Shown here: in pieces, positions 1 through 64,000 of the stretch
Layout: every line of letters begins with the position of its first letter
Numbering within the stretch: position 1 is the stretch's first letter
Assembly (NCBI RefSeq): GCF_000718985.1
Contig: NZ_JODL01000001.1
Coordinates: 62,001-126,000 of the forward strand
Length of the DNA stretch: 64,000 nucleotides
Direction of reading: 5' to 3'
Source: Streptomyces megasporus
GTDB taxonomy: Bacteria > Actinomycetota > Actinomycetes > Streptomycetales > Streptomycetaceae
Made by a program: the position numbers and the translations under genes
Notes under the pieces: generated by a model
The model's input: only the letters and a program-made list of their open reading frames with translations
What the model was told of the DNA's origin: nothing
The model's database searches: none

Positions 1-189
1 GACCCACACCGGCTGGTCCAGTCCGAGGGCGGCCTCGATACGGGCCTTGTCCGCCGCGGTGGCACGCTCTCCGAGCATGGCCGCCGCGGGTCCGCCGGGC
101 AGTCGGTTCAGCCAGATGAACAGCAGAACCGACAGGCCCAGCAGGGTGGGTATGAGTTGCAGCAGTCTTCGCGCGACGAGACGCAACAC
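1..189 (-). CDS. Peptide ABC transporter permease, DppB/OppB type (partial)
   Basis: The first 63 codons of an inner-membrane permease; the rest lies beyond the left edge. The N-terminus (VLRLVARRLLQLIPTLLG) is the basic stretch and first membrane segment typical of DppB/OppB permeases. It is followed by an RLPGGPAAAMLG stretch matching the family's conserved beginning of the first extracytoplasmic region. I chose the GTG at 189 because GGAAGAAAGGGG lies just upstream. It is downstream of the substrate-binding lipoprotein gene on the same strand, separated by a strong hairpin, so the two form one uptake operon. The substrate is probably di- or oligopeptides but cannot be fixed from this fragment. 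Confidence 0.85.
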   Translation of the reverse strand, partial: MLRLVARRLLQLIPTLLGLSVLLFIWLNRLPGGPAAAMLGERATAADKARIEAALGLDQPVWV

Positions 190-219
190 CCCGCGATGCC
201 CCTTTCTTCCTCACAGTCA

Positions 220-258
220 GGTCCGCCCGGCCACAGGGCTTCGGTGGCCGGGCGGACC
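220..258 (-). terminator. Hairpin between binding-protein and permease genes
   Basis: A perfect 15-bp inverted repeat (220-234 with 244-258) around a 9-base loop, in the 84-bp gap between the binding-protein stop and the permease start. There is no U-tract. Such hairpins inside ABC operons usually stabilise the upstream mRNA or partly terminate, giving more binding protein than permease. That role is inferred. Confidence 0.7.
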
Positions 259-273
259 TGCGCGATCATGCGT

Positions 274-1938
274 TTACTTGAAGGAGACCTCGGCGAAGTT
301 CTCCTGCGTCAGCGGCGAGACCTTCGGCGGGTTGACGTCCTTGGCGAACGCGATGGACGGCGGGGACGAGGAGATCGGGACACCCGGGACGTAGTCCATG
401 ACGACCTCGTTGGCCTTCTGGTACAGCTCGACCCGCTTGGTGGCGTCCGGCTCGCTCTCGGCGGCCTTCATCGCGTCGAAGACCTTGTCGTCGCGGAAGC
501 CCCACTGCTTGTCGTAGCCGGCGAACCAGGTGCCGATGAAGTTGTAGGCGTCGTTGAAGTCACCGGTCCAGCCCAGCAGGTGCAGGTCGCAGGTGCCGTT
601 CTCGGTGGCGTCCAGGTAGGTCGGGGCCCACTTCATCGGCTTGGGGTCGACCTTGATGCCGGCCTTCTCCAGATCGGACTTCATCAGCTCGAACATGTCC
701 GCCGGGGCGGGCATGTAGGGGCGCGTCACCTCGGTCGGGTAGCAGAAGTCGACCGCGAGCTTCTCCTCGCCGGCCTTCTTCAGCAGGTCCTTGGCCTTGT
801 CCGTGTCGAACGGGTAGGTGGTGACCTTCTCCGAGTAGCCGTCCACGGTGTCCGGCACGAACTGGGTGGCCACCTTGCCGCCCTCGGGCAACTGGGTCTT
901 GACGATGTTCTCCCGGTCGATCGCGTGGGAGATCGCCTGGCGGACCTCCTTCTTCTGCAGGGCCTTGTTGGCCTCCTGCGAGAAGCCCAGGTAGAAGATG
1001 TTGAACACGTCGCGGACCGGGACCTGGAAGCCCTCCTTCTCCAGGGTCGCCACGTCCGCGGGGGCCACCAGGTCGTAGCCGTGGATGTTGCCCGCCTGGA
1101 GCGCCTGGCGGCGCGCGGACTCCTCGGCGATGGTGCGGAAGACCAGCTTCTTCACCTTCGCCTTCTCACCCCAGTAGTCGTCGAAGCGCTCGAGGGTGAC
1201 TTCCTTGTTGCCCTTGTCCCAGTCGACGATCCGGAAGGGGCCGGTGCCGGCGACCGTGCCGGCCTCCTGGCTGTACTTCGGGTAGGTGATGGCGTCGTCC
1301 TCGCCGGTCGCCTCCTGCTTCTTGTAGGCGTCGATGGCCTTCGGCGAGTGGATGGCGAGCGCCTGGAGGGAGAAGCCGCCCGGCAGGTTGGCGGAGGGTT
1401 CGTGCACCTCGATGACGGCGGTCAGCTCGTCCTCGGCGGTGCAGCCCTTGTAGTTGGCCTTGGGGGCGTCCTTGCTCTCGTTCTCGGCGAAGCCGCCCAT
1501 GATGGTCTGCCAGTAGTAGGAGACCGCGCTGTTCTGGTACGTACCGGTCCAGTTGAACCAGTGGTCGTAGTTCTTGCACACCGCCTCGGCGGTCAGCTTC
1601 TCGCCGTCGTGGAACTTCACGCCCTCCTGGAGCTCGAAGGTCCACTTGGTGCCCGTCTCGTCGCTCTCCCACGACTTGGCGAGGCCGCCGACCAGCTCGG
1701 AGCCGCCCGGCTCGTGCTCGATCAGGGCCTCGAACGCCTGGCGGGTGACCCGGAACGTCTCACCGTCGCTCGCCAGTGCCGGGTCCAGGGAGGCGGGGTC
1801 GCCCGCGGCGCCGAAGACGAAGGTGTCCCCTCCCCCTCCCTCGTCCTTGCCTCGTTCACTGGCACATCCAGTGGCGATCACACCAACCGCGAGGGCGGCC
1901 GCGATCGTCTGGACGACCCTGGAACTGGTTATTCGCAT
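274..1938 (-). CDS. Peptide ABC transporter substrate-binding lipoprotein (SBP_bac_5)
   Basis: A 554-residue extracytoplasmic solute receptor of the DppA/OppA family that delivers peptides to the downstream permease. The ATG at 1938 has GAGGTGG 4 bases upstream, so the longer open frame to 2067 is not used. The N-terminus is a lipoprotein signal: basic MRITSSR, a hydrophobic core, then lipobox ATGC with Cys25. A Gly/Asp/Glu-rich linker follows. The mature protein shows the family's features, including SDGETFRVTRQAFEALIEHE near the N-terminus, VKFHDGEKLTAEAV and GTGPFRI. The length is normal for the family. Confidence 0.93.
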   Translation of the reverse strand: MRITSSRVVQTIAAALAVGVIATGCASERGKDEGGGGDTFVFGAAGDPASLDPALASDGETFRVTRQAFEALIEHEPGGSELVGGLAKSWESDETGTKWTFELQEGVKFHDGEKLTAEAVCKNYDHWFNWTGTYQNSAVSYYWQTIMGGFAENESKDAPKANYKGCTAEDELTAVIEVHEPSANLPGGFSLQALAIHSPKAIDAYKKQEATGEDDAITYPKYSQEAGTVAGTGPFRIVDWDKGNKEVTLERFDDYWGEKAKVKKLVFRTIAEESARRQALQAGNIHGYDLVAPADVATLEKEGFQVPVRDVFNIFYLGFSQEANKALQKKEVRQAISHAIDRENIVKTQLPEGGKVATQFVPDTVDGYSEKVTTYPFDTDKAKDLLKKAGEEKLAVDFCYPTEVTRPYMPAPADMFELMKSDLEKAGIKVDPKPMKWAPTYLDATENGTCDLHLLGWTGDFNDAYNFIGTWFAGYDKQWGFRDDKVFDAMKAAESEPDATKRVELYQKANEVVMDYVPGVPISSSPPSIAFAKDVNPPKVSPLTQENFAEVSFK

Positions 1939-2152
1939 GTTCCACCTCAGGGGTCGGTGACGGTTCAGACTGATGGTCGCCCGAACAGTACTGCGTCCAC
2001 CCAGCGGTGTGAACTGTCCGCATGTCGGCGATACAGACCTGAGACCATGCGGCCGAAACAGCAACACCGCAGGTCATTGCGGAGCAACACGGGTGAAACA
2101 CCAGACCGCGCGCCGGCCGGAAATGACGGGTCGTCACCGGCGCCGGCCGCCG

Positions 2153-2923
2153 TCAGTAGGACCGTGGATAACCGTAACCGTGACCGGGGGCGGCCACGGG
2201 GGCCGCGCCCCCGTGGGCGTCGCGGTCGAAGAACGGACGGGCGTTGGCCCGCAGCCACATGGCGACCGGGTCGTACTCGTCCGACATCGCGACCGTGGAG
2301 ACCGCCAGCCCCTCGGGCACCGAGACCACCGACCGTTCCATCATCGACCGCACCGACTCCACGGCCTGCGGGCCGTGGTCGTACAGGTCCAGCCCGATCA
2401 CCAGGTACGGGGCGCCCAGCGCGGGCTGCACCCAGGCGCGGCGCAGGGTGCGCACGGCGGGCGTGCGGTGGGCGTTCTGGACGAGCTGGGCGTAGAAGTG
2501 CGGGACCTCCACGGTCGGCTCGCCGATGCGCAGCGGCCCGGCGGGCAGCCGATCCAGCCCGCCGACGATCCGCCGCAGGTCGAGCCAGGGGATGCCGACG
2601 CCGCCGCCCGGGGCGTGCGGATTGAGCCACAGCCCCCAGCGGTCGGGGAAGAGGGCGGCGGCCACCTCGCGTCCGCCGACCACCTCGTGCGCCCTCGTCC
2701 AGCCGGAGGCCGCCAGTTCCCGCTCCGAGGTCACACAGGGCGCGTAGCCGTGCCCGGCGACCTCCATGTTCCCGTACTGGGCGTCGGGGGAGCCGGCCTG
2801 ACCGTGCCAGAGCAGCATCCACACCCGGCCCTCGGCGAGGGCGTTCAACAGCGCTTCGTAGGTGTCGTACCGCCCGGGCGCCACCTGGTGCAGCAGCTGA
2901 TCGACGCTTCCACCCGCGCTCAC
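2153..2923 (-). CDS. SseB-like protein (enhanced serine sensitivity family)
   Basis: A 256-residue protein of the SseB family, with the N-terminal SseB domain (residues about 10-125, including an ALFPDRWGLWLNPHAPGG motif) and the C-terminal SseB_C domain (about 135-235). SseB is named for a serine-sensitivity phenotype in E. coli when overexpressed; its biochemical role is unknown. I chose the GTG at 2923 because AAGGGG lies upstream and the domain begins right after it; the reading frame is open further, to 2995. It sits beside a second SseB-like gene and near gcvT-gcvH-glyA-sdaA, which are glycine/serine genes, so a link to serine metabolism is plausible. The C-terminal 20 residues are Gly/Tyr/Pro-rich and probably disordered. 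Confidence 0.8.
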   Translation of the reverse strand: MSAGGSVDQLLHQVAPGRYDTYEALLNALAEGRVWMLLWHGQAGSPDAQYGNMEVAGHGYAPCVTSERELAASGWTRAHEVVGGREVAAALFPDRWGLWLNPHAPGGGVGIPWLDLRRIVGGLDRLPAGPLRIGEPTVEVPHFYAQLVQNAHRTPAVRTLRRAWVQPALGAPYLVIGLDLYDHGPQAVESVRSMMERSVVSVPEGLAVSTVAMSDEYDPVAMWLRANARPFFDRDAHGGAAPVAAPGHGYGYPRSY

Positions 2924-3168
2924 GTGGGCCGCCCCTTCTCGCACTCCGTGCTCCGTACCTGTGCACCGGGCCGCACATGCGCCCCGACCGGACATCCAAC
3001 CAGCTTACGGTCCGTGCCGGACAGGCCCCGGAGTACTCATCCACCCGTCCGTGCGCATACTCACGGCGGACGGGTGGGGCCGGACGGGCCGGGCGCGGCC
3101 GTGTGCGGTCGCGCCCGCGAGGTGCGGCGGGAGGCGCGGCGGGAGGAAGCCGAGCGCGCCGCCGGCGC

Positions 3169-3939
3169 CTACCGGTCGCGCGTGTAGAAGGGGCGTACGC
3201 ACTCCCGCATCCAGTCCACGACCGGGTCCTGGGCGGCGTCCAACAGCACCATCTGCACCGGCCACCGCACCGGTTCCCGGCCCAGCGCACGGCCCAGGGC
3301 GTCGTGCGCGGCCGTGCGGGCCTCCGGGTCCAGCAGGTCCAGCTCCACGCCGACGAACAGCGCGGGCGGGTCGCCCTCGACGCTGGCCAGGCCACGGCGT
3401 GCGGTGCGCACCTGCGGCAGTACCGCGAACTCCCCGGCGGCCGCGGCCAGGAAGTCCACCGGCTCCTCCTGCCAGTCGGGCTCGAAGAGCCTCACGCGCG
3501 CCCCGGCCGCCACGCCCGGCACCCCCGCGGCGCCGCCCTCGCGGCACAGTTCGGCCACGGCCGGCGGTGGGATGGGGGCGCCGACGGTGCCCTCGGGGTT
3601 GATCACGATGCCGACCTGCGGCGGCAGCCCCCGGGCGAACTCGCGGGCGGGCGCGATCGCGAAGGGCAGGTGCGAGCCGGCGCACTGCAGGAACTGCTGC
3701 TCGGAGCTGAAGACGGGGACGTACGGCGCTCCGTCGAGCTGGATGGTCGGCAGGTCCAGGTTGGGGCTGTCCGGGCCGCCGCCCTCGGGCAGCGGGACCC
3801 ACAGGCTGCTGCGTCCGAGCACCTCCAGCAGCCGGGCGCCCGCTCCGGGGGCGCCGACCGACGCGGCGAGGGTCTCCTCCAGCTCGTTCCCGGGCCAACC
3901 GCCACCGTGTCCCGGCCCGTACTGCTGCGGCATGGTCAT
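3169..3939 (-). CDS. SseB-like protein, second copy
   Basis: A 256-residue paralogue of the neighbouring SseB-like protein. It has the same two-domain layout: an N-terminal SseB domain with FSSEQQFLQCAG and a GIVINPEGTVGAPIPP stretch, and a C-terminal domain ending in the WMRECVRPFYTRDR tail. The ATG at 3939 is followed by a second ATG two codons later, and either could be used. Both SseB-like genes run on the minus strand with the P-loop gene upstream. They lie head-to-head with the glycine cleavage operon. The function in actinomycetes is not established. Confidence 0.82.
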   Translation of the reverse strand: MTMPQQYGPGHGGGWPGNELEETLAASVGAPGAGARLLEVLGRSSLWVPLPEGGGPDSPNLDLPTIQLDGAPYVPVFSSEQQFLQCAGSHLPFAIAPAREFARGLPPQVGIVINPEGTVGAPIPPPAVAELCREGGAAGVPGVAAGARVRLFEPDWQEEPVDFLAAAAGEFAVLPQVRTARRGLASVEGDPPALFVGVELDLLDPEARTAAHDALGRALGREPVRWPVQMVLLDAAQDPVVDWMRECVRPFYTRDR

Positions 3940-3986
3940 GTCGGAACCCTATCCGCACTCCAGTGAGCCGCGTCCCGCCCGTGCCC

Positions 3987-4700
3987 TCAGCCCGAGCGCC
4001 GCTCGGAGACCTCGAAGGTCTCGGAGACCTCGGAGACCTGGGAGACCTCGAAGCCCTCGAAGACGACACCGCGCAGCGCCCCCGCCGCCGGGCGGTCCAG
4101 CAGCGCCGCGGAGACGCAGCCGGCGGGCAGCCGCCCCGCCTCCACGTCCGCCACCAGGCGTCCCACCGCCCGCCGGTGTCGGGCGAACGCGTACGCGGAG
4201 ACCCCCCGACCCCGCTCCGCCTGGCCGGACAGCGCCACCTCCGGCGGCACGTCCAGCAGCACCAGGTGCAGCCGGCGTCCGCGCCTTCGGGCGTCCCTCG
4301 CCAGCCAGCGGCGCACCCAGCTCTGGGTGCCGCAGTCGTGCACCACCACGCCCGCGCCCGAGGCCAGGGCCCGGCGCAGCGACAGGTAGTGCGCGACGCG
4401 GACCAGGGGACGGTAGACGCCGTAGGGCAGCCAGGCGGGCAGGCGCCGCTCCCAGCGCTCCCGCATGTCCTGGGAGTCGATCCGGACCACCGTCTCGTCG
4501 GCGGCCACCACACGCCGGATCAGGGTGGACTTGCCGCTGCCCGGCAGGCCGGAGACCACCACCCGGTCGCCCGCGGGGAAGCGCAGGACCCGGGTCGTCG
4601 TCGTTCCGCGCAGGTCGTGCCCGCCGACCCGCGCGGACGTGGGCGCCCGACGGGGCACCGTCCCGCTCTGTGCCGCGCAGGCACTCTTCAGGCTGCTCAC
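3987..4700 (-). CDS. P-loop ATP-binding protein with C-terminal tripeptide repeat
   Basis: A 237-residue AAA/zeta-toxin-like kinase-fold protein. Walker A is GLPGSGKST at residues 51-59, and a hydrophobic strand LHLVLLDV lies further on. It resembles small nucleotide or metabolite kinases of actinomycetes, but no substrate can be read from the sequence. Residues after about 210 form seven tripeptides of pattern (V/G/T)(F/S)(E/Q), encoded by a 9-bp DNA repeat. It runs on the minus strand with the SseB-like genes and divergently from the glycine riboswitch. Confidence 0.78.
   Translation of the reverse strand: MSSLKSACAAQSGTVPRRAPTSARVGGHDLRGTTTTRVLRFPAGDRVVVSGLPGSGKSTLIRRVVAADETVVRIDSQDMRERWERRLPAWLPYGVYRPLVRVAHYLSLRRALASGAGVVVHDCGTQSWVRRWLARDARRRGRRLHLVLLDVPPEVALSGQAERGRGVSAYAFARHRRAVGRLVADVEAGRLPAGCVSAALLDRPAAGALRGVVFEGFEVSQVSEVSETFEVSERRSG
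4002..4064 (-). repeat. Seven tandem 9-bp repeats inside a coding region
   Basis: Seven contiguous 9-bp units on the plus strand of type CTCGGAGAC or CTCGAAGxx (4002-4010 through 4056-4064). They encode tripeptide repeats near the C-terminus of the P-loop protein. Because the unit is a multiple of three, gain or loss of copies keeps the frame. Confidence 0.85.
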
Positions 4701-4989
4701 CGGTGCGCCCTCCCCGCTGTCGGCCGCGTGCCTCGCGGCTTCCCCCCGAGCGTGTCAAGAAGGGTGACGACGGACAAGGCGGCCGGCCGTCGGGAACCCT
4801 CGACACCTCCCTCCCCCGTCCTCGCGTCCTTCTCCCGCGCTCGCTCCACCTTTGTCCCGTCTTCGTCGTTCTCCTCGTCCCTTACCCCAACCGTCCTCCC
4901 GCCGGCGCGGTTCCCGGCGTCGCGCGGCCCGCCTCCCCCCGGTGCGCCGGACGTGCGATGATGAACGCGCCAACTGCATACCGGCCGTT

Positions 4990-5217
4990 CGAGTCCGTGC
5001 GGGAGAGTTCCCGGCAGCCGCCGGTCACGGCGGGTGACGGGGCGCCGAAGGAGCAAGTCCTCCCTTGAATCTCTCAGGCCCCGATACCGCGCGGACGAGG
5101 CACATCTGAAAAGCGGGCGTGTCCCTCCCAGGGGGGAAGCGTCCCACCCAAGGTGCAAGCCGTGGTCCGCTCGGGCTCGTGGCGAACCTCTCAGGTTCCG
5201 ATGACAGATGGGGAGGA
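4990..5217 (+). promoter_or_regulatory. Tandem glycine riboswitch (gcvT element)
   Basis: Two glycine aptamers in series lie in the leader of gcvT. The first starts around 4994 (GTGCGGGAGAG) and carries its core near 5041-5090 (GGGCGCCGAAGGAGCAA, then CTCTCAGGCCCCGATACC). The second spans about 5115-5217, with GGTGCAAGCC and the hallmark ACCTCTCAGGTTCCGATGAC followed by AGATGGGGAG. This pair is the classic cooperative glycine sensor, which in other bacteria turns on the glycine cleavage genes when glycine is high. Here it should control gcvT and, by read-through, gcvH, glyA and sdaA. No clear rho-independent terminator is seen before gcvT, so control of translation start is possible. Confidence 0.92.
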
Positions 5218-5275
5218 TGTCCTCCTCCCACCGTTCACCGGACCTGTCCACGCCACCTCGCCGGGAGCAACAGCC

Positions 5276-6403
5276 ATGAGCGATTCCCCCCGACCCCCCC
5301 GACACGTTCCCCTCGACGCCGTCCACCGCGCCCTCGGCGCGACCATGACGGACTTCGCCGGCTGGGAGATGCCGCTGCGCTACGGCAGCGAGCGCGACGA
5401 GCACAACGCCGTGCGCACCCGCGCCGGACTGTTCGACCTGAGCCACATGGGCGAGGTCACCGTCACCGGCCCGCAGGCGGGCGAGCTGCTGGACCGCGCC
5501 CTGATCGGGCACCTGTCCGCCGTCCCCGTGGGCCGGGCCCGCTACACCATGCTCTGCGACGAGTCCGGCGGCATCCTCGACGACCTGATCGTCTACCGGC
5601 TGGGCGTCGAGGAGTACCTGGTCGTCGCCAACGCCGCCAACGCCCAGGTGGTCCTGGACTCCCTCGTCGAGCGCCGCGACGGTTTCGACGCGACCGTGCG
5701 GGACGACCGCGAGGCGTACGCGCTGCTGGCCGTCCAGGGCCCCGAGTCCTCCGCCGTCCTGGCGAAGCTCACCGACGCCGACCTGGACGGACTGAAGTAC
5801 TACGCCGGGCTGCCCGGCACGGTCGCGGGCGTGGACGCGTTGATCGCCCGCACCGGCTACACCGGCGAGGACGGCTTCGAGCTGTTCGTCGCCCCCGGCG
5901 ACGCGAGGACGCTGTGGGAGGCGCTGACCGAGGCCGGCGCGGACGCGGGCCTGGTGCCGTGCGGGCTGGCCTGCCGCGACACGCTGCGGCTGGAGGCGGG
6001 CATGCCGCTGTACGGGCACGAGCTGTCCCGCGACCTCACCCCCTTCGAGGCCGGGCTGGGCCGCGTGGTGAAGTTCGACAAGGCCGGCGACTTCGTCGGT
6101 CGCGCCGCCCTGGAGGCCGCGGCCCGCCGGGCGGAGGAGAACCCGCCGCGGAAGCTGGTCGGCCTGGTCGCCGAAGGGCGCCGGGTGCCGCGCGCCGGGT
6201 ACGCCGTGGTCGCCGCCGACGGCTCGGTGATCGGCGAGGTCACATCCGGGGCCCCCTCCCCCACGCTCGGCAAGCCGATCGCGATGGCCTACGTGGACGC
6301 CTCCCACGCCGCGCCCGGCACGGAAGGTGTGCGTGTGGACATCCGCGGTACGCATGAGCCGTACGAGGTCGTCGCGCTGCCCTTCTACCGGCGCGAGCGC
6401 TGA
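5276..6403 (+). CDS. gcvT: Glycine cleavage system T protein (aminomethyltransferase)
   Basis: A 375-residue cytosolic aminomethyltransferase. It moves the methylene group from the aminomethyl-lipoyl arm of GcvH to tetrahydrofolate, releasing ammonia. Family motifs are present: the N-terminal [12 protein letters not shown] and [14 protein letters not shown], the folate-site region [16 protein letters not shown], and [14 protein letters not shown] and [22 protein letters not shown]. The C-terminal barrel carries [21 protein letters not shown]. The length is standard. The ATG at 5276 starts the conserved N-terminus; the open frame extends upstream only through the riboswitch. Confidence 0.97.
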
Positions 6404-6515
6404 CGGACACGGCGGAGCGGGGCCCGGCGCGGCCGTCCGCCCCGGGCCCGTCCGTCCCGTCCCACCTGGCAAGACCCGTTTCTCACCATCCGCTTCCGAT
6501 CAGGAGAATCACGCC

Positions 6516-6893
6516 ATGAGCAACCCCCAGCAACTGCGCTACAGCAAGGAGCACGAGTGGCTGTCGGCCGTCGAGGACGGTGTCGCCACGATCGGCATCA
6601 CCGAGCACGCGGCCAACGCGCTCGGCGACGTCGTCTACGTCCAGCTCCCCGAGGTCGGCGCCACGGTGACCGCGGGCGAACCCTGCGGCGAGCTGGAGTC
6701 GACCAAGTCGGTCAGCGACCTGTACGCGCCCGTCTCCGGTGAGGTCACCGAGGTCAACCAGGACGTGGTGGACGATCCGGCGCTGGTGAACTCCGCCCCT
6801 TACGAGGGCGGTTGGCTGTTCAAGGTGAGGCTGTCGGAGGAGCCGGAGGACCTGCTCTCCGCCGACGAGTACACCGCCTTCACCAACGAGTGA
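6516..6893 (+). CDS. gcvH: Glycine cleavage system H protein
   Basis: A 125-residue lipoyl carrier protein that shuttles the aminomethyl group between the P and T proteins. The lipoylated lysine is K64 in [14 protein letters not shown]. The N-terminal SKEHEWL and the C-terminal [10 protein letters not shown] are family hallmarks. The ATG has AGGAGAA upstream. It is the second gene of the riboswitch-led operon. The P protein gene (gcvP) is not in this window, so it must be encoded elsewhere, as is common in actinomycetes. Confidence 0.97.
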
Positions 6894-6963
6894 CCCTCGG
6901 TCGGGACGGTCTCGGGCCCGTCCCGTCGTCCGCCGTCCAGCACACCACGATCGGAAAGATCCG

Positions 6964-8232
6964 ATGTCGCTTCTGAACAGTTCCCTGCACGAGGTCGATC
7001 CCGACGTCGCCGCCGCCGTCGACGCCGAGCTGCGACGCCAGCAGTCCACCCTGGAGATGATCGCGTCGGAGAACTTCGCTCCGGTCGCCGTCCTCCAGGC
7101 CCAGGGTTCGGTCCTCACCAACAAGTACGCCGAGGGCTACCCCGGGCGCCGCTACTACGGCGGCTGCGAGAACGTCGACGTGACCGAGGACCTGGCCCGC
7201 GAGCGGGTGAAGGCCCTCTTCGGCGCCGAGGCGGCGAACGTCCAGCCGCACTCGGGGGCGCAGGCCAACGCCGCGGCGATGTTCGCCCTGCTCGACCCGG
7301 GCGACACGATCATGGGTCTGGACCTCGCCCACGGCGGCCACCTGACCCACGGCATGCGGATCAACTTCTCCGGCAAGCTCTACGACGTGGTCGCCTACCA
7401 CGTCGACTCCTCCACCGGTCTGGTCGACATGGCGGAGGTCGAGCGGCTGGCGAAGGAGCACCGTCCGCGGATGATCATCGCCGGCTGGTCGGCGTACCCG
7501 CGGCAGTTGGACTTCGCGGCCTTCCGCCGGATCGCCGACGAGGTGGGCGCGCTGCTGATGGTGGACATGGCGCACTTCGCCGGTCTGGTGGCCGCCGGGC
7601 TCCACCCGAACCCGGTGCCGTACGCGGACGTGGTCACCACCACGACCCACAAGACGCTGGGCGGTCCGCGCGGCGGGGTGATCCTGTCGAAGCAGGAGCA
7701 CGCCAAGAAGATCAACTCCGCGGTCTTCCCCGGCCAGCAGGGCGGGCCGCTGGAGCACGTCATCGCGGCGAAGGCGGTGGCGTTCAAGATCGCGGCGACG
7801 GAGGAGTTCAAGGACCGTCAGCGCCGCACGCTGGAGGGCGCGAGGCTCCTCGCCGAGCGGCTGACGCGGCCGGACGCCGCCGAGGCGGGCGTGGCCGTCC
7901 TCTCCGGCGGCACCGACGTCCACCTGGTCCTGGTCGACCTGCGCGAGAGCGAGCTGGACGGACGGCAGGCCGAGGACCGTCTCCACGCGATCGGCATCAC
8001 CGTCAACCGCAACGCCATCCCGAACGATCCGCGTCCGCCCATGGTCACCTCGGGCCTGCGGATCGGCACCCCCGCACTGGCCACGCGCGGCTTCACCGCC
8101 GACGACTTCCGCGAGGTCGCGGACGTGATCGCCGAGGCCCTCAAGCCGTCGTTCGACGAGGGCAAGGCCGAGGCGCTGACCGTCCGTGTGACGGCCCTGG
8201 CCGAGAAGCACCCGCTGTACCCGGGCCTGTAG
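6964..8232 (+). CDS. glyA: Serine hydroxymethyltransferase
   Basis: A 422-residue PLP enzyme that interconverts serine plus tetrahydrofolate with glycine plus 5,10-methylene-tetrahydrofolate. The PLP lysine is K230 in [14 protein letters not shown]. Other hallmarks are EMIASENF near the N-terminus, [15 protein letters not shown], and [10 protein letters not shown]. The length is standard. Together with GcvT/H it lets the cell turn excess glycine into serine and one-carbon units, which the next gene can deaminate. Confidence 0.97.
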
Positions 8233-8265
8233 GACCGGGGTCCGCAGGACCGGGGCCCGGCCCCG

Positions 8266-8298
8266 CCGGGTGCGCCGCCCGACCGGCGGCGCACCCGG
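8266..8298 (+). terminator. Hairpin between glyA and sdaA
   Basis: A perfect 14-bp G+C-rich inverted repeat (8266-8279 with 8285-8298) around a 5-base loop in the 149-bp gap after glyA. It has no U-tract. It may act as a partial terminator or mRNA 3'-end stabiliser that sets how much sdaA is made relative to glyA. Confidence 0.6.
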
Positions 8299-8381
8299 CC
8301 GAACCACACCCGCCCACCCGCGGGCCACGCACTCGTCCACCCGACGAGCACACCCACGAGCAGACAAAGGAGTCCGCCGTC

Positions 8382-9764
8382 GTGGCCATTTCCGTCTTCG
8401 ACCTGTTCTCCATCGGCATCGGTCCGTCCAGCTCCCACACCGTGGGGCCCATGCGGGCGGCCAGGATGTTCGCGCGCCGCCTGGCGAAGGAGGGCGTGCT
8501 GGACCGCACCGACTCGCTCCGGGCCGAGCTGTACGGCTCCCTGGGCGCCACCGGCCACGGCCACGGCACCCCCAAGGCGGTGGTGCTGGGGCTTCAGGGC
8601 CACTCGCCCCGCACGGTGGACGTCGAGACGGCGGACGAGGAGGTCGAGCGCGTCCGCCGGTCGGGCCGGCTGCGGCTGCCCGCGGACGATCCGGGCGGCG
8701 GTCGCGAGATCGCCTTCGACATGGACGCGGACCTGGTGCTGCACCGCCGCCGTTCGCTGCCGTACCACGCCAACGGCATGACGCTGGCCGCGTACGACGC
8801 CGCCGGCGCCCCGCTGCTGGAGAAGACGTACTACTCGGTCGGCGGTGGCTTCGTGGTGGACGAGGACGCCGTCGGCGAGGACCGCGTCAAACTCGACGAC
8901 ACGGCGCTGAAGTACCCCTTCCGCACCGGTGACGAGCTGCTGCGGACCGCCCGCGAGACGGGCCTGTCGGTCTCGGCGCTGATGCTGGAGAACGAGAAGG
9001 CCTGGCGCACGGAGGAGGAGATCCGGGCGGGCCTGCTGGAGATCTGGGGGGTGATGCGCGCGTGCGTGGCCCGCGGCATGTCGCGGGAGGGCGTGCTGCC
9101 CGGTGGGCTGAAGGTCCGCCGGCGCGCCGCCGCCTCGGCCCGCCGGCTGCGCGCCGAGGGCGACGCCGCCGCGCACGCCATGGAGTGGGTGACGCTCTAC
9201 GCGATGGCGGTCAACGAGGAGAACGCCGCCGGCGGCCGGGTCGTCACCGCGCCCACCAACGGCGCGGCGGGCATCATCCCGGCCGTGCTGCACTACGCGA
9301 TGGAGTTCGTCCCCGGCACCGACGACGACACGGTGGTGCGGTTCCTGCTGGCCGCCGGCGCCGTCGGCCTGCTGTTCAAGGAGAACGCCTCCATCTCCGG
9401 CGCCGAGGTCGGCTGCCAGGGCGAGGTGGGCTCGGCCTGTTCCATGGCCGCCGGGGGGCTGGCCGAGATCCTGGGCGGTTCCCCGGAACAGGTGGAGAAC
9501 GCCGCCGAGATCGGCATCGAGCACAACCTGGGCCTGACCTGCGATCCCGTGGGCGGCCTGGTCCAGATCCCCTGCATCGAGCGGAACGGCATGGCGGCGG
9601 TCAAGGCGATCACCGCCGCCCGGATGGCCCTGCGCGGCGACGGCCGTCACCACGTCTCGCTGGACAAGGCCATCAAGACGATGAAGGAGACGGGCGCGGA
9701 CATGAAGGCCAAGTACAAGGAGACCGCCCGCGGCGGGCTCGCGGTCAACGTCATCGAGTGCTGA
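8382..9764 (+). CDS. sdaA: L-serine ammonia-lyase, single-chain, iron-sulfur type
   Basis: A 460-residue L-serine dehydratase that converts serine to pyruvate and ammonia using a 4Fe-4S cluster. Cluster-binding cysteines are visible in [24 protein letters not shown] and [11 protein letters not shown]. The N-terminal [19 protein letters not shown] is the family signature. The start is the GTG at 8382, with AAGGAG 12-17 bases upstream. It closes the riboswitch-led operon and gives it a route glycine to serine to pyruvate, which is a detoxification and salvage logic. Confidence 0.96.
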
Positions 9765-10190
9765 GAGGGGCCGCTCCGGCCCTCGGGTTCCCGCCCTTCG
9801 CCGCCGCCGGGTCCTCCCCGGTGGGAAGTCCCCGGAGAGGTCCCGGCCGGGAGCCGCCGCGAGCGCCTGTCCGACTCCGGGTTCTCGGGTGACGTGCGTC
9901 TCGCCCGCCCGCACACCCACACCGCCCGGCAGACCGCGCCGGACGGTGCGGGCGGGACCCGGACCGGCTTCCCCGAAGGGCCGGCGAGGCCCTGTCCCCC
10001 CTGCCCCTCGTGCCTGCCCGAGCGGCAGGGCCGGTCACCGGCGTTCCGGCTGTTCGGCGGCAGGGCCCCGCCCAGGGGCACGAGCGCTCCGGTCGCTGCT
10101 GTTCTTCACCGCTCCGGCCAGGTCGGGTGCGGGGGCCGTCACCGGGAAGCGGGTCCGCGCCGGTGCGACGGGTGGTGCGACAGGTGGTGG
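9765..10190. other. Gap between sdaA and the PBP2 remnant
   Basis: About 425 bp between the 3' ends of two convergent genes. The open frames crossing it on both strands give low-complexity Arg/Gly/Pro-rich products without recognisable motifs. I see no RNA gene or repeat. It marks the junction between the core operon and the beta-lactam region. Confidence 0.5.
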
Positions 10191-11856
10191 TCAGTCCTTC
10201 CTCCCCGGCGTCGCGGCCGTGGGCGGGGCGGTGATCGAGCCGTCGGGGCCGATGGTGGGGAGGGCCTTGTGCGGGGTGGGCAGCAGGGCCTTGCGAGGGT
10301 CGATCGTGCCGTCGGGAGAGACGCCGTACAGGGCGCTGTAGATGTTGCGGACTGCAGGGGCCGATGCTCCGGAGCCCGTGCCGCCCTGGGAGATCGTCAT
10401 CACCACCGCGTAGTCCTCGGTGTACGCGGCGAACCACGACGTCGTCTGCTTGCCGTGGACCTCGGCCGTGCTGGTCTTGGCGTGCAGCGGAATCCTCTCC
10501 TGAGGCCAGCCGCGGAAGCGCCAGTCGGCCGAGCCGCGCGTGACGACGCCTGCGAGGGCCTCGTCGACGGCCTCGCGGGTGGCCTCCGTCATGGGGAGCC
10601 TGCCGTGCGCCTTCGGCCTGATCTCCCGCACCTTCCTGCCGTCGGGGCTGACGATCGCCTTGCCGACCGTGGGGGTGTGGAGGGTGCCGCCGTTGGCGAT
10701 CGCCGCGTAGACCACGGCCATCTGGAGGGGGGTGACCAGGGTGTCGCCCTGGCCGATGGAGTAGTTGACGGCGTCACCGGCGCGCAGCAGGTTGCCCTCG
10801 CGGCAGTTCTCGTGGGCGACCCTCTCGGCGTAGCTCCCGTCCTTCCTGCCGTACTCGCACCAGGCGTCCTTGTTGGCCTCCCAGTACCGCTGCTTCCACT
10901 TCCGGTCGGGGACGCGGCCGGCGGCCTCGTCGGGCAGGTCGATGCCGGTCGGCCGGCCCAGGCCGAAGTCGTGGGCCGTCCTGTGGAACCAGTCCCGCGC
11001 CTCGTCGTGCGGGCGGAGCCCGCCGTCCTTCTTCCACTCCTCGTGGGCGAGCCGGTAGTAGACCGTGTCGCAGGACACCTCCAACGCACGGCCCAGCGAG
11101 ATCGGGCCGTGGTCCTCCGATTCGAAGTTCGTGAAGGTGCGGCCGCCGATCGTGTACGAGCTCGAGCAGTCGTACGGCCCCTCGAACGAGTGGCCCGCGT
11201 TGACTGCGGCCGTCGTCGACACGACCTTGAAGATGGAGCCGGGGGCCGACAGGCCCTGGATCGCCCGGTTCAGGAGCGGGTGGTTGGACTTCTTCCCGGT
11301 GAGCTCGGCGTAGTCCTCGGCGGAGATGCCGCCGACCCACGCGTTCGGGTCGTACGCCGGGTTGGACGCCATGGCGACGACCCGCCCCGTCCTGGCCTCC
11401 AGCACCACGACCGCGCCCGCGTCCGCCTCGTAGTTCCGGCGGGTGTTGCGGTCCCACTCCTTGCGAGCGGCCTTCATCGCCTCGCTCAGCTCTTTCTCGG
11501 CGACGGCCTGGACGCGGGCGTCGATGGACGTGACGAGGTGGGAACCGGGGCGGGGCGGTTCGCTCTCCATCCGGCCGACGACCCGGCCGAGGTTGTCGAC
11601 CGCGTAGCGGGTGAGGCCGGCCCTGCCACGCAGGTACCGGTCGTAGCTGCGCTCCAGGCCGGAGCGGCCGATCTGGTCGGAGCTGAGCAGCGGCGAGTCG
11701 CCGTCCTTGGTCTCCTCGATCTCCTCGTCGGTGACGGGGTGGTGGCCTCGTCGGTGATCGGGATGGGCTGGTAGGGCGAGCCGTTCCAGCACGGCTGCGG
11801 CGTCTCCGCGTCGCAGAGGCGGATCTTCTCGGACACCTCCTTGCCAGCCGGTGCCG
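10191..11856 (-). pseudogene. Penicillin-binding protein 2 remnant (MrdA/PBP2 family)
   Basis: A degraded class B PBP. Most of the transpeptidase domain is readable in one frame from 11750 down to 10191, with APGSIFK (active-site serine), SCDTVYY, and NYSIGQGDTLVTPLQMA. Three defects are visible. (1) The membrane anchor and most of the N-terminal dimerisation domain are missing. (2) A short family-typical stretch (EKIRLCDAETPQPCWNGSPY, about 11750-11830) is in another frame. It is joined to the rest by a deletion of about 40-45 codons near 11735-11755 between two copies of TCACCGACGAGG. (3) The KTG motif reads KTS because codon 10470-10472 (minus) is AGC. A shortened protein could still be made, but a working transpeptidase is unlikely. 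Confidence 0.85.
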
Positions 11857-12377
11857 GACCCGTGGGGAACAGCGCCTTTCCGGAATGTTCGACACGCGGA
11901 CCGAGCCTAGGGCGGCGGATCGGGCCCGGCGAAGCCGGTATTCGGTCACTCCTGATCACTCCGCGCGGGCCGGACTGCCGCCCGGCCCGCGGTGACGAAC
12001 CGGGCGGCCGCGGTGAACGGGCGGAACCGCGGGCGAGGTCCCTGTGGAGGTCACCGGCCGGTTCGGCGGCCCGGGCCCCGCCGTGGAACTCGCGCCCAAC
12101 CGTCGGTCCTCGGCCTCATCGGATGGATCCGGACAGACTCGTCTCGTGCGAAGATCTCGACGGGCCGTCGCCGCATGGAACCCGGTCCCGCATGTTGGTC
12201 CGTCTTCTCACATATTGGGCAGACGTAGCCTCCTCCCTACCCGCTTTGATGACCTTTGGGGGTGACTGCGACGGATTAATCTCCCTCCCCCGACACCCCT
12301 TTCCTTTCGTCTCGGGCGTGTCCAGAAGGCGACACATACCATTCAGCAGAAACGAATTTGTACCTAGCCTGTGCCGC
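11857..12377. other. Leader region of the MecA-type PBP gene
   Basis: About 520 bp with no supported gene. The right half (12190-12377) is A+T-richer than the rest of the window. A TAGCCT hexamer (12365-12370) sits 7 bases before the PBP start codon, with TTCAGC 17 bases further upstream. This would give a transcript starting at or next to the ATG, i.e. a leaderless mRNA, which fits the absence of a ribosome-binding site. The promoter call is tentative. Confidence 0.4.
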
Positions 12378-14027
12378 ATGACGCATTCCCGCAGCCATGG
12401 TGATTACGCGCCACCCCATCGACGCCGCCGCCGCGGCCGGATGACCTTCTCGACGATCGCCGCACTGGCCATAACCGCCGGGATCGCTTACTGGGGGTAC
12501 TCCACCCTGGCCACCGACGGGGAAGCGGACGACCCTCAGGTGGTGAACGCGACGAAGGAGCTGCGGAAGTTTCTCGACGCATGGGAGGCGGGCGATGCCC
12601 GGCTGGCCGGTCAATTGACCGATACACCCGATAATGCCGAGTCGCTGATCACGTCCGTCATGACGAACTTAAAACCGTCGAAGACCGAGATCACGACCGG
12701 CGGCGGCGACAGGAAAGCGGAAGGGGAAGTAGAGGTTCCGTTCACGGTGCGGATGGACCTGCCGGGAGCGGGAAAGTACACCTGGGAGTCAAGGGCGAGC
12801 TTACGCGGGGACGACGACCGGTGGAAGGTCGAGTTCCGCACCCAGATGGTGCATCCGCAGATGGTTCCGGGACAGACTCTCGCCCTGAAGTCACGGGAGA
12901 GGGCCGCCATCCTCGACGCCAGGGGCAGGGAGCTCCAGGCGGCCTCCCTCGTCGGGGTCGTCGACGCCGCGACGGGCAAGGGCGTGTCCGGCCTCCAGGC
13001 CCGTTACGACCGGCAGCTCACGGGCGGCACGGGCGCGGCGAAGTCGGTCGTGGTCGTGGACCGCCAGTCGGGCCGGGTCGTCAAGCAGCTCACCGGCACG
13101 GCCGCGAAGGGCGAACCGGTGCGGACGACCATCGACCCGGAGGTCCAACAGGCCGCGGCCGACGCCTTGGACGGGGTGGAGAAGAACGCCGCGATCGTCG
13201 CCGTCGACCCCTCGACCGGCAACATCCTGGCCGTCGCCAACAGGCCGGCGGGCATGAACCGTGCTCTGGAGGGCCGCTACCCGCCCGGTTCGACCTTCAA
13301 GGTGGTGACCGCCGCGGCCCTGCTCGAACAGGGCATGGGTCCCTCGGACCGGGCGGACTGCCCCAAGTTCGCCTACGTCAACGGCCAGCGCTTCGAGAAC
13401 CAGGACCAGTTCGTCCTGCCCGCCGGCTCGACGTTCCGGGACAGCTTCGCGCACTCGTGCAACACCTTCTTCGTCAACTCCCGCGACCGGCTGTCGGACA
13501 CGGCCCTCCGCGACACCGCGGCGGCGTTCGGAGTCGGCGGCACCTGGGATGTGGGCACCGTGACGTACGACGGCAGCGTCCCCGTCCCGGACAATGACAA
13601 CCACAAGGCCGCCTCCACCATCGGGCAGGCCCGGGTGCAGATGTCCCCGCTGGTCATGGCGTCGATCGCGGCCACGGTGAAGGAGGGCGCGTTCAAGCAG
13701 CCCGTCCTGGTGCCCGAGGCCGTGAAGGAGCGGCACGAGGCCACCGCCCGGCTGGACGCCGGCACCGTCGAAGCACTGCGGAGCATGATGCGCGCGACCG
13801 TCACCGAGGGCGCGGGCGAAGCCCTCAGGGGCATCCCCGGTGAACCGCACGCCAAGACGGGCACCGCCGAGTTCGGCACCGAGACCCCTCCCCGCACGCA
13901 CGCCTGGATGATCGGCTACCAGGGCGACCGGAACCTCGCCTGGTCGGTGCTGCTGGAGGACGGCGGCTCGGGCGGTTCCGACGCCGGTCCGATCGCCGCG
14001 AAGTTCCTCAGGAGCCTGACGGGATGA
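12378..14027 (+). CDS. Penicillin-binding protein with MecA-type NTF2-like domain
   Basis: A 549-residue class B PBP. Layout: Arg-rich cytoplasmic start (residues 1-21), one membrane anchor (about 24-42), NTF2-like MecA_N domain (about 50-165), short dimerisation/linker region, and transpeptidase domain (about 250-545). Active-site motifs are intact: S305TFK308, S360CN362 and K493TG495. It crosslinks peptidoglycan outside the membrane. Next to the cephamycin activator, the simplest reading is a low-affinity PBP for self-resistance. Two leucine codons are TTA (residues 98 and 142), rare in Streptomyces and read only by the bldA tRNA. The first 450 bp are unusually A+T-rich, suggesting a transferred gene. 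No ribosome-binding site is visible; see the leader entry. Confidence 0.9.
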   Translation: MTHSRSHGDYAPPHRRRRRGRMTFSTIAALAITAGIAYWGYSTLATDGEADDPQVVNATKELRKFLDAWEAGDARLAGQLTDTPDNAESLITSVMTNLKPSKTEITTGGGDRKAEGEVEVPFTVRMDLPGAGKYTWESRASLRGDDDRWKVEFRTQMVHPQMVPGQTLALKSRERAAILDARGRELQAASLVGVVDAATGKGVSGLQARYDRQLTGGTGAAKSVVVVDRQSGRVVKQLTGTAAKGEPVRTTIDPEVQQAAADALDGVEKNAAIVAVDPSTGNILAVANRPAGMNRALEGRYPPGSTFKVVTAAALLEQGMGPSDRADCPKFAYVNGQRFENQDQFVLPAGSTFRDSFAHSCNTFFVNSRDRLSDTALRDTAAAFGVGGTWDVGTVTYDGSVPVPDNDNHKAASTIGQARVQMSPLVMASIAATVKEGAFKQPVLVPEAVKERHEATARLDAGTVEALRSMMRATVTEGAGEALRGIPGEPHAKTGTAEFGTETPPRTHAWMIGYQGDRNLAWSVLLEDGGSGGSDAGPIAAKFLRSLTG

Positions 14028-14063
14028 GGCCCGCGCGCCCTTGACTCCAGGCCGGCTCGCCGA

Positions 14064-14081
14064 CTTCCCGCGCCCGGGAAG
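14064..14081 (+). terminator. Small hairpin after the PBP gene
   Basis: A 7-bp inverted repeat (CTTCCCG/CGGGAAG) with a 4-base loop, 36 bp after the PBP stop codon and before the regulator gene. It is short and lacks a U-tract, so its role as a terminator is uncertain. Confidence 0.35.
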
Positions 14082-14239
14082 CGGTACGGGGGGAACGGCG
14101 CCTCCACCCCCCGCCCCCGTCGGCAGCACCGCACCGCTGGTTCATCCGATCTCCTTCCGAAGAGCTGTCACCAAGGAAGGCACCCGCGCACGTCCGCCCT
14201 CCGGGAAGCGGGCGTGCTCCTTCACGAGAGGGTATCGAC

Positions 14240-15028
14240 ATGAGCATCTGGAACGGCGTGACGATCCGGCTTCTCGGTCCCGTGACCCTTGCACGAGACG
14301 GTGCGCCGATACCCGTGCCGGGGCAGCGCCAGCGGCGTTTCCTGGCCTCGCTGGCCCTGCGGCCCGGGCAGGTCATCTCCAAGGAGGTGCTCAGCGAGGA
14401 CTCCTGGGACGGCGAGCCGCCCCTGACCGTGTCGGGGCAGTTGCAGACCTCGGCCTGGATGATCCGGAAGGCCCTGGTGGAGGCAGGCCTCCCCCGGGAG
14501 ACCCTCGGCTCGCACGACCGGGGCTACGAGCTGCGGGTACCGCCCCGGTCCATCGACCTGTTCGTGTTCCGGGAGACCGTCCGCGAAGCCCGTGACCTGC
14601 ACGCCTGTGGGGAGCACGGGGGGGCGTCCGACCGGCTCGACAGCGCGCTGGCCCTGTGGAGGGGACCCGCCTTCGTCGACATCACCTCCAGCCGGCTGCG
14701 GCTCAAGGCCGAGTCCCTGGAAGCGGAACGGACGGCCGCGGTCGAGCTGCGCGCCCGGATCGACATCGACCTCGGGCGCTACGACGAGGCCATCTCCCGG
14801 CTGTCGGAACTGGTCGACGACGACCCCTTCCGCGAGGACCTCTACGTCAGCCTCATGAAGGCCTATTACGCGGAGGGCCGGCAGGTCGACGCGATCCAGG
14901 TCTTCCACCGGGCGAAGCGGATCCTGCGCGAGCACATCGGGATCGACCCGGGGGCGCGGATGATGAAGGTGATGCAGGCGATCCTGCACCAGGACGAAAA
15001 GTTACTCGGCGTGAGAACCCCGGCATAG
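14240..15028 (+). CDS. ccaR: SARP-family pathway activator (CcaR type)
   Basis: A 262-residue transcriptional activator. It has an N-terminal OmpR-like winged helix (residues about 8-95, ending RGYELRVPP) and a bacterial transcriptional activation domain (about 100-250, with SRLSELVDDDPFREDLY). Length and position match CcaR, the SARP activator of the cephamycin cluster in S. clavuligerus (256 residues, known from the literature). The ATG has GAGAGGG 7 bases upstream. A TTA leucine codon at residue 255 (15002-15004) makes it a likely bldA target. Its expected operators are the two heptad arrays at 15175 and 30053. The symbol is given by cluster context and domain type rather than measured identity. 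Confidence 0.88.
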   Translation: MSIWNGVTIRLLGPVTLARDGAPIPVPGQRQRRFLASLALRPGQVISKEVLSEDSWDGEPPLTVSGQLQTSAWMIRKALVEAGLPRETLGSHDRGYELRVPPRSIDLFVFRETVREARDLHACGEHGGASDRLDSALALWRGPAFVDITSSRLRLKAESLEAERTAAVELRARIDIDLGRYDEAISRLSELVDDDPFREDLYVSLMKAYYAEGRQVDAIQVFHRAKRILREHIGIDPGARMMKVMQAILHQDEKLLGVRTPA

Positions 15029-15174
15029 AGAACCGGGGCGGGAGAACCAGGACGAGAAGAGCGGCCGACAGCGCGCCGGCCCGGGCCGGAGCATTGCCCC
15101 TGTGCATGCTCCGGCCCTTTCCCTTTCCCGGATTAATTACCGGCGACCTTCTCCAGGACTTACCGGGTTTTTAC

Positions 15175-15229
15175 GGAGAGACCTCCGAGAGAGTCGCAAG
15201 AGGGGGCCAAGAGCAGTGCGGGCTAGCAT
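15175..15229 (+). promoter_or_regulatory. SARP operator and promoter of the cmcI unit
   Basis: Four direct heptads with an AGAG core lie exactly 11 bp apart: AGAG at 15177, 15188, 15199 and 15210 (e.g. CGAGAGA, CAAGAGG, CAAGAGC). The last heptad ends 9 bp before a -10 hexamer TAGCAT (15224-15229). SARP proteins are known to bind such helically phased heptads close to the -10. The same array precedes lat. A transcript would start near 15235, so the cmcI start codon must lie downstream of that point. Confidence 0.82.
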
Positions 15230-15269
15230 TGCGGTGTCGAAATGCGGCGCAAACTCATGGGAGAGCGCA

Positions 15270-15983
15270 TTGAACGACTACTCTCGCGAGAAATTCCTGG
15301 ACCTGAACGCTTTCCGGGGGCTGGGCGAGGATCCGGTCTACCGTCCCCCCGTACTGAAGGACCGCCCGCGGGACTGGCCACTCGACCGGTGGGCGGAAGC
15401 GCCGCGCGATCTGGGCTACTCCGATTTCTCCCGCTATCAGTGGAGAGGGCTGCGTCTGCTCAAGGACCCGGAGGCGCAGGCCGCCCTGCACGACCTGCTG
15501 TGGGAATTCCGTCCCCGCACCGTCATCGAACTGGGTGTGTACAGCGGCGGTTCCCTGGTCTGGTTCCGCGACCTGACCCGGCTCATGGGCATCGACTGCC
15601 AGGTCATCGGGATCGACAAGGACCTGTCCCGCTGCCAGATCCCGCCCTCCGAGTTGTCGAACATCGCTCTCCACGAAGCCGACTGCACCGATCTCGGAAC
15701 GCTGGAGAAACTCCTCGGCGACGCCGCCCACCCGCTGGTGTTCATCGACGACGCGCACAGCGACACGTTCAACGTCATGCGGTGGGCCGTCGACCACCTG
15801 CTCCACGAGGGCGACTACTTCATCATCGAGGACATGATCCCCTACTGGCACCGGTACAGCCCGACCCTGCTGGAGGAGTACCTGGCGTCCTTCCGCGACG
15901 TGCTGACCATGGACATGGTGTACGCCAACGCCGGCCCGCAACTGGACCGCGGTGTCTTCCGCCGCTCGGCCGTGAAGGGCTAG
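15270..15983 (+). CDS. cmcI: Cephalosporin 7-alpha-methoxylation methyltransferase CmcI
   Basis: A 237-residue SAM-dependent methyltransferase (CmcI family; 236 residues in S. clavuligerus). With CmcJ it installs the 7-alpha-methoxy group of cephamycins. The SAM motif is VIELGVYSGGS (residues 85-95). The metal-binding acidic residues known in the family fit D160 in FIDDAHS and E187-D188 in IIEDM. I chose the TTG at 15270 because GGGAGAG lies 3 bases upstream and because the promoter's start point (about 15235) rules out the earlier GTG codons at 15216 and 15234. It is the first gene of the SARP-box transcription unit. Confidence 0.92.
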   Translation: MNDYSREKFLDLNAFRGLGEDPVYRPPVLKDRPRDWPLDRWAEAPRDLGYSDFSRYQWRGLRLLKDPEAQAALHDLLWEFRPRTVIELGVYSGGSLVWFRDLTRLMGIDCQVIGIDKDLSRCQIPPSELSNIALHEADCTDLGTLEKLLGDAAHPLVFIDDAHSDTFNVMRWAVDHLLHEGDYFIIEDMIPYWHRYSPTLLEEYLASFRDVLTMDMVYANAGPQLDRGVFRRSAVKG

Positions 15984-15992
15984 GCCGCCGCC

Positions 15993-16865
15993 GTGTCCGC
16001 CGTATCGACCGTCCTGCACTACGCCGCACCGCTGACGCCGGACTCCCCGGACGACGACTGGTGCATCGACGCCCTGTCCCGGCCGCCCGAGGTGATCCTC
16101 AACTTCCGCATGGTCCCGTACGAGGCGACCGTCACGGACCTGCGCGACAGCACCGTGCGGCCCACCCTCGACACCATGGGGTTCGAGAAGGCCGAGGCCC
16201 CCGTGCGGGACGACCACCGCGCCCTGGCGGAGAACTCCGCGCCGGCCCTCGAACGCTACCGGCGGGAGATCGCGGAGCTGCTGACGTCCGTCACCGGGGC
16301 CGGCACGGTGGAGTTCTTCGACGCCACCCTGAGGCGCCAGGACGCCGCCCCCTCCGGCGCGACCCCCCACCAGGCGCCGCACCTGCGCGTCCACGTCGAC
16401 CAGAGTCCGAACAGCGCCCGCGCCCGCGCCGCCCTGCACGGCGGGGAGGGCCGTCGCTTCGACAGGTTCCAGATCGTCAACATCTGGCGGCCCCTGCTCG
16501 AACCCGTCCGCAACTACCACCTCGCCCTGTGCGACTACCGGTCGCTGGACCTCTCCGCCGACCTCGTGGCGACCCGGCTGGAGTTCCCGGAGTGGCTCAA
16601 GGACCGCGAGAGCTACTCCGTGAAGCACAACCCCCGCCACCGCTGGCACTACTGGCGGTCGCTCTCACCCGACGAGGTCCTCCTCTTCAAGTGCTACGAC
16701 AGCGCGAGCCGCGGGCTGGCGCTTGCCGCGGACGGCGTGGAACGCCCCGGGCTGGCCGACGTGGCCGGCCTCTGCCCGCACACGGCGTTCCACGACGAGA
16801 AGGGACCCGACACCGGGCATCTACGAACCTCACTGGAAATGCGCGCCGTACTTTTCTACGACTGA
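15993..16865 (+). CDS. cmcJ: Cephalosporin 7-alpha-hydroxylation partner CmcJ
   Basis: A 290-residue protein of the CmcJ/NvfI-like oxygenase family, which acts with CmcI in 7-alpha-hydroxylation and methoxylation of cephems. Family motifs visible are HVDQSPNSARAR (residues about 133-145), NIWRPLLEPVRNYHLALCD, and the C-terminal VLLFKCYDS and HTAFHDE stretches supplying likely iron ligands. It follows cmcI by 9 bp with a GTG start, so the two are translationally close, as expected of partners. It is slightly shorter than the S. clavuligerus protein. Confidence 0.92.
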   Translation: MSAVSTVLHYAAPLTPDSPDDDWCIDALSRPPEVILNFRMVPYEATVTDLRDSTVRPTLDTMGFEKAEAPVRDDHRALAENSAPALERYRREIAELLTSVTGAGTVEFFDATLRRQDAAPSGATPHQAPHLRVHVDQSPNSARARAALHGGEGRRFDRFQIVNIWRPLLEPVRNYHLALCDYRSLDLSADLVATRLEFPEWLKDRESYSVKHNPRHRWHYWRSLSPDEVLLFKCYDSASRGLALAADGVERPGLADVAGLCPHTAFHDEKGPDTGHLRTSLEMRAVLFYD

Positions 16866-17846
<981 letters not shown>

Positions 17847-17905
17847 CCACTGCCGGCCCGTCCCATCCCGTCCCGGAAGTCCGTTCACACGCGAGGGAAG
17901 AGTCC

Positions 17906-18649
17906 ATGGAATACAGGTCCGACGCCGTCTTCGAGAAGCCTTCCATCTTCCGGGAAGGCGTGCGGGAATACGCGGAGCGCTCGTCCTCCCCGGTCTCGGC
18001 CGAGCTGCGGGAGCTGGAGGAGGAGACCGTCCGGCTCGCCCCCGAGTGGGCGGACATCGCCACCTCCCCCGTACAGGCGACCTTCCTGCAGATGCTGATA
18101 TCCGCCGCCGGCATGAACCGCGTGCTGGAGGTGGGCACCTTCACCGGACACGGCACCCTCGCCATGGCCGCGGCCCTGCCGGAGGACGGTGAGATCGTCA
18201 CCATCGACAGCTACGTCACCGACAAGCGGGCCCAGGAGATCGCCACCCGGGCCTTCTCCCGCAGCCCGCACGGCCACAAGGTCAAGCCCGTGCTGGACGA
18301 CGCGCTCTCCGGCCTCCAGCGCGTCGACGGCGACTTCGACCTCATCTTCCTGGACGCCGACAAACCCAACTACATCAAGTACTTCGAGAGCATCCTCGCC
18401 CGCGACCTCCTCCGCCCCCGCGGTCTCCTGGTGGTCGACAACACCATGTGGGGCGGTGAGGTCCTCGACCCGCGTGACCTGCCGCCCGCCGCGGAGGCGA
18501 GGACCGGCGAGGAGTGGGTGGAGCGCCTGTTCGCCAACTGGGCGCACGACGTGGTCAAGTTCAACCGGCACATGGCGGAGGACCCCCGCGTGCGCACGGC
18601 GCTGCTCACCGTCCACGACGGCATGACCCTCGTCCAGCTTGCGTCGTGA
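17906..18649 (+). CDS. Class I SAM-dependent O-methyltransferase, caffeoyl-CoA type
   Basis: A 247-residue cation-dependent O-methyltransferase (Methyltransf_3 family). The SAM motif is LEVGTFTGHG (74-83). The metal ligands of the plant caffeoyl-CoA enzymes are matched by D150 (FLDADKPNY) and D178-N179 (VVDNTMW). Family members methylate a hydroxyl next to a second oxygen that chelates the metal. No such gene belongs to the standard cephamycin C set. It is 59 bp after cefF and overlaps the acyl-CoA ligase by 4 bp. I infer that it makes the methoxy group of a 3'-acyl side chain, for example by acting on the enol of 4-hydroxyphenylpyruvate, whose enol and carboxylate could chelate the metal as a catechol does. 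Confidence 0.88.
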   Translation: MEYRSDAVFEKPSIFREGVREYAERSSSPVSAELRELEEETVRLAPEWADIATSPVQATFLQMLISAAGMNRVLEVGTFTGHGTLAMAAALPEDGEIVTIDSYVTDKRAQEIATRAFSRSPHGHKVKPVLDDALSGLQRVDGDFDLIFLDADKPNYIKYFESILARDLLRPRGLLVVDNTMWGGEVLDPRDLPPAAEARTGEEWVERLFANWAHDVVKFNRHMAEDPRVRTALLTVHDGMTLVQLAS

Positions 18650-20250
18650 CCGCGCAGGGTGGAATAGGGCTCTCCGTGGCGACCCTGCTGCGGCGCGCGG
18701 CCAGTGTGGCCCCCGGCAAGGAGATCCGCGAGGCGGATCCCGCCGGGCGACCCGTCGGCACGCCCTGGGCGGTCCTGCGGCAGCGTGCCCTGCGGCTGAC
18801 CAACGCCCTGGCCCGGTTGGGTATCGAACCGGGCGGCGCGGTCGCGACGTTCGCCTGGAACAGCACCCGGCACCTGGAGTGGTTCTTCGGCGTCCCGATG
18901 GCCAGCCACGTCCTCGTACCGGTCAACGTCCGGTTCTCCGACGAGCAGATCGCCTGGGTCGTGGCCCACGCCAACGCCCGCGTGATGGTGGTCGACGCCT
19001 CCCTCACCGGGCGACTGGCACGGCTGCTGCCCCGCCTCCGGAGCGTGCGCGAGTTCGTGGTGATGCCCGACGGCGGTGAGGTGCACCCCGCGTTCGCCGG
19101 CGCGCACCACTACGAGGAGCTGCTGGCCTCGGCCGAGCCCGACGAGCCGCGCGACGTCGCGGAGAACCGTACCGCGTGCCTGTGCTACACGGGCGGCACC
19201 ACGGGCAACCCGAAGGGCGTCGCGCACTCGCACCGCTCGATCGTCCTGCACTCCCTCGCGGTGTGCGCGGCCGATGCCTTCGCGATCCGCGAGCGGGACG
19301 TGATCCTCCCGCTGACCCCGCTGTTCCACGCCGCGGCCTGGGGCCTGCCCTACGCCGCCGCCATGGCCGGCGCGGGTCTGGTGTTCACCGGGCCGCACCT
19401 GAAGCCGGAGGCCATCGCGGCGACCCTGCGGCGGGAGCGGGTCACCTTCTCGGCCGGGGTGCCCACCTTCTGGCTCGCCCTGGACGAACTGGATCCTCCC
19501 GAAGAGGTGTTCGCCTCCCTGGAGCGGATCGTCTGCGGCGGCTCGGCCATCCCGTACGGCCTGGTGCGCCGGTACGCCGACCGCGGCGTGACCATGCAGC
19601 AGGGGCTCGGCATGACGGAGAACATGGCGCTGGTCGCCCTGACCACCGTCCGCGGCAGTCAGGAGTCCCTGCCGCCCGAGAAGCAGCTCGAACTGCACGA
19701 CACGCAGGGCCTGGCCGTGCCCGGCGTCGAGCTGCGGCTGGTGGGCGAGCGGGACGAGGTCCTGCCGCACGACGGGGTGACCCAGGGCGAGTTGGAGGTC
19801 CGGTCGTTCTGGGGGGCGACGCGCTACGAGAACCCCGGCGACGACACCAACACCAGGAAGTTCCACGACGGCTGGCTGCGCAGCGGCGACATCGCGTCCA
19901 TCGATCCGGACGGCTACGTGCGCATCACCGACCGCAGCAAGGACCTGATCAAGTCGGGCGGCGAGTGGATCAGCTCGATCACGGTCGAGTCCGCGCTCAT
20001 GGACCACCCCGACGTCCTGGAGGCGGCCGTCGTCGCCATGCCGGACGCCCGGTGGCAGGAGCGGCCGTTGGCGGTCGTGGTGGCCCGCCCCGGCGCCGGG
20101 GTCGCCCCGGAGGCGCTGCGGGCCTTCCTGAACGGCCGGCTGCCCAAGTGGTGGCTGCCGGACCGCTACGTGTTCGTGTCCGAGATCCCCAGGACGGCCA
20201 CGAACAAGTTCGACAAGAAGGTGCTGCGCAGCCGTTACGCCGGCCACTGA
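18646..20250 (+). CDS. AMP-forming acyl-CoA ligase
   Basis: A 534-residue member of the ANL adenylating superfamily that activates a carboxylic acid as its CoA thioester. Motifs: the ATP loop CYTGGTTGNPKG (about residue 180), GLGMTEN, GWLRSGDIASID, and the C-terminal hinge and lysine regions DRSKDLIKSGGEWIS and TATNKFDKKVLR. The KSGGEWIS form is typical of medium-chain and aromatic acid CoA ligases. There is no carrier-protein domain. The GTG start at 18646 overlaps the methyltransferase stop in GTGA, implying coupled translation. In context it probably activates the acid moved to the cephem by the next gene product. The substrate cannot be read from sequence alone. Confidence 0.9.
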   Translation: MTAQGGIGLSVATLLRRAASVAPGKEIREADPAGRPVGTPWAVLRQRALRLTNALARLGIEPGGAVATFAWNSTRHLEWFFGVPMASHVLVPVNVRFSDEQIAWVVAHANARVMVVDASLTGRLARLLPRLRSVREFVVMPDGGEVHPAFAGAHHYEELLASAEPDEPRDVAENRTACLCYTGGTTGNPKGVAHSHRSIVLHSLAVCAADAFAIRERDVILPLTPLFHAAAWGLPYAAAMAGAGLVFTGPHLKPEAIAATLRRERVTFSAGVPTFWLALDELDPPEEVFASLERIVCGGSAIPYGLVRRYADRGVTMQQGLGMTENMALVALTTVRGSQESLPPEKQLELHDTQGLAVPGVELRLVGERDEVLPHDGVTQGELEVRSFWGATRYENPGDDTNTRKFHDGWLRSGDIASIDPDGYVRITDRSKDLIKSGGEWISSITVESALMDHPDVLEAAVVAMPDARWQERPLAVVVARPGAGVAPEALRAFLNGRLPKWWLPDRYVFVSEIPRTATNKFDKKVLRSRYAGH

Positions 20251-20308
20251 CAGCCAGACCGACGACCGGGCCGGCCGACCCGGACCCGGCCACGGAGGGA
20301 ACGCGGGC

Positions 20309-21430
20309 ATGCGACTGAACAACACCGGAGCGTGGCAACCCGGCGACGCTCCGGGAGGCCGACGCTTCGTCGAGACCCACCCGGCCGACGCACCCCTGCG
20401 ACTGGTCTCCGGACAGACCCTCGGACCGGTGACCATGTCGTACGAGAGCTGGGGCGCCCTCGACGCGGACCGGAGCAATGCGGTCCTGATCCTCCCGCCG
20501 CTGAGCATGACCAGCCACGCGGCGGGACCGGCCGGTCCCGGCCACCGTGCCGAGGGCTGGTGGAACTCCCTCATCGGACCGGGCAGGGCCGTCGACACGG
20601 ACCGCTTCCACGTCGTGGTCGCCAACAACCTCGGCGGCTGCGACGGGAGCACCGGCCCCGCGAGTCTCGACGCCCGTGGCAGACCCTGGGCGTCCCGGTT
20701 CCCCGCGCTCGACGTGGTGGACCAGGTCGAGGCCGAGGCCGCGCTCGCCGACGCGCTGGGCATCGAGCGCTGGCACACCGTCATCGGCATGTCCATCGGC
20801 GGCGCCCGCGCCCTGGAGTGGGCCGTCTCCCGCCCCCACCGGGTGGGCCGGCTCCTCCTGATCGCCGTGGCGGCGGCCACCCGGGTCGAGCAGGCCGGCC
20901 ACACGCACGTCGAACTGGAGCTGATCCGGCGGGACCCGCACTTCCACGGGGGCGATTTCTACCACCTCCCCGAGGGGTGCGGGCCCCGCACCGGCGTCTC
21001 CCTCGCCCGCAGCTTCGCCCACATGCGCTACGGCACGGAGCGCTACTGGCAGGAGCGGTTCGGCGGGCAGGCCTGGTACCACGATCCGGGCGTCTGCCAC
21101 GCCAAGTTCCGCGAGTACGTCCTCGCACAGGGCGACAAGGTGTGGGAGCGCTTCGACGCCAACGCGTACCTCGTGCTCTCGGAGACCGCCCTCAACGCCA
21201 CGGTCGCCCGGGGCAGGGGCGGCATCGGCGAGGCGCTCGCCCGGATCACCTGCCCCACCCGCGTCCTCGGATTCTCCACCGACCGCGCGTACCCTCCCGA
21301 AACCCAGCGGGAGCTGGCGGCCGGCATCCGCGGCGCCCGGGTGGACATCGTGGACACCGACCTCGGGCACTACGGCTTCATCCTCGCGCCCGAACTGATC
21401 GAGCCGCACCTGCGCCTGGCTCTCGCATAG
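20309..21430 (+). CDS. MetX/CefG-type acyltransferase (cephem 3'-O-acyltransferase, predicted)
   Basis: A 373-residue alpha/beta-hydrolase-fold protein of the homoserine O-acetyltransferase family. The catalytic triad is visible: S162 in the elbow GMSIGG, D325 (FSTDRAYPP) and H354 (LGHYGF). The family signature NNLGGCDGSTGPAS is at 106-119. The fungal enzyme CefG, which acetylates deacetylcephalosporin C, belongs to this family. Lying in the cefF operon, with no methionine genes nearby, it most likely acylates the 3'-hydroxyl made by CefF. The acyl donor is probably supplied by the upstream ligase, although acetyl-CoA is possible. The ATG has GGAGGG upstream. Confidence 0.88.
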   Translation: MRLNNTGAWQPGDAPGGRRFVETHPADAPLRLVSGQTLGPVTMSYESWGALDADRSNAVLILPPLSMTSHAAGPAGPGHRAEGWWNSLIGPGRAVDTDRFHVVVANNLGGCDGSTGPASLDARGRPWASRFPALDVVDQVEAEAALADALGIERWHTVIGMSIGGARALEWAVSRPHRVGRLLLIAVAAATRVEQAGHTHVELELIRRDPHFHGGDFYHLPEGCGPRTGVSLARSFAHMRYGTERYWQERFGGQAWYHDPGVCHAKFREYVLAQGDKVWERFDANAYLVLSETALNATVARGRGGIGEALARITCPTRVLGFSTDRAYPPETQRELAAGIRGARVDIVDTDLGHYGFILAPELIEPHLRLALA

Positions 21431-21439
21431 GGGGGACCG

Positions 21440-22876
21440 GTGCTCGCCGTACTGCTCGTGGGCGCCTTCATGCCCACCCTGGACTTCTTCATCGTCAACG
21501 TCGCCGTCCCGTCCATCACCGAGGACCTGCACGCGAGCAGCGGCGAGACCGAGCTCGTCGTGGCCGTGTACGCCATCGTCTACGCGTCCCTGCTGGTGCT
21601 CGGCGGGCGGCTGGGCGACCACTGGGGCCGCGAGAGGACGTTCGTGGTGGGCCTCGCCCTCTTCACGGCGACGTCCGCGATGTGCGGCTTCGCTCCCGAC
21701 GTCTGGTGGCTGATCTGCGGCCGGGCCCTCCAGGGCGGCGCGTCCGTGGTGCTGTTCCCGCAGGTGCTCGCCCTCATCCGGATCCACTACCCGCCGGCGG
21801 AACGCCCCCGCGTCATGCGCGTCTACGGCCTTGCCACGGGCAGTGCCATGGCCCTCGGCCAACTCCTCGGCGGACTGCTGATCAGCCTGGACTGGCTGGG
21901 CCTCTCCTGGCGCTGGGCCTTCCTCGTCAACCTGCCCGTGGGAGCGGTCACGCTGGTCCTCGCCCCGCTGCTGCTGCCGGCGACGGGTCGGCGGGCCGGC
22001 CGCCTGAGCTTCGACCGCACCGGAGTCGTGCTGTTCGCCGGCGCCATGGTGCTCCTGGTGCTACCCCTGACGGTCGGCCGCTCGGCCGGCTGGCCGGGGT
22101 GGACCCTCCTCATGCTCGCGGGCGCCGCCGCGGCGCTGCCGGGCTTCTGGCTCTGGGAACGCCGCACCGAGTCCCTGGGACGCGACCCGCTCCTGCCGCC
22201 CGGTCTGCTGCGCGTGCGCGCCCTGCGCACCGGGCTGCTGACCGTCGCCTCCTTCTACGCCTCCCTGTCGTCGTTCCTGTACGTGCTGGCCCTCCTCCTC
22301 CAGAACGGGCAGGGCCTCACCCCCCTTCAGGCGGGCCTGGTGTCCAGCCCGCTGGCCCTCGGCTTCTGCGTGGCCAGCATGTCCTCCGCGTACCTGACGA
22401 ACCGCTGGGGCACCCGCCCGCTGAAAGCCGCGATGGGGGTCCAGATCGCCGGCTACGCGGGCCAGTTCCTGCTGCTGCCCGACGGGGCCGCGGCCGTGAA
22501 CATCCCCGCGCTGGCGGCGCTGCTCGCCGTCAACGGGGTCTGCACCGGGGTCGTGATGGCTCCGCTGCTGGGTCTCGTCCTCGACAAGGTGGATTCCGCG
22601 CGGGCGGGTGCCGCCAGCGGTCTCCTGGCCACGACCCAGCAGGTCGCCGGCGCCGTCGGGCTCTCCGTCATCGGCATCGTGTTCCACGGCGCCGGGCGGA
22701 ACACGGCGCTCGCCCCCGCCCGGATCGCCGACGGCTACCGACACGGCCTGCTGTACCTGGTCCTGACCTCCGCCGCGACCCTGGCCGGGCTGTTCCTGCT
22801 GACCCGCGTACGGGACGCCACCCGGCCCGCCGGCGCGCCGGACGGCGATGCCCGGCGCGTGTCCTCCCGGAACTGA
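21440..22876 (+). CDS. cmcT: MFS drug exporter, CmcT-like
   Basis: A 478-residue DHA2-type (14-helix) major facilitator. The first helix begins right at the GTG start, with the family motif LDFFIVNVAVPSI in TM1 and GGRLGDHWGRER in the TM2-TM3 loop. CmcT is the cephamycin transporter gene of known clusters, and this gene has the same place. It follows the acyltransferase by 9 bp with GGGGGA as ribosome-binding site, so it ends the SARP-controlled unit. The likely role is export of the finished cephem. Confidence 0.88.
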   Translation: MLAVLLVGAFMPTLDFFIVNVAVPSITEDLHASSGETELVVAVYAIVYASLLVLGGRLGDHWGRERTFVVGLALFTATSAMCGFAPDVWWLICGRALQGGASVVLFPQVLALIRIHYPPAERPRVMRVYGLATGSAMALGQLLGGLLISLDWLGLSWRWAFLVNLPVGAVTLVLAPLLLPATGRRAGRLSFDRTGVVLFAGAMVLLVLPLTVGRSAGWPGWTLLMLAGAAAALPGFWLWERRTESLGRDPLLPPGLLRVRALRTGLLTVASFYASLSSFLYVLALLLQNGQGLTPLQAGLVSSPLALGFCVASMSSAYLTNRWGTRPLKAAMGVQIAGYAGQFLLLPDGAAAVNIPALAALLAVNGVCTGVVMAPLLGLVLDKVDSARAGAASGLLATTQQVAGAVGLSVIGIVFHGAGRNTALAPARIADGYRHGLLYLVLTSAATLAGLFLLTRVRDATRPAGAPDGDARRVSSRN

Positions 22877-23072
22877 GGTCCCGCCTCCCCGGACATGTCT
22901 TCCCTGGCCATCCCATCGTGTGAACGGTTCCCGCGTGGTTGCGCGACTCGTCACACGAAAGGACGGCCCGAGTTGGACTCCGCCGGCCGGAGCGCGTAAA
23001 ACGGGGGCGACCCCGTCCACGCACCGGCCACGGCAGGGCCGACTCGGCTTTTCCGAAAGCAGGTACACCCGC

Positions 23073-24011
23073 ATGTCCCTCAAGCAGTCCGGCCTGCCCC
23101 GCCGCGCCTTCCTCACCGCGGCGGCCCTACTGCCCCTGACCGGCTGCGGCGGTACGCAGGACCGCTCGGTCACCCTGGGATCCCACGCGTCGGCACGGCC
23201 CTCCGCCTCTCCCTCCGCCTCCGCGACCCTGCTGGACGCCGCTCCGCTCCGCGCGCTCGAGCGCAAGCACGATGCCCGGCTCGGCGTGTACGCCCTGGCC
23301 ACCGGTACGGGGAAGGCGATCGCCCACCGGGCAGACGAACGCTTCGCGTTCTGCTCCACGTTCAAGACCCTCGCCGTCGCCGCCGTCCTCCACCGCAATC
23401 CGCTCAGCCACCTGGACGAGCACGTCACCTACACCTGGGACGACATCAAGTCCATCTCCCCCATCACCAGGCAGAACGTCGCCAAGGGCATGACGGTGGG
23501 CCAACTGTGCGACGCCGCCATCCGCCACAGCGACGGCACGGCCGCCAACCTGCTGCTGCGCGACCTCGGCGGCCCGGAGCGGCTGACCGCCTACCTGCGG
23601 AAGCTCGGCGACACCGTCAGCCGCCTCGACCGCTACGAGCCCGAGCTGCACCAGGCCCGCCCCGGAGACCCGCGCGACACCACCTCGCCCCGGGCGATCG
23701 CCGCCGATTACCGCACGGTCGTCCTGGGTGACGCGCTCGCCGCCGACAAGCGCGCCCTCCTCACCGACCTCCTCGTCCGCAACACCACCGGCGGCAACCG
23801 CATCCGGGCCGGGCTCCCCAAGGGCTGGCGGGTCGCCGACAAGACCGGAACCGGCAACTACGGCCGGGCCAACGACATCGCCGTCGTGTGGCCGCCGCGC
23901 TCCGCCCCCCTCGTGATGGCCATCATGTCCGAGCGCTCCGAACAGGAGGACCGCCCCAGCGAGGCCCTGATCGCCGAAGCCGCCGAGCACATCGCCGCCG
24001 CGCTGACCTGA
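23073..24011 (+). CDS. bla: Class A beta-lactamase, secreted lipoprotein
   Basis: A 312-residue serine beta-lactamase. The N-terminus has paired arginines (RR at 10-11), a hydrophobic core and lipobox LTGC with Cys25. A Ser/Ala/Pro linker then leads to the enzyme domain. Motifs: S95TFK98, S153DG155 in place of SDN, E189 as the general base (Ambler 166), and K257TG259. The residue equivalent to Asn170 is His193. Class A enzymes with SDG occur in Streptomyces. Beta-lactamase genes are regular members of cephamycin clusters. Activity on 7-alpha-methoxycephems would be expected to be poor, so its role may be protection against pathway intermediates. Confidence 0.93.
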   Translation: MSLKQSGLPRRAFLTAAALLPLTGCGGTQDRSVTLGSHASARPSASPSASATLLDAAPLRALERKHDARLGVYALATGTGKAIAHRADERFAFCSTFKTLAVAAVLHRNPLSHLDEHVTYTWDDIKSISPITRQNVAKGMTVGQLCDAAIRHSDGTAANLLLRDLGGPERLTAYLRKLGDTVSRLDRYEPELHQARPGDPRDTTSPRAIAADYRTVVLGDALAADKRALLTDLLVRNTTGGNRIRAGLPKGWRVADKTGTGNYGRANDIAVVWPPRSAPLVMAIMSERSEQEDRPSEALIAEAAEHIAAALT

Positions 24012-24035
24012 CCGGGGCCGGCCGCTCCCGCCGCC

Positions 24036-25928
24036 TCACCCGATCCGGGTCAGCCTCTCCCGGAAGGACGGCTCCCGCAGCTCCGACCGCAGCGCCACCG
24101 GCACGCGCCGCTCCTTCGCGCCGCCCAGCACCAGCTCACCGACCACGGTCCCGGCCTTCGCCCCGGCGGCAACGGTCCTGCCCCCGTCCCGGAACGAGAG
24201 CGCCAGCTTCTGCCCCGGCACCCCGACCACCTTCAAATCCCGCGTGGCGACCAGCGGTACGCGGCCGCCCAGACCGTCGTCGACGTGTCCGACGACCTGG
24301 CCCTTCCGCACCGCCGTCGCCGAGGTGAGCGCCTCCCGGACCGCCTTGACGACCTTCTTGCTGTTGTCCTGCACCAGCAGGAGACTGTTCGAACCGTTGG
24401 GATCCGGTCCCGTGACGTGCTGGTCCAGCATCGTGCCCAGGATCAGCCGCTCCTCGCCGTCCACGGTCTTGTACGCCGCCCAGGACAGCGTGCCGCCCGC
24501 GGGGGTGTTGGAACCGGTCTTGATGCCCCTGATGCTCAGCCCGGCCAGGATCAGCCGGTCGTTGTTGTTGATGATGCGCCCGACCCCGGGGATGTCGGCG
24601 TTGGGCATGGCGACGATCGCGCGGAAGGTGTCGAACCTCATGACCGCCTCGGCCAGCTTGAGCTGGTCGACGGCTGTGCTGACGGTCCCCTTGTCCAGGC
24701 CGCTGGGGTCGGTGTACGTGGTGTTCTTCATGCCGAGCGACCTGGCCGCCTCGTTCATCTTCCGGACGAACTCGGTCTCGTCCCGGGTCCCCGTGTTCCA
24801 CCGGGCCAGCAGCCGGGCCACGTTGTTGCCCGACGGGATCATCAGCATCTTCAGCATGTCCTGGAGGCTGAACGTCTGGCCGACCCGCAGTCCCTCGATG
24901 CGCGACTCGTGCACGGCCTTGCCCTCCCCCACGGCCCGGGCGTCGACCGTGACCCGCGGGCCCGGCTCGTCCCTCCCGATCGGGTGCTCGCGCAGGATCA
25001 CGTAGGCCGTCATGATCTTGGCGACGCTCGCCGTCGGAACGGGTTTCTGCTCCCCGAACGTCCCTATGGTGCCCGAACCCACGACCTTGACCGCGGCCTG
25101 TCCCTTCTCGGGCCACGGCATGGTGAACGTGCCGCCGCCGACGGTGAAGGACGACGCACCCGGGTCGAGGACGAGGGTCGGCCCGGGCAGCGGACGGAGC
25201 AGTTGGGCGGCGAGGACGGCCGGCACGAGGAGCGCCACGAGAAGCGTCCATATCCTGGCCCTGCGGAGGAACGTGCGGGCCGGGGTGCGCGGTGGCGGCG
25301 GGGTGTTCGTGAGGTGCGCGAGCAGGTCGAGCGGGGAGGCGGCGGGCTGCGCGTCGCGCACGTCCTGCGCGGTGGCCGGGATGGCGGGCGGCTCGGCGCG
25401 CGGCATGTCGGCGACCTCGATCGCCACCGTCTCAGCGGCTGCGGCCGCGCCCTCCGGAACCCGTAACGCGACCGTCCGGGTGTTCTCGGAGGGCTCCGCC
25501 TCGGCGGGCTTCGCGGTCTCGGCGGCCTCGGCGGCCTCTCCGGGCTCGTCCCCGGCAGCCGCCGCGGCACTCCCGTCCGGCGCCGTGCCACCGGCCTCGC
25601 CGGCGGCGGCCTCGGCCTTCTCCGGCGGCTCATCGGCGGCGTCCTCGGTCTTCCCGGCGGTGTCCTCGGCCGCCGGAGCCGGGGCTTCCTCCACAGCGGC
25701 GTCCGCATCCCCCTCGTCCGCCTCTCCCGACGGCTCGCCGGCGGCCTCCGGCTTCTCCGGCTTCTCCGCCGACTTCTCCGGCTCGTCCGCCGACTTCTTC
25801 GGCTCCGGGTCCGGCTTCCCCGTGCGCTCCTCGGTCACGGCTGGGCCCGGGGCACGCTCTGTGTCCAGGGGCTCCACCGGCGCGTCGTCCCGGTCGAGGG
25901 TGCCGGTGTCGAGTGTTCGGTCCGCCAT
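24036..25928 (-). CDS. D-alanyl-D-alanine carboxypeptidase with long acidic N-terminal tail
   Basis: A 630-residue low-molecular-weight PBP (peptidase S11). Residues 1 to about 210 are a disordered Glu/Ala/Pro/Lys-rich cytoplasmic tail. A single membrane segment follows (about 223-242, WTLLVALLVPAVLAAQLL), then the outer catalytic domain with PTASVAKIM (SxxK), PSGNNVARLL (SGN) and GIKTGSNTPAG (KTG). It trims the terminal D-Ala from pentapeptides. The ATG at 25928 has AAGGAGA upstream. It converges on bla with only 24 bp between stops. It may help beta-lactam tolerance by binding drug, but it could also be a housekeeping gene caught in the cluster. Confidence 0.9.
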   Translation of the reverse strand: MADRTLDTGTLDRDDAPVEPLDTERAPGPAVTEERTGKPDPEPKKSADEPEKSAEKPEKPEAAGEPSGEADEGDADAAVEEAPAPAAEDTAGKTEDAADEPPEKAEAAAGEAGGTAPDGSAAAAAGDEPGEAAEAAETAKPAEAEPSENTRTVALRVPEGAAAAAETVAIEVADMPRAEPPAIPATAQDVRDAQPAASPLDLLAHLTNTPPPPRTPARTFLRRARIWTLLVALLVPAVLAAQLLRPLPGPTLVLDPGASSFTVGGGTFTMPWPEKGQAAVKVVGSGTIGTFGEQKPVPTASVAKIMTAYVILREHPIGRDEPGPRVTVDARAVGEGKAVHESRIEGLRVGQTFSLQDMLKMLMIPSGNNVARLLARWNTGTRDETEFVRKMNEAARSLGMKNTTYTDPSGLDKGTVSTAVDQLKLAEAVMRFDTFRAIVAMPNADIPGVGRIINNNDRLILAGLSIRGIKTGSNTPAGGTLSWAAYKTVDGEERLILGTMLDQHVTGPDPNGSNSLLLVQDNSKKVVKAVREALTSATAVRKGQVVGHVDDGLGGRVPLVATRDLKVVGVPGQKLALSFRDGGRTVAAGAKAGTVVGELVLGGAKERRVPVALRSELREPSFRERLTRIG

Positions 25929-26144
25929 CGCTTTCTCCTTCGTGCGCCCACGGCACACGTGTCCTGCCGGGCAGGCACGTCACGCGTCCTGGCGCAAGGG
26001 CTGGTGGTTCTCGCCGGGCGATCCGCGGCCTTCCGAGGGCCCGTCGGTGATCGCCACGCGGCGGCGCGGCCAGCGTATCCGATCACTGTTCGGGAACCGC
26101 GGCGGCAACCGTGGGCGGACGGCTGGAAACAGCCGGGGAACCGG

Positions 26145-26179
26145 CACCGCCCCGGTCGGTGGTGCCGACCGGGGCGGTG
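26145..26179 (-). terminator. Terminator hairpin after pcd
   Basis: A perfect 15-bp inverted repeat (26145-26159 with 26165-26179) and 5-base loop, directly downstream of the pcd stop codon on the minus strand. No U-tract, as is usual in Streptomyces. It probably ends the cefD-cefE-pcd transcript. Confidence 0.75.
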
Positions 26180-26193
26180 TGCCGGAGTCCGGG

Positions 26194-27732
26194 CTACCGG
26201 GAGAAGTTCACGCCTTGGGCGAGCGTCACCCGCCCGGAGTAGTTCACCGTGTTCGTCGCGCGGCGCATGTAGGCCCGCCATGCGTCGGAACCGGACTCGC
26301 GTCCGCCGCCCGTCTCCTTCTCACCGCCGAACGCACCTCCGATCTCCGCGCCCGACGTGCCGATGTTGACGTTGACGATGCCGCAGTCCGCGCCGTCGGC
26401 GGCCAGGAACCGCTCGGCCTCCCGCTGGTCGTTGGTGAAGATCCCGGACGACAGTCCCTGCGGTACGTCGTTGTGCAGCCGGATCGCCTCGTCGAGGTCC
26501 CGGTAGGTCAGGACGTACAGGAGGGGTGCGAAGGTCTCCTCGCGCACCACATCGGTCTGGGCCGGCATCCGGACGATGGCCGGCCGGACGTAGTACGCGT
26601 CCGGGGCCGCCTCGGCGAGTTGCCGCTCGCCGCCGGCGACGAGGGTTCCGCCGTCCGCGGCGGCCCGGTCCAGGGCGGCCTGCATCCTGGTGTGGGACGC
26701 CTGGTTCACGAGCGGTCCCACCAAGGTGGTGTCCCGGAACGGGTCGCCGATCGGCAGTCGGCCGTACGCCCGGACGAGCCGTTCGACGACGGTGTCGGCG
26801 ACGTCCTCGTGCACGATCAGCCGGCGGAGCGTGGTGCACCGCTGGCCCGCCGTGCCCGCGGCGGCGAACACGGCGGCGTTGACGGTGAGGTCGAGGTCCG
26901 CCGACGGGGTGACCACGGCGGCGTTGTTCCCTCCGAGCTCCAGCAGGGCGCGGCCGAACCGGGCGGCCACCCGGGGTCCCACCGTCCGGCCCATCCGGGT
27001 CGATCCGGTCGCGCTGACCAGCGGCACGCGCGGGGAGTCGACCAGCCGCTCGCCGGCCTCCGCCGCACCGAGGAGGACCTGGTTGAGGTGGGCCGGGGCG
27101 CCGGTCTCCGCGGCGGCGCGGTCGAGGAGGGCGGTGCAGGCCAGCGCGGTCAGCGGCGTCAGCTCGGACGGCTTCCACACCACGGTGTCGCCGCACACCA
27201 GGGCCACCGCGGTGTTCCACGCCCACACCGCGACCGGAAAGTTGAAGGCGGTGATCACACCGACCACGCCCAGCGGGTGCCAGGTCTCCATCAGCCGGTG
27301 GCCCGGGCGTTCGGAGGGCATGGTGCGGCCGTAGAGCTGCCGGGACAGGCCCACCGCGAAGTCGCAGATGTCGACCATCTCCTGGACTTCGCCGAGCGCC
27401 TCGGAGCGGATCTTGCCGGCCTCGACGGTGACCAGGTCGGCCAACTGCTCCCGGTGCTCGGCCAGCAGCTCGCCGAGCCGCTTGACGAGCGCGCCGCGCA
27501 CTGGCGCCGGGGTCGTCCGCCAGGTGAGGAACGCCGTGTGCGCGGCCTCGACCGCCCGGTCCGCATCGGCGGGGGTGTCGGCGCGCAGGCCGAACAGTCC
27601 GGCCCCGGTGATCGGTGTACGCGCGGTGAGGGTGTCGCCCTTGAACGCGGCGAGTTCGACCCCGCAGCCCGCCAGGGCCGCCTCCGCCCTGGCGCGTACG
27701 TCGTCGGTACTGCTGACTGCTGCTGTAACCAC
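26194..27732 (-). CDS. pcd: Piperideine-6-carboxylate dehydrogenase
   Basis: A 512-residue NAD-dependent aldehyde dehydrogenase that oxidises the product of Lat (alpha-aminoadipate semialdehyde / piperideine-6-carboxylate) to L-alpha-aminoadipate, the first building block of the ACV tripeptide. Catalytic residues are C299 (AGQRCTTLRRL) and E266 (LELGGNN). The nucleotide-binding stretch VITAFNFPVAVWAWN is present. The GTG start at 27732 follows the cefE stop by 21 bp, so it is co-transcribed with cefD and cefE. Confidence 0.94.
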   Translation of the reverse strand: MVTAAVSSTDDVRARAEAALAGCGVELAAFKGDTLTARTPITGAGLFGLRADTPADADRAVEAAHTAFLTWRTTPAPVRGALVKRLGELLAEHREQLADLVTVEAGKIRSEALGEVQEMVDICDFAVGLSRQLYGRTMPSERPGHRLMETWHPLGVVGVITAFNFPVAVWAWNTAVALVCGDTVVWKPSELTPLTALACTALLDRAAAETGAPAHLNQVLLGAAEAGERLVDSPRVPLVSATGSTRMGRTVGPRVAARFGRALLELGGNNAAVVTPSADLDLTVNAAVFAAAGTAGQRCTTLRRLIVHEDVADTVVERLVRAYGRLPIGDPFRDTTLVGPLVNQASHTRMQAALDRAAADGGTLVAGGERQLAEAAPDAYYVRPAIVRMPAQTDVVREETFAPLLYVLTYRDLDEAIRLHNDVPQGLSSGIFTNDQREAERFLAADGADCGIVNVNIGTSGAEIGGAFGGEKETGGGRESGSDAWRAYMRRATNTVNYSGRVTLAQGVNFSR

Positions 27733-27753
27733 GTGGGTTGCCCTCTTCCGTGC

Positions 27754-29921
<2,168 letters not shown>

Positions 29922-30052
29922 GTCGTGATCTCCCACGGAATTCAGAAAAGAAAAGGAGGTCCGCGGCCCACCGGAATTCGGTCGACGGGAAACACCGTAT
30001 CAGTTGCACCGGATCCCGAACAGAGTGTTTTCCGCCGGATCCCCGAGAAGGC

Positions 30053-30107
30053 GAAGAGAATTTCGAGAGAGCCGAAAGAGGGGACCAAGAGGGGTGCAGG
30101 TTAATAT
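30053..30107 (+). promoter_or_regulatory. SARP operator and promoter of lat-pcbAB-pcbC
   Basis: Four heptads with AGAG cores at 30055, 30066, 30077 and 30088, exactly 11 bp apart (CGAGAGA, AAAGAGG and CAAGAGG among them). The last ends 9 bp before a -10 hexamer TAATAT (30102-30107). Spacing and sequence mirror the array before cmcI, including flanking bases (GGTGCAGGTTA here, CAGTGCGGGCTA there). This is strong evidence for common control by the SARP activator. The start point should be near 30113, leaving a leader of about 85 nt before lat. Confidence 0.85.
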
Positions 30108-30197
30108 CGGAATCCGCTAATTTCCAGTCCATCGCCACAGCGCGCCGGCAGTTGAACTCCCTGACAATTCATCCTGCTCTAACAGGAGTTTTCACGC

Positions 30198-31565
30198 ATG
30201 GACGAGCAAGTGCGTCGCCCTGACAGCGGCCCTTCGGAGACGGCACGTCTGACCGCCCGGGACGTGCACCGCGTCCTGGAGCACCACGTCCTGGTGGACG
30301 GCTACGGCATCGTTCTGGATCTGTCGGCCAGCAGCGGATCCCGGCTTGTCGACGCCATCACCGGAAACGAATACCTCGACCTCTTCTCCTTCTTCGCCTC
30401 GGCGCCGCTCGGTATCAATCCCTCCTGTATCACCGACGATCCGGAGTTCCTGCGGGAACTCACCGCGGCGGCCGTGAACAAGCCCTCGAACCCCGATGTC
30501 TACACGATTCCCTACGCCCGGTTCGTCAAGACGTTCGCCCGTGTGCTCGGCGATCCGCTGCTGCCCCACCTGTTCTTCGTGGACGGCGGAGCACTGGCCG
30601 TCGAGAACGCCCTCAAGGCGGCCTTCGACTGGAAGGCGCAGAAGCTCGGTCTCGACGAGGACGCCGTCGACGGCCTCACGGCGCTGCACCTGGAGCGGTC
30701 GTTCCACGGCCGCAGCGGCTACACCATGTCGCTGACCAACACCGAGCCGTCCAAGACGGCCCGCTTCCCCAAGTTCCGCTGGCCCCGCATCCCCTCGCCG
30801 GCCCTGCGCCACCCGCTCGCCGAGCACGCCCGTGCCAACCAGGAGGCCGAACGGCGGGCCCTGGAGGCCGCCGAAGCGGCCTTCCGCGCCGCCGGCGGGA
30901 TGATCGCCTGCTTCATCGCCGAACCGATCCAGGGCGAGGGCGGCGACAACCACCTGAGTGCCGACTTCCTCCAGGCGATGCAGCGCCTCTGCCACGAGTA
31001 CGACGCCCTGTTCGTGCTCGACGAGGTGCAGAGCGGCTGCGGCATCACCGGCACCCCGTGGGCGTACCAGCAGCTCGACCTCCGGCCGGACCTCGTGGCG
31101 TTCGGCAAGAAGACCCAGGTGTGCGGCGTGATGGGCGGCGGCCGCATCGACGAGGTGCCGGACAACGTGTTCACCGTCTCGTCCCGGATCAGCTCGACCT
31201 GGGGCGGCAACCTCGCCGACATGGTCCGCGCCACCCGCATCCTGGAGACGATGGAGCGCACCCAGCTCCTCGACGCCGTCGTCCAGCGCGGCAAGTACCT
31301 GTGCGACGGCCTCCAGTCCCTGGCCGACGAGTACCCGACCCTCGTGAGCAACCCCCGCGGCCGCGGTCTGATGTGCGCCGTCGACCTGCCGGACGGCCCG
31401 TACCGCGACGGCGTCCTGCGGCGGATGTACGAGGAGCACCACGTCATCGCCCTCCCGTGCGGCGACCGCAGCCTCCGGTTCCGCCCGCCGCTGACGATCA
31501 CCGAGGGCGAGATCGACCGGGCGCTCGACGCGCTGGAGCGCGGCCTCCGGCCGGCCGGCCGCTGA
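30198..31565 (+). CDS. lat: L-lysine 6-aminotransferase
   Basis: A 455-residue class III PLP aminotransferase. It moves the epsilon-amino group of L-lysine to 2-oxoglutarate, the committed step toward alpha-aminoadipate in actinomycete beta-lactam producers. The PLP lysine is K304 in AFGKKTQVCG, and the cofactor Asp lies in FVLDEVQSG. RSFHGRSGYTMSLT and STWGGNLADMVR are typical of lysine aminotransferases. The ATG has ACAGGAG upstream. It is the first gene of the lat-pcbAB-pcbC unit. Confidence 0.96.
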   Translation: MDEQVRRPDSGPSETARLTARDVHRVLEHHVLVDGYGIVLDLSASSGSRLVDAITGNEYLDLFSFFASAPLGINPSCITDDPEFLRELTAAAVNKPSNPDVYTIPYARFVKTFARVLGDPLLPHLFFVDGGALAVENALKAAFDWKAQKLGLDEDAVDGLTALHLERSFHGRSGYTMSLTNTEPSKTARFPKFRWPRIPSPALRHPLAEHARANQEAERRALEAAEAAFRAAGGMIACFIAEPIQGEGGDNHLSADFLQAMQRLCHEYDALFVLDEVQSGCGITGTPWAYQQLDLRPDLVAFGKKTQVCGVMGGGRIDEVPDNVFTVSSRISSTWGGNLADMVRATRILETMERTQLLDAVVQRGKYLCDGLQSLADEYPTLVSNPRGRGLMCAVDLPDGPYRDGVLRRMYEEHHVIALPCGDRSLRFRPPLTITEGEIDRALDALERGLRPAGR

Positions 31566-31684
31566 GGCGCGGCACGACAGCCCGAACCGCAGGCGAACAG
31601 CACGAGAAGTCCCTGACCTCGCGGCCACGCGGCGGCCCGGCCCCGCCATGCGGCGCACACACCTGAACGACGGAGAGCCTAGGC

Positions 31685-34600
31685 ATGAAGTCAGCACGGT
31701 ACCCGACGACTGCTGCGGACTGGTCTGCTCGCATCCAAGGAGTATCGAGCGAGCGCTGCGATCTGGAGATGCTCCTCAAGGACGAGTGGCGCAACAGGAT
31801 CGCGGTACGGGACGACGACCCCGGCACACGGGCGACGAGGCGCCAGGACCTGCTCATCAGCGGGCCGGACTACACCGCGTTGCGGAACGCGCTGCGCGAC
31901 GGCGGTGGGACGTCGGTCGGGGCCCTCGCGCTCGCCACGCTCAACACCGTCATGCGCGCCTACGGTCACGGGGACCGGACGGTCGCAGCGCTCGTCGACG
32001 CCACCGGCCCGGACGCGGCCGCGGACCGGGCGTCCGTCCTGCCCGTGATCGTCGACCACGCCGAGCAGGCCCGGCTCACCTGCCGCGCGGCGGTGCGCGA
32101 GCTCGACGAGGCCCTGCGCCGCGCGGACGCGTACGTGCGGCCCGACGAGATCCTGGGGCGCGGCCTGTTCGACGCCCTGCTCGTCCTCACCGACCGCGAG
32201 ACGGACCTGCCGGCCCTGCCCCACTCCCCGCTGCTGGCCGTGGTCCGGGACGCCGCGGCGGACGGCTGCCTCCAGTGGACCCTGGCGTACGCGGGGGACC
32301 TGTTCGAGGACCGCACGATCGCCGGTGTCCTCGATGTCGTGCGCGAGGTGCTCGGCCAGTTCGCCGGCCACCCCGAGCGGCTGGTCGCCGACATCGAGCT
32401 GGTGTCCGAGGAGCAGCGGGGGCAACTGCACAAGTGGAACGCCACCGACGGCGACTTTCCGGAGGACAAGCGGCTCGAGGAGCTGTTCGAGGAAGCCGTA
32501 CGGCGGTCCCCGGACCGCGAGGCCGTCGTCTTCGGTGACACCAGCCTGACCTACCGGGAGGTCGACGAGCGGGCCAACCGGCTCGCCCACCGGCTGCTCG
32601 GCCCCGACCTGGGGGTGCGGCGCCAGGAACTCGTCGGGATGTACCTCGACAAGAGCGACCTCGGCGTCGTGACCACCCTCGGCATCTGGAAGGCCGGCGC
32701 GGCCTACGTGCCGATCGATCCCTCCTACCCGGCCGAGCGGGTCCGCTTCACCGTCCGCGACACCGGCCTCGCCGGGATCGTCACCAACCGGCACCACGCG
32801 GCGCGGCTGCGGGAGATACTCGGCCCCGAGCACTCCGACGTGCGCATCATCGAGGTCGAGACCGTGCTCGCCGCACCGGACGGCGCCGGGGCCGCGGCCC
32901 CGCGGCTGTCGCTGAGCAGCAAGGATCTCGCCTACGTCACCTACACGTCCGGCACCACGGGCGTGCCGAAGGGCGTTCCCAAGTACCACGACAGCGTCGT
33001 GAACAGCATCACGGACCTGTCCGAGCGCTACGACATGCGCCGCCCCGGCGAGGAGAGGGTCGCGCTCTTCGCCTCGTACGTCTTCGAACCGCACCTCCGG
33101 CAGACCCTGATCGCACTCGTCAACTCCCAGACGCTGGTGGTCGTCCCCGACGACATCCGTCTGGACCCGGACCGGTTCCCCGCGTACCTCGAACGGCACG
33201 GCGTGACGTACCTCAACGCCACCGGATCGGTGCTCCAGCACTTCGACCTGCGCCGCTGCTCCCGCCTGAAGAAGCTGCTGCTGGTCGGCGAGGAGCTGAC
33301 GGCGGCGGGGCTGCGCCGGCTCCGGGAGCGGTTCTCCGGGCTCGTCGTCAACGAGTACGCCTTCACCGAGGCGGCCTTCGTCACCGCCGTCAAGGAGTTC
33401 CCCCCGGGGGTGACGGAGCGCAGGGACCGCAGCATCGGCCGGCCCCTGCGGAACGTGAAGTGGTACGTGCTGAGCCAGAACCTGAAGCAACTGCCGATCG
33501 GCGCCATCGGCGAGCTGTACATCGGCGGCTGCGGGGTCGCCCCCGGTTACCTCAACCGCGACGACCTGACCGCCGAGCGGTTCATGCCGAACCCGTACCG
33601 GTCCGAGGAGGACGCCGTGCGCGGGCAGAACGCCCGCATCTACCGGACCGGCGACCTGGCCCGTGTCCTGCCCTCCGGTGAGGTGGAGTTCCTGGGCCGG
33701 AGCGACTTCCAGCTAAAGCTGAACGGCGTCCGCGTGGAGCCGGGCGAGATCGAGGCGAAGGCCACCGAGTTCCCCGGTGTGCGCAAGTGCACGGTCGTGG
33801 CCCGCGAGGGAGCGGGCGGCCCCGCCGACCGCCACCTCGTCGGCTACTACACCACCGAGCCCGGGGCGGAGGTCACCGAGGAGGAACTGCTGGCGTTCCT
33901 GGAGGAGCGGCTGATCCGCATCATGGTCCCGGCCCGTATGGTCCGCCTCGACACCATCCCGGTGAACATCAACGGCAAGGTCGACTGGCGTGCCCTGCCC
34001 GAGGTGGACCTCGTCCGCCCCGGCGCGCCCGCGCCCGCCGCCGGCACCGCCCCGGCGGACGGCGCGACCGCCGGTGTGCGCGACGAGCTGCGGGAGATCT
34101 GGAGCGAGGTCCTGGGGCTGCCGGCCGCCCGGATCGGCGACGGCGACGACTTCTTCCGGCTCGGCGGCCAGAGCATCTCCTGCATCCTGCTCATCGCCCG
34201 CGTACGGCAGCGCCTGGGCGTCTCCGTCGGCGTCGACGACGTCTTCCGCCTCAGGACGCTCGGCGAGCTGGCCGGCCACCTGGCCCGGCAGCGGGCCGGC
34301 GGGCCGCTGCCCGCGCCCGGCGCGGCCGACGCCCGGGACGCGGCCGACGCGCTGCCCGCGGTCGGCGGCGAGCCCGTCCGGCTGCGGGCCAACGGCCTCC
34401 AGCAGGGCCTGCTGTACCACGCTCTGAAGCGCAGGAACGGCGACGACGCCTACGTCATGCAGTCCGTGCACCGCTACCGCTGCGCGATCCGCCCCGACCT
34501 GATGAAGCGGGCCTGGGAGTACGCCCAGCGGAAGTACCCGGCGCTGCGGGTCCGCTTCGAGTGGGCCGAGGAGCCGCTCCAGATCGTCGAGCCCGACGAC

Positions 34601-37600
34601 AAGCACCTGGACTGGCGGTACGTCGACCTCGGCGACCTGGCCGACGAGGCCGCGCGGGAGGCCCGCGTCAAGGAACTCCAGGAGCGGGACCGGACCGAGC
34701 CGTACGACCCGGCCGAGGGCCGGATGTTCCGCGTCTACCTGATCAGGCACCGCGACGACCTGTACTCGCTGCTCTTCAGTTGCCACCACCTGATCCTGGA
34801 CGGCTGGAGCCTGCCGGTCCTCCACGACGACGTGCACCGCGTGTACCTGCGCCTGCTCAGGGGCGAGCCGGTCGAGCCGGCCGTGGACCACGCGTACGTG
34901 GCGGCTCAGCGCCACTGGGAGGCGCACCGCGACGACCACGTCGACCACTGGCTGCGGCAGATCGAGCGGATCGACGAGCGCGGCGACTTCGGCGGGCTCC
35001 TGAAGGAGGACATCCGCTACCAGGTCGACCTGAGCGGCTACGACCACGTCCGGGAGCACCGCACCCGGACGCTGCGGCTCGGCGCCGGACTGACGGACAC
35101 GCTGAAGGCGGTGTGCGCCGAGCACTCCGTCACCCTGCACTCGGTGCTCCAGTTCGTGTGGCACAAGGTGCTGCACGCCATCGGCGGCGGCACCACCACC
35201 GTCGTCGGCACCATCGTGTCCGGGCGCAGCCTCCACGTCGACGGCATCGAGAACTCGGTGGGCCTGTACATCAACACCCTGCCGCTGGTCGTGGACCACG
35301 AGGACCAGGCCGACAGGAGCGTCGGCGAGGCCGTCGCCGCCATCCAGTCCGCCGTGAACACGATGAACGACACCAGCACGGTCGAGCTGGGCCGGCTGGA
35401 GACCGGCGGGATGAAGCGCCGGCTGTTCGACACGCTGCTGGTCCTGGAGAACTACCCGCGGCTCCTGGAGGAGGCCGAGGAGCACGACGTGCTCCTCCGC
35501 TTCGAGAAGGCGTACGACGCCGACAAGGTCGACTACCCCCTGGCCGTCGTGGCCCGGGAGGAGGACGACGGGCTGACGGTCACCCTGTGGTACGCGGGCG
35601 AGCTGTTCGAGGACGAGACGATCGACACCCTCCTCGACGTGACGCACATCCTGTTCTCCCAGGTGGCGGAGGACGTCGAGCAGCCCGTGCACGCTCTGGA
35701 ACTCGTGTCGCCCGCCATGGTCGACCGGTTCGCCGAATGGAACCGCACGGAGGCCGCGTTCCCCTCCGACAAGACCCTGCACGGCGTGTTCGAGGAGGCG
35801 GCCGCCGCCTGGCCCGACGAGACCGCGGTGGTCTACCGCGACCGGCGGCTGACGTACCGGGAGCTGAACGAGCGGGCGAACCGGCTGGCGCACCACCTGC
35901 GGTCCGTCGCCCCCCTGCGCCCGAACGACCTCGTCGGCCTCGTCGTCGACAAGAGCGAGCTGATGATCGTCGCGATCCTCGCGGTGTGGAAGGCCGGCGC
36001 CGCCTACGTCCCCATCGACCCGGGCTACCCGGACGACCGGATCGCGTTCATGCTCCAGGACACCGGGGCCCGCCTGGTGGTGACCAACGAGGTCCACGGC
36101 GAGCGGATCCGCGGCCTGACGGCCGGCTCGGACCTCTCCGTCCTGGACATCGAGCGGCTGCCGCTGGACGGACTGCCCGCCGACAGCCCCGTCACCCCGG
36201 TCACCAGCACCGACCTCGCCTACGCCATCTACACCTCGGGCACCACCGGCAACCCCAAGGCCGTCCTCGTGGAGCACCGGGGCGTCGTCAACCTCCAGCA
36301 GTCCCTGGCCGGGCTGTTCAGGCTGGACAAGAGCCGCGGCGACGAGGCGCTCCTGTCGTTCTCCAACTACGTCTTCGACCACTTCGTCGAGCAGATGACC
36401 GACGCGCTGCTCAACGGGCAGAAGCTGGTCGTGCTCGACGACACCATGCGCACGGACGTCGAGCGCCTGTACCGGTACATCAACGACGAGCAGGTCACGT
36501 ACCTCTCCGGCACGCCGTCGGTGCTGTCGCTCTACGACTACTCGACGACGACGTCCCTGACCCGCATCGACGCCATCGGCGAGGACTTCACCGAACCGGT
36601 CTTCGACAAGATCCGCGGGACGTTCCCGGGCACCATCATCAACGGGTACGGTCCGACGGAGATCTCCATCACCAGCCACAAGCGGCTGTACGCGGCGGGC
36701 GAGCGCCGCGCCACCAAGAGCATCGGCCATCCGGTCGCCAACACCACCTGCTACGTGCTGAACAAGCGGATGAAGCGCGTCCCGGTGGGCGGCATGGGCG
36801 AGCTGTACATCGGCGGCGTCGGCGTCGCCCGCGGCTACCTCAACCGCGACGAGCTGACCGCCGACCGGTTCGTGGACAACCCGTTCCAGACCCCCGAGGA
36901 GCGGGCGGAGGGCCGCAACGCCCGCCTCTACAAGACGGGCGACCTGGTGCGCTGGCTGCCCAACGGCGAGCTGGAGTGCCTGGGCCGCACCGACCTCCAG
37001 GTCAAGATCCGCGGCCAGCGCGTCGAGCTCGGCGAGGTCGAGGCCGTGCTCTCGTCGCACCCCGGTGTCACCCGCTCCCTGGTGATCGCCCGCGAGCACC
37101 GCGCCACGGGCCACGCCGCCGCGCAGAAGTACCTCGTCGGCTTCTACATCGGCGACACCGAGCTGGACGAGCAGGACCTGAAGCGGTGGATGCGCAGGAA
37201 GCTGCCCGAGGCCATCGTGCCCGTCCGCATCCTGCGGATCACCGACATCCCGGTGACCCCCAGCGGCAAGCTGGACACGCGGCGGCTTCCCGAGACGGAC
37301 TTCGGGTCCGACGGCGGCACCCCGTACGTCCCTCCCTCGAACGATGTCGAGGTCAAGCTCTGCGGCATCTGGTCCACGGTGCTCGGCGTGGCCCCGGACC
37401 GCATCGGCGTGCACGACGACTTCTTCGCGCTGGGCGGCGACAGCATCCGCGCGATGATGCTCGCCCAGGCCATCACCACCGCCTTCGGCCGCGGCCTCGG
37501 TGTCGCGGCCGTCCTCCAGCGCACCACGCTCGGGGCGCAGGCCCGCCACATCCGCGAGACGGCCGGAGGCGCCGGCGAGCACGCCGAGCACCCGGGCGAG

Positions 37601-40600
37601 CAGGCCCTGCGGACCGCCGCCGGAGCCGGGGAGCCCCCGGTGTCGCTGACGCAGGAACGCCTGCTGTTCATCGACGAGTTCGAGGGCGGCACCTCCGCCT
37701 ACAACATCCCCTTCGCCCTCCGCGTCCCCGTGGCCGTCGCCGGGACGGCGGAGGACGTCGCCGAGGCCCTGCGCAGTCTGCTGCGCCGCCACGCCGCGCT
37801 GCGCACCCTGCTCCGTACCGACCAGGACGGCGTGCGGCGCCAGTACACGCTGCCCGAGGACGAGGCGCTGGCCCGGTTCGACGTGCCCGTGCACACCGTG
37901 GGCGGTACCGCCGAGCTGGACAAGCGGCTCGTCGAGCACGCCGACCACGTGTTCCGGCTCTCCTCCGAACTGCCCCTCCGGGCGCACCTGTACGAGCTCG
38001 CCACGGACCGGGACGGCAGGTACCTGAGCCTCGTCCTCCACCACACCTGCTTCGACGGCTGGTCGTGGAACGTCTTCCGCGAGGAGCTGGCGGCGCTGCT
38101 CCGGGGTGTGCCGGAGGCGGAGCTGGGAACGGTCCGCGGCACGTACGCGGACTTCTCCGTGTGGCAGCGCCGGTACCTGTCCGGCCGACGGCTGGCGGAG
38201 CTGACCGAGTTCTGGGCGAAGGCGCTGGCCGGGTACGAGACGATCAGGCTGCCGCTGGACCGCCCGCGTCCGCCGCGGTTCGACTACCGCGGCCGGGAGA
38301 TCGAGTTCACCGTCGACGAGCGGACCACGGACGCGCTCAGGGCCCTGGCCGGGTCCGCCCGGGTGAGCCTCTACAGCGTGCTGCTCGGTGCCTGGTGCCT
38401 CATGCTGAACGTGTACACCGGCCGGCACGACTTCGTCGTCGGCACCCCGTCCGCCAACCGCGGTCGCCCCGAGTTCGACCGCACGGTCGGCTTCTTCGCC
38501 AACCTGCTGGCGCTGCGCGTCCGGATCGACCCCGGCGCGTCCCTGGCGGAGTACGTCCGCTCGGTCGGCGAGAGCGTCGTCGCGGCGCAGGTGCACGGCG
38601 AGCTGCCGTTCGAGCAGCTCGTCAAGGAGCTGGACCCGGAGAAGGACCCGAGCCGCCACCCCGTCCTCCAGGTCAACTTCACCCTCCAGAGCACCGCCGG
38701 CCGGGGGGCCGGCGCCCCGGCCGCCGACGGGCCGGCGCTGACCGAGCACCGCCCGGACGCCGGGGGCTGGACGGCCACCAAGTTCGACCTGTCGGCCACG
38801 CTCACGGAGACGTCCGGTGGCCTGGCGGGCAACCTGACCTTCGCCGCCTCCCTCTTCGACGACGAGAGCGCCGAGGGCTTCATCGCCACGTTCCGGCACA
38901 TCCTGCGGGAGTTCGCCCGCCTCTCCGCCGCCGGCGGCGGAGCCCGGCTGTCGGACGTCACGGCCGTCGACGAATCCCGGGCGGTCCGGGCGGCGGTGCC
39001 GGACACGGCCGCCGGCCCGGCCCCGCGGGCCGCCGCTCCCGCCCGGACCCTGCACGCGGTGTTCGAGGAGGTGGCCGCCGCCTGGCCCGACGCGACCGCC
39101 GTGGTGGACGGCGACAGCAGCCTGACGTACCGGGAGCTGAACGAGCGGGCGAACCAGCTTGCGCACTACCTGCGGTCCATCGTCCAGCTACGCCCGAACG
39201 ACCTCGTCGGCCTGGTCCTCGACAAGAGCGAGCTGGTGGTCGTCGCGATCCTCGCGGTGTGGAAGGCCGGCGCCGCCTACGTCCCCATCGACCCGAGCCA
39301 CCCGGACGACCGGATCGCGTTCGTGCTCCGCGACACCCGGGCGCGGCTCGTCGTGGCCGGACACGGCCACGCGGAGCGGCTCCGCGGCCTGGTGGCCGCG
39401 GCGGACGCGCCCGGACTGCCCGTGGTCGAGGCGGACCGACTGCCGATGGGCTACCGGTCCACCGAGAACCCGGTCACCGACACCACGCCCGCCGACCTGG
39501 CATACGCCATCTACACCTCGGGCACGACCGGCCGGCCCAAGGCCGTCCTCGTCCCGCACCGCGCGGTGGACAGCTTCCGCGAGCAGGTGAGCGGACGCTA
39601 CTTCGGTGCGCCCGGCACCGCGCGCGAGGGCGTCCTGCTCCTCTCCAACCACGTGTTCGACTTCTCTGTCGAGCAGCTCGCCCTGTCCGTCCTCGGCGGC
39701 CACACCCTGATCGTCCCGCCGCCCTCGCCCGCCCACGACGACGGCTTCGCCGACTACGCGAACCGCGCGGGCCTGACGTACCTCAGCGGCACGCCGACCC
39801 AGATCCGGCAACTGGACCTCTCCCGGCTGACCGGTCTGAAGACCGTGCTCGTCGCCGGGGAGGCGTTCCACGAGCACCACTTCGACAAGATCCGCAGCGA
39901 GTACGCCGGGCCGATCGTCAACGCCTACGGCACCACCGAGACCGCCGTCTACAACACCGTCCGGCACTTCGCGCCCGGCGAGCCCTACCGGAACACCCTC
40001 GGGCAGCCTCTCGGCAACACCCGGCTGTACGTGCTGAGCGAGTCGCTGAAGCCGCTCCCGCCCGGCGCGGTGGGCGAGCTGTGCATCTCCGGCGCATGCG
40101 TCACGGACGGCTACCTGAACCGGCCCGAACTCACCGGGGAGCGGTTCCTGCCGAACCCGTTCCGCACCGAGGAGGAGATCCGCGACGGCGTCCACCCCGT
40201 CCTCTACCGCACCGGCGACCTCGTCCGGCGCACCCGCGACGGCGAACTCCGGTACATCGGGCGCAACGACGCCCAGGTCAAGATCCGCGGCCTGCGGATC
40301 GAGCCCGGCGAGATCGAAGCGGTCCTGGCCGGCTGCCCGGGCGTCCGCGAGTGCGCCGTCGTCGTCGCCGACGACGACCGGTCCCCGGACGGCCGGCGCC
40401 TGATCGGCTACTACGTGCCGGACAGCGGCGCGGCCGTCGACGAGGACGCCGTGTACGCCACCCTGCGGGCCAAGCTCATGCCGGGCATGGTGCCGTCCCT
40501 GCTGGTGCGGCTCGACGGCCCGCTGCCCATGACGGTCAACGGCAAGCTCGACACCAGAGCGCTGCCGGCGGTCGCCTTCTCCGCGCGCCGGGCGGCCTAC

Positions 40601-42901
40601 GCGGCCCCGCGCAGCCGCGTCGAGGCCCGGCTGTGCCAGTTGTGGGCCGCGCAGCTCCCCGGCGGCACGGTCGGCATCGACGACGACTTCTTCCGCTCGG
40701 GCGGCGACAGCATCAGCGCCCTGCACCTGGCGAGCCAGGTGCAGCGGGAGTTCCGGCGCAGAATCAGCGTGAAGGACGTCTTCGACTTCCCGACCGTCCG
40801 GCAGTTCGCCGGCAGCGTTCTGACGCGCCCGGACACCGTCCGCGGCACGGACCCGGAGGACCGGGAGGCCGTGGAGGCGCCCGAGCGGGGTCCGCTGACC
40901 GGCGAGAGCCCGCTGCTCCCCATCCAGGAGTGGTTCTTCGCGAAACCCCTCGCGGACCGCGGCTGGTGGAACCAGAACTTCGCCGTCAGGACCCCGCCGC
41001 TGGACGTCGCGCGGCTGCGCGAGGCCGTGGCGCGGCTGGTCGACCACCACGACGCGTTCCGCCTGCGGTACACGGGCGCGGACGGCGGCGAGGTGGTCCA
41101 GAGGTACGCCGAGACCTGTCCCGAGGTAGTCCTGCACGAGCTCGACGTGACCGGCATGCCGCCGGAGGAGGTCGACCGCCGGCTGGCGGGCTGGCAGAGC
41201 GAGTTCGACCTGGAGAGCGGTCCGACGGCCTGCGCGGCGTACCTCCACGGCTTCCCCGACGGCACGGCCAGGGTGTGGTTCGCCCTGCACCACCTGATCG
41301 TCGACACCGTTAGCTGGCACGTCATCGCCCAGGACCTGGAGATCCTGTACCACGGCGGCGAGCTGGACGAGAAGACGAGCAGTTACCGGCAGTGGGCCCG
41401 GGCGCTGCGCCGCTACGCACCCGACGAGGACGAGCGCCGGCTCTGGGACGAGGTCAGGCGGGACCTGGCGGCGCCCCCGCCCCCCGTCCTCTCGGCCCGG
41501 ACGGGCGACGCGCCGAACCGCCGCGAGGAGTTCACGCTGAGCGCGTCCGACACCCGCGCCCTCCTCACCGACGGCCACTGGACGTACGACACGACCATGA
41601 ACGAGCTGTTGCTGACGGCCACGGGCCTGGCGCTGCGCTCGGTCACGGGCCGGCCCACGAACCACGTCACGGTCGAGGGACACGGCCGCGAACGCTTCGA
41701 CGGCGCTCCGGACGTGCGGGACACGGTCGGCTGGTTCACCACGATGTACCCCCTTGCTCTGCCCGCGGACCCGCAGGACCTCGGGCGCAGCATCCTCGGC
41801 ACCAGGGAGAACTGCCGGCGGGTGCCGCACCACGGCATCGGCTACGGCGCCCTCCACGGCCGGTACGGCGGCGAGCGGGCCCCGCTCGCCCCGGTGAGCT
41901 TCAACTACCTGGGCGCGTTCTCCGCCGGGGACGAGGGCTCGGAGGGCTGGCGGCTCGACCCGGCCATGGCGGGCAGCAACATCTCGGACCGCAACCGCGG
42001 CGCCGACCAGTTCGCCCTGGACGTGACGATGCTCTGCACCGGAGGCCGCCTGGTCACGACGGTCGACAGCCGTCTGGACGCCGACGTCACCCGGCGGTTC
42101 GCCACGGAGCTGAAGTCCTGGCTGGAGGAGTTGGCGGCCCACACGGCGAGGGCGTCGCACTCCGGCGCGGAGGTCCGCCGGCAGCCGTCCCGGGAGCCCG
42201 ACTTCACCCCCTACATCCTCGTGAACGAGGAAAGGGAGCAGCCCACCCTCTTCGTCTTCCCCCCGGGGGAGGGCGGAGCGGAGAGCTACCTGGGCAACAT
42301 CGCGCGGAATCTCCCCGGCCACCGACTGGTGCTGTTCAACAACGTGCACCTGCACTCCCCGATGGAGTCGTTCGAGGCGCTGGCCGAGTACTACCTGCCG
42401 TACATCGAGGAACTGCATCCGTCGGGCCCGTTCAGCTTCCTGGGCTGGAGCTTCGGCGGAGTCCTGTCCCTGGAGATAGCGCTCCGGCTCCAGAGGGCCG
42501 GCAAGCGGGTGCGGGACCTGTACCTCGTCGACTCCTACTTCAACGTGCGGGAGGCGTCGGCGGCCATCGGGCTCCCCGATGTGCGGGACATCCTGGACCC
42601 GATCAACTACCACTACGCGCCGAACCGGACGGACCTGAAGCACCTCGGCACGGCCGTCGAGAACCTGGTGCTGTTCAAGGCGGGGGAGCCGAACGACATC
42701 GTCCGCGACGACCGCCAGCGCCGCCTGTTCGCCTTCTACCAGCGCTCGCAGTACAACAGCCTGGACACGCTCCTGCCCGTGGAGGCGATAGAGGTCCGCG
42801 TGCTGCACGGCGAGACCCACCACTCGTGGGTACGGAACGACGGCGTGGTCACCGCGATGTGCGAGCGCATCTCGGCGTCATCGCACGGCGACGCCCGATG
42901 A
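31685..42901 (+). CDS. pcbAB: ACV synthetase (nonribosomal peptide synthetase)
   Basis: A 3738-residue trimodular NRPS making the tripeptide L-alpha-aminoadipyl-L-cysteinyl-D-valine. Order and approximate residues: N-terminal region (1-250), A1 (255-790), T1 (Ser830 in LGGQS), C1 (HHLILDG 1034-1040), A2 (1350-1860), T2 (Ser1920 in LGGDS), C2 (HHTCFDG 2119-2125), A3 (2450-2960), T3 (Ser3009 in SGGDS), epimerase (HHLIVDT 3202-3208) and thioesterase (Ser3589 in GWSFGG). By family knowledge the modules load aminoadipate, Cys and Val. The epimerase inverts valine and the thioesterase releases ACV. GGAGAG lies before the ATG. The length is slightly above the known bacterial enzymes. Confidence 0.97.
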   Translation: MKSARYPTTAADWSARIQGVSSERCDLEMLLKDEWRNRIAVRDDDPGTRATRRQDLLISGPDYTALRNALRDGGGTSVGALALATLNTVMRAYGHGDRTVAALVDATGPDAAADRASVLPVIVDHAEQARLTCRAAVRELDEALRRADAYVRPDEILGRGLFDALLVLTDRETDLPALPHSPLLAVVRDAAADGCLQWTLAYAGDLFEDRTIAGVLDVVREVLGQFAGHPERLVADIELVSEEQRGQLHKWNATDGDFPEDKRLEELFEEAVRRSPDREAVVFGDTSLTYREVDERANRLAHRLLGPDLGVRRQELVGMYLDKSDLGVVTTLGIWKAGAAYVPIDPSYPAERVRFTVRDTGLAGIVTNRHHAARLREILGPEHSDVRIIEVETVLAAPDGAGAAAPRLSLSSKDLAYVTYTSGTTGVPKGVPKYHDSVVNSITDLSERYDMRRPGEERVALFASYVFEPHLRQTLIALVNSQTLVVVPDDIRLDPDRFPAYLERHGVTYLNATGSVLQHFDLRRCSRLKKLLLVGEELTAAGLRRLRERFSGLVVNEYAFTEAAFVTAVKEFPPGVTERRDRSIGRPLRNVKWYVLSQNLKQLPIGAIGELYIGGCGVAPGYLNRDDLTAERFMPNPYRSEEDAVRGQNARIYRTGDLARVLPSGEVEFLGRSDFQLKLNGVRVEPGEIEAKATEFPGVRKCTVVAREGAGGPADRHLVGYYTTEPGAEVTEEELLAFLEERLIRIMVPARMVRLDTIPVNINGKVDWRALPEVDLVRPGAPAPAAGTAPADGATAGVRDELREIWSEVLGLPAARIGDGDDFFRLGGQSISCILLIARVRQRLGVSVGVDDVFRLRTLGELAGHLARQRAGGPLPAPGAADARDAADALPAVGGEPVRLRANGLQQGLLYHALKRRNGDDAYVMQSVHRYRCAIRPDLMKRAWEYAQRKYPALRVRFEWAEEPLQIVEPDDKHLDWRYVDLGDLADEAAREARVKELQERDRTEPYDPAEGRMFRVYLIRHRDDLYSLLFSCHHLILDGWSLPVLHDDVHRVYLRLLRGEPVEPAVDHAYVAAQRHWEAHRDDHVDHWLRQIERIDERGDFGGLLKEDIRYQVDLSGYDHVREHRTRTLRLGAGLTDTLKAVCAEHSVTLHSVLQFVWHKVLHAIGGGTTTVVGTIVSGRSLHVDGIENSVGLYINTLPLVVDHEDQADRSVGEAVAAIQSAVNTMNDTSTVELGRLETGGMKRRLFDTLLVLENYPRLLEEAEEHDVLLRFEKAYDADKVDYPLAVVAREEDDGLTVTLWYAGELFEDETIDTLLDVTHILFSQVAEDVEQPVHALELVSPAMVDRFAEWNRTEAAFPSDKTLHGVFEEAAAAWPDETAVVYRDRRLTYRELNERANRLAHHLRSVAPLRPNDLVGLVVDKSELMIVAILAVWKAGAAYVPIDPGYPDDRIAFMLQDTGARLVVTNEVHGERIRGLTAGSDLSVLDIERLPLDGLPADSPVTPVTSTDLAYAIYTSGTTGNPKAVLVEHRGVVNLQQSLAGLFRLDKSRGDEALLSFSNYVFDHFVEQMTDALLNGQKLVVLDDTMRTDVERLYRYINDEQVTYLSGTPSVLSLYDYSTTTSLTRIDAIGEDFTEPVFDKIRGTFPGTIINGYGPTEISITSHKRLYAAGERRATKSIGHPVANTTCYVLNKRMKRVPVGGMGELYIGGVGVARGYLNRDELTADRFVDNPFQTPEERAEGRNARLYKTGDLVRWLPNGELECLGRTDLQVKIRGQRVELGEVEAVLSSHPGVTRSLVIAREHRATGHAAAQKYLVGFYIGDTELDEQDLKRWMRRKLPEAIVPVRILRITDIPVTPSGKLDTRRLPETDFGSDGGTPYVPPSNDVEVKLCGIWSTVLGVAPDRIGVHDDFFALGGDSIRAMMLAQAITTAFGRGLGVAAVLQRTTLGAQARHIRETAGGAGEHAEHPGEQALRTAAGAGEPPVSLTQERLLFIDEFEGGTSAYNIPFALRVPVAVAGTAEDVAEALRSLLRRHAALRTLLRTDQDGVRRQYTLPEDEALARFDVPVHTVGGTAELDKRLVEHADHVFRLSSELPLRAHLYELATDRDGRYLSLVLHHTCFDGWSWNVFREELAALLRGVPEAELGTVRGTYADFSVWQRRYLSGRRLAELTEFWAKALAGYETIRLPLDRPRPPRFDYRGREIEFTVDERTTDALRALAGSARVSLYSVLLGAWCLMLNVYTGRHDFVVGTPSANRGRPEFDRTVGFFANLLALRVRIDPGASLAEYVRSVGESVVAAQVHGELPFEQLVKELDPEKDPSRHPVLQVNFTLQSTAGRGAGAPAADGPALTEHRPDAGGWTATKFDLSATLTETSGGLAGNLTFAASLFDDESAEGFIATFRHILREFARLSAAGGGARLSDVTAVDESRAVRAAVPDTAAGPAPRAAAPARTLHAVFEEVAAAWPDATAVVDGDSSLTYRELNERANQLAHYLRSIVQLRPNDLVGLVLDKSELVVVAILAVWKAGAAYVPIDPSHPDDRIAFVLRDTRARLVVAGHGHAERLRGLVAAADAPGLPVVEADRLPMGYRSTENPVTDTTPADLAYAIYTSGTTGRPKAVLVPHRAVDSFREQVSGRYFGAPGTAREGVLLLSNHVFDFSVEQLALSVLGGHTLIVPPPSPAHDDGFADYANRAGLTYLSGTPTQIRQLDLSRLTGLKTVLVAGEAFHEHHFDKIRSEYAGPIVNAYGTTETAVYNTVRHFAPGEPYRNTLGQPLGNTRLYVLSESLKPLPPGAVGELCISGACVTDGYLNRPELTGERFLPNPFRTEEEIRDGVHPVLYRTGDLVRRTRDGELRYIGRNDAQVKIRGLRIEPGEIEAVLAGCPGVRECAVVVADDDRSPDGRRLIGYYVPDSGAAVDEDAVYATLRAKLMPGMVPSLLVRLDGPLPMTVNGKLDTRALPAVAFSARRAAYAAPRSRVEARLCQLWAAQLPGGTVGIDDDFFRSGGDSISALHLASQVQREFRRRISVKDVFDFPTVRQFAGSVLTRPDTVRGTDPEDREAVEAPERGPLTGESPLLPIQEWFFAKPLADRGWWNQNFAVRTPPLDVARLREAVARLVDHHDAFRLRYTGADGGEVVQRYAETCPEVVLHELDVTGMPPEEVDRRLAGWQSEFDLESGPTACAAYLHGFPDGTARVWFALHHLIVDTVSWHVIAQDLEILYHGGELDEKTSSYRQWARALRRYAPDEDERRLWDEVRRDLAAPPPPVLSARTGDAPNRREEFTLSASDTRALLTDGHWTYDTTMNELLLTATGLALRSVTGRPTNHVTVEGHGRERFDGAPDVRDTVGWFTTMYPLALPADPQDLGRSILGTRENCRRVPHHGIGYGALHGRYGGERAPLAPVSFNYLGAFSAGDEGSEGWRLDPAMAGSNISDRNRGADQFALDVTMLCTGGRLVTTVDSRLDADVTRRFATELKSWLEELAAHTARASHSGAEVRRQPSREPDFTPYILVNEEREQPTLFVFPPGEGGAESYLGNIARNLPGHRLVLFNNVHLHSPMESFEALAEYYLPYIEELHPSGPFSFLGWSFGGVLSLEIALRLQRAGKRVRDLYLVDSYFNVREASAAIGLPDVRDILDPINYHYAPNRTDLKHLGTAVENLVLFKAGEPNDIVRDDRQRRLFAFYQRSQYNSLDTLLPVEAIEVRVLHGETHHSWVRNDGVVTAMCERISASSHGDAR

Positions 42902-42944
42902 AACCGAGTCCGCAGATTCCACGGAAGAATTCCCGGAGGGTCGC

Positions 42945-43934
42945 ATGCCCATCCTGATGCCCTCGTCGGAGGTTCCGACGATCGACGTCTCACCCCTGTT
43001 CGGTGACGACGCGAGCAGAAAGCTGCGCGTCGCGCAGGAGATCAACAAGGCGTGCCGGGGGTCCGGCTTCTTCTACGCCACCGGCCACGGTATCGACGTC
43101 CGGTTGCTCCAGGACGTGGTCAACGAGTTCCACCGGAACATGACCGACCAGGAGAAGTACGAGCTGGCGATCAACGCGTACAACAAGAACAACCCGCGCG
43201 TGCGCAACGGCTATTACATGGCCGTCAAGGGCAAGAAGGCCGTGGAGTCCTGGTGCTACCTGAACCCGTCCTTCACGCCCTCCCATCCCATGATCGCCTC
43301 GGGCACCCCGCTGCACGAGGTGAACATCTGGCCGGACGAGAAGCGGCACCCCCGCTTCCGCCCCTTCTGCGAGCGGTACTACTGGGACATCTTCCGGTTC
43401 TCCCGCACCCTGATGCGGGGCTTCGCCCTGGCACTGGGCAAACCGGAGACCTTCTTCGACCCGGAGCTCACGGAGGCCGACACCCTCTCCGCCGTCTCCC
43501 TGATCCGCTACCCCTATCTGGAGGACTACCCGCCGGTGAAGACGGGTCCGGACGGCACGAAGCTGAGCTTCGAGGACCATCTGGACGTCTCCCTGATCAC
43601 CGTCCTGTTCCAGACCGAGGTCCAGAACCTCCAGGTCGAAACGGTCAACGGCTGGCAGGACCTCCCCACGTCCGGTGAGAACTTCCTGGTGAACTGCGGC
43701 ACCGCCATGGCCTACCTCACCAACGACTACTTCCCGGCCCCCAACCACCGCGTCAAGTTCGTCAACGCGGAACGCCTCTCCCTGCCCTTCTTCCTCCACG
43801 CGGGCCACAACCACGTCCTGACCCCCTTCGCCCCCGAGAACCAGGGTGACAAGGAACTCAACCCGCCCATCACCTACGGTGACTACCTCCACCACGGCTT
43901 CCACGCCCTGATCGCCAAGAACGGCCAGACCTGA
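42945..43934 (+). CDS. pcbC: Isopenicillin N synthase
   Basis: A 329-residue non-haem iron oxidase (same length as the S. clavuligerus enzyme). It closes the beta-lactam and thiazolidine rings of ACV in one four-electron oxidation. Iron ligands are H212, D214 (EDHLDVSL) and H268 (PNHRVKF). The substrate-binding R277-x-S279 motif (ERLSLPFF) is present. GGAGGG lies before the first ATG; a second ATG four codons on is less likely. It ends the lat-pcbAB-pcbC unit and the recognisable beta-lactam cluster. Confidence 0.97.
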   Translation: MPILMPSSEVPTIDVSPLFGDDASRKLRVAQEINKACRGSGFFYATGHGIDVRLLQDVVNEFHRNMTDQEKYELAINAYNKNNPRVRNGYYMAVKGKKAVESWCYLNPSFTPSHPMIASGTPLHEVNIWPDEKRHPRFRPFCERYYWDIFRFSRTLMRGFALALGKPETFFDPELTEADTLSAVSLIRYPYLEDYPPVKTGPDGTKLSFEDHLDVSLITVLFQTEVQNLQVETVNGWQDLPTSGENFLVNCGTAMAYLTNDYFPAPNHRVKFVNAERLSLPFFLHAGHNHVLTPFAPENQGDKELNPPITYGDYLHHGFHALIAKNGQT

Positions 43935-43949
43935 TCGCCGTCCCGCTCC

Positions 43950-43986
43950 GTGTGCGACGCCCCCGTCCGGTACGGGGGCGTCACAC
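43950..43986 (+). terminator. Terminator hairpin after pcbC
   Basis: An 11-bp G+C-rich stem (GACGCCCCCGT with ACGGGGGCGTC), extended by GTGT/ACAC pairs across a 2-base bulge, 15 bp after the pcbC stop. It probably ends the lat-pcbAB-pcbC transcript. Confidence 0.75.
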
Positions 43987-44166
43987 GTTCGCGGGACGGC
44001 GCCGGGCCCGGAACCCCGGGGAGGGCGACCGTCCCGGTCCGGGGCCCGCGCTCCGCCCCGGACCGGGACGGAGTCGAGAGTTCCGATTCATACGCTGGCC
44101 GCCGCGGCGCCGGAAGGCCCCCGATTCCGGCGCCGTTCCGTGTCACAACAAGCGGAAGGCGTGGAC

Positions 44167-46605
44167 GTGGCGGACGAGCAGGTCCTCAGAGCTCAGAAAT
44201 GGGTGAACTCCAACTACGGCAGCGTGCCCGGATACGAGCGCTGTCGCGAAGACGGCCGCACGGGCTGGGCCACCATGAACTCCCTCACCATGGCGCTCCA
44301 GCACGAGCTGGGCATCAGTCCGGTCGTCGCCAGCTTCGGCCCCACCACGTATTCGAAGTTCGCGGCGCTCGGCGACATCGGCTTCGGTTGGGACAGGAAC
44401 CGCAACATCGTGGCCATCCTCCAGTTCGGCCTGTGGTGCAAGGGCTACTGGGCCGTCGAACCCGGGAGCGAGGGCTGGTTCACCGGCGTCACCCGCGCGG
44501 CCGTCGAGGACCTCCGCCAGAACATGGGGATCGGCGGTGAGGGCGTCGTCAACGCCAAGATCGCCAAGGCCATCCTCAACATGGACGCCTACGTCGTCGT
44601 CGCGGGCGGAAGCGAGGGAGTCCGCAGCATCCAACGGTGGCTCAACGGCCGTTACTGGACGCGGGACGCCTACAGCATCGGCCCCTGCGACGGCATCTAC
44701 TCCCGGGACGTCCAGAAGTCGCTGATGATCGCCCTCCAGTACGAGCTGGGCATCTCGGCCCCCAACGGCAACTACGGCCCCGGCACCCAGGCCGGGCTGA
44801 AGGCCAATCCCGTCGCCCAGGGGGACTCCGGCGTCCTCGTCCAGATCTTCTCCGCCGCGTGCGTCTTCAACTCCCCCACCTACGACGACGACCTGGACGA
44901 GGTCCACACCACCTGGCGGTCGACCTTCGACGACAAGCTCGCCGAGTGGGTGCGGCTCTTCCAGAGGTTCAACAAGCTCGGGGAGACCGGCCGGGGCGAC
45001 TTCGACACCTGGTCCCAGCTCCTGGTCTCGATGGGCAACCCGGACCGGGACGCCACCGGGTCCGACACCCGCTACGAGATCACCCCGTCCCGCGCCAGGT
45101 GGCTGAAGTCCAACAAATACGAGATCGTCGGCCGCTACATCTACGACCCGCCCGGCTCCACCCTGGACAAGGAGATCAAGCCCGGCGAGCTGGACACGAT
45201 CTTCTCCAACGGGCTGAGGGTCTTCCCGATCTACCAGGACAACGCCCGCCAACTCAGCGACTTCTCCTACAGCCAGGGCTACCAGCACGGTCTGAACGCC
45301 CACAAGCTCGCCGACGAGTACGGATTCAACGCCGGCACCACGATCTACTTCGCCGTCGACTACGACGCCACCCAGGAGGCCATCGACGGCCACCCCTACG
45401 GCATCATCACCTACTTCCACGGCGTCCAGGCCGCCCTGGCCGGCCAGGGGAAGAAGTACAACCACGGCGTCTACGGCTCCCGCAACGTGTGCATCAACGT
45501 CACCAACAGGACGTTCGCCCGTCACTCCTTCGTCTCCGGCATGTCCTGGGGGTTCTCCGGAAACCTCGGCTTCCCGATCCCCCGCAACTGGTCCTTCAAC
45601 CAGATCAAGGAATTCAAGGTCACCGACGGGTCCGACACCTTCGACCTGGACCGCGACGTCGTCTCCGGCAGGGACCGGGGCGTCTCCTCCGTCAACGACA
45701 GGTCCGGTCCGGCCGACTCCTTCATCGCCTACATCGAGAACCTGTACAAGCTCGCGGGCGACTACGGAGCCACCGGCCAGCGGCGCAGCCGGCTCGTCAT
45801 GGAGTACATTCGCCACCGCGAGTACGGCGACAAGAACCTGGCGAACAAGCTCGGCTGGTGGTACCTCATCGGCGGCTTCGACACCGGCTTCGTCGAATAC
45901 GTCGAGTCCAAGGGCGTGTCCATCATGCCAAGTTTCCAGGATCCCTTCACCGGATACGACCTGGGCACCGAGCACATGATGGCCACCGCCAACGCCCACC
46001 TGCTCATCGACCAGCCGTCCGACATGGGGAAGGCCAACGGCGGCGATGTCGGCGGATGGGCCGGCGACCTGATGACGTTCTGGAGCGACTGGCGCAACTC
46101 CGAGCAGGAGTACGCCGATCCCCTCGCCTTCTGCCACGCCAAGCTGGGGGTTCCCGGAGTCGCCTCCTCGTTCGGCTTCAACGATCTGATCGAGGACGCC
46201 GACGGATACCTCCTGGCCCGCGCCGTCACCCAGGACGAGAAGAGCATCGCCGAGGCGGTCAGGGACCACTACCAGGGCGGCGGAGGTCTGCGCCGCTTCA
46301 ACACCTACTTCACGGAACGATGGAGCAACGCGACGAACTGCAGGAACTCCGCCCATGACGCCCTCACCGCGAGCGACGCCAAGCTCGGCGCAGCCCGCGC
46401 TCAACTGATCACCTTCAAGGGAGCCGTCCTGCCGTCCGACTACCAGCTCATACCCGGCGGGTCCGAGAAGCTCCGGAACTTCGAGCAGGGCTTCGTCGAC
46501 GCGCTCCTGGCCCGCATGGGAATGGAAAGCCGCCAGATCTCCCAGTACCGGGCCAACCACGAGAAGTTCCTCAAGGAAGCACGTTCACGCGCGGCAGGAC
46601 GGTAG
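44167..46605 (+). CDS. DUF1906 (Rv2525c-like) glycoside-hydrolase-domain protein
   Basis: An 812-residue protein without a signal peptide. The N-terminal third has peptidoglycan-binding-like repeats (QKWVNSNYGSVPG, then IQRWLNGRYWTRDAYSIGPCDG). The middle (about 300-510) is a DUF1906 TIM-barrel domain with IVGRYIYDPPG, RVFPIYQDNA, GTTIYFAVDYDA and VYGSRNVC. The C-terminal 280 residues form a second globular part that I do not recognise. DUF1906 proteins resemble lysozyme-like glycoside hydrolases and are thought to act on cell wall. I chose GTG 44167, with GGAAGG 7 bases upstream; GTG 44140 and GTG 44161 are also possible. It begins a three-gene set with the next two genes. Confidence 0.82.
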   Translation: MADEQVLRAQKWVNSNYGSVPGYERCREDGRTGWATMNSLTMALQHELGISPVVASFGPTTYSKFAALGDIGFGWDRNRNIVAILQFGLWCKGYWAVEPGSEGWFTGVTRAAVEDLRQNMGIGGEGVVNAKIAKAILNMDAYVVVAGGSEGVRSIQRWLNGRYWTRDAYSIGPCDGIYSRDVQKSLMIALQYELGISAPNGNYGPGTQAGLKANPVAQGDSGVLVQIFSAACVFNSPTYDDDLDEVHTTWRSTFDDKLAEWVRLFQRFNKLGETGRGDFDTWSQLLVSMGNPDRDATGSDTRYEITPSRARWLKSNKYEIVGRYIYDPPGSTLDKEIKPGELDTIFSNGLRVFPIYQDNARQLSDFSYSQGYQHGLNAHKLADEYGFNAGTTIYFAVDYDATQEAIDGHPYGIITYFHGVQAALAGQGKKYNHGVYGSRNVCINVTNRTFARHSFVSGMSWGFSGNLGFPIPRNWSFNQIKEFKVTDGSDTFDLDRDVVSGRDRGVSSVNDRSGPADSFIAYIENLYKLAGDYGATGQRRSRLVMEYIRHREYGDKNLANKLGWWYLIGGFDTGFVEYVESKGVSIMPSFQDPFTGYDLGTEHMMATANAHLLIDQPSDMGKANGGDVGGWAGDLMTFWSDWRNSEQEYADPLAFCHAKLGVPGVASSFGFNDLIEDADGYLLARAVTQDEKSIAEAVRDHYQGGGGLRRFNTYFTERWSNATNCRNSAHDALTASDAKLGAARAQLITFKGAVLPSDYQLIPGGSEKLRNFEQGFVDALLARMGMESRQISQYRANHEKFLKEARSRAAGR

Positions 46606-46616
46606 CACGGCCTTTC

Positions 46617-47075
46617 ATGAAAGAAGCAGCACTCCTGACCGCCGTGGCCGTCCTGGTCCTGTGGCTGGTATGGAGCATCGTCAGTGTCCGCCGCCTCGTC
46701 AGAGGATTGACCGACCGGTCCTGGCAGCGCCCCCTGTGGTGGCTGCGGGCCGGTTCGGTCTCCTCCTTCGTCGCAGTCGCGGCCTGGTTGAGAGGAGCCT
46801 TCTCCGGCGGTCTCAGCATCAGCGACACCTGCCGGTACACCCACCACGAGCCCTACGACGACGCCTACTGGGAGGAGCACCGGCACGAGTTCCGGCGGCT
46901 CTTCCCCCTCCACAACAAGTGCAACGAGCACTTCGACCTGGTCCCCGCATGGGTCAACCCGACCATCGTGGCCTGCGCCGTCATCACGGTGGTCTGCGCC
47001 GCCGTGCTGGCAGGGTTCGGCATCGCATCTCTGGCAACCAAGGCACGAAAGGAAACCGGCCATGACCCCGGCTGA
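46617..47075 (+). CDS. Small membrane protein of unknown function
   Basis: A 152-residue protein with three predicted membrane segments (about 5-24, 45-60 and 113-135). Between the second and third is an acidic/His/Tyr-rich loop (TCRYTHHEPYDDAYWEEHRHEF) with cysteines at about residues 72 and 101. I recognise no family. It starts 11 bp after the DUF1906 gene and its end overlaps the next gene by 14 bp, so the three are co-expressed. It could be a membrane partner for the flanking cell-wall proteins. Confidence 0.72.
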   Translation: MKEAALLTAVAVLVLWLVWSIVSVRRLVRGLTDRSWQRPLWWLRAGSVSSFVAVAAWLRGAFSGGLSISDTCRYTHHEPYDDAYWEEHRHEFRRLFPLHNKCNEHFDLVPAWVNPTIVACAVITVVCAAVLAGFGIASLATKARKETGHDPG

Positions 47076-47730
47076 CATGACACGCCGCCGCTTCGTCGGA
47101 TCCGCCACCGGCACCGTCGGCGCCCTCGCTCTCGGTCTCACCGCCACAGGCGAGGTCCACGCCGCGGACGGAACCCGCTCGTGGAACAAGTCCTCGACCG
47201 AGAACGGCTGGCCCGTCCTGAGGGAGGCGGAGTCCTTCGTCATCGAGGGAAGCGACCAGAGGGTCTCGCTCGCCGGCGGAGACGCCGCGGTCGTGCTGCT
47301 GCACGTCGCGCGCCGCTTCCACTACGAGATCGACTCCCTCCGGGACGGCGACGTCCACGGCTGGACCGCGGCCCGCGAGATCGCTCAGCCCTACGAGTCG
47401 AACCACCTGTCCGGGACGGCGGTGGCGATCCGTCCCCTCGCCTACCCGGCCGGCTCGAAGGGGAACCTGTACCCGAACGAACTCGTCGTGGTGCGCGACA
47501 TCCTGGCCGAGCTGGACGGGGTCGTCGCATGGGGCGGCGACTTCGGGACGCCGAAGGAGTCCCACTTCGAGATCGCGGTCACGCCGGGCCACCCCCGCCT
47601 GAAGGGAGTGGCCCGGAAGATCCGCGGCTGGAACGATGGCCCCGGGAACGAGGGAGCCGGCGCGACGGACGCGTTCCTTCCCAAGCGCCTCGACGAGGCG
47701 CGCGCCTTCGAACGGCGCACCGCCGCGTAG
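47062..47730 (+). CDS. Tat-exported M15-like protein, catalytic site altered
   Basis: A 222-residue protein. The N-terminus is a twin-arginine signal (TRRRFVGSATG, hydrophobic core, cleavage near VHA-AD). The rest resembles M15 D-Ala-D-Ala carboxypeptidase/endopeptidase domains: YESNHLSGTAVAI matches the zinc motif region and ESHFEI the second histidine. The Asp normally seven residues after the first His is Ala here, so one of three zinc ligands seems lost. It may bind rather than cut peptidoglycan. The ATG at 47062 overlaps the preceding gene; a second ATG lies five codons on. Confidence 0.78.
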   Translation: MTPADMTRRRFVGSATGTVGALALGLTATGEVHAADGTRSWNKSSTENGWPVLREAESFVIEGSDQRVSLAGGDAAVVLLHVARRFHYEIDSLRDGDVHGWTAAREIAQPYESNHLSGTAVAIRPLAYPAGSKGNLYPNELVVVRDILAELDGVVAWGGDFGTPKESHFEIAVTPGHPRLKGVARKIRGWNDGPGNEGAGATDAFLPKRLDEARAFERRTAA

Positions 47731-47927
47731 GAGGCGCGCGAAGGGGACGCGGGACCCGCCGGCCGGGACGATGCCCCGGCCCCGGAAACTGGGGCCGCCT
47801 CCCCTCCCCGTGCGGCGCGGGCCGCCCGGTTCCCGCCGTCCGATACCGCGCGGAGAGAGCGCCGAGAGGCTCCGGCGGCAGGGTGGACACCTCAGCCTCT
47901 CAGCTCACACAGGGGGACCGGCTCCAC

Positions 47928-48041
47928 ATGTCCTGTCTGCCCACCAGCTCCTGCCGGGGCCGCGGTCGCCGCGGGCGGACCCCGGACGCGCCCACCGGCG
48001 GCACGCCGGCCGACGAGGCCGCCGGTGAGGTGCGCTCATGA
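47928..48041 (+). CDS. Possible micro-ORF coupled to the ATP-grasp gene
   Basis: A possible 37-residue gene (MSCLPTSSCRGRGRRG at the start, acidic and Ala-rich at the end). Its stop overlaps the next start in ATGA, and GGGGGA lies 11 bases upstream. Two cysteines, a basic middle and the position before an ATP-grasp gene recall precursor peptides, but it may equally be a coupling leader ORF or chance. No homologue is recognised. Confidence 0.35.
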   Translation: MSCLPTSSCRGRGRRGRTPDAPTGGTPADEAAGEVRS

Positions 48042-49363
48042 CCGTGTACGGCCGGTTCGCCGGAGGACGCCTCGCCATCGTCGGATCGATGCCCCACGCG
48101 GCGTTCCGCGAAGGCGTGCACGCCGCCCGCGAGTTCGGCTGCGAGATCTGGCTGCTCGTCCAGGCCGGGGACCGGCACACCGGCGGACGTCCCCTGCCCC
48201 GGGCCGACAGGGTCCTGCACGTCGACACCCACGACTGGCGGGCGATCGTCGATGCCGTCACCGACTCGGAGGGGAGGCCGGCGGTGCACGGTGTGACGTC
48301 GTTCCGCGTCGACCTCACCGAGGCCACCGCCCGCGCGGCCGAGCATCTCGGTCTTCCCTCCCAGGGGCTGGAAGCGGTGCGGACGGCCAACCGCAGGCAT
48401 CTCCTGCGCCGTGCCCTGGGGGACGACCCGGCGAACGTGAAGTGGCGCCTGGTGTCCTCCGCGGAGGAGCTGGACGAAGCGATCCGGTACGTCGGCCTGC
48501 CCCTGGTGGTCCGGCCGCCGTCCGGGGCCGCCCCCCACGGTGCCCGTACGTGCGGCACCGGCGCGGAGGCCGTGGCCGCATGGCGGGAGCTGTCCGGCGT
48601 CCGGTGGTCCCTGCCCGGGCGGCCGCACCCCGGGCCCGTCCTGGTCGAGGAGTGGGTACGGGGCACCGGGATCGGCGTCGAATCCCTCACCGTCGCCGGT
48701 GAGACGCACTTCTCCGGAGCCACCTCGAAGCACCGTCGCGGGGGCGCCTCGCCGGAGGAGGCGCTCTCCTTCCCCCTCGGCCTCCGGACCGGACTGTGGG
48801 AGGAAGTCAAGCGGTGCGTGGACCGCGCGCTGAGGAGGATCGGCCACCGGCAGGGTCCCGCCCACACCGAGGTGGCGATCACCGGGGACGGGCCGAAGAT
48901 CACGGGGATCGTCCCCTGCCTCCCGACGCCCGCGATCTCCGCGATGATCGCGGACGTCTGCGGCACCGATCCGTACCTGGACGCCGGGCTCCTCGCGCTC
49001 GGACTCGTGCCGGAACCCGGGATGCCCGGTGACGGCCGCTGCCCGGCCAGTGCCGCGGTCGCCCTCTTCCCCGACGCGCCCGGCCGGCTCGTCGGCATCG
49101 GCGGTCTCCTCGAAGCCCGGGCGCACGGCGCCGAAGTGCACCTGCACGCCGAACCCGGCGACACCGTGGCCGCCCACCCGGACGGTTTCGCCCCCGTCGG
49201 CTTCGTCCGCGCACACGCCGACACCGCGGACCGGGCGCTGCGGAAGGCCCGGTACGCCGCCTCGCTGATCCACATCGACACCTGGGGGGAGAGGCCGCGG
49301 GCGGCGGAGGGCGCCTTGGCCCGCACCGCTCCCCCCGGTACGCGCAGACCGCCGCGGCCGTGA
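48038..49363 (+). CDS. ATP-grasp ligase-like protein of unknown substrate
   Basis: A 441-residue ATP-grasp protein. It has an N-terminal preATP-grasp region (FAGGRLAIVGSMPH), a hydrophobic strand with lysine-free nucleotide region LPLVVRPPSGA, VLVEEWVRGTGIGVES, and the metal-binding end PAHTEVAITGDGPKITGIVPCL. A C-terminal domain of about 120 residues resembles that of L-amino-acid-ligase and biotin-carboxylase-like enzymes. Such enzymes join an amine to an acyl phosphate. The usual Asn/Glu pair of the metal site (ExN) is not clear: the strand reads GIVPCLPTP where E-I-N would be expected. Whether it belongs to the beta-lactam cluster is unknown. Confidence 0.72.
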   Translation: MTVYGRFAGGRLAIVGSMPHAAFREGVHAAREFGCEIWLLVQAGDRHTGGRPLPRADRVLHVDTHDWRAIVDAVTDSEGRPAVHGVTSFRVDLTEATARAAEHLGLPSQGLEAVRTANRRHLLRRALGDDPANVKWRLVSSAEELDEAIRYVGLPLVVRPPSGAAPHGARTCGTGAEAVAAWRELSGVRWSLPGRPHPGPVLVEEWVRGTGIGVESLTVAGETHFSGATSKHRRGGASPEEALSFPLGLRTGLWEEVKRCVDRALRRIGHRQGPAHTEVAITGDGPKITGIVPCLPTPAISAMIADVCGTDPYLDAGLLALGLVPEPGMPGDGRCPASAAVALFPDAPGRLVGIGGLLEARAHGAEVHLHAEPGDTVAAHPDGFAPVGFVRAHADTADRALRKARYAASLIHIDTWGERPRAAEGALARTAPPGTRRPPRP

Positions 49364-49452
49364 GCCGAACGCCGCACCCGGCGGGACCGCAGAACGCCCG
49401 GCGTCACCCCGGGCCGGGGCCCGGCGGTCGGAGGCGTCCGCCGCCACGGCCC

Positions 49453-50130
49453 TCACGTCGCCGCGCGGCGGCGGGCCGCCCACAGGGAGCGGACGCGGGC
49501 GAGGTGGCGGCGCGCGCACCCCTCCGCCGCGGACGCGTCGCCCGCGAGCATCAGGTCGAGCAGTTCACCGTGCTCCCGCGCGGACTCCATCAGCACCCGC
49601 GTCCCGCCGAAACCGCCGAGACCGTGGAGGCGGGAGCGTCTGCGCAGGTCGGCCACCGTGTCGACCAGACGTGGGTTGTCCGCCAGGGAGAGCAGGCCGA
49701 GGTGGAAGCGGTGGTCCGCCTCCAGGAAGGCGGCGAGGTCGCCGGCGCGGGCGGCGGACATGGTCTCGGCGACGATCGGCCGCAGGGCCTCCAGTCGCGC
49801 GGGGTCGGCCTCGCGGGTCACCCGGCCGACGGTCGGGACCTCTATCAGGGCGCGGACCTCGGTGAAGTCGTCCAGGTCGCGCTCGGTCGCCTCGGTGATC
49901 CGGAAACCCTTGTTCCGGACGGTCTCGACCAGTCCCTCGCGGGCCAGGTCCAGCATGGCCTCGCGGACCGGGGTGGCCGAGACGCCGTACTCGGCGGCGA
50001 GGGCGGGGGCGGAGTAGACCGCGCCGGGCCTCAGGTCTCCCGCCATCACAGCGGCGCGGAGGGCCGCGGCCACCTGGTCGCGCAGGGGTTCGTGCGCGGA
50101 GACCGATCCGCGGGGTCTGGAGTCGCTCAT
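49453..50130 (-). CDS. GntR-family transcriptional regulator (FadR/FCD type)
   Basis: A 225-residue repressor. It has an N-terminal winged helix (residues about 12-78, with DLRPGAVYSAPALAAEYGVSATPVREA) and a C-terminal FCD ligand domain (about 85-215) with metal-binding His in FLEADHRFHLGL and EHGELLDLM. FCD regulators sense organic acids. The ATG has GAGAGG upstream. No adjacent metabolic operon is obvious, so the target is unknown. It is convergent with the ATP-grasp gene. Confidence 0.9.
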   Translation of the reverse strand: MSDSRPRGSVSAHEPLRDQVAAALRAAVMAGDLRPGAVYSAPALAAEYGVSATPVREAMLDLAREGLVETVRNKGFRITEATERDLDDFTEVRALIEVPTVGRVTREADPARLEALRPIVAETMSAARAGDLAAFLEADHRFHLGLLSLADNPRLVDTVADLRRRSRLHGLGGFGGTRVLMESAREHGELLDLMLAGDASAAEGCARRHLARVRSLWAARRRAAT

Positions 50131-50413
50131 GGGGACCTCTCGTGCCTTGCTGGCCCCAGCGTACGGCGTCCCGTGGAACGCTCCGGGCGCCGCCGGAGGG
50201 CTCCCCTCCGGCGGCGCCCCCGCGGGCGCGCGGAGGCGCCGCCGCGGTCGGTCGCCTCCGCGCTCGTCCCCGCGGCACCTGGCCGAACCGTCGGGGACTG
50301 TCTCTCGCCCCTCCCTGTCTCACGGAGGAGGTGGGCGGCGGGGTGTGGCCTCGTGACGGGGCCGAGGTCGGCGTCGTCGCCCTCCCGGACCTCACCGGCC
50401 GGCTCGCGGACGG

Positions 50414-50731
50414 TCAACGGTCCAGCTCGTCCTCCACCGGGGGCTTGGAGGCGTCCCGCAGGTGCTGCGAGAGTCCGGGCTTGCCGCCCTTCCGCGCCTG
50501 CTCGGCCCGTTGGGAGGCGCTGTGGTCGAGGTCGGAGTCGGGGTCGACCCGGACCGACCGGGCCACTTCCTCGCGGTTGTCGTACCGCTCGGGCGGGATG
50601 CCGCGCAGCGCCCTCATGGCCTCGTCCGAGGCGCCTTTGGCGCGTGCGGCCCTCAGCAGCTCGTCCTTGTCGGCCGGGAAGTCGACGTCCTTCAGAGAAC
50701 CGAGAATCTCTCGTACATCCGTGTGAGCCAT
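50414..50731 (-). CDS. DUF2795-like small acidic protein
   Basis: A 105-residue cytosolic protein. Residues 1-65 form a helical domain of the DUF2795 type (VREILGSLKDVDFPADKDELLRAA and ALRGIPPERYDNREEVARSV). This resembles proteins abundant in actinomycetes and thought to be stress-related. The C-terminal 40 residues are charged and probably disordered. The ATG at 50731 starts the domain; the open frame extends further upstream without support. Function unknown. Confidence 0.75.
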   Translation of the reverse strand: MAHTDVREILGSLKDVDFPADKDELLRAARAKGASDEAMRALRGIPPERYDNREEVARSVRVDPDSDLDHSASQRAEQARKGGKPGLSQHLRDASKPPVEDELDR

Positions 50732-50910
50732 GGCGGGCGGGTGCCCCTGCGCCCATGCGAGGAAACCGCCGAACGGCGCGACAGGGGAGAAAATCAATGA
50801 TTCGCGGCAGGCGTGGGCAAAGGGGAACGGCTTCGCCGCGTCCGGCCGTCCCGTGTCCGCCCTGGGCTAACCTCGGCGTCCGCACCGTCGAACGTCCGGG
50901 GGGTCTCGTC

Positions 50911-51675
50911 ATGGCCATCGACCACGTCAAGCGACCGCGTTCCGAGGCGGAGGGCTCCGCCTCCGGTCCCGCCATCTCCCTCCGGAAGGTGGAGGCCACC
51001 GCTCCGGGCCTGGTGAGCCTCTACAAGCAGGCGGCGGTCAGCCTGGAGAAGCACCGCCTGTCGGGGCAGCGCGCCGCGGTCTACCTGGTCCTGGACCGGT
51101 CGGGGTCGATGCGGCCGTTCTACCGGGACGGTACGGTCCAGCACCTGGCCGAGCAGGTGCTGGGGCTGGCGGCGCACCTGGACGACGACGGGCGGGTGCC
51201 GCTGGTCTTCTTCAGCACCGACGTGGACGGCGTGGCCGAGGTGGCGCTGGACGACTACTCCGGACGCGTCGAGGCGCTCCACGACTCCCTGGGGCACATG
51301 GGGCGCACCAACTACCACCTCGCCATGGAGGCGGTGATCGACCACCACCGGGCGAGCGGCTCGACCGATCCCGCCCTGGTGATCTTCCAGACCGACGGCG
51401 CCCCGACATCGAAGGCCGCCGCCGAGCGCGTGCTGTGCGAGGCGTCGAGGCTGCCGCTGTTCTGGCAGTTCGTCGGGTTCGGGAACGACGAGTTCCGCTT
51501 TCTGCGGAAGCTGGACGAGCTGCCCGTGCCGGGCAGGCGGGTGGTGGACAACGCCGGGTTCTTCCCCGCCGGCCCCGCCCCGCGCGCCGTGCCCGACGCG
51601 GAGCTGTACGACCGGTTGACCGGTGAGTTCCCCGAGTGGCTGCGGGCCGCCCGGGCCGGCGGCATCGTGCGCTGA
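50911..51675 (+). CDS. VWA-domain protein (TerF-like)
   Basis: A 254-residue cytosolic von Willebrand factor A protein. The metal-ion-dependent adhesion motif DxSxS is D62-R-S64-G-S66 (LVLDRSGSM). GRTNYHLAMEAVIDHH and LVIFQTDGAPTSK complete the metal site. The N-terminus (SLRKVEATAPGLVSLYKQA) is typical of the tellurium-resistance-associated VWA proteins of actinomycetes. The ATG at 50911 begins the conserved region. Its stop lies only 18 bp from that of the next, convergent gene. Confidence 0.88.
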   Translation: MAIDHVKRPRSEAEGSASGPAISLRKVEATAPGLVSLYKQAAVSLEKHRLSGQRAAVYLVLDRSGSMRPFYRDGTVQHLAEQVLGLAAHLDDDGRVPLVFFSTDVDGVAEVALDDYSGRVEALHDSLGHMGRTNYHLAMEAVIDHHRASGSTDPALVIFQTDGAPTSKAAAERVLCEASRLPLFWQFVGFGNDEFRFLRKLDELPVPGRRVVDNAGFFPAGPAPRAVPDAELYDRLTGEFPEWLRAARAGGIVR

Positions 51676-51693
51676 CCCGGGCAGCGGGGTGTT

Positions 51694-52785
51694 TCAGCGG
51701 GCGCCGGCGTCCTCCGCGGCAAAGTCCTCGGAGGCCTCGGCGGAGCGCGTGGTCCACAGGAAGGTGACGGTCACCCAACCGTTGTCCCTCAGCCCGACGT
51801 TGTGGAAGGTGCCGTCGGCGAGGTCGATGCCGGCCGGGTTGAGGACGCGGCGGCCGAAGCCGTCCCGTCCGCCGTTGTGCCCGTCCTGGTAGGCCGCCTG
51901 CGCTTGGGGCCTGCCCCGCGGCAGGTCGCGGAAGGTCTCGCGGACCGAGGAGGGGTTCCAGTAGTCGTCGCGGATGTTCCAGGGGCCCACGTCCCACACG
52001 GGGGCCGTCTCGCAGCGGACCGGGCCGCAGACCCGCACGGAGTACTCCCTGCCGCCCTTGCTCGACAGTCCCCGCCTGGAGGGCAGGGCCACGAAGCGGT
52101 CGTTCGGCCGGATGACGTGCCCGTTGGCGGTGGTGTGGCCGACCAGGCCCTCGCGGGTGGCGAAGACCCGGGCGGTGTACGGCGCCGCGGCCTCGGTCTC
52201 CTGCGGGGCGTCCGGGTCGGTGTCGGCGTGCAGTTCCAGACCGCGCACCGCCAGCCTCCCGGTGGCGTCCCGCAGGGTCAGCCGGACCTGGACGACGTCG
52301 ACGGCCCGCGGCAGGAGGGCGGCGTCGGACTCGTCGGCGCCCGCCTCGCGCCACTCGGTCCACGGCCCCGTGCCACGACGGCCCCGGACCTCGACGGTGA
52401 CGTCGGCGCCCTCGGGCACGTCCGCGGCGAGCACGGCCCGGACACGGTTGACGGGCCGGTCGAGCGTGTGCGGCGCGAGGATCTGGATGCCGTGGCCGCC
52501 GCCGGTTCCGGCCGAGCCGTCGTGGGGAGCGTCGCCGGTCAGCCGCAGTGCCTCGTCGGCGTGGTGGACACCGGCGTCGTCCTCGTCCACACGGGTCAGG
52601 TCCGCCTGCCAGGACCGGACGGTGTCGGCGGGGGCGGCGGGGACGGTATCGGCGGGAGCTGTGTCGGCATGGGCGGAAGGTGTGGGGGTCAGGACCGGCG
52701 CGAGACACAGCAGTGCCACGGCCGGCAGGGTCTTGAGGGGGAGTCGGGTCGTACTGCGGTGGGGGGTCATGCGCACGGCGCGCAT
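51694..52785 (-). CDS. Secreted protein of unknown function
   Basis: A 363-residue exported protein. The signal peptide has a basic start (MRAVRMTPHRSTTRLPLK) and a core PAVALLCLAPVL, with cleavage near AHA-DT. The middle part (about 85-190) looks like a beta-sandwich with RGTGPWTEWREA, similar to domains in secreted actinomycete hydrolases. The C-terminal half has many Trp/Tyr (VWDVGPWNIRDDYWNP) and a FGRRVLNPAGIDLADGTF stretch. I see no catalytic motif. The ATG at 52785 has GGAGG 6 bases upstream. Confidence 0.8.
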   Translation of the reverse strand: MRAVRMTPHRSTTRLPLKTLPAVALLCLAPVLTPTPSAHADTAPADTVPAAPADTVRSWQADLTRVDEDDAGVHHADEALRLTGDAPHDGSAGTGGGHGIQILAPHTLDRPVNRVRAVLAADVPEGADVTVEVRGRRGTGPWTEWREAGADESDAALLPRAVDVVQVRLTLRDATGRLAVRGLELHADTDPDAPQETEAAAPYTARVFATREGLVGHTTANGHVIRPNDRFVALPSRRGLSSKGGREYSVRVCGPVRCETAPVWDVGPWNIRDDYWNPSSVRETFRDLPRGRPQAQAAYQDGHNGGRDGFGRRVLNPAGIDLADGTFHNVGLRDNGWVTVTFLWTTRSAEASEDFAAEDAGAR

Positions 52786-52980
52786 CGCGAACCTCCGGTT
52801 CGGGCCGTGCGTCCGACTCCCGTACCGGGGGGCCGGACGCACGGCGGACCCGAGAGCCGCCGCGCCGGTCGTCGGCGGGCGGCTCGCGTCGGGTCGATCG
52901 GGTGTCTCGGGCGAAGAGACGGGGCGGCCTTACGCCGGTGTCACCGGTGACGGCCGCCCCGCCGTGTGGCCCACCCGGCC

Positions 52981-53208
52981 TTACGCCAGCGTGGCGGCCT
53001 TCTGGCGCGCCGCCCAGAACTCCTCGAAGGAGAGCAGGCCGTCACCGTTGCCGTCGTGCTGGTCTATCAGCGTCTGGGCCAGGCCCACGGTGACGTTGTG
53101 GTCGCCCAGCTCGGCCATCACCTGATGGAACTCGGCCGCGGTGATCAGCCCGTCCTTGTTCAGGTCGAACCGGTCGAAAACCTTGCGCGCAGCTTCGATG
53201 TCGGCCAT
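52981..53208 (-). CDS. EF-hand calcium-binding protein
   Basis: A 75-residue cytosolic protein with two EF-hands. Loop 1 runs D15-E26 (DLNKDGLITAAE) and loop 2 D52-E63 (DGNGDGLLSFEE), both with all calcium ligands. Small proteins of this kind are widespread in Streptomyces and have been linked to calcium buffering and aerial growth. The ATG at 53208 fits family length; the open frame extends 13 codons further upstream without support. Confidence 0.92.
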   Translation of the reverse strand: MADIEAARKVFDRFDLNKDGLITAAEFHQVMAELGDHNVTVGLAQTLIDQHDGNGDGLLSFEEFWAARQKAATLA

Positions 53209-53292
53209 CGAGAAACGTTCCTCCCGTTGTGCGGTCGTGACGCGCACACACTAACCGCCCGTCACACGCCTCACACGGGGAACAACCGCCAC

Positions 53293-55563
<2,271 letters not shown>

Positions 55564-55859
55564 GTTCTGCCTCCGACGGCTCGCGGCTCGGACTGACACG
55601 GCGGTCGCGCGGCGTCCCGACCGCCCGCCCCCGTGTCCGGGTCTTGCAGGAGTGTTCCCGTTCGGGCCGTCCGCCTCACCCCGTGCTCGGCCCGTGATCG
55701 GCGCCTTCGCCGTTTCCCGGCTTCCCTCCTCGGTCTCCTCCCGCCCCTCCTCCGGCCTCTCCTCCGACCGGCGCCCTCCACCCGGGTGAGGCCCGGCGTC
55801 CCGACCGGAGCGTGAAGGCCCCTGGACCACAGGGTGTTAACGGGGGCTAACCTGCCCCC

Positions 55860-56627
55860 ATGACTGTGACTCTTGAGGTCGCCGAGGGCGTCGGCACCAT
55901 CCGACTCGACCGTCCGCCCATGAACGCGCTGGACATCGCCACCCAGGACCGGCTGCGCGAGCTGGCCGAGGAGGCGTCGGACCGCGACGACGTACGGGCC
56001 GTGATCCTCTACGGAGGGGAGAAGGTGTTCGCGGCGGGCGCGGACATCAAGGAGATGCGCGAGATGGACCACGCGGCGATGGTCGCCAGGTCCCGTGCGC
56101 TCCAGGACTCCTTCACCGCCGTGGCCCGCATCCCCAAGCCGGTGGTGGCCGCCGTGACCGGCTACGCGCTGGGCGGCGGCTGTGAACTGGCGCTCTGCGC
56201 CGACTACCGGATCGCCGCCGAGAACGCCAAGCTCGGCCAGCCGGAGATCCTCCTCGGACTGATCCCGGGCGCGGGCGGCACCCAGCGGCTGGCCCGTCTG
56301 GTCGGTCCCTCGAAGGCCAAGGACCTGATCTTCACCGGCCGCCACGTGCGCGCGGCGGAGGCCCTGACGATCGGCCTGGTGGACCGGGTGGTGCCCGCGG
56401 ACGAGGTCTACGAGCAGGCGCACGCCTGGGCGGCGAGGCTCGCCAAGGGGCCGGCCATCGCGCTGCGGGCGGCCAAGGAGTGCGTCGACGCGGGACTGGA
56501 GGCGGACATCGACACCGGGCTGGCGATCGAACGCTCCTGGTTCGCCGGGCTGTTCGCGACCGAGGACCGGGAGATCGGCATGCGCAGCTTCGTCGAGGAG
56601 GGACCGGGCAAGGCGAAGTTCCGCTGA
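55860..56627 (+). CDS. Enoyl-CoA hydratase
   Basis: A 255-residue crotonase-fold enzyme that hydrates trans-2-enoyl-CoA. Both catalytic glutamates are present, E109 (LGGGCELAL) and E129 (LGQPEILLG). The oxyanion-hole stretch FAAGADIKEM (57-66) is also present. There is no ribosome-binding site. A TAACCT hexamer (55848-55853) lies 6 bases before the ATG, so the mRNA is probably leaderless. The substrate range is not evident from sequence; a role in fatty-acid oxidation is likely. Confidence 0.93.
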   Translation: MTVTLEVAEGVGTIRLDRPPMNALDIATQDRLRELAEEASDRDDVRAVILYGGEKVFAAGADIKEMREMDHAAMVARSRALQDSFTAVARIPKPVVAAVTGYALGGGCELALCADYRIAAENAKLGQPEILLGLIPGAGGTQRLARLVGPSKAKDLIFTGRHVRAAEALTIGLVDRVVPADEVYEQAHAWAARLAKGPAIALRAAKECVDAGLEADIDTGLAIERSWFAGLFATEDREIGMRSFVEEGPGKAKFR

Positions 56628-56846
56628 CGTCCGGTCCGAAGGGCCGGTGTCCGGTCTCCGGGCGTCCGGCCTCCGGCAATCGGACGGAACACGGGGGCGC
56701 GGGACGGCGCACAGGCCGTCCCGCGCTCCGCCCCGGCGCACCCTCCGGGGCGCTCGCTCACCGTGTGTGCGCCGAGACCTGCCCCCGACGGGGCGGTATT
56801 CGACCGTCCGGCCCCACGGCGGACGGTCGGCGGCCATGATGGGGCC

Positions 56847-57314
56847 ATGGCGGGAGTCAACACGGCGCGTACGGCGTCGGCACCGAAGGGCGAACCGGCG
56901 TCCGCGGCGCCCGGCGAGTTCGGGGACCCGACCGTCGAGGAAGTGCGGTTGCCCAACCTCCCCGAGTCGGCGCGGACCGCGCGCGCCCTCGCCCGGTCCG
57001 CCCTCGTGACCCGGTGGGGGCTGCCCTCCGATCTCGCCGAGGACACCGTGCTCCTCGTCTCCGAACTGGTGGGCAACGCCGTACGCCACACCGGGGCTCC
57101 GGCCCTCGGGCTGCGGATGCACCGGCGGCGCGGCCGGATCCGCGTCGAGGTCCGCGATCCCTCGCGCGGCCTGCCGTGCCTGCTGCCCGTCCACGAACTC
57201 GACGTCAGCGGCCGTGGATTGTTCCTGGTGGACCACCTCTCCGACCGCTGGGGCGTGGACCTGCTGCCGCACGGCAAGACCACGTGGTTCGAGATGCGGA
57301 CCGAGGACCGCTGA
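56847..57314 (+). CDS. ATP-binding anti-sigma-type protein kinase (HATPase_c)
   Basis: A 155-residue GHKL-fold protein of the RsbW/SpoIIAB-like group common in Streptomyces. The N-box reads LLVSELVGNAVRHTG; a G-box-like stretch SGRGLFLVDHLSDRWG follows. Such proteins bind ATP and regulate sigma factors or anti-anti-sigma partners; no partner gene is adjacent. The first 30 residues are low in complexity and probably disordered. Start ATG 56847. Confidence 0.88.
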   Translation: MAGVNTARTASAPKGEPASAAPGEFGDPTVEEVRLPNLPESARTARALARSALVTRWGLPSDLAEDTVLLVSELVGNAVRHTGAPALGLRMHRRRGRIRVEVRDPSRGLPCLLPVHELDVSGRGLFLVDHLSDRWGVDLLPHGKTTWFEMRTEDR

Positions 57315-57352
57315 GGCGGCCCCGGCCCCTCACCGACACCCGCCCCGGCCCC

Positions 57353-57664
57353 TCAGCGACCGGCGGCGTACCGCTGCGCACCGGCCCGGCGACGCCGGTC
57401 GTTGCACAGCAGGCACCGCCCCCACCCCGGCGGCAGCGGATCCTCCTTGTCCCCGTACAGCGGGTCCACGGCCCCGCGCGGATGCTCCCGGCAGCCCGTG
57501 CCGCCGAGGTCGTCGCCCAGTGCCCGCGCCGCCTCCAACGCCCGGCGCAGCGCGTCCACCAGGGCGGCGGCCTGCTCCGCCGAGGGCTCGCCGTCCAACG
57601 CGAAGGCGATGTCGGACGCGGTGTGCAGCGCGGTCTGCACCTCTCGTAGCTCTGCCTGACTCAT
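57353..57664 (-). CDS. Small protein with possible zinc-binding C-terminus
   Basis: A 103-residue cytosolic protein. The first 55 residues are predicted helical (SQAELREVQTALHTASDIAFAL, AALVDALRRALEAARALGD). The C-terminal part has CREHP and CLLCN separated by about 25 residues, which could bind zinc. No family is recognised. The ATG at 57664 begins the helical region. It is convergent with the anti-sigma-type gene. Confidence 0.65.
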   Translation of the reverse strand: MSQAELREVQTALHTASDIAFALDGEPSAEQAAALVDALRRALEAARALGDDLGGTGCREHPRGAVDPLYGDKEDPLPPGWGRCLLCNDRRRRAGAQRYAAGR

Positions 57665-57780
57665 GTCGCGCAGCGTAGGCGCCGGCACCGACAACCGGCG
57701 ACGGAGCGGGCCCGTCGCCACATCCGTGGACGCCCAAATCCGTGGACGCGGCCGAGCGATCCGGTCCACACTCCTGGACC

Positions 57781-59082
57781 GTGAGCGCGTCCCGCCCCTC
57801 CCACCGCCCCGCCGGCGCCGTCCCCGCCCCCGCGTCCGTCCCCACCGGCGGGCTCCCCGACCGCCTGTGGTCCCGCGGCTTCCTGCTGTTCCTCATCGCC
57901 CGCGCCGTCGCCATGCTGGGGGACGCGATGCTGCCCATCGCGCTCTCCGCGGGCCTGCTCGCCCACGGGATGGGCGCGGGCCACATCGGTCTGGCCATGG
58001 CCTCCTTCACGGTCTGCTTCGCGGGGTTCGTCGTCTTCGGCGGGGTGTTCTCGGACCGCTTCGACGCCCGCGCCCTGATGATCGGCTCCGACCTGGTGCG
58101 GGTGTGCACCCAGTCGCTGGTCGCCGTGTTCTTCCTCACCGGGCACGTGGTGCTCTGGCAGATCTGTGTGATCGGCGCGGTCAACGGCGTGGCGGCCGGG
58201 TTGTTCCAGCCCGGCGTGGCCCGCATCGTCCCCAGGGTGGCGCGGGACGTGCAGGGCGCCAACGGAGCGGTCCGCACAGTCGAGTCCCTGGCGATGCTCG
58301 CCGGGCCCGCGCTCGCCGGGACGATGGTCGCGGTGTCCTCCGCCGGCGGGGTGTTCGTCGTCCACGCCGCCACCTACGCCCTGAGCGCCCTGTGCCTGGT
58401 GCTGCTGCGGCTGCCTCCGACGGTCCGGACCGCGGGGGCCGGCGGCGGGGCGGCGGGGCCGGACTCCCGCCGGGGCTCCTACCGGGCCGATCTGGCCGAG
58501 GGATGGCGGGAGTTCCGGTCCCGGACCTGGATGTGGGGCGTCATCGTCCTGTGGATGGTGATGATGATCACCGTCACGGGACCGCTGGTGCCGCTCACCG
58601 CCACCGAGATCATCTCCGACCACGGCGAGCGGACGTACGGGTTGATCAACTCGGCGCTGGGCGCGGGCACCGCGGTCGGCGGGCTGCTGGCCATGCGCAT
58701 ACGCCCCCACCGGCCGCTGCGCGCCGGATCGCTGGCGCTCCTGGGCTACTGCTTCTTCCCCGCGGCGGTGGGCGCGCACCTCCCGCCGGCGGCGATCGCG
58801 GCGGGCACGGTCGTCTCGGGAGCGGCGATCGGGTTCTGGGGGGTGATGTGGGCGACCAGTGTGCAGACCCAGGTGCCCGAGGAGGTCCGGGGGCGCGTGC
58901 ACGCCTACGAGGTCGCCGGTTCGCTGTCGATGCTCCCGGTCGGCCAGGCGCTGGCGGGTCCGGCCGCCGGCCTGTTCGGCGCCCGGTCCGTGCTGCTGGC
59001 GGGCGCGGTGGCGGCCCTGCTGGTCAGCGTGGCGCTGCTGTCGGTCCCGGCGATCCGCAACCTGCGCCGGGCGGGGACGTAG
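57781..59082 (+). CDS. MFS transporter (enterobactin-exporter-like group)
   Basis: A 433-residue, 12-helix major facilitator. TM1 reads FLLFLIARAVAMLGDAMLPIALS, and the TM2-TM3 loop has FGGVFSDRFDARALM. The charge pattern and GVAAGLFQPGVARIVPR resemble the MFS group that includes EntS-type siderophore and drug exporters. The first 30 residues are Pro/Ala-rich. The GTG at 57781 is preferred, but its start is uncertain because no clear ribosome-binding site is seen. Substrate unknown. Confidence 0.85.
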   Translation: MSASRPSHRPAGAVPAPASVPTGGLPDRLWSRGFLLFLIARAVAMLGDAMLPIALSAGLLAHGMGAGHIGLAMASFTVCFAGFVVFGGVFSDRFDARALMIGSDLVRVCTQSLVAVFFLTGHVVLWQICVIGAVNGVAAGLFQPGVARIVPRVARDVQGANGAVRTVESLAMLAGPALAGTMVAVSSAGGVFVVHAATYALSALCLVLLRLPPTVRTAGAGGGAAGPDSRRGSYRADLAEGWREFRSRTWMWGVIVLWMVMMITVTGPLVPLTATEIISDHGERTYGLINSALGAGTAVGGLLAMRIRPHRPLRAGSLALLGYCFFPAAVGAHLPPAAIAAGTVVSGAAIGFWGVMWATSVQTQVPEEVRGRVHAYEVAGSLSMLPVGQALAGPAAGLFGARSVLLAGAVAALLVSVALLSVPAIRNLRRAGT

Positions 59083-59198
59083 CCGGGCGGGGCGAGGCCG
59101 CGGGCCGGGGCGCGGACGGCCGGCGGGAGGTACTCCGTCAGTCCTACGGCGGAAAACCGAGTGTGATCCGTCAGTGGTGAAACGTAGTCTCACTCCTG

Positions 59199-61085
59199 AT
59201 GTCTGCCATCGCCGCCGGCCCTCCGCGCCCCGACTCTCCCGACTCCGAGCCCGCCGTCCCCGGCCCCGCCACCGGCCCCGGGGACACCGGCCGTTCCGCC
59301 GTGCGTTCCCTGCTGCGGCTGTGGCCCTACGTACGGCCCGTGCGGGCCCGGTTGTTCACGGCGGCACTCGTCGCGATCGTCGCCTCCTGTCTGGGGCTGG
59401 TCATCCCCCTGATCCTGAAGTGGCTCGTGGACGGTCCGATCGCCGACCGCGACGCGGACGGGGTGTGGCTGGGCGGCGCGCTGCTGCTGACCGTCGGCGT
59501 GCTGGAGGCGCTGCTGTTCGGGCTGCGGCGCTGGCTGGTGGCCCGCCCGCTGGCCGGCGTGGAGGCGGCGATGCGCGCGGACCTGTTCCGTCACCTGCAG
59601 CGGCTGCCGATCGCCTTCCACGACCGTTGGGCGAGCGGGCAGTTGCTGTCGCGCGCCACGGCGGACCTCCAACTGTTGCGCCTGTTCCTGGCCTTCCCCC
59701 TCACCTTCCTGCTGGTCAACGGCACCACCATCCTCGTCGGGTTCGGTGTCCTGCTGGTCCAGGAGTGGACGCTGGGGTTGGTGCTGCTGCTGCCCGTGGT
59801 GCCGCTGGTGCTGCTCTGCTCGGTCTTCGAGGCGCGGTACTCGCGGGCGGCGCGCCGGGCGCAGGACCAGATCGGCGATCTGACGACGGTCGTCGAGGAG
59901 TCCGTGCTCGGCATCCGGATCATCAAGGGCTTCGGCCGTCACCGCAGCCAGGCCCGCGCCTTCCGGGCGCTCTCCCACCGGCTGCTCGGCACCGAGCTGC
60001 ACAAGGCGCGGCTGCTGGCGGGCATCTGGGCGGTGATCATGACGCTGCCGGAACTGGCCATCGGCGCCGCCCTGGTGCTGGGCACGGTCCAGGTCGCCGA
60101 CGGGGAGCTGTCGGCGGGCACCCTGGTCGCCTTCCTCACCACGGCCCTGGCGCTGCGCTGGCCGGTGGAGTCGATCGGCTTCCTGCTCGCCATGAGCAAC
60201 GAGGCCGCGACGGCGACCGACCGCTACTTCGAGGTGATGGACGAGCCTCTCCCGCCGGACACGCTCACCCGGGGCGGTCCCGCGCCGAGCGCCCCGGCGG
60301 CTCCCGCCCCGGCGGCTCCCGTCCCGGCGGACGGTCTCCGCTTCGAGCGGGTGGTCTTCCGCTACCCGGACGCGCCACCGGACGCCCCGCCCGTGCTGGA
60401 CGGCGTCGACCTGCACGTCCGCTCCGGGGAGACCATGGCCCTGGTCGGCGCCACCGGCAGCGGCAAGACCACGCTCACCGCCCTGATCCCCCGGCTCCAC
60501 GAGGCCACGTCCGGCCGGATCACCCTCGACGGCCGGGACGTCGCGGCGCTCCCCCGCGACGAGCTGCGCTCGCTGATCGCCGTCGCCTTCGAGGAACCCA
60601 CGTTGTTCTCCGCCTCCGTGCGGGAGAACGTGCTGATGGGCGCTCGGTCTCCCGAGGAGGCCGGGCAGGAGGAGCTGGCGCGTGCCCTGCGGGTCGCCCA
60701 GGCCGAGGAGTTCGTGAACGCGCTGCCGCGAGGGGTGGAGACCCAGGTCGGCGAGCAGGGCCTGAGCCTGTCCGGCGGACAGCGCCAGCGTCTGGCGCTG
60801 GCGCGTGCCGTGGTCGGCCGGCCCCGTTTCCTCGTCCTGGACGATCCGCTCTCCGCCCTCGACGTCCACACCGAGGCCCTGGTGGAGGCCGCCCTGCGCG
60901 AGGTGCTGGCCGAGACCACCGCCCTGGTGGTGGCGCACCGCCCCTCCACCGTGCTGCTGGCCGACCGGGTGGCGCTGCTGTCGCGGGGCCGGATCACCGC
61001 CGTCGGCACCCACCACGAACTGCTGGCGTCCAGCACCGAGTACCGCCACCTGATGTCCGGCGAGCAGCGCGAGGAGGAACGATGA
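59199..61085 (+). CDS. ABC exporter, membrane and ATPase subunit 1
   Basis: A 628-residue type IV half-transporter. A six-helix domain (about 40-340) is followed by an ATPase domain with Walker A GATGSGKTT (about 416), signature LSGGQ (about 523), Walker B FLVLDDPLSALD (about 543) and the His switch VVAHRPS (about 580). The catalytic Glu after Walker B is Asp, a usual sign of the degenerate site in heterodimers. A 25-residue Ala/Pro linker separates the two domains. TAGTCT (59185-59190) lies 8 bases before the ATG and no ribosome-binding site is seen, so the mRNA may be leaderless. Confidence 0.92.
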   Translation: MSAIAAGPPRPDSPDSEPAVPGPATGPGDTGRSAVRSLLRLWPYVRPVRARLFTAALVAIVASCLGLVIPLILKWLVDGPIADRDADGVWLGGALLLTVGVLEALLFGLRRWLVARPLAGVEAAMRADLFRHLQRLPIAFHDRWASGQLLSRATADLQLLRLFLAFPLTFLLVNGTTILVGFGVLLVQEWTLGLVLLLPVVPLVLLCSVFEARYSRAARRAQDQIGDLTTVVEESVLGIRIIKGFGRHRSQARAFRALSHRLLGTELHKARLLAGIWAVIMTLPELAIGAALVLGTVQVADGELSAGTLVAFLTTALALRWPVESIGFLLAMSNEAATATDRYFEVMDEPLPPDTLTRGGPAPSAPAAPAPAAPVPADGLRFERVVFRYPDAPPDAPPVLDGVDLHVRSGETMALVGATGSGKTTLTALIPRLHEATSGRITLDGRDVAALPRDELRSLIAVAFEEPTLFSASVRENVLMGARSPEEAGQEELARALRVAQAEEFVNALPRGVETQVGEQGLSLSGGQRQRLALARAVVGRPRFLVLDDPLSALDVHTEALVEAALREVLAETTALVVAHRPSTVLLADRVALLSRGRITAVGTHHELLASSTEYRHLMSGEQREEER

Positions 61086-62950
61086 CCGCCACCGTCGCCG
61101 AATCGCCCTTCGAGGAGGAGGAGAAGCGGGACGGTGAGGGCGGCGGAGCCGCCGCCCCGCCCGATCCCTTCGACCGCGACGTGCTGCCCGCGCCGAAGGG
61201 CGCCTCGCGCCGGCTGCTCGGCTCGCTGCTCCGTCCGCACCGGGCGCGGGTGGCCGTGGCCGCCGTCCTGCTGCTGCTCCAGCAGGCGGCCGTGCAGGCC
61301 GGGCCGCTGCTGGTCGCGTACGCCATCGACCGTGCCGTGCCCGCCCTGCGAGCCGGCGACCACGGTCCGTTGACGGCCGTGGCGGCGGGGTACGCGCTGT
61401 GCGCGCTGTCCTCGGGCGGCCTGCAGTACGCCTTCGTCCGGGCCGCCGCCCGGATCAACCAGAGCGTCCTGCTGGAGCTGCGCGGCCGGATCCACCGGCA
61501 TGGCCAGGCGCTGAGCGTGGACTTCCACGACCGTTACACCTCCGGCCGGTTGATCTCCCGGTCCACCACCGACGTGGAGGCGCTGCGCGAGCTGCTGGAC
61601 GAGGGGCTGCAGGAGCTGCTGGGCGTGACCCTGTCGGTGGTCTACATCTGCGCCACGCTGTTCTGGCTCGACATCGGGCTGGGCGGCGCGGCCCTGCTCT
61701 CCTTCGTTCCGCTGTTCCTGCTGGTGCAGAACTTCCGGCGCCGCTCGATGCGCGTCTACCGCAAGCGGTCCACGGCCATCGCGACGGTCATCGTGAAGTT
61801 CGTGGAGACGATGAACGGCATCCGCCCGGTGCAGGCGTTCCGTCGCGAACGGTCGGGTGACGCGGAGTTCGGCGAGCTCAACGACCGGCACCTGAAGGTC
61901 AACGGCGACTCCATCCTGGAAATGGCCCGCTATGTGGTCTCCTCCCGGCTGGTCGCCAACATCGCGGTCGCCGTCATCGTGCTGTGGAGCGCCCAGCGGG
62001 TGGCGACCGGGTCCCTGGAGTTGGGCGTGCTCGCCGCGGCGGCGCTGTACCTGCGGCGGCTGTACGACCCGATCGACCGGTTGGGGATGTTCCTCAACTC
62101 CTACCAGTCCGCGGCGGCCTCCCTGGAGAAGATCGCCGGGCTGCTCGCCCAGGTCCCCTCCGTCCCCGAGCCCGTCCGTCCCCGGCCGCTGCCGGAGCGC
62201 TCCGCGGACATGCCCGGCCGCCCGGTGGTCTTCGAGGGCGTGAGCTTCGCCTACCGCACCGGTGGCGAGGTGCTGCCCCGCTTCGACCTGGAGATCCCGG
62301 CCGGGCAGACGGTCGCGGTGGTCGGCGCGACCGGTGCGGGCAAGTCCACGCTCGCCAAGCTGCTCGCCCGCTTCTACGACCCCACCGAGGGGCGGGTGCT
62401 CCTGGACGGCACCGACCTGCGGGACCTGGCCACCCCCGAACTGCGGCGCGGGGTCGTCATGGTGACGCAGGAGGCGTTCCTGTTCTCGGGCACGGTGGCG
62501 GAGAACATCGCGATCGGCCGCCCGGACGCCTCGCGGGAGGAGATCGAGCGGGCGGCGAAGGCGATCGGCGCGCACGACTTCATCACCGCCCTCCCCGACG
62601 GGTACGACACCGACGTCCGCAAGCGCGGCGGTCGTATCTCCGCCGGTCAGCGGCAGTTGGTGGCCTTCGCCCGCGCGCTGCTCGCCGACCCGGCCGTGCT
62701 CATCCTGGACGAGGCGACCTCCTCGCTGGACGTGCCCGGTGAGCGGGCGGTCCAGCAGGCCATGGACACCGTCCTGCGCGGCCGTACCGCGATGGTGATC
62801 GCCCACCGACTGTCGACGGTGGAGATCGCCGACCGGGTCCTGGTGATGGACGCCGGCCGGATCGTCGAGGACGGACGGCCCGCCGATCTCATCGCGGGCA
62901 CCGGCCGCTTCGCCGGTCTCCACCGGGCCTGGCGCGACAGCCTGGCCTGA
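61082..62950 (+). CDS. ABC exporter, membrane and ATPase subunit 2
   Basis: A 622-residue half-transporter whose ATG overlaps the stop of subunit 1 in ATGA, so the two are made together and should pair. After a Glu/Gly-rich 35-residue start comes the membrane domain (about 50-340). The ATPase follows, with Walker A GATGAGKST (about 415), signature SAGQ in place of SGGQ (about 519), and the complete Walker B LILDEATSSLD (about 538). The substrate is unknown; lipids or drugs are typical. Confidence 0.93.
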   Translation: MTATVAESPFEEEEKRDGEGGGAAAPPDPFDRDVLPAPKGASRRLLGSLLRPHRARVAVAAVLLLLQQAAVQAGPLLVAYAIDRAVPALRAGDHGPLTAVAAGYALCALSSGGLQYAFVRAAARINQSVLLELRGRIHRHGQALSVDFHDRYTSGRLISRSTTDVEALRELLDEGLQELLGVTLSVVYICATLFWLDIGLGGAALLSFVPLFLLVQNFRRRSMRVYRKRSTAIATVIVKFVETMNGIRPVQAFRRERSGDAEFGELNDRHLKVNGDSILEMARYVVSSRLVANIAVAVIVLWSAQRVATGSLELGVLAAAALYLRRLYDPIDRLGMFLNSYQSAAASLEKIAGLLAQVPSVPEPVRPRPLPERSADMPGRPVVFEGVSFAYRTGGEVLPRFDLEIPAGQTVAVVGATGAGKSTLAKLLARFYDPTEGRVLLDGTDLRDLATPELRRGVVMVTQEAFLFSGTVAENIAIGRPDASREEIERAAKAIGAHDFITALPDGYDTDVRKRGGRISAGQRQLVAFARALLADPAVLILDEATSSLDVPGERAVQQAMDTVLRGRTAMVIAHRLSTVEIADRVLVMDAGRIVEDGRPADLIAGTGRFAGLHRAWRDSLA

Positions 62951-62965
62951 CGCCTCGCCGGGAGT

Positions 62966-62997
62966 CGACGCGCCCGTCGGGTTCGACGGGCGCGTCG
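62966..62997. terminator. Bidirectional terminator between ABC exporter and glgP
   Basis: A perfect 14-bp inverted repeat (62966-62979 with 62984-62997) around a 4-base loop, between two convergent genes. It can serve both transcripts. Confidence 0.8.
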
Positions 62998-63075
62998 GTC
63001 GTCGGGGCACGGGCGGCTCCCGGCCCGCGCCGGGAACCGTCCGTGCCGGGAGGCCGCCCGTGCCGGGCGCGTGGT

Positions 63076-64000
63076 TCAGCGCATCAGCACCCCGGCGGCC
63101 TGCCTGGCGTCGAGGTCGTCCGGTGGCAGGGCGACCAGGCCCGGTTCGGCCGGGCTCGCCAACAGCGGGTGCGCCGGCAGGACGCGGACGGTGTAGCCGA
63201 ACGCCCCGGCCCGGTCCAGCGCGAGCGGCCCCTCGTACAGCCGGCTCCCGTTCTGCTCCGGCCCCTCGGACGCCTTGAGCGGCACGTGGACGGCGTCCGT
63301 GATGGAGTCCGACTCGTCCACCCGTCCGGCGACCGCCTGCACCTCCACGTCCTCCGGTTCCAGGTCGCCCAGGACCACCCGCACCCGCAGCGAGAGCGAG
63401 CCGCCCAGCGTCACGGACTCGCACACCGACTCCACGTGGTCGATCGCCACGCGCGGCCAGCCCGCGCGCACCCGCGCCTTCCACTCGGCCAACCGGCCCG
63501 CGGTGGGGACGTCCAGCGTCCGGTGGGCGCGGGCCGCCGGGGTGTACAGCCGCTCGACGTACTCGCGCACCATCCGGTCCGCGAGCACCTTCGGGCCCAG
63601 TCGGTCGAGCGTCCGGCGGACCATCTCGATCCACCGCTCCGGCAGACCGCTCCCGGTCACCCCGCGGTCGTAGAAGCAGGGCGCGACCTGCTCCTCCAGC
63701 AGTTCGTACAGCGCCGCGGCCTCTATGGCGTCGCGCCGCTCCCGGTCCTCCGGTCCGTCGCCGAGCGGCCCGTCCCCGACCGTGCCGGCCGTCCCGTCGT
63801 CCGCGGTCGGGATGACCCAGCCGAAGTCCGGCTCGTACCACTCGTCCCACCAGCCGTCCGACACCGAGAGGTTGAGGCAGCCGTTGAGCGCCGCCTTCAT
63901 TCCGGAGGTGCCGCACGCCTCCAGCGGGCGGAGCGGGTTGTTGAGCCAGACGTCACAGCCGGTGTAGAGCCGCTGTGCCATGCCCATGCCGTAGTCGGGC
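63076..64000 (-). CDS. glgP: Alpha-glucan (glycogen/maltodextrin) phosphorylase, C-terminal part
   Basis: The last 307 codons of a GT35-type phosphorylase; the start lies beyond the right edge. The fragment begins in DYGMGMAQRLYTGCDVWLNN and continues RPLEACGTSGMKAALNG, the conserved region around the PLP and phosphate site of the short actinobacterial GlgP family. GWWDEWYEPDFGWVIP follows. The C-terminal 100 residues are the extra beta domain of that family. The enzyme releases glucose-1-phosphate from glycogen ends, complementary to GlgX at 53293-55563. Confidence 0.9.
   Translation of the reverse strand, partial: PDYGMGMAQRLYTGCDVWLNNPLRPLEACGTSGMKAALNGCLNLSVSDGWWDEWYEPDFGWVIPTADDGTAGTVGDGPLGDGPEDRERRDAIEAAALYELLEEQVAPCFYDRGVTGSGLPERWIEMVRRTLDRLGPKVLADRMVREYVERLYTPAARAHRTLDVPTAGRLAEWKARVRAGWPRVAIDHVESVCESVTLGGSLSLRVRVVLGDLEPEDVEVQAVAGRVDESDSITDAVHVPLKASEGPEQNGSRLYEGPLALDRAGAFGYTVRVLPAHPLLASPAEPGLVALPPDDLDARQAAGVLMR

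What the first reader, a model, noticed from the sequence alone, without database searches (positions are those of the whole stretch)
17906..21430. O-methyltransferase, acyl-CoA ligase and MetX-fold acyltransferase replace the carbamoyltransferase in a cephamycin cluster
Seen: three genes in tight succession (59 bp gap, then a 4-bp GTGA overlap, then 58 bp) inside the cefF transcription unit, with no carbamoyltransferase (cmcH) anywhere in the window. Known: cephamycins A and B carry an alpha-methoxy-cinnamoyl ester at C-3' in place of the carbamate. Inference: the methyltransferase forms an alpha-methoxy (p-hydroxy)cinnamate from the enol of a phenylpyruvate, the ligase makes its CoA ester, and the acyltransferase puts it on deacetylcephalosporin or its 7-methoxy form. 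No sulfotransferase is present, so a cephamycin-B-like product is more likely than A. This would be a genetic basis for the aromatic-ester cephamycins.
Basis: partly seen in the sequence, partly recalled or inferred. Interest (0 to 1): 0.93.

Follow-up and report, generated by a model that had tools for sequence, protein, structure and literature searches.

The report
Aromatic-ester cassette in cephamycin cluster
A Streptomyces cephamycin (beta-lactam antibiotic) gene cluster carries, exactly where related clusters have the carbamoyltransferase gene, a three-gene cassette that is predicted to make an aromatic, alpha-methoxycinnamate-type acid and attach it to the antibiotic, which would give cephamycins A and B a genetic basis.

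Summary
OMT (17906-18649), acyl-CoA ligase (18646-20250) and a MetX-fold acyltransferase (20309-21430) follow cmcI-cmcJ-cefF in a cephamycin cluster; the window has no cmcH. The genome's one PF16861 protein lies on another contig and matches a paralogue that a cmcH-bearing genome carries beside its CmcH. Of nine IPNS-positive loci compared, six have cefF, and directly after it stands either cmcH (3) or the whole trio (3), never both. The trio keeps its order and 4-bp OMT/ligase overlap in its three clusters. Sister clusters add tailoring enzymes that suit a phenol: a sulfotransferase in Streptomyces sp. cf386 (cephamycin A-like) and a halogenase-like flavoprotein in G060; the window has neither nearby (cephamycin B-like). 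The acyltransferase belongs to a 16-member clade (100/100 support) with an intact triad; the tunnel Asp beside the catalytic His, present in 104 of 104 listed MetX-like relatives, is Tyr in 16 of 16. The genome's only PF00221 lyase is HutH, so a 4-hydroxyphenylpyruvate route is likelier than p-coumarate. Chemistry is untested: alpha-methoxy position, ligase substrate and product are inferred. Cephamycins A/B are known compounds (recalled); my paper searches (listings and passages, open-licence PMC) showed no gene assignment.

The parts
17906..18649 (+). OMT: class I metal-dependent O-methyltransferase of the caffeoyl-CoA/catechol OMT family (PF01596); inferred alpha-(enol) O-methyltransferase for the side-chain acid
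   Evidence: Asp150, Lys153, Asp178 in 21 of 21 and Asn179 in 20 of 21 rows of A1 (roles recalled from the family)
18646..20250 (+). Acyl-CoA ligase (PF00501+PF13193), GTG start overlapping the OMT stop; inferred to activate the methoxycinnamic acid
20309..21430 (+). MetX-fold O-acyltransferase; triad Ser162-Asp325-His354; inferred cephem C-3' cinnamoyltransferase
16887..17846 (+). cefF: deacetoxycephalosporin C hydroxylase (makes the C-3' hydroxyl)
   Evidence: 62% identical to cefE of the same window and 76-88% to cefF of five other clusters; function from established pathway
15993..16865 (+). cmcJ: 7-alpha-hydroxylation partner
   Evidence: NF041278, 275 bits, cut-off 80
15102..15983 (+). 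cmcI: 7-alpha O-methylation partner
   Evidence: 69-84% to the gene in the cmcI place of five other clusters; name from knowledge of the pathway
14240..15028 (+). SARP regulator, ccaR-like
   Evidence: SARP models, below cut-off; relatives at 70-75% in five other IPNS regions: G005 and G274, G429, G060 and G699
21440..22876 (+). MFS exporter, cmcT-position; 9 bp after the acyltransferase
22848..24011 (+). class A beta-lactamase (true start probably internal)
   Evidence: NF033103, 327 bits, cut-off 200
24036..25958 (-). D-Ala-D-Ala carboxypeptidase-like PBP
   Evidence: below the cut-offs
26194..27732 (-). pcd: piperideine-6-carboxylate dehydrogenase
   Evidence: NF050084, 811 bits, cut-off 730
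27754..28695 (-). cefE: deacetoxycephalosporin C synthase
28689..29936 (-). cefD: isopenicillin N epimerase
30198..31565 (+). lat: lysine 6-aminotransferase
   Evidence: TIGR03251, 649 bits, cut-off 520.8
31685..42901 (+). pcbAB: ACV synthetase
   Evidence: similar long ORF beside IPNS in the other clusters
42945..43934 (+). pcbC: isopenicillin N synthase
   Evidence: 75-80% to seven other genomes; name from knowledge of the pathway

Best explanation
In this Streptomyces cephamycin cluster an O-methyltransferase, an acyl-CoA ligase and a MetX-fold acyltransferase stand in the place of the carbamoyltransferase gene cmcH and likely make an alpha-methoxy-(p-hydroxy)cinnamoyl-CoA and transfer it to the C-3' hydroxyl that CefF is expected to create, giving a predicted cephamycin-B-like ester. 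Steps: (1) inferred: the OMT methylates the enol oxygen of 4-hydroxyphenylpyruvate, whose carboxylate and enolate oxygens could chelate the metal as a catechol does; (2) inferred: the ligase makes the CoA thioester (methylation before or after activation is undecided); (3) inferred: the acyltransferase loads the acyl group on Ser162 and passes it to deacetylcephalosporin C or its 7-methoxy form. Shown: position, order, replacement of cmcH, intact catalytic residues, purifying selection, tailoring genes that suit a phenol in two sister clusters. In cf386 the sulfotransferase would turn the B-like into an A-like product; in G060 the halogenase-like enzyme would halogenate the phenol ring.
For: Six of six cefF-bearing loci among nine examined carry either cmcH (G005, G429, G652) or the trio (window, G060, G699=cf386) directly after cefF, never both. 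The genome's only PF16861 protein is a non-CmcH paralogue. Trio order and 4-bp overlap are conserved in three of three. OMT and acyltransferase hits share a contig of identical length in 7 cluster representatives, four of them also with the same strain name (one of the seven, 7,680,776 bases, is G060). Sulfotransferase PF17784 (225 bits, cut-off 22.8) lies between pcbC and cmcI in cf386; G060 has a flavoprotein with GxGxxG, WxWxI and FxxPxxSxG motifs and halogenases as best solved relatives on the same strand after the acyltransferase. Acyltransferase: model pLDDT 91.5, best folds MetX (TMq 0.89) and deacetylcephalosporin C acetyltransferase (TMq 0.85, TMt up to 0.92); clade-specific Tyr355, Met67, Met161 (16 of 16 each). 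No PF00221 lyase in the genome but HutH.
Against: No biochemical or mass-spectrometric data. The OMT family usually methylates ring catechols (recalled). The ligase scores best against fatty-acyl and 3-methylthiopropionyl ligase models; I did not resolve its pocket. An OMT homologue at 66% occurs in a S. clavuligerus record, so the OMT is not exclusive to trio clusters. Fungal CefG, which uses the same acceptor, keeps the Asp that is Tyr here, so that change does not prove a cephem acceptor; it may reflect the donor. The sulfotransferase also has relatives (78-79%) in S. sulfonofaciens and S. cacaoi, whose context I did not see. The G060 flavoprotein reaches no NCBIfam cut-off (CmlS 181 against 900; monooxygenase QhpG 117 against 240), so it could be a monooxygenase.
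Confidence: 0.74

Rival explanations
1. The cassette makes a different aromatic ester: the OMT acts as an ordinary caffeoyl-CoA/catechol O-methyltransferase and the side chain is ring-methoxylated (feruloyl-type).
For: Family membership PF01596, best solved relatives include caffeoyl-CoA OMTs.
Against: Needs p-coumarate/caffeate; the genome has no PF00221 ammonia-lyase but HutH, and no ring hydroxylase showed among the window proteins I scanned (28 protein entries, three of them the trio scanned twice; about 43 ORFs were predicted). The halogenase-like enzyme and sulfotransferase in sisters need a free phenol, which a feruloyl group would still offer, so they do not decide.
Confidence: 0.12
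2. The acyltransferase is a bacterial CefG: it acetylates C-3' from acetyl-CoA (3'-acetoxy-7-methoxycephalosporin), and OMT and ligase serve something else.
For: Same fold as CefG and same likely acceptor; triad intact.
Against: OMT and ligase are coupled by a 4-bp overlap and co-conserved in 3 of 3 clusters with dN/dS 0.26-0.36; acetyl-CoA needs no ligase. The acyltransferase is nearer MetX than CefG in the fold list (39% against 29% identity) and carries clade-specific active-site changes that CefG lacks.
Confidence: 0.08
3. The acyltransferase is a true homoserine O-acetyltransferase (methionine supply) that happens to sit in the cluster.
For: Scores just over one NCBIfam MetX cut-off (338 against 331); public records name the relatives homoserine O-acetyltransferase.
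Against: Separate clade with 100/100 support; tunnel Asp replaced by Tyr in 16 of 16; of nine genomes searched five have no match at E 1e-20 at all, so such an enzyme seems dispensable for methionine there (inference).
Confidence: 0.03
4. The product is a cephamycin C after all, carbamoylated by the C13 carbamoyltransferase.
For: The genome does hold one PF02543/PF16861 protein.
Against: It is 76-78% identical to a paralogue in G060 and in G005, and G005 has CmcH as well; it lies beside glycosyltransferase- and epimerase-like genes.
Confidence: 0.03

Closest known systems
Cephamycin C clusters (here G005, G429, G652; S. clavuligerus, S. cattleya, A. lactamdurans recalled)
   Same: ACVS, IPNS, pcd, cefD, cefE, cefF, cmcI, cmcJ; cmcI-cmcJ-cefF order; lat, SARP and PBP genes in those where they were seen
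   Different: cmcH directly after cefF is replaced by OMT-ligase-acyltransferase
Cephamycins A and B of Streptomyces griseus and relatives (compounds, recalled: alpha-methoxy-p-sulfooxy/p-hydroxycinnamoyl esters at C-3')
   Same: Predicted enzyme set matches the chemistry; cf386 adds a sulfotransferase
   Different: Known as compounds; no gene assignment seen in the listings (open-licence PMC only) or in the passages
Fungal deacetylcephalosporin C acetyltransferase CefG (PDB 2VAT, 2VAV, 2VAX)
   Same: MetX-like alpha/beta-hydrolase acyltransferase fold, cephem C-3' hydroxyl as likely acceptor
   Different: 29% identity; CefG keeps the Asp after the catalytic His and an LTSS loop, here Tyr and LSMT; donor inferred aromatic, not acetyl
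MetX homoserine O-acetyltransferase
   Same: Fold (TMq 0.89), triad, Arg and Tyr of the tunnel
   Different: Asp351-equivalent is Tyr, HALTGD loop is PPLSMT, GGSMGG is GMSIGG
Caffeoyl-CoA O-methyltransferase (PDB 1SUI, 8GXN)
   Same: Family, metal-ligand and Lys positions
   Different: Substrate inferred to be an arylpyruvate enol

Membership tests
Cephamycin biosynthetic cluster | ACVS, IPNS, LAT/Pcd, CefD, CefE, CefF genes together | tested here: met
Cephamycin biosynthetic cluster | 7-alpha-methoxylation pair cmcI-cmcJ | tested here: met
Cephamycin C cluster | cmcH 3-hydroxymethylcephem carbamoyltransferase | tested here: not met
   no cmcH in the window; only a non-CmcH paralogue in the genome
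Cephamycin A/B pathway | genes for an aromatic acyl-CoA and its O-transfer in the cluster | tested here: inconclusive
   ligase, OMT and O-acyltransferase present by family; that the acyl group is aromatic is inferred
Cephamycin A/B pathway | alpha-methoxycinnamoyl ester in the product | not testable with these tools
   needs LC-MS/NMR
Cephamycin A pathway | phenol sulfotransferase | tested here: not met
   no homologue of the cf386 sulfotransferase in G000 at E 1e-5; other sulfotransferase families were not searched genome-wide
MetX homoserine acetyltransferase | Ser-Asp-His triad | tested here: met
   Ser162, Asp325, His354 in 16 of 16
MetX homoserine acetyltransferase | tunnel residues Thr61, Arg227, Tyr234, Asp351 (PMC6937278, passages seen) | tested here: not met
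   Thr/Ser, Arg and Tyr kept; Asp351 position Tyr in 16 of 16 against Asp in 104 of 104 listed others
CefG | cephem C-3' hydroxyl acceptor, acetyl-CoA donor | not testable with these tools
   needs enzyme assay
Metal-dependent CCoAOMT family | PF01596 domain with metal ligands Asp, Asp, Asn and Lys | tested here: met
   residue roles recalled

The most novel reading that the evidence does not exclude
A family of aryl-ester cephamycin clusters in Streptomyces swaps the carbamoyl arm of cephamycin C for a cassette-made alpha-methoxycinnamoyl arm, using a caffeoyl-CoA-type methyltransferase turned arylpyruvate-enol O-methyltransferase and a homoserine-acetyltransferase relative turned cephem cinnamoyltransferase, and diversifies that arm by sulfation (cf386, cephamycin A) or halogenation (G060, a halogenated cephamycin not known to me).
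Probability: 0.6. Interest if true: 0.85.

Novelty: new variant of a known kind. Interest (0 to 1): 0.76.

Why it matters
Cephamycins A and B have been known as compounds for decades (recalled), yet I saw no genes for their aromatic arm in the listings and passages of the papers I could search. If right, three named genes make that question directly testable by knockouts and assays, give an enzyme that acylates the cephem C-3' hydroxyl with bulky acids (of use for semi-synthesis of cephalosporins), and predict new natural variants, including a halogenated one.

Tried and rejected
Housekeeping MetX, CefG-type acetylation and carbamoylation by the C13 paralogue were considered and ranked low (see rivals). 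I first read Asp-to-Tyr in the acyltransferase as an acceptor switch from homoserine to cephem; one search showed that CefG, with the same acceptor, keeps Asp, so I dropped that reading. Ligase specificity from sequence gave no clear answer. The regular expression for a MetX motif in G429 returned nothing and was not used. In one search I printed G652 only from base 15000 on and so first missed its cmcI-cmcJ-cefF-cmcH block; (whole fetched regions) corrected this. The 'relatives' search added no trio genome; its genomes overlap those. P0016 (an MFS-annotated protein in the acyltransferase hit list) was dropped before the counts; one search used 59 of the 121 sequences. The hit list is itself capped: 120 listed of 3283 proteins at E 1e-60 or better. 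The N terminus of the G060 flavoprotein was cut off because it crosses a fetch boundary; read it whole. The genome-contig scan gave 40 loci, of which one (cf386) has the trio; the tool may leave out records near the window's genome. Reading of two reviews for cmcH led nowhere.
Full report
Observation. The window lies at C1:62001-126000 of an assembly of 5.85 Mb in 195 contigs, 99.19% complete. The cluster runs PBP genes, SARP regulator, cmcI, cmcJ, cefF, OMT, ligase, acyltransferase, MFS, beta-lactamase, carboxypeptidase, pcd, cefE, cefD, lat, ACVS, IPNS.

Is cmcH missing? PF02543 and PF16861 match one gene in the genome, on contig C13, beside rfaE-like, glycosyltransferase- and epimerase-like genes (names from my reading of the sequences). 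It is 77.9% identical to the single PF16861 protein of G060 and 75.7% to one of three in G005, while G005's CmcH is only 33% (363 aligned residues) and G429's 39% (275 residues) identical to it. The single PF16861 protein of G699 is 27-28% identical to CmcH. So none of the three trio genomes has a CmcH orthologue that I could find; the window's assembly is not closed, so a gap cannot be wholly excluded.

Positional replacement. IPNS was sought in 394 family genomes (5 hits) and 392 genus genomes (4 hits); G000 is in both, so there are eight genomes, plus cf386 (G699) reached through the OMT scan. I took regions of 56 to 100 kb around IPNS in all nine and ran tblastn at E 1e-10. cefF with cmcH directly after it: G005, G429, G652. 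cefF with OMT-ligase-acyltransferase directly after it: window, G060, G699. No cefF or cefE match and neither cmcH nor trio in the fetched region: G274, G337, G457. That is 6 of 6 cefF-bearing loci with exactly one of the two. The trio is rare: acyltransferase at E 1e-120 in 2 of 394 genomes and at 1e-110 in 1 of 395; OMT at 1e-60 in 2 of 392, the second a 55% relative beside other genes. Those draws overlap in part.

Sister clusters tell about the acyl group. In cf386 a PF17784 sulfotransferase (225 bits, cut-off 22.8) lies between IPNS and cmcI; an 89% relative is on a 315,385-base contig of Streptomyces sp. NPDC006923, whose length and strain equal those of an 81% OMT relative. In G060 the acyltransferase is followed on the same strand by a Na/H-exchanger-like gene, a flavoprotein gene and the SARP gene. 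The flavoprotein passes the PF04820 (Trp_halogenase) cut-off (77 bits against 21; FAD_binding_3 also passes, 49 against 22); its best solved relatives are halogenases (8ZOP, 3E1T, CmlS 3I3L, PltA 5DBJ, ChlB4 7FCO, RadH 8GU0), and it has GxGxxG, WxWxI and FxxPxxSxG motifs (that the last two mark halogenases is recalled). No NCBIfam cut-off is reached (best CmlS 181 against 900; the monooxygenase QhpG is next, 117 against 240), so halogenase is likely, not certain. Sulfation and ring halogenation (or hydroxylation) all suit a phenol. Two tailoring enzymes of different kinds on the same cassette are the best evidence that the acyl group is aromatic. Against over-reading: sulfotransferase relatives at 78-79% occur in S. 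sulfonofaciens and S. cacaoi, in contexts I did not see.

The acyltransferase. Fifteen database proteins at 57-89% identity form one clade with it, then identity drops to about 50% (120 listed of 3283; one 506-aa MFS-annotated hit set aside); the clade has 100/100 support against 43 MetX-like rows. The model (pLDDT 91.5, pTM 0.92) is closest to M. tuberculosis MetX (TMq 0.89) and also fits the deacetylcephalosporin C acetyltransferase entries (TMq 0.84-0.85). The triad is Ser162-Asp325-His354. A paper on mycobacterial MetX names Thr61, Arg227, Tyr234 and Asp351 as tunnel residues (PMC6937278, passages only). Mapped through the alignment (numbering checked) they are Ser66 (Ser 11, Thr 5 of 16), Arg234 (16 of 16), Tyr241 (16 of 16) and Tyr355 in place of Asp (16 of 16; Asp in 104 of 104 listed others). 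Other clade-specific changes: Gly to Met67 (16 of 16; Gly in 95 of 104) and Met161 (16 of 16; Gly in 103), Met to Ala294 (16 of 16), His to Ala297 and Asp to Thr298 (14 of 16 each). CefG keeps Asp and 'THD', so with the acceptor presumably the same, the changes may belong to the donor; this is an inference, and pocket contacts were not measured. Arg234 would hold the C-4 carboxylate: homoserine and a 3-hydroxymethylcephem are both gamma-hydroxy acids (inference).

The OMT and the precursor. The OMT is a PF01596 enzyme with the family's metal ligands and Lys (roles recalled). The genome's only PF00221 lyase is HutH (TIGR01225, 690.6 bits, cut-off 539); G060 also has one, G699 three, which I did not classify by model. 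So at least here a TAL-derived p-coumarate is unlikely, and 4-hydroxyphenylpyruvate, which already has the alpha oxygen, is the likelier precursor. OMT relatives at 51-55% stand beside NRPS-like genes in L007, L008 and L052 and one at 66% is in a S. clavuligerus record; so the OMT subfamily is wider than this cassette.

The ligase is an intact adenylate-forming enzyme; its best models are fatty-acyl ligases and its best solved relative a long-chain fatty acyl-CoA synthetase. Its substrate is inferred from context only.

Selection: dN/dS (Nei-Gojobori, three genomes) is 0.27-0.36 for OMT, 0.26-0.29 for ligase, 0.18-0.19 for acyltransferase, against 0.27-0.30 for cefF. All three genes are kept.

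Literature. The listings (0 papers; 1 paper; 3 papers; open-licence PMC papers; titles and starts of abstracts seen) showed no paper that assigns genes to the aromatic arm; I did not read those papers through. One review names cephamycins A, B and C as compounds modified at C-7 and C-3' (PMC9146315, passage seen). The structures of cephamycins A and B are recalled. Subscription journals were not searchable, so priority is not established.

Verdict. The chemistry awaits a bench test.

Noticed in passing
L006:6444-7136 (-), Streptomyces sp. cf386: PF17784 sulfotransferase between pcbC and cmcI inside a trio cluster; would make the product cephamycin A-like. Relatives at 78-79% in S. sulfonofaciens and S. 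cacaoi.
   Followed up: partly
G060 C1:3344943-3346244 (L048:19943-20000 with L049:1-1244): Flavin-dependent halogenase-like gene downstream of the acyltransferase on the same strand; suggests a halogenated (or hydroxylated) aryl cephamycin.
   Followed up: partly
L048:7651-11727; L074:5728-9807; L065:18771-20000 with L063:1-2856; L089:18604-20000 with L090:1-2605: A large (about 1333-1361 aa) uncharacterised protein, 53-89% identical among four IPNS-bearing regions (G060, G274, G337, G457); Pfam sees a GDSL lipase and a golvesin domain in the G060 copy.
   Followed up: partly
44140-47730: Three genes after pcbC (Rv2525c-like glycoside hydrolase with peptidoglycan-binding domain, then two small proteins without Pfam match) are conserved next to pcbC in G652 too (68%, 42%, 65%).
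   Followed up: no
L007, L008, L052: OMT subfamily members (51-55%) beside NRPS-like, P450-like, KAS III-like and E1-dehydrogenase-like genes (names from my reading): another pathway that may use arylpyruvate-enol or catechol O-methylation.
   Followed up: no
P0137 (S. clavuligerus, longest contig 6,900,908 bases): 66% OMT homologue in a species known for cephamycin C; its neighbours were not visible to me.
   Followed up: no
48038-49363: Protein with LAL_C2 domain (L-amino acid ligase C-terminal) near the cluster edge.
   Followed up: no
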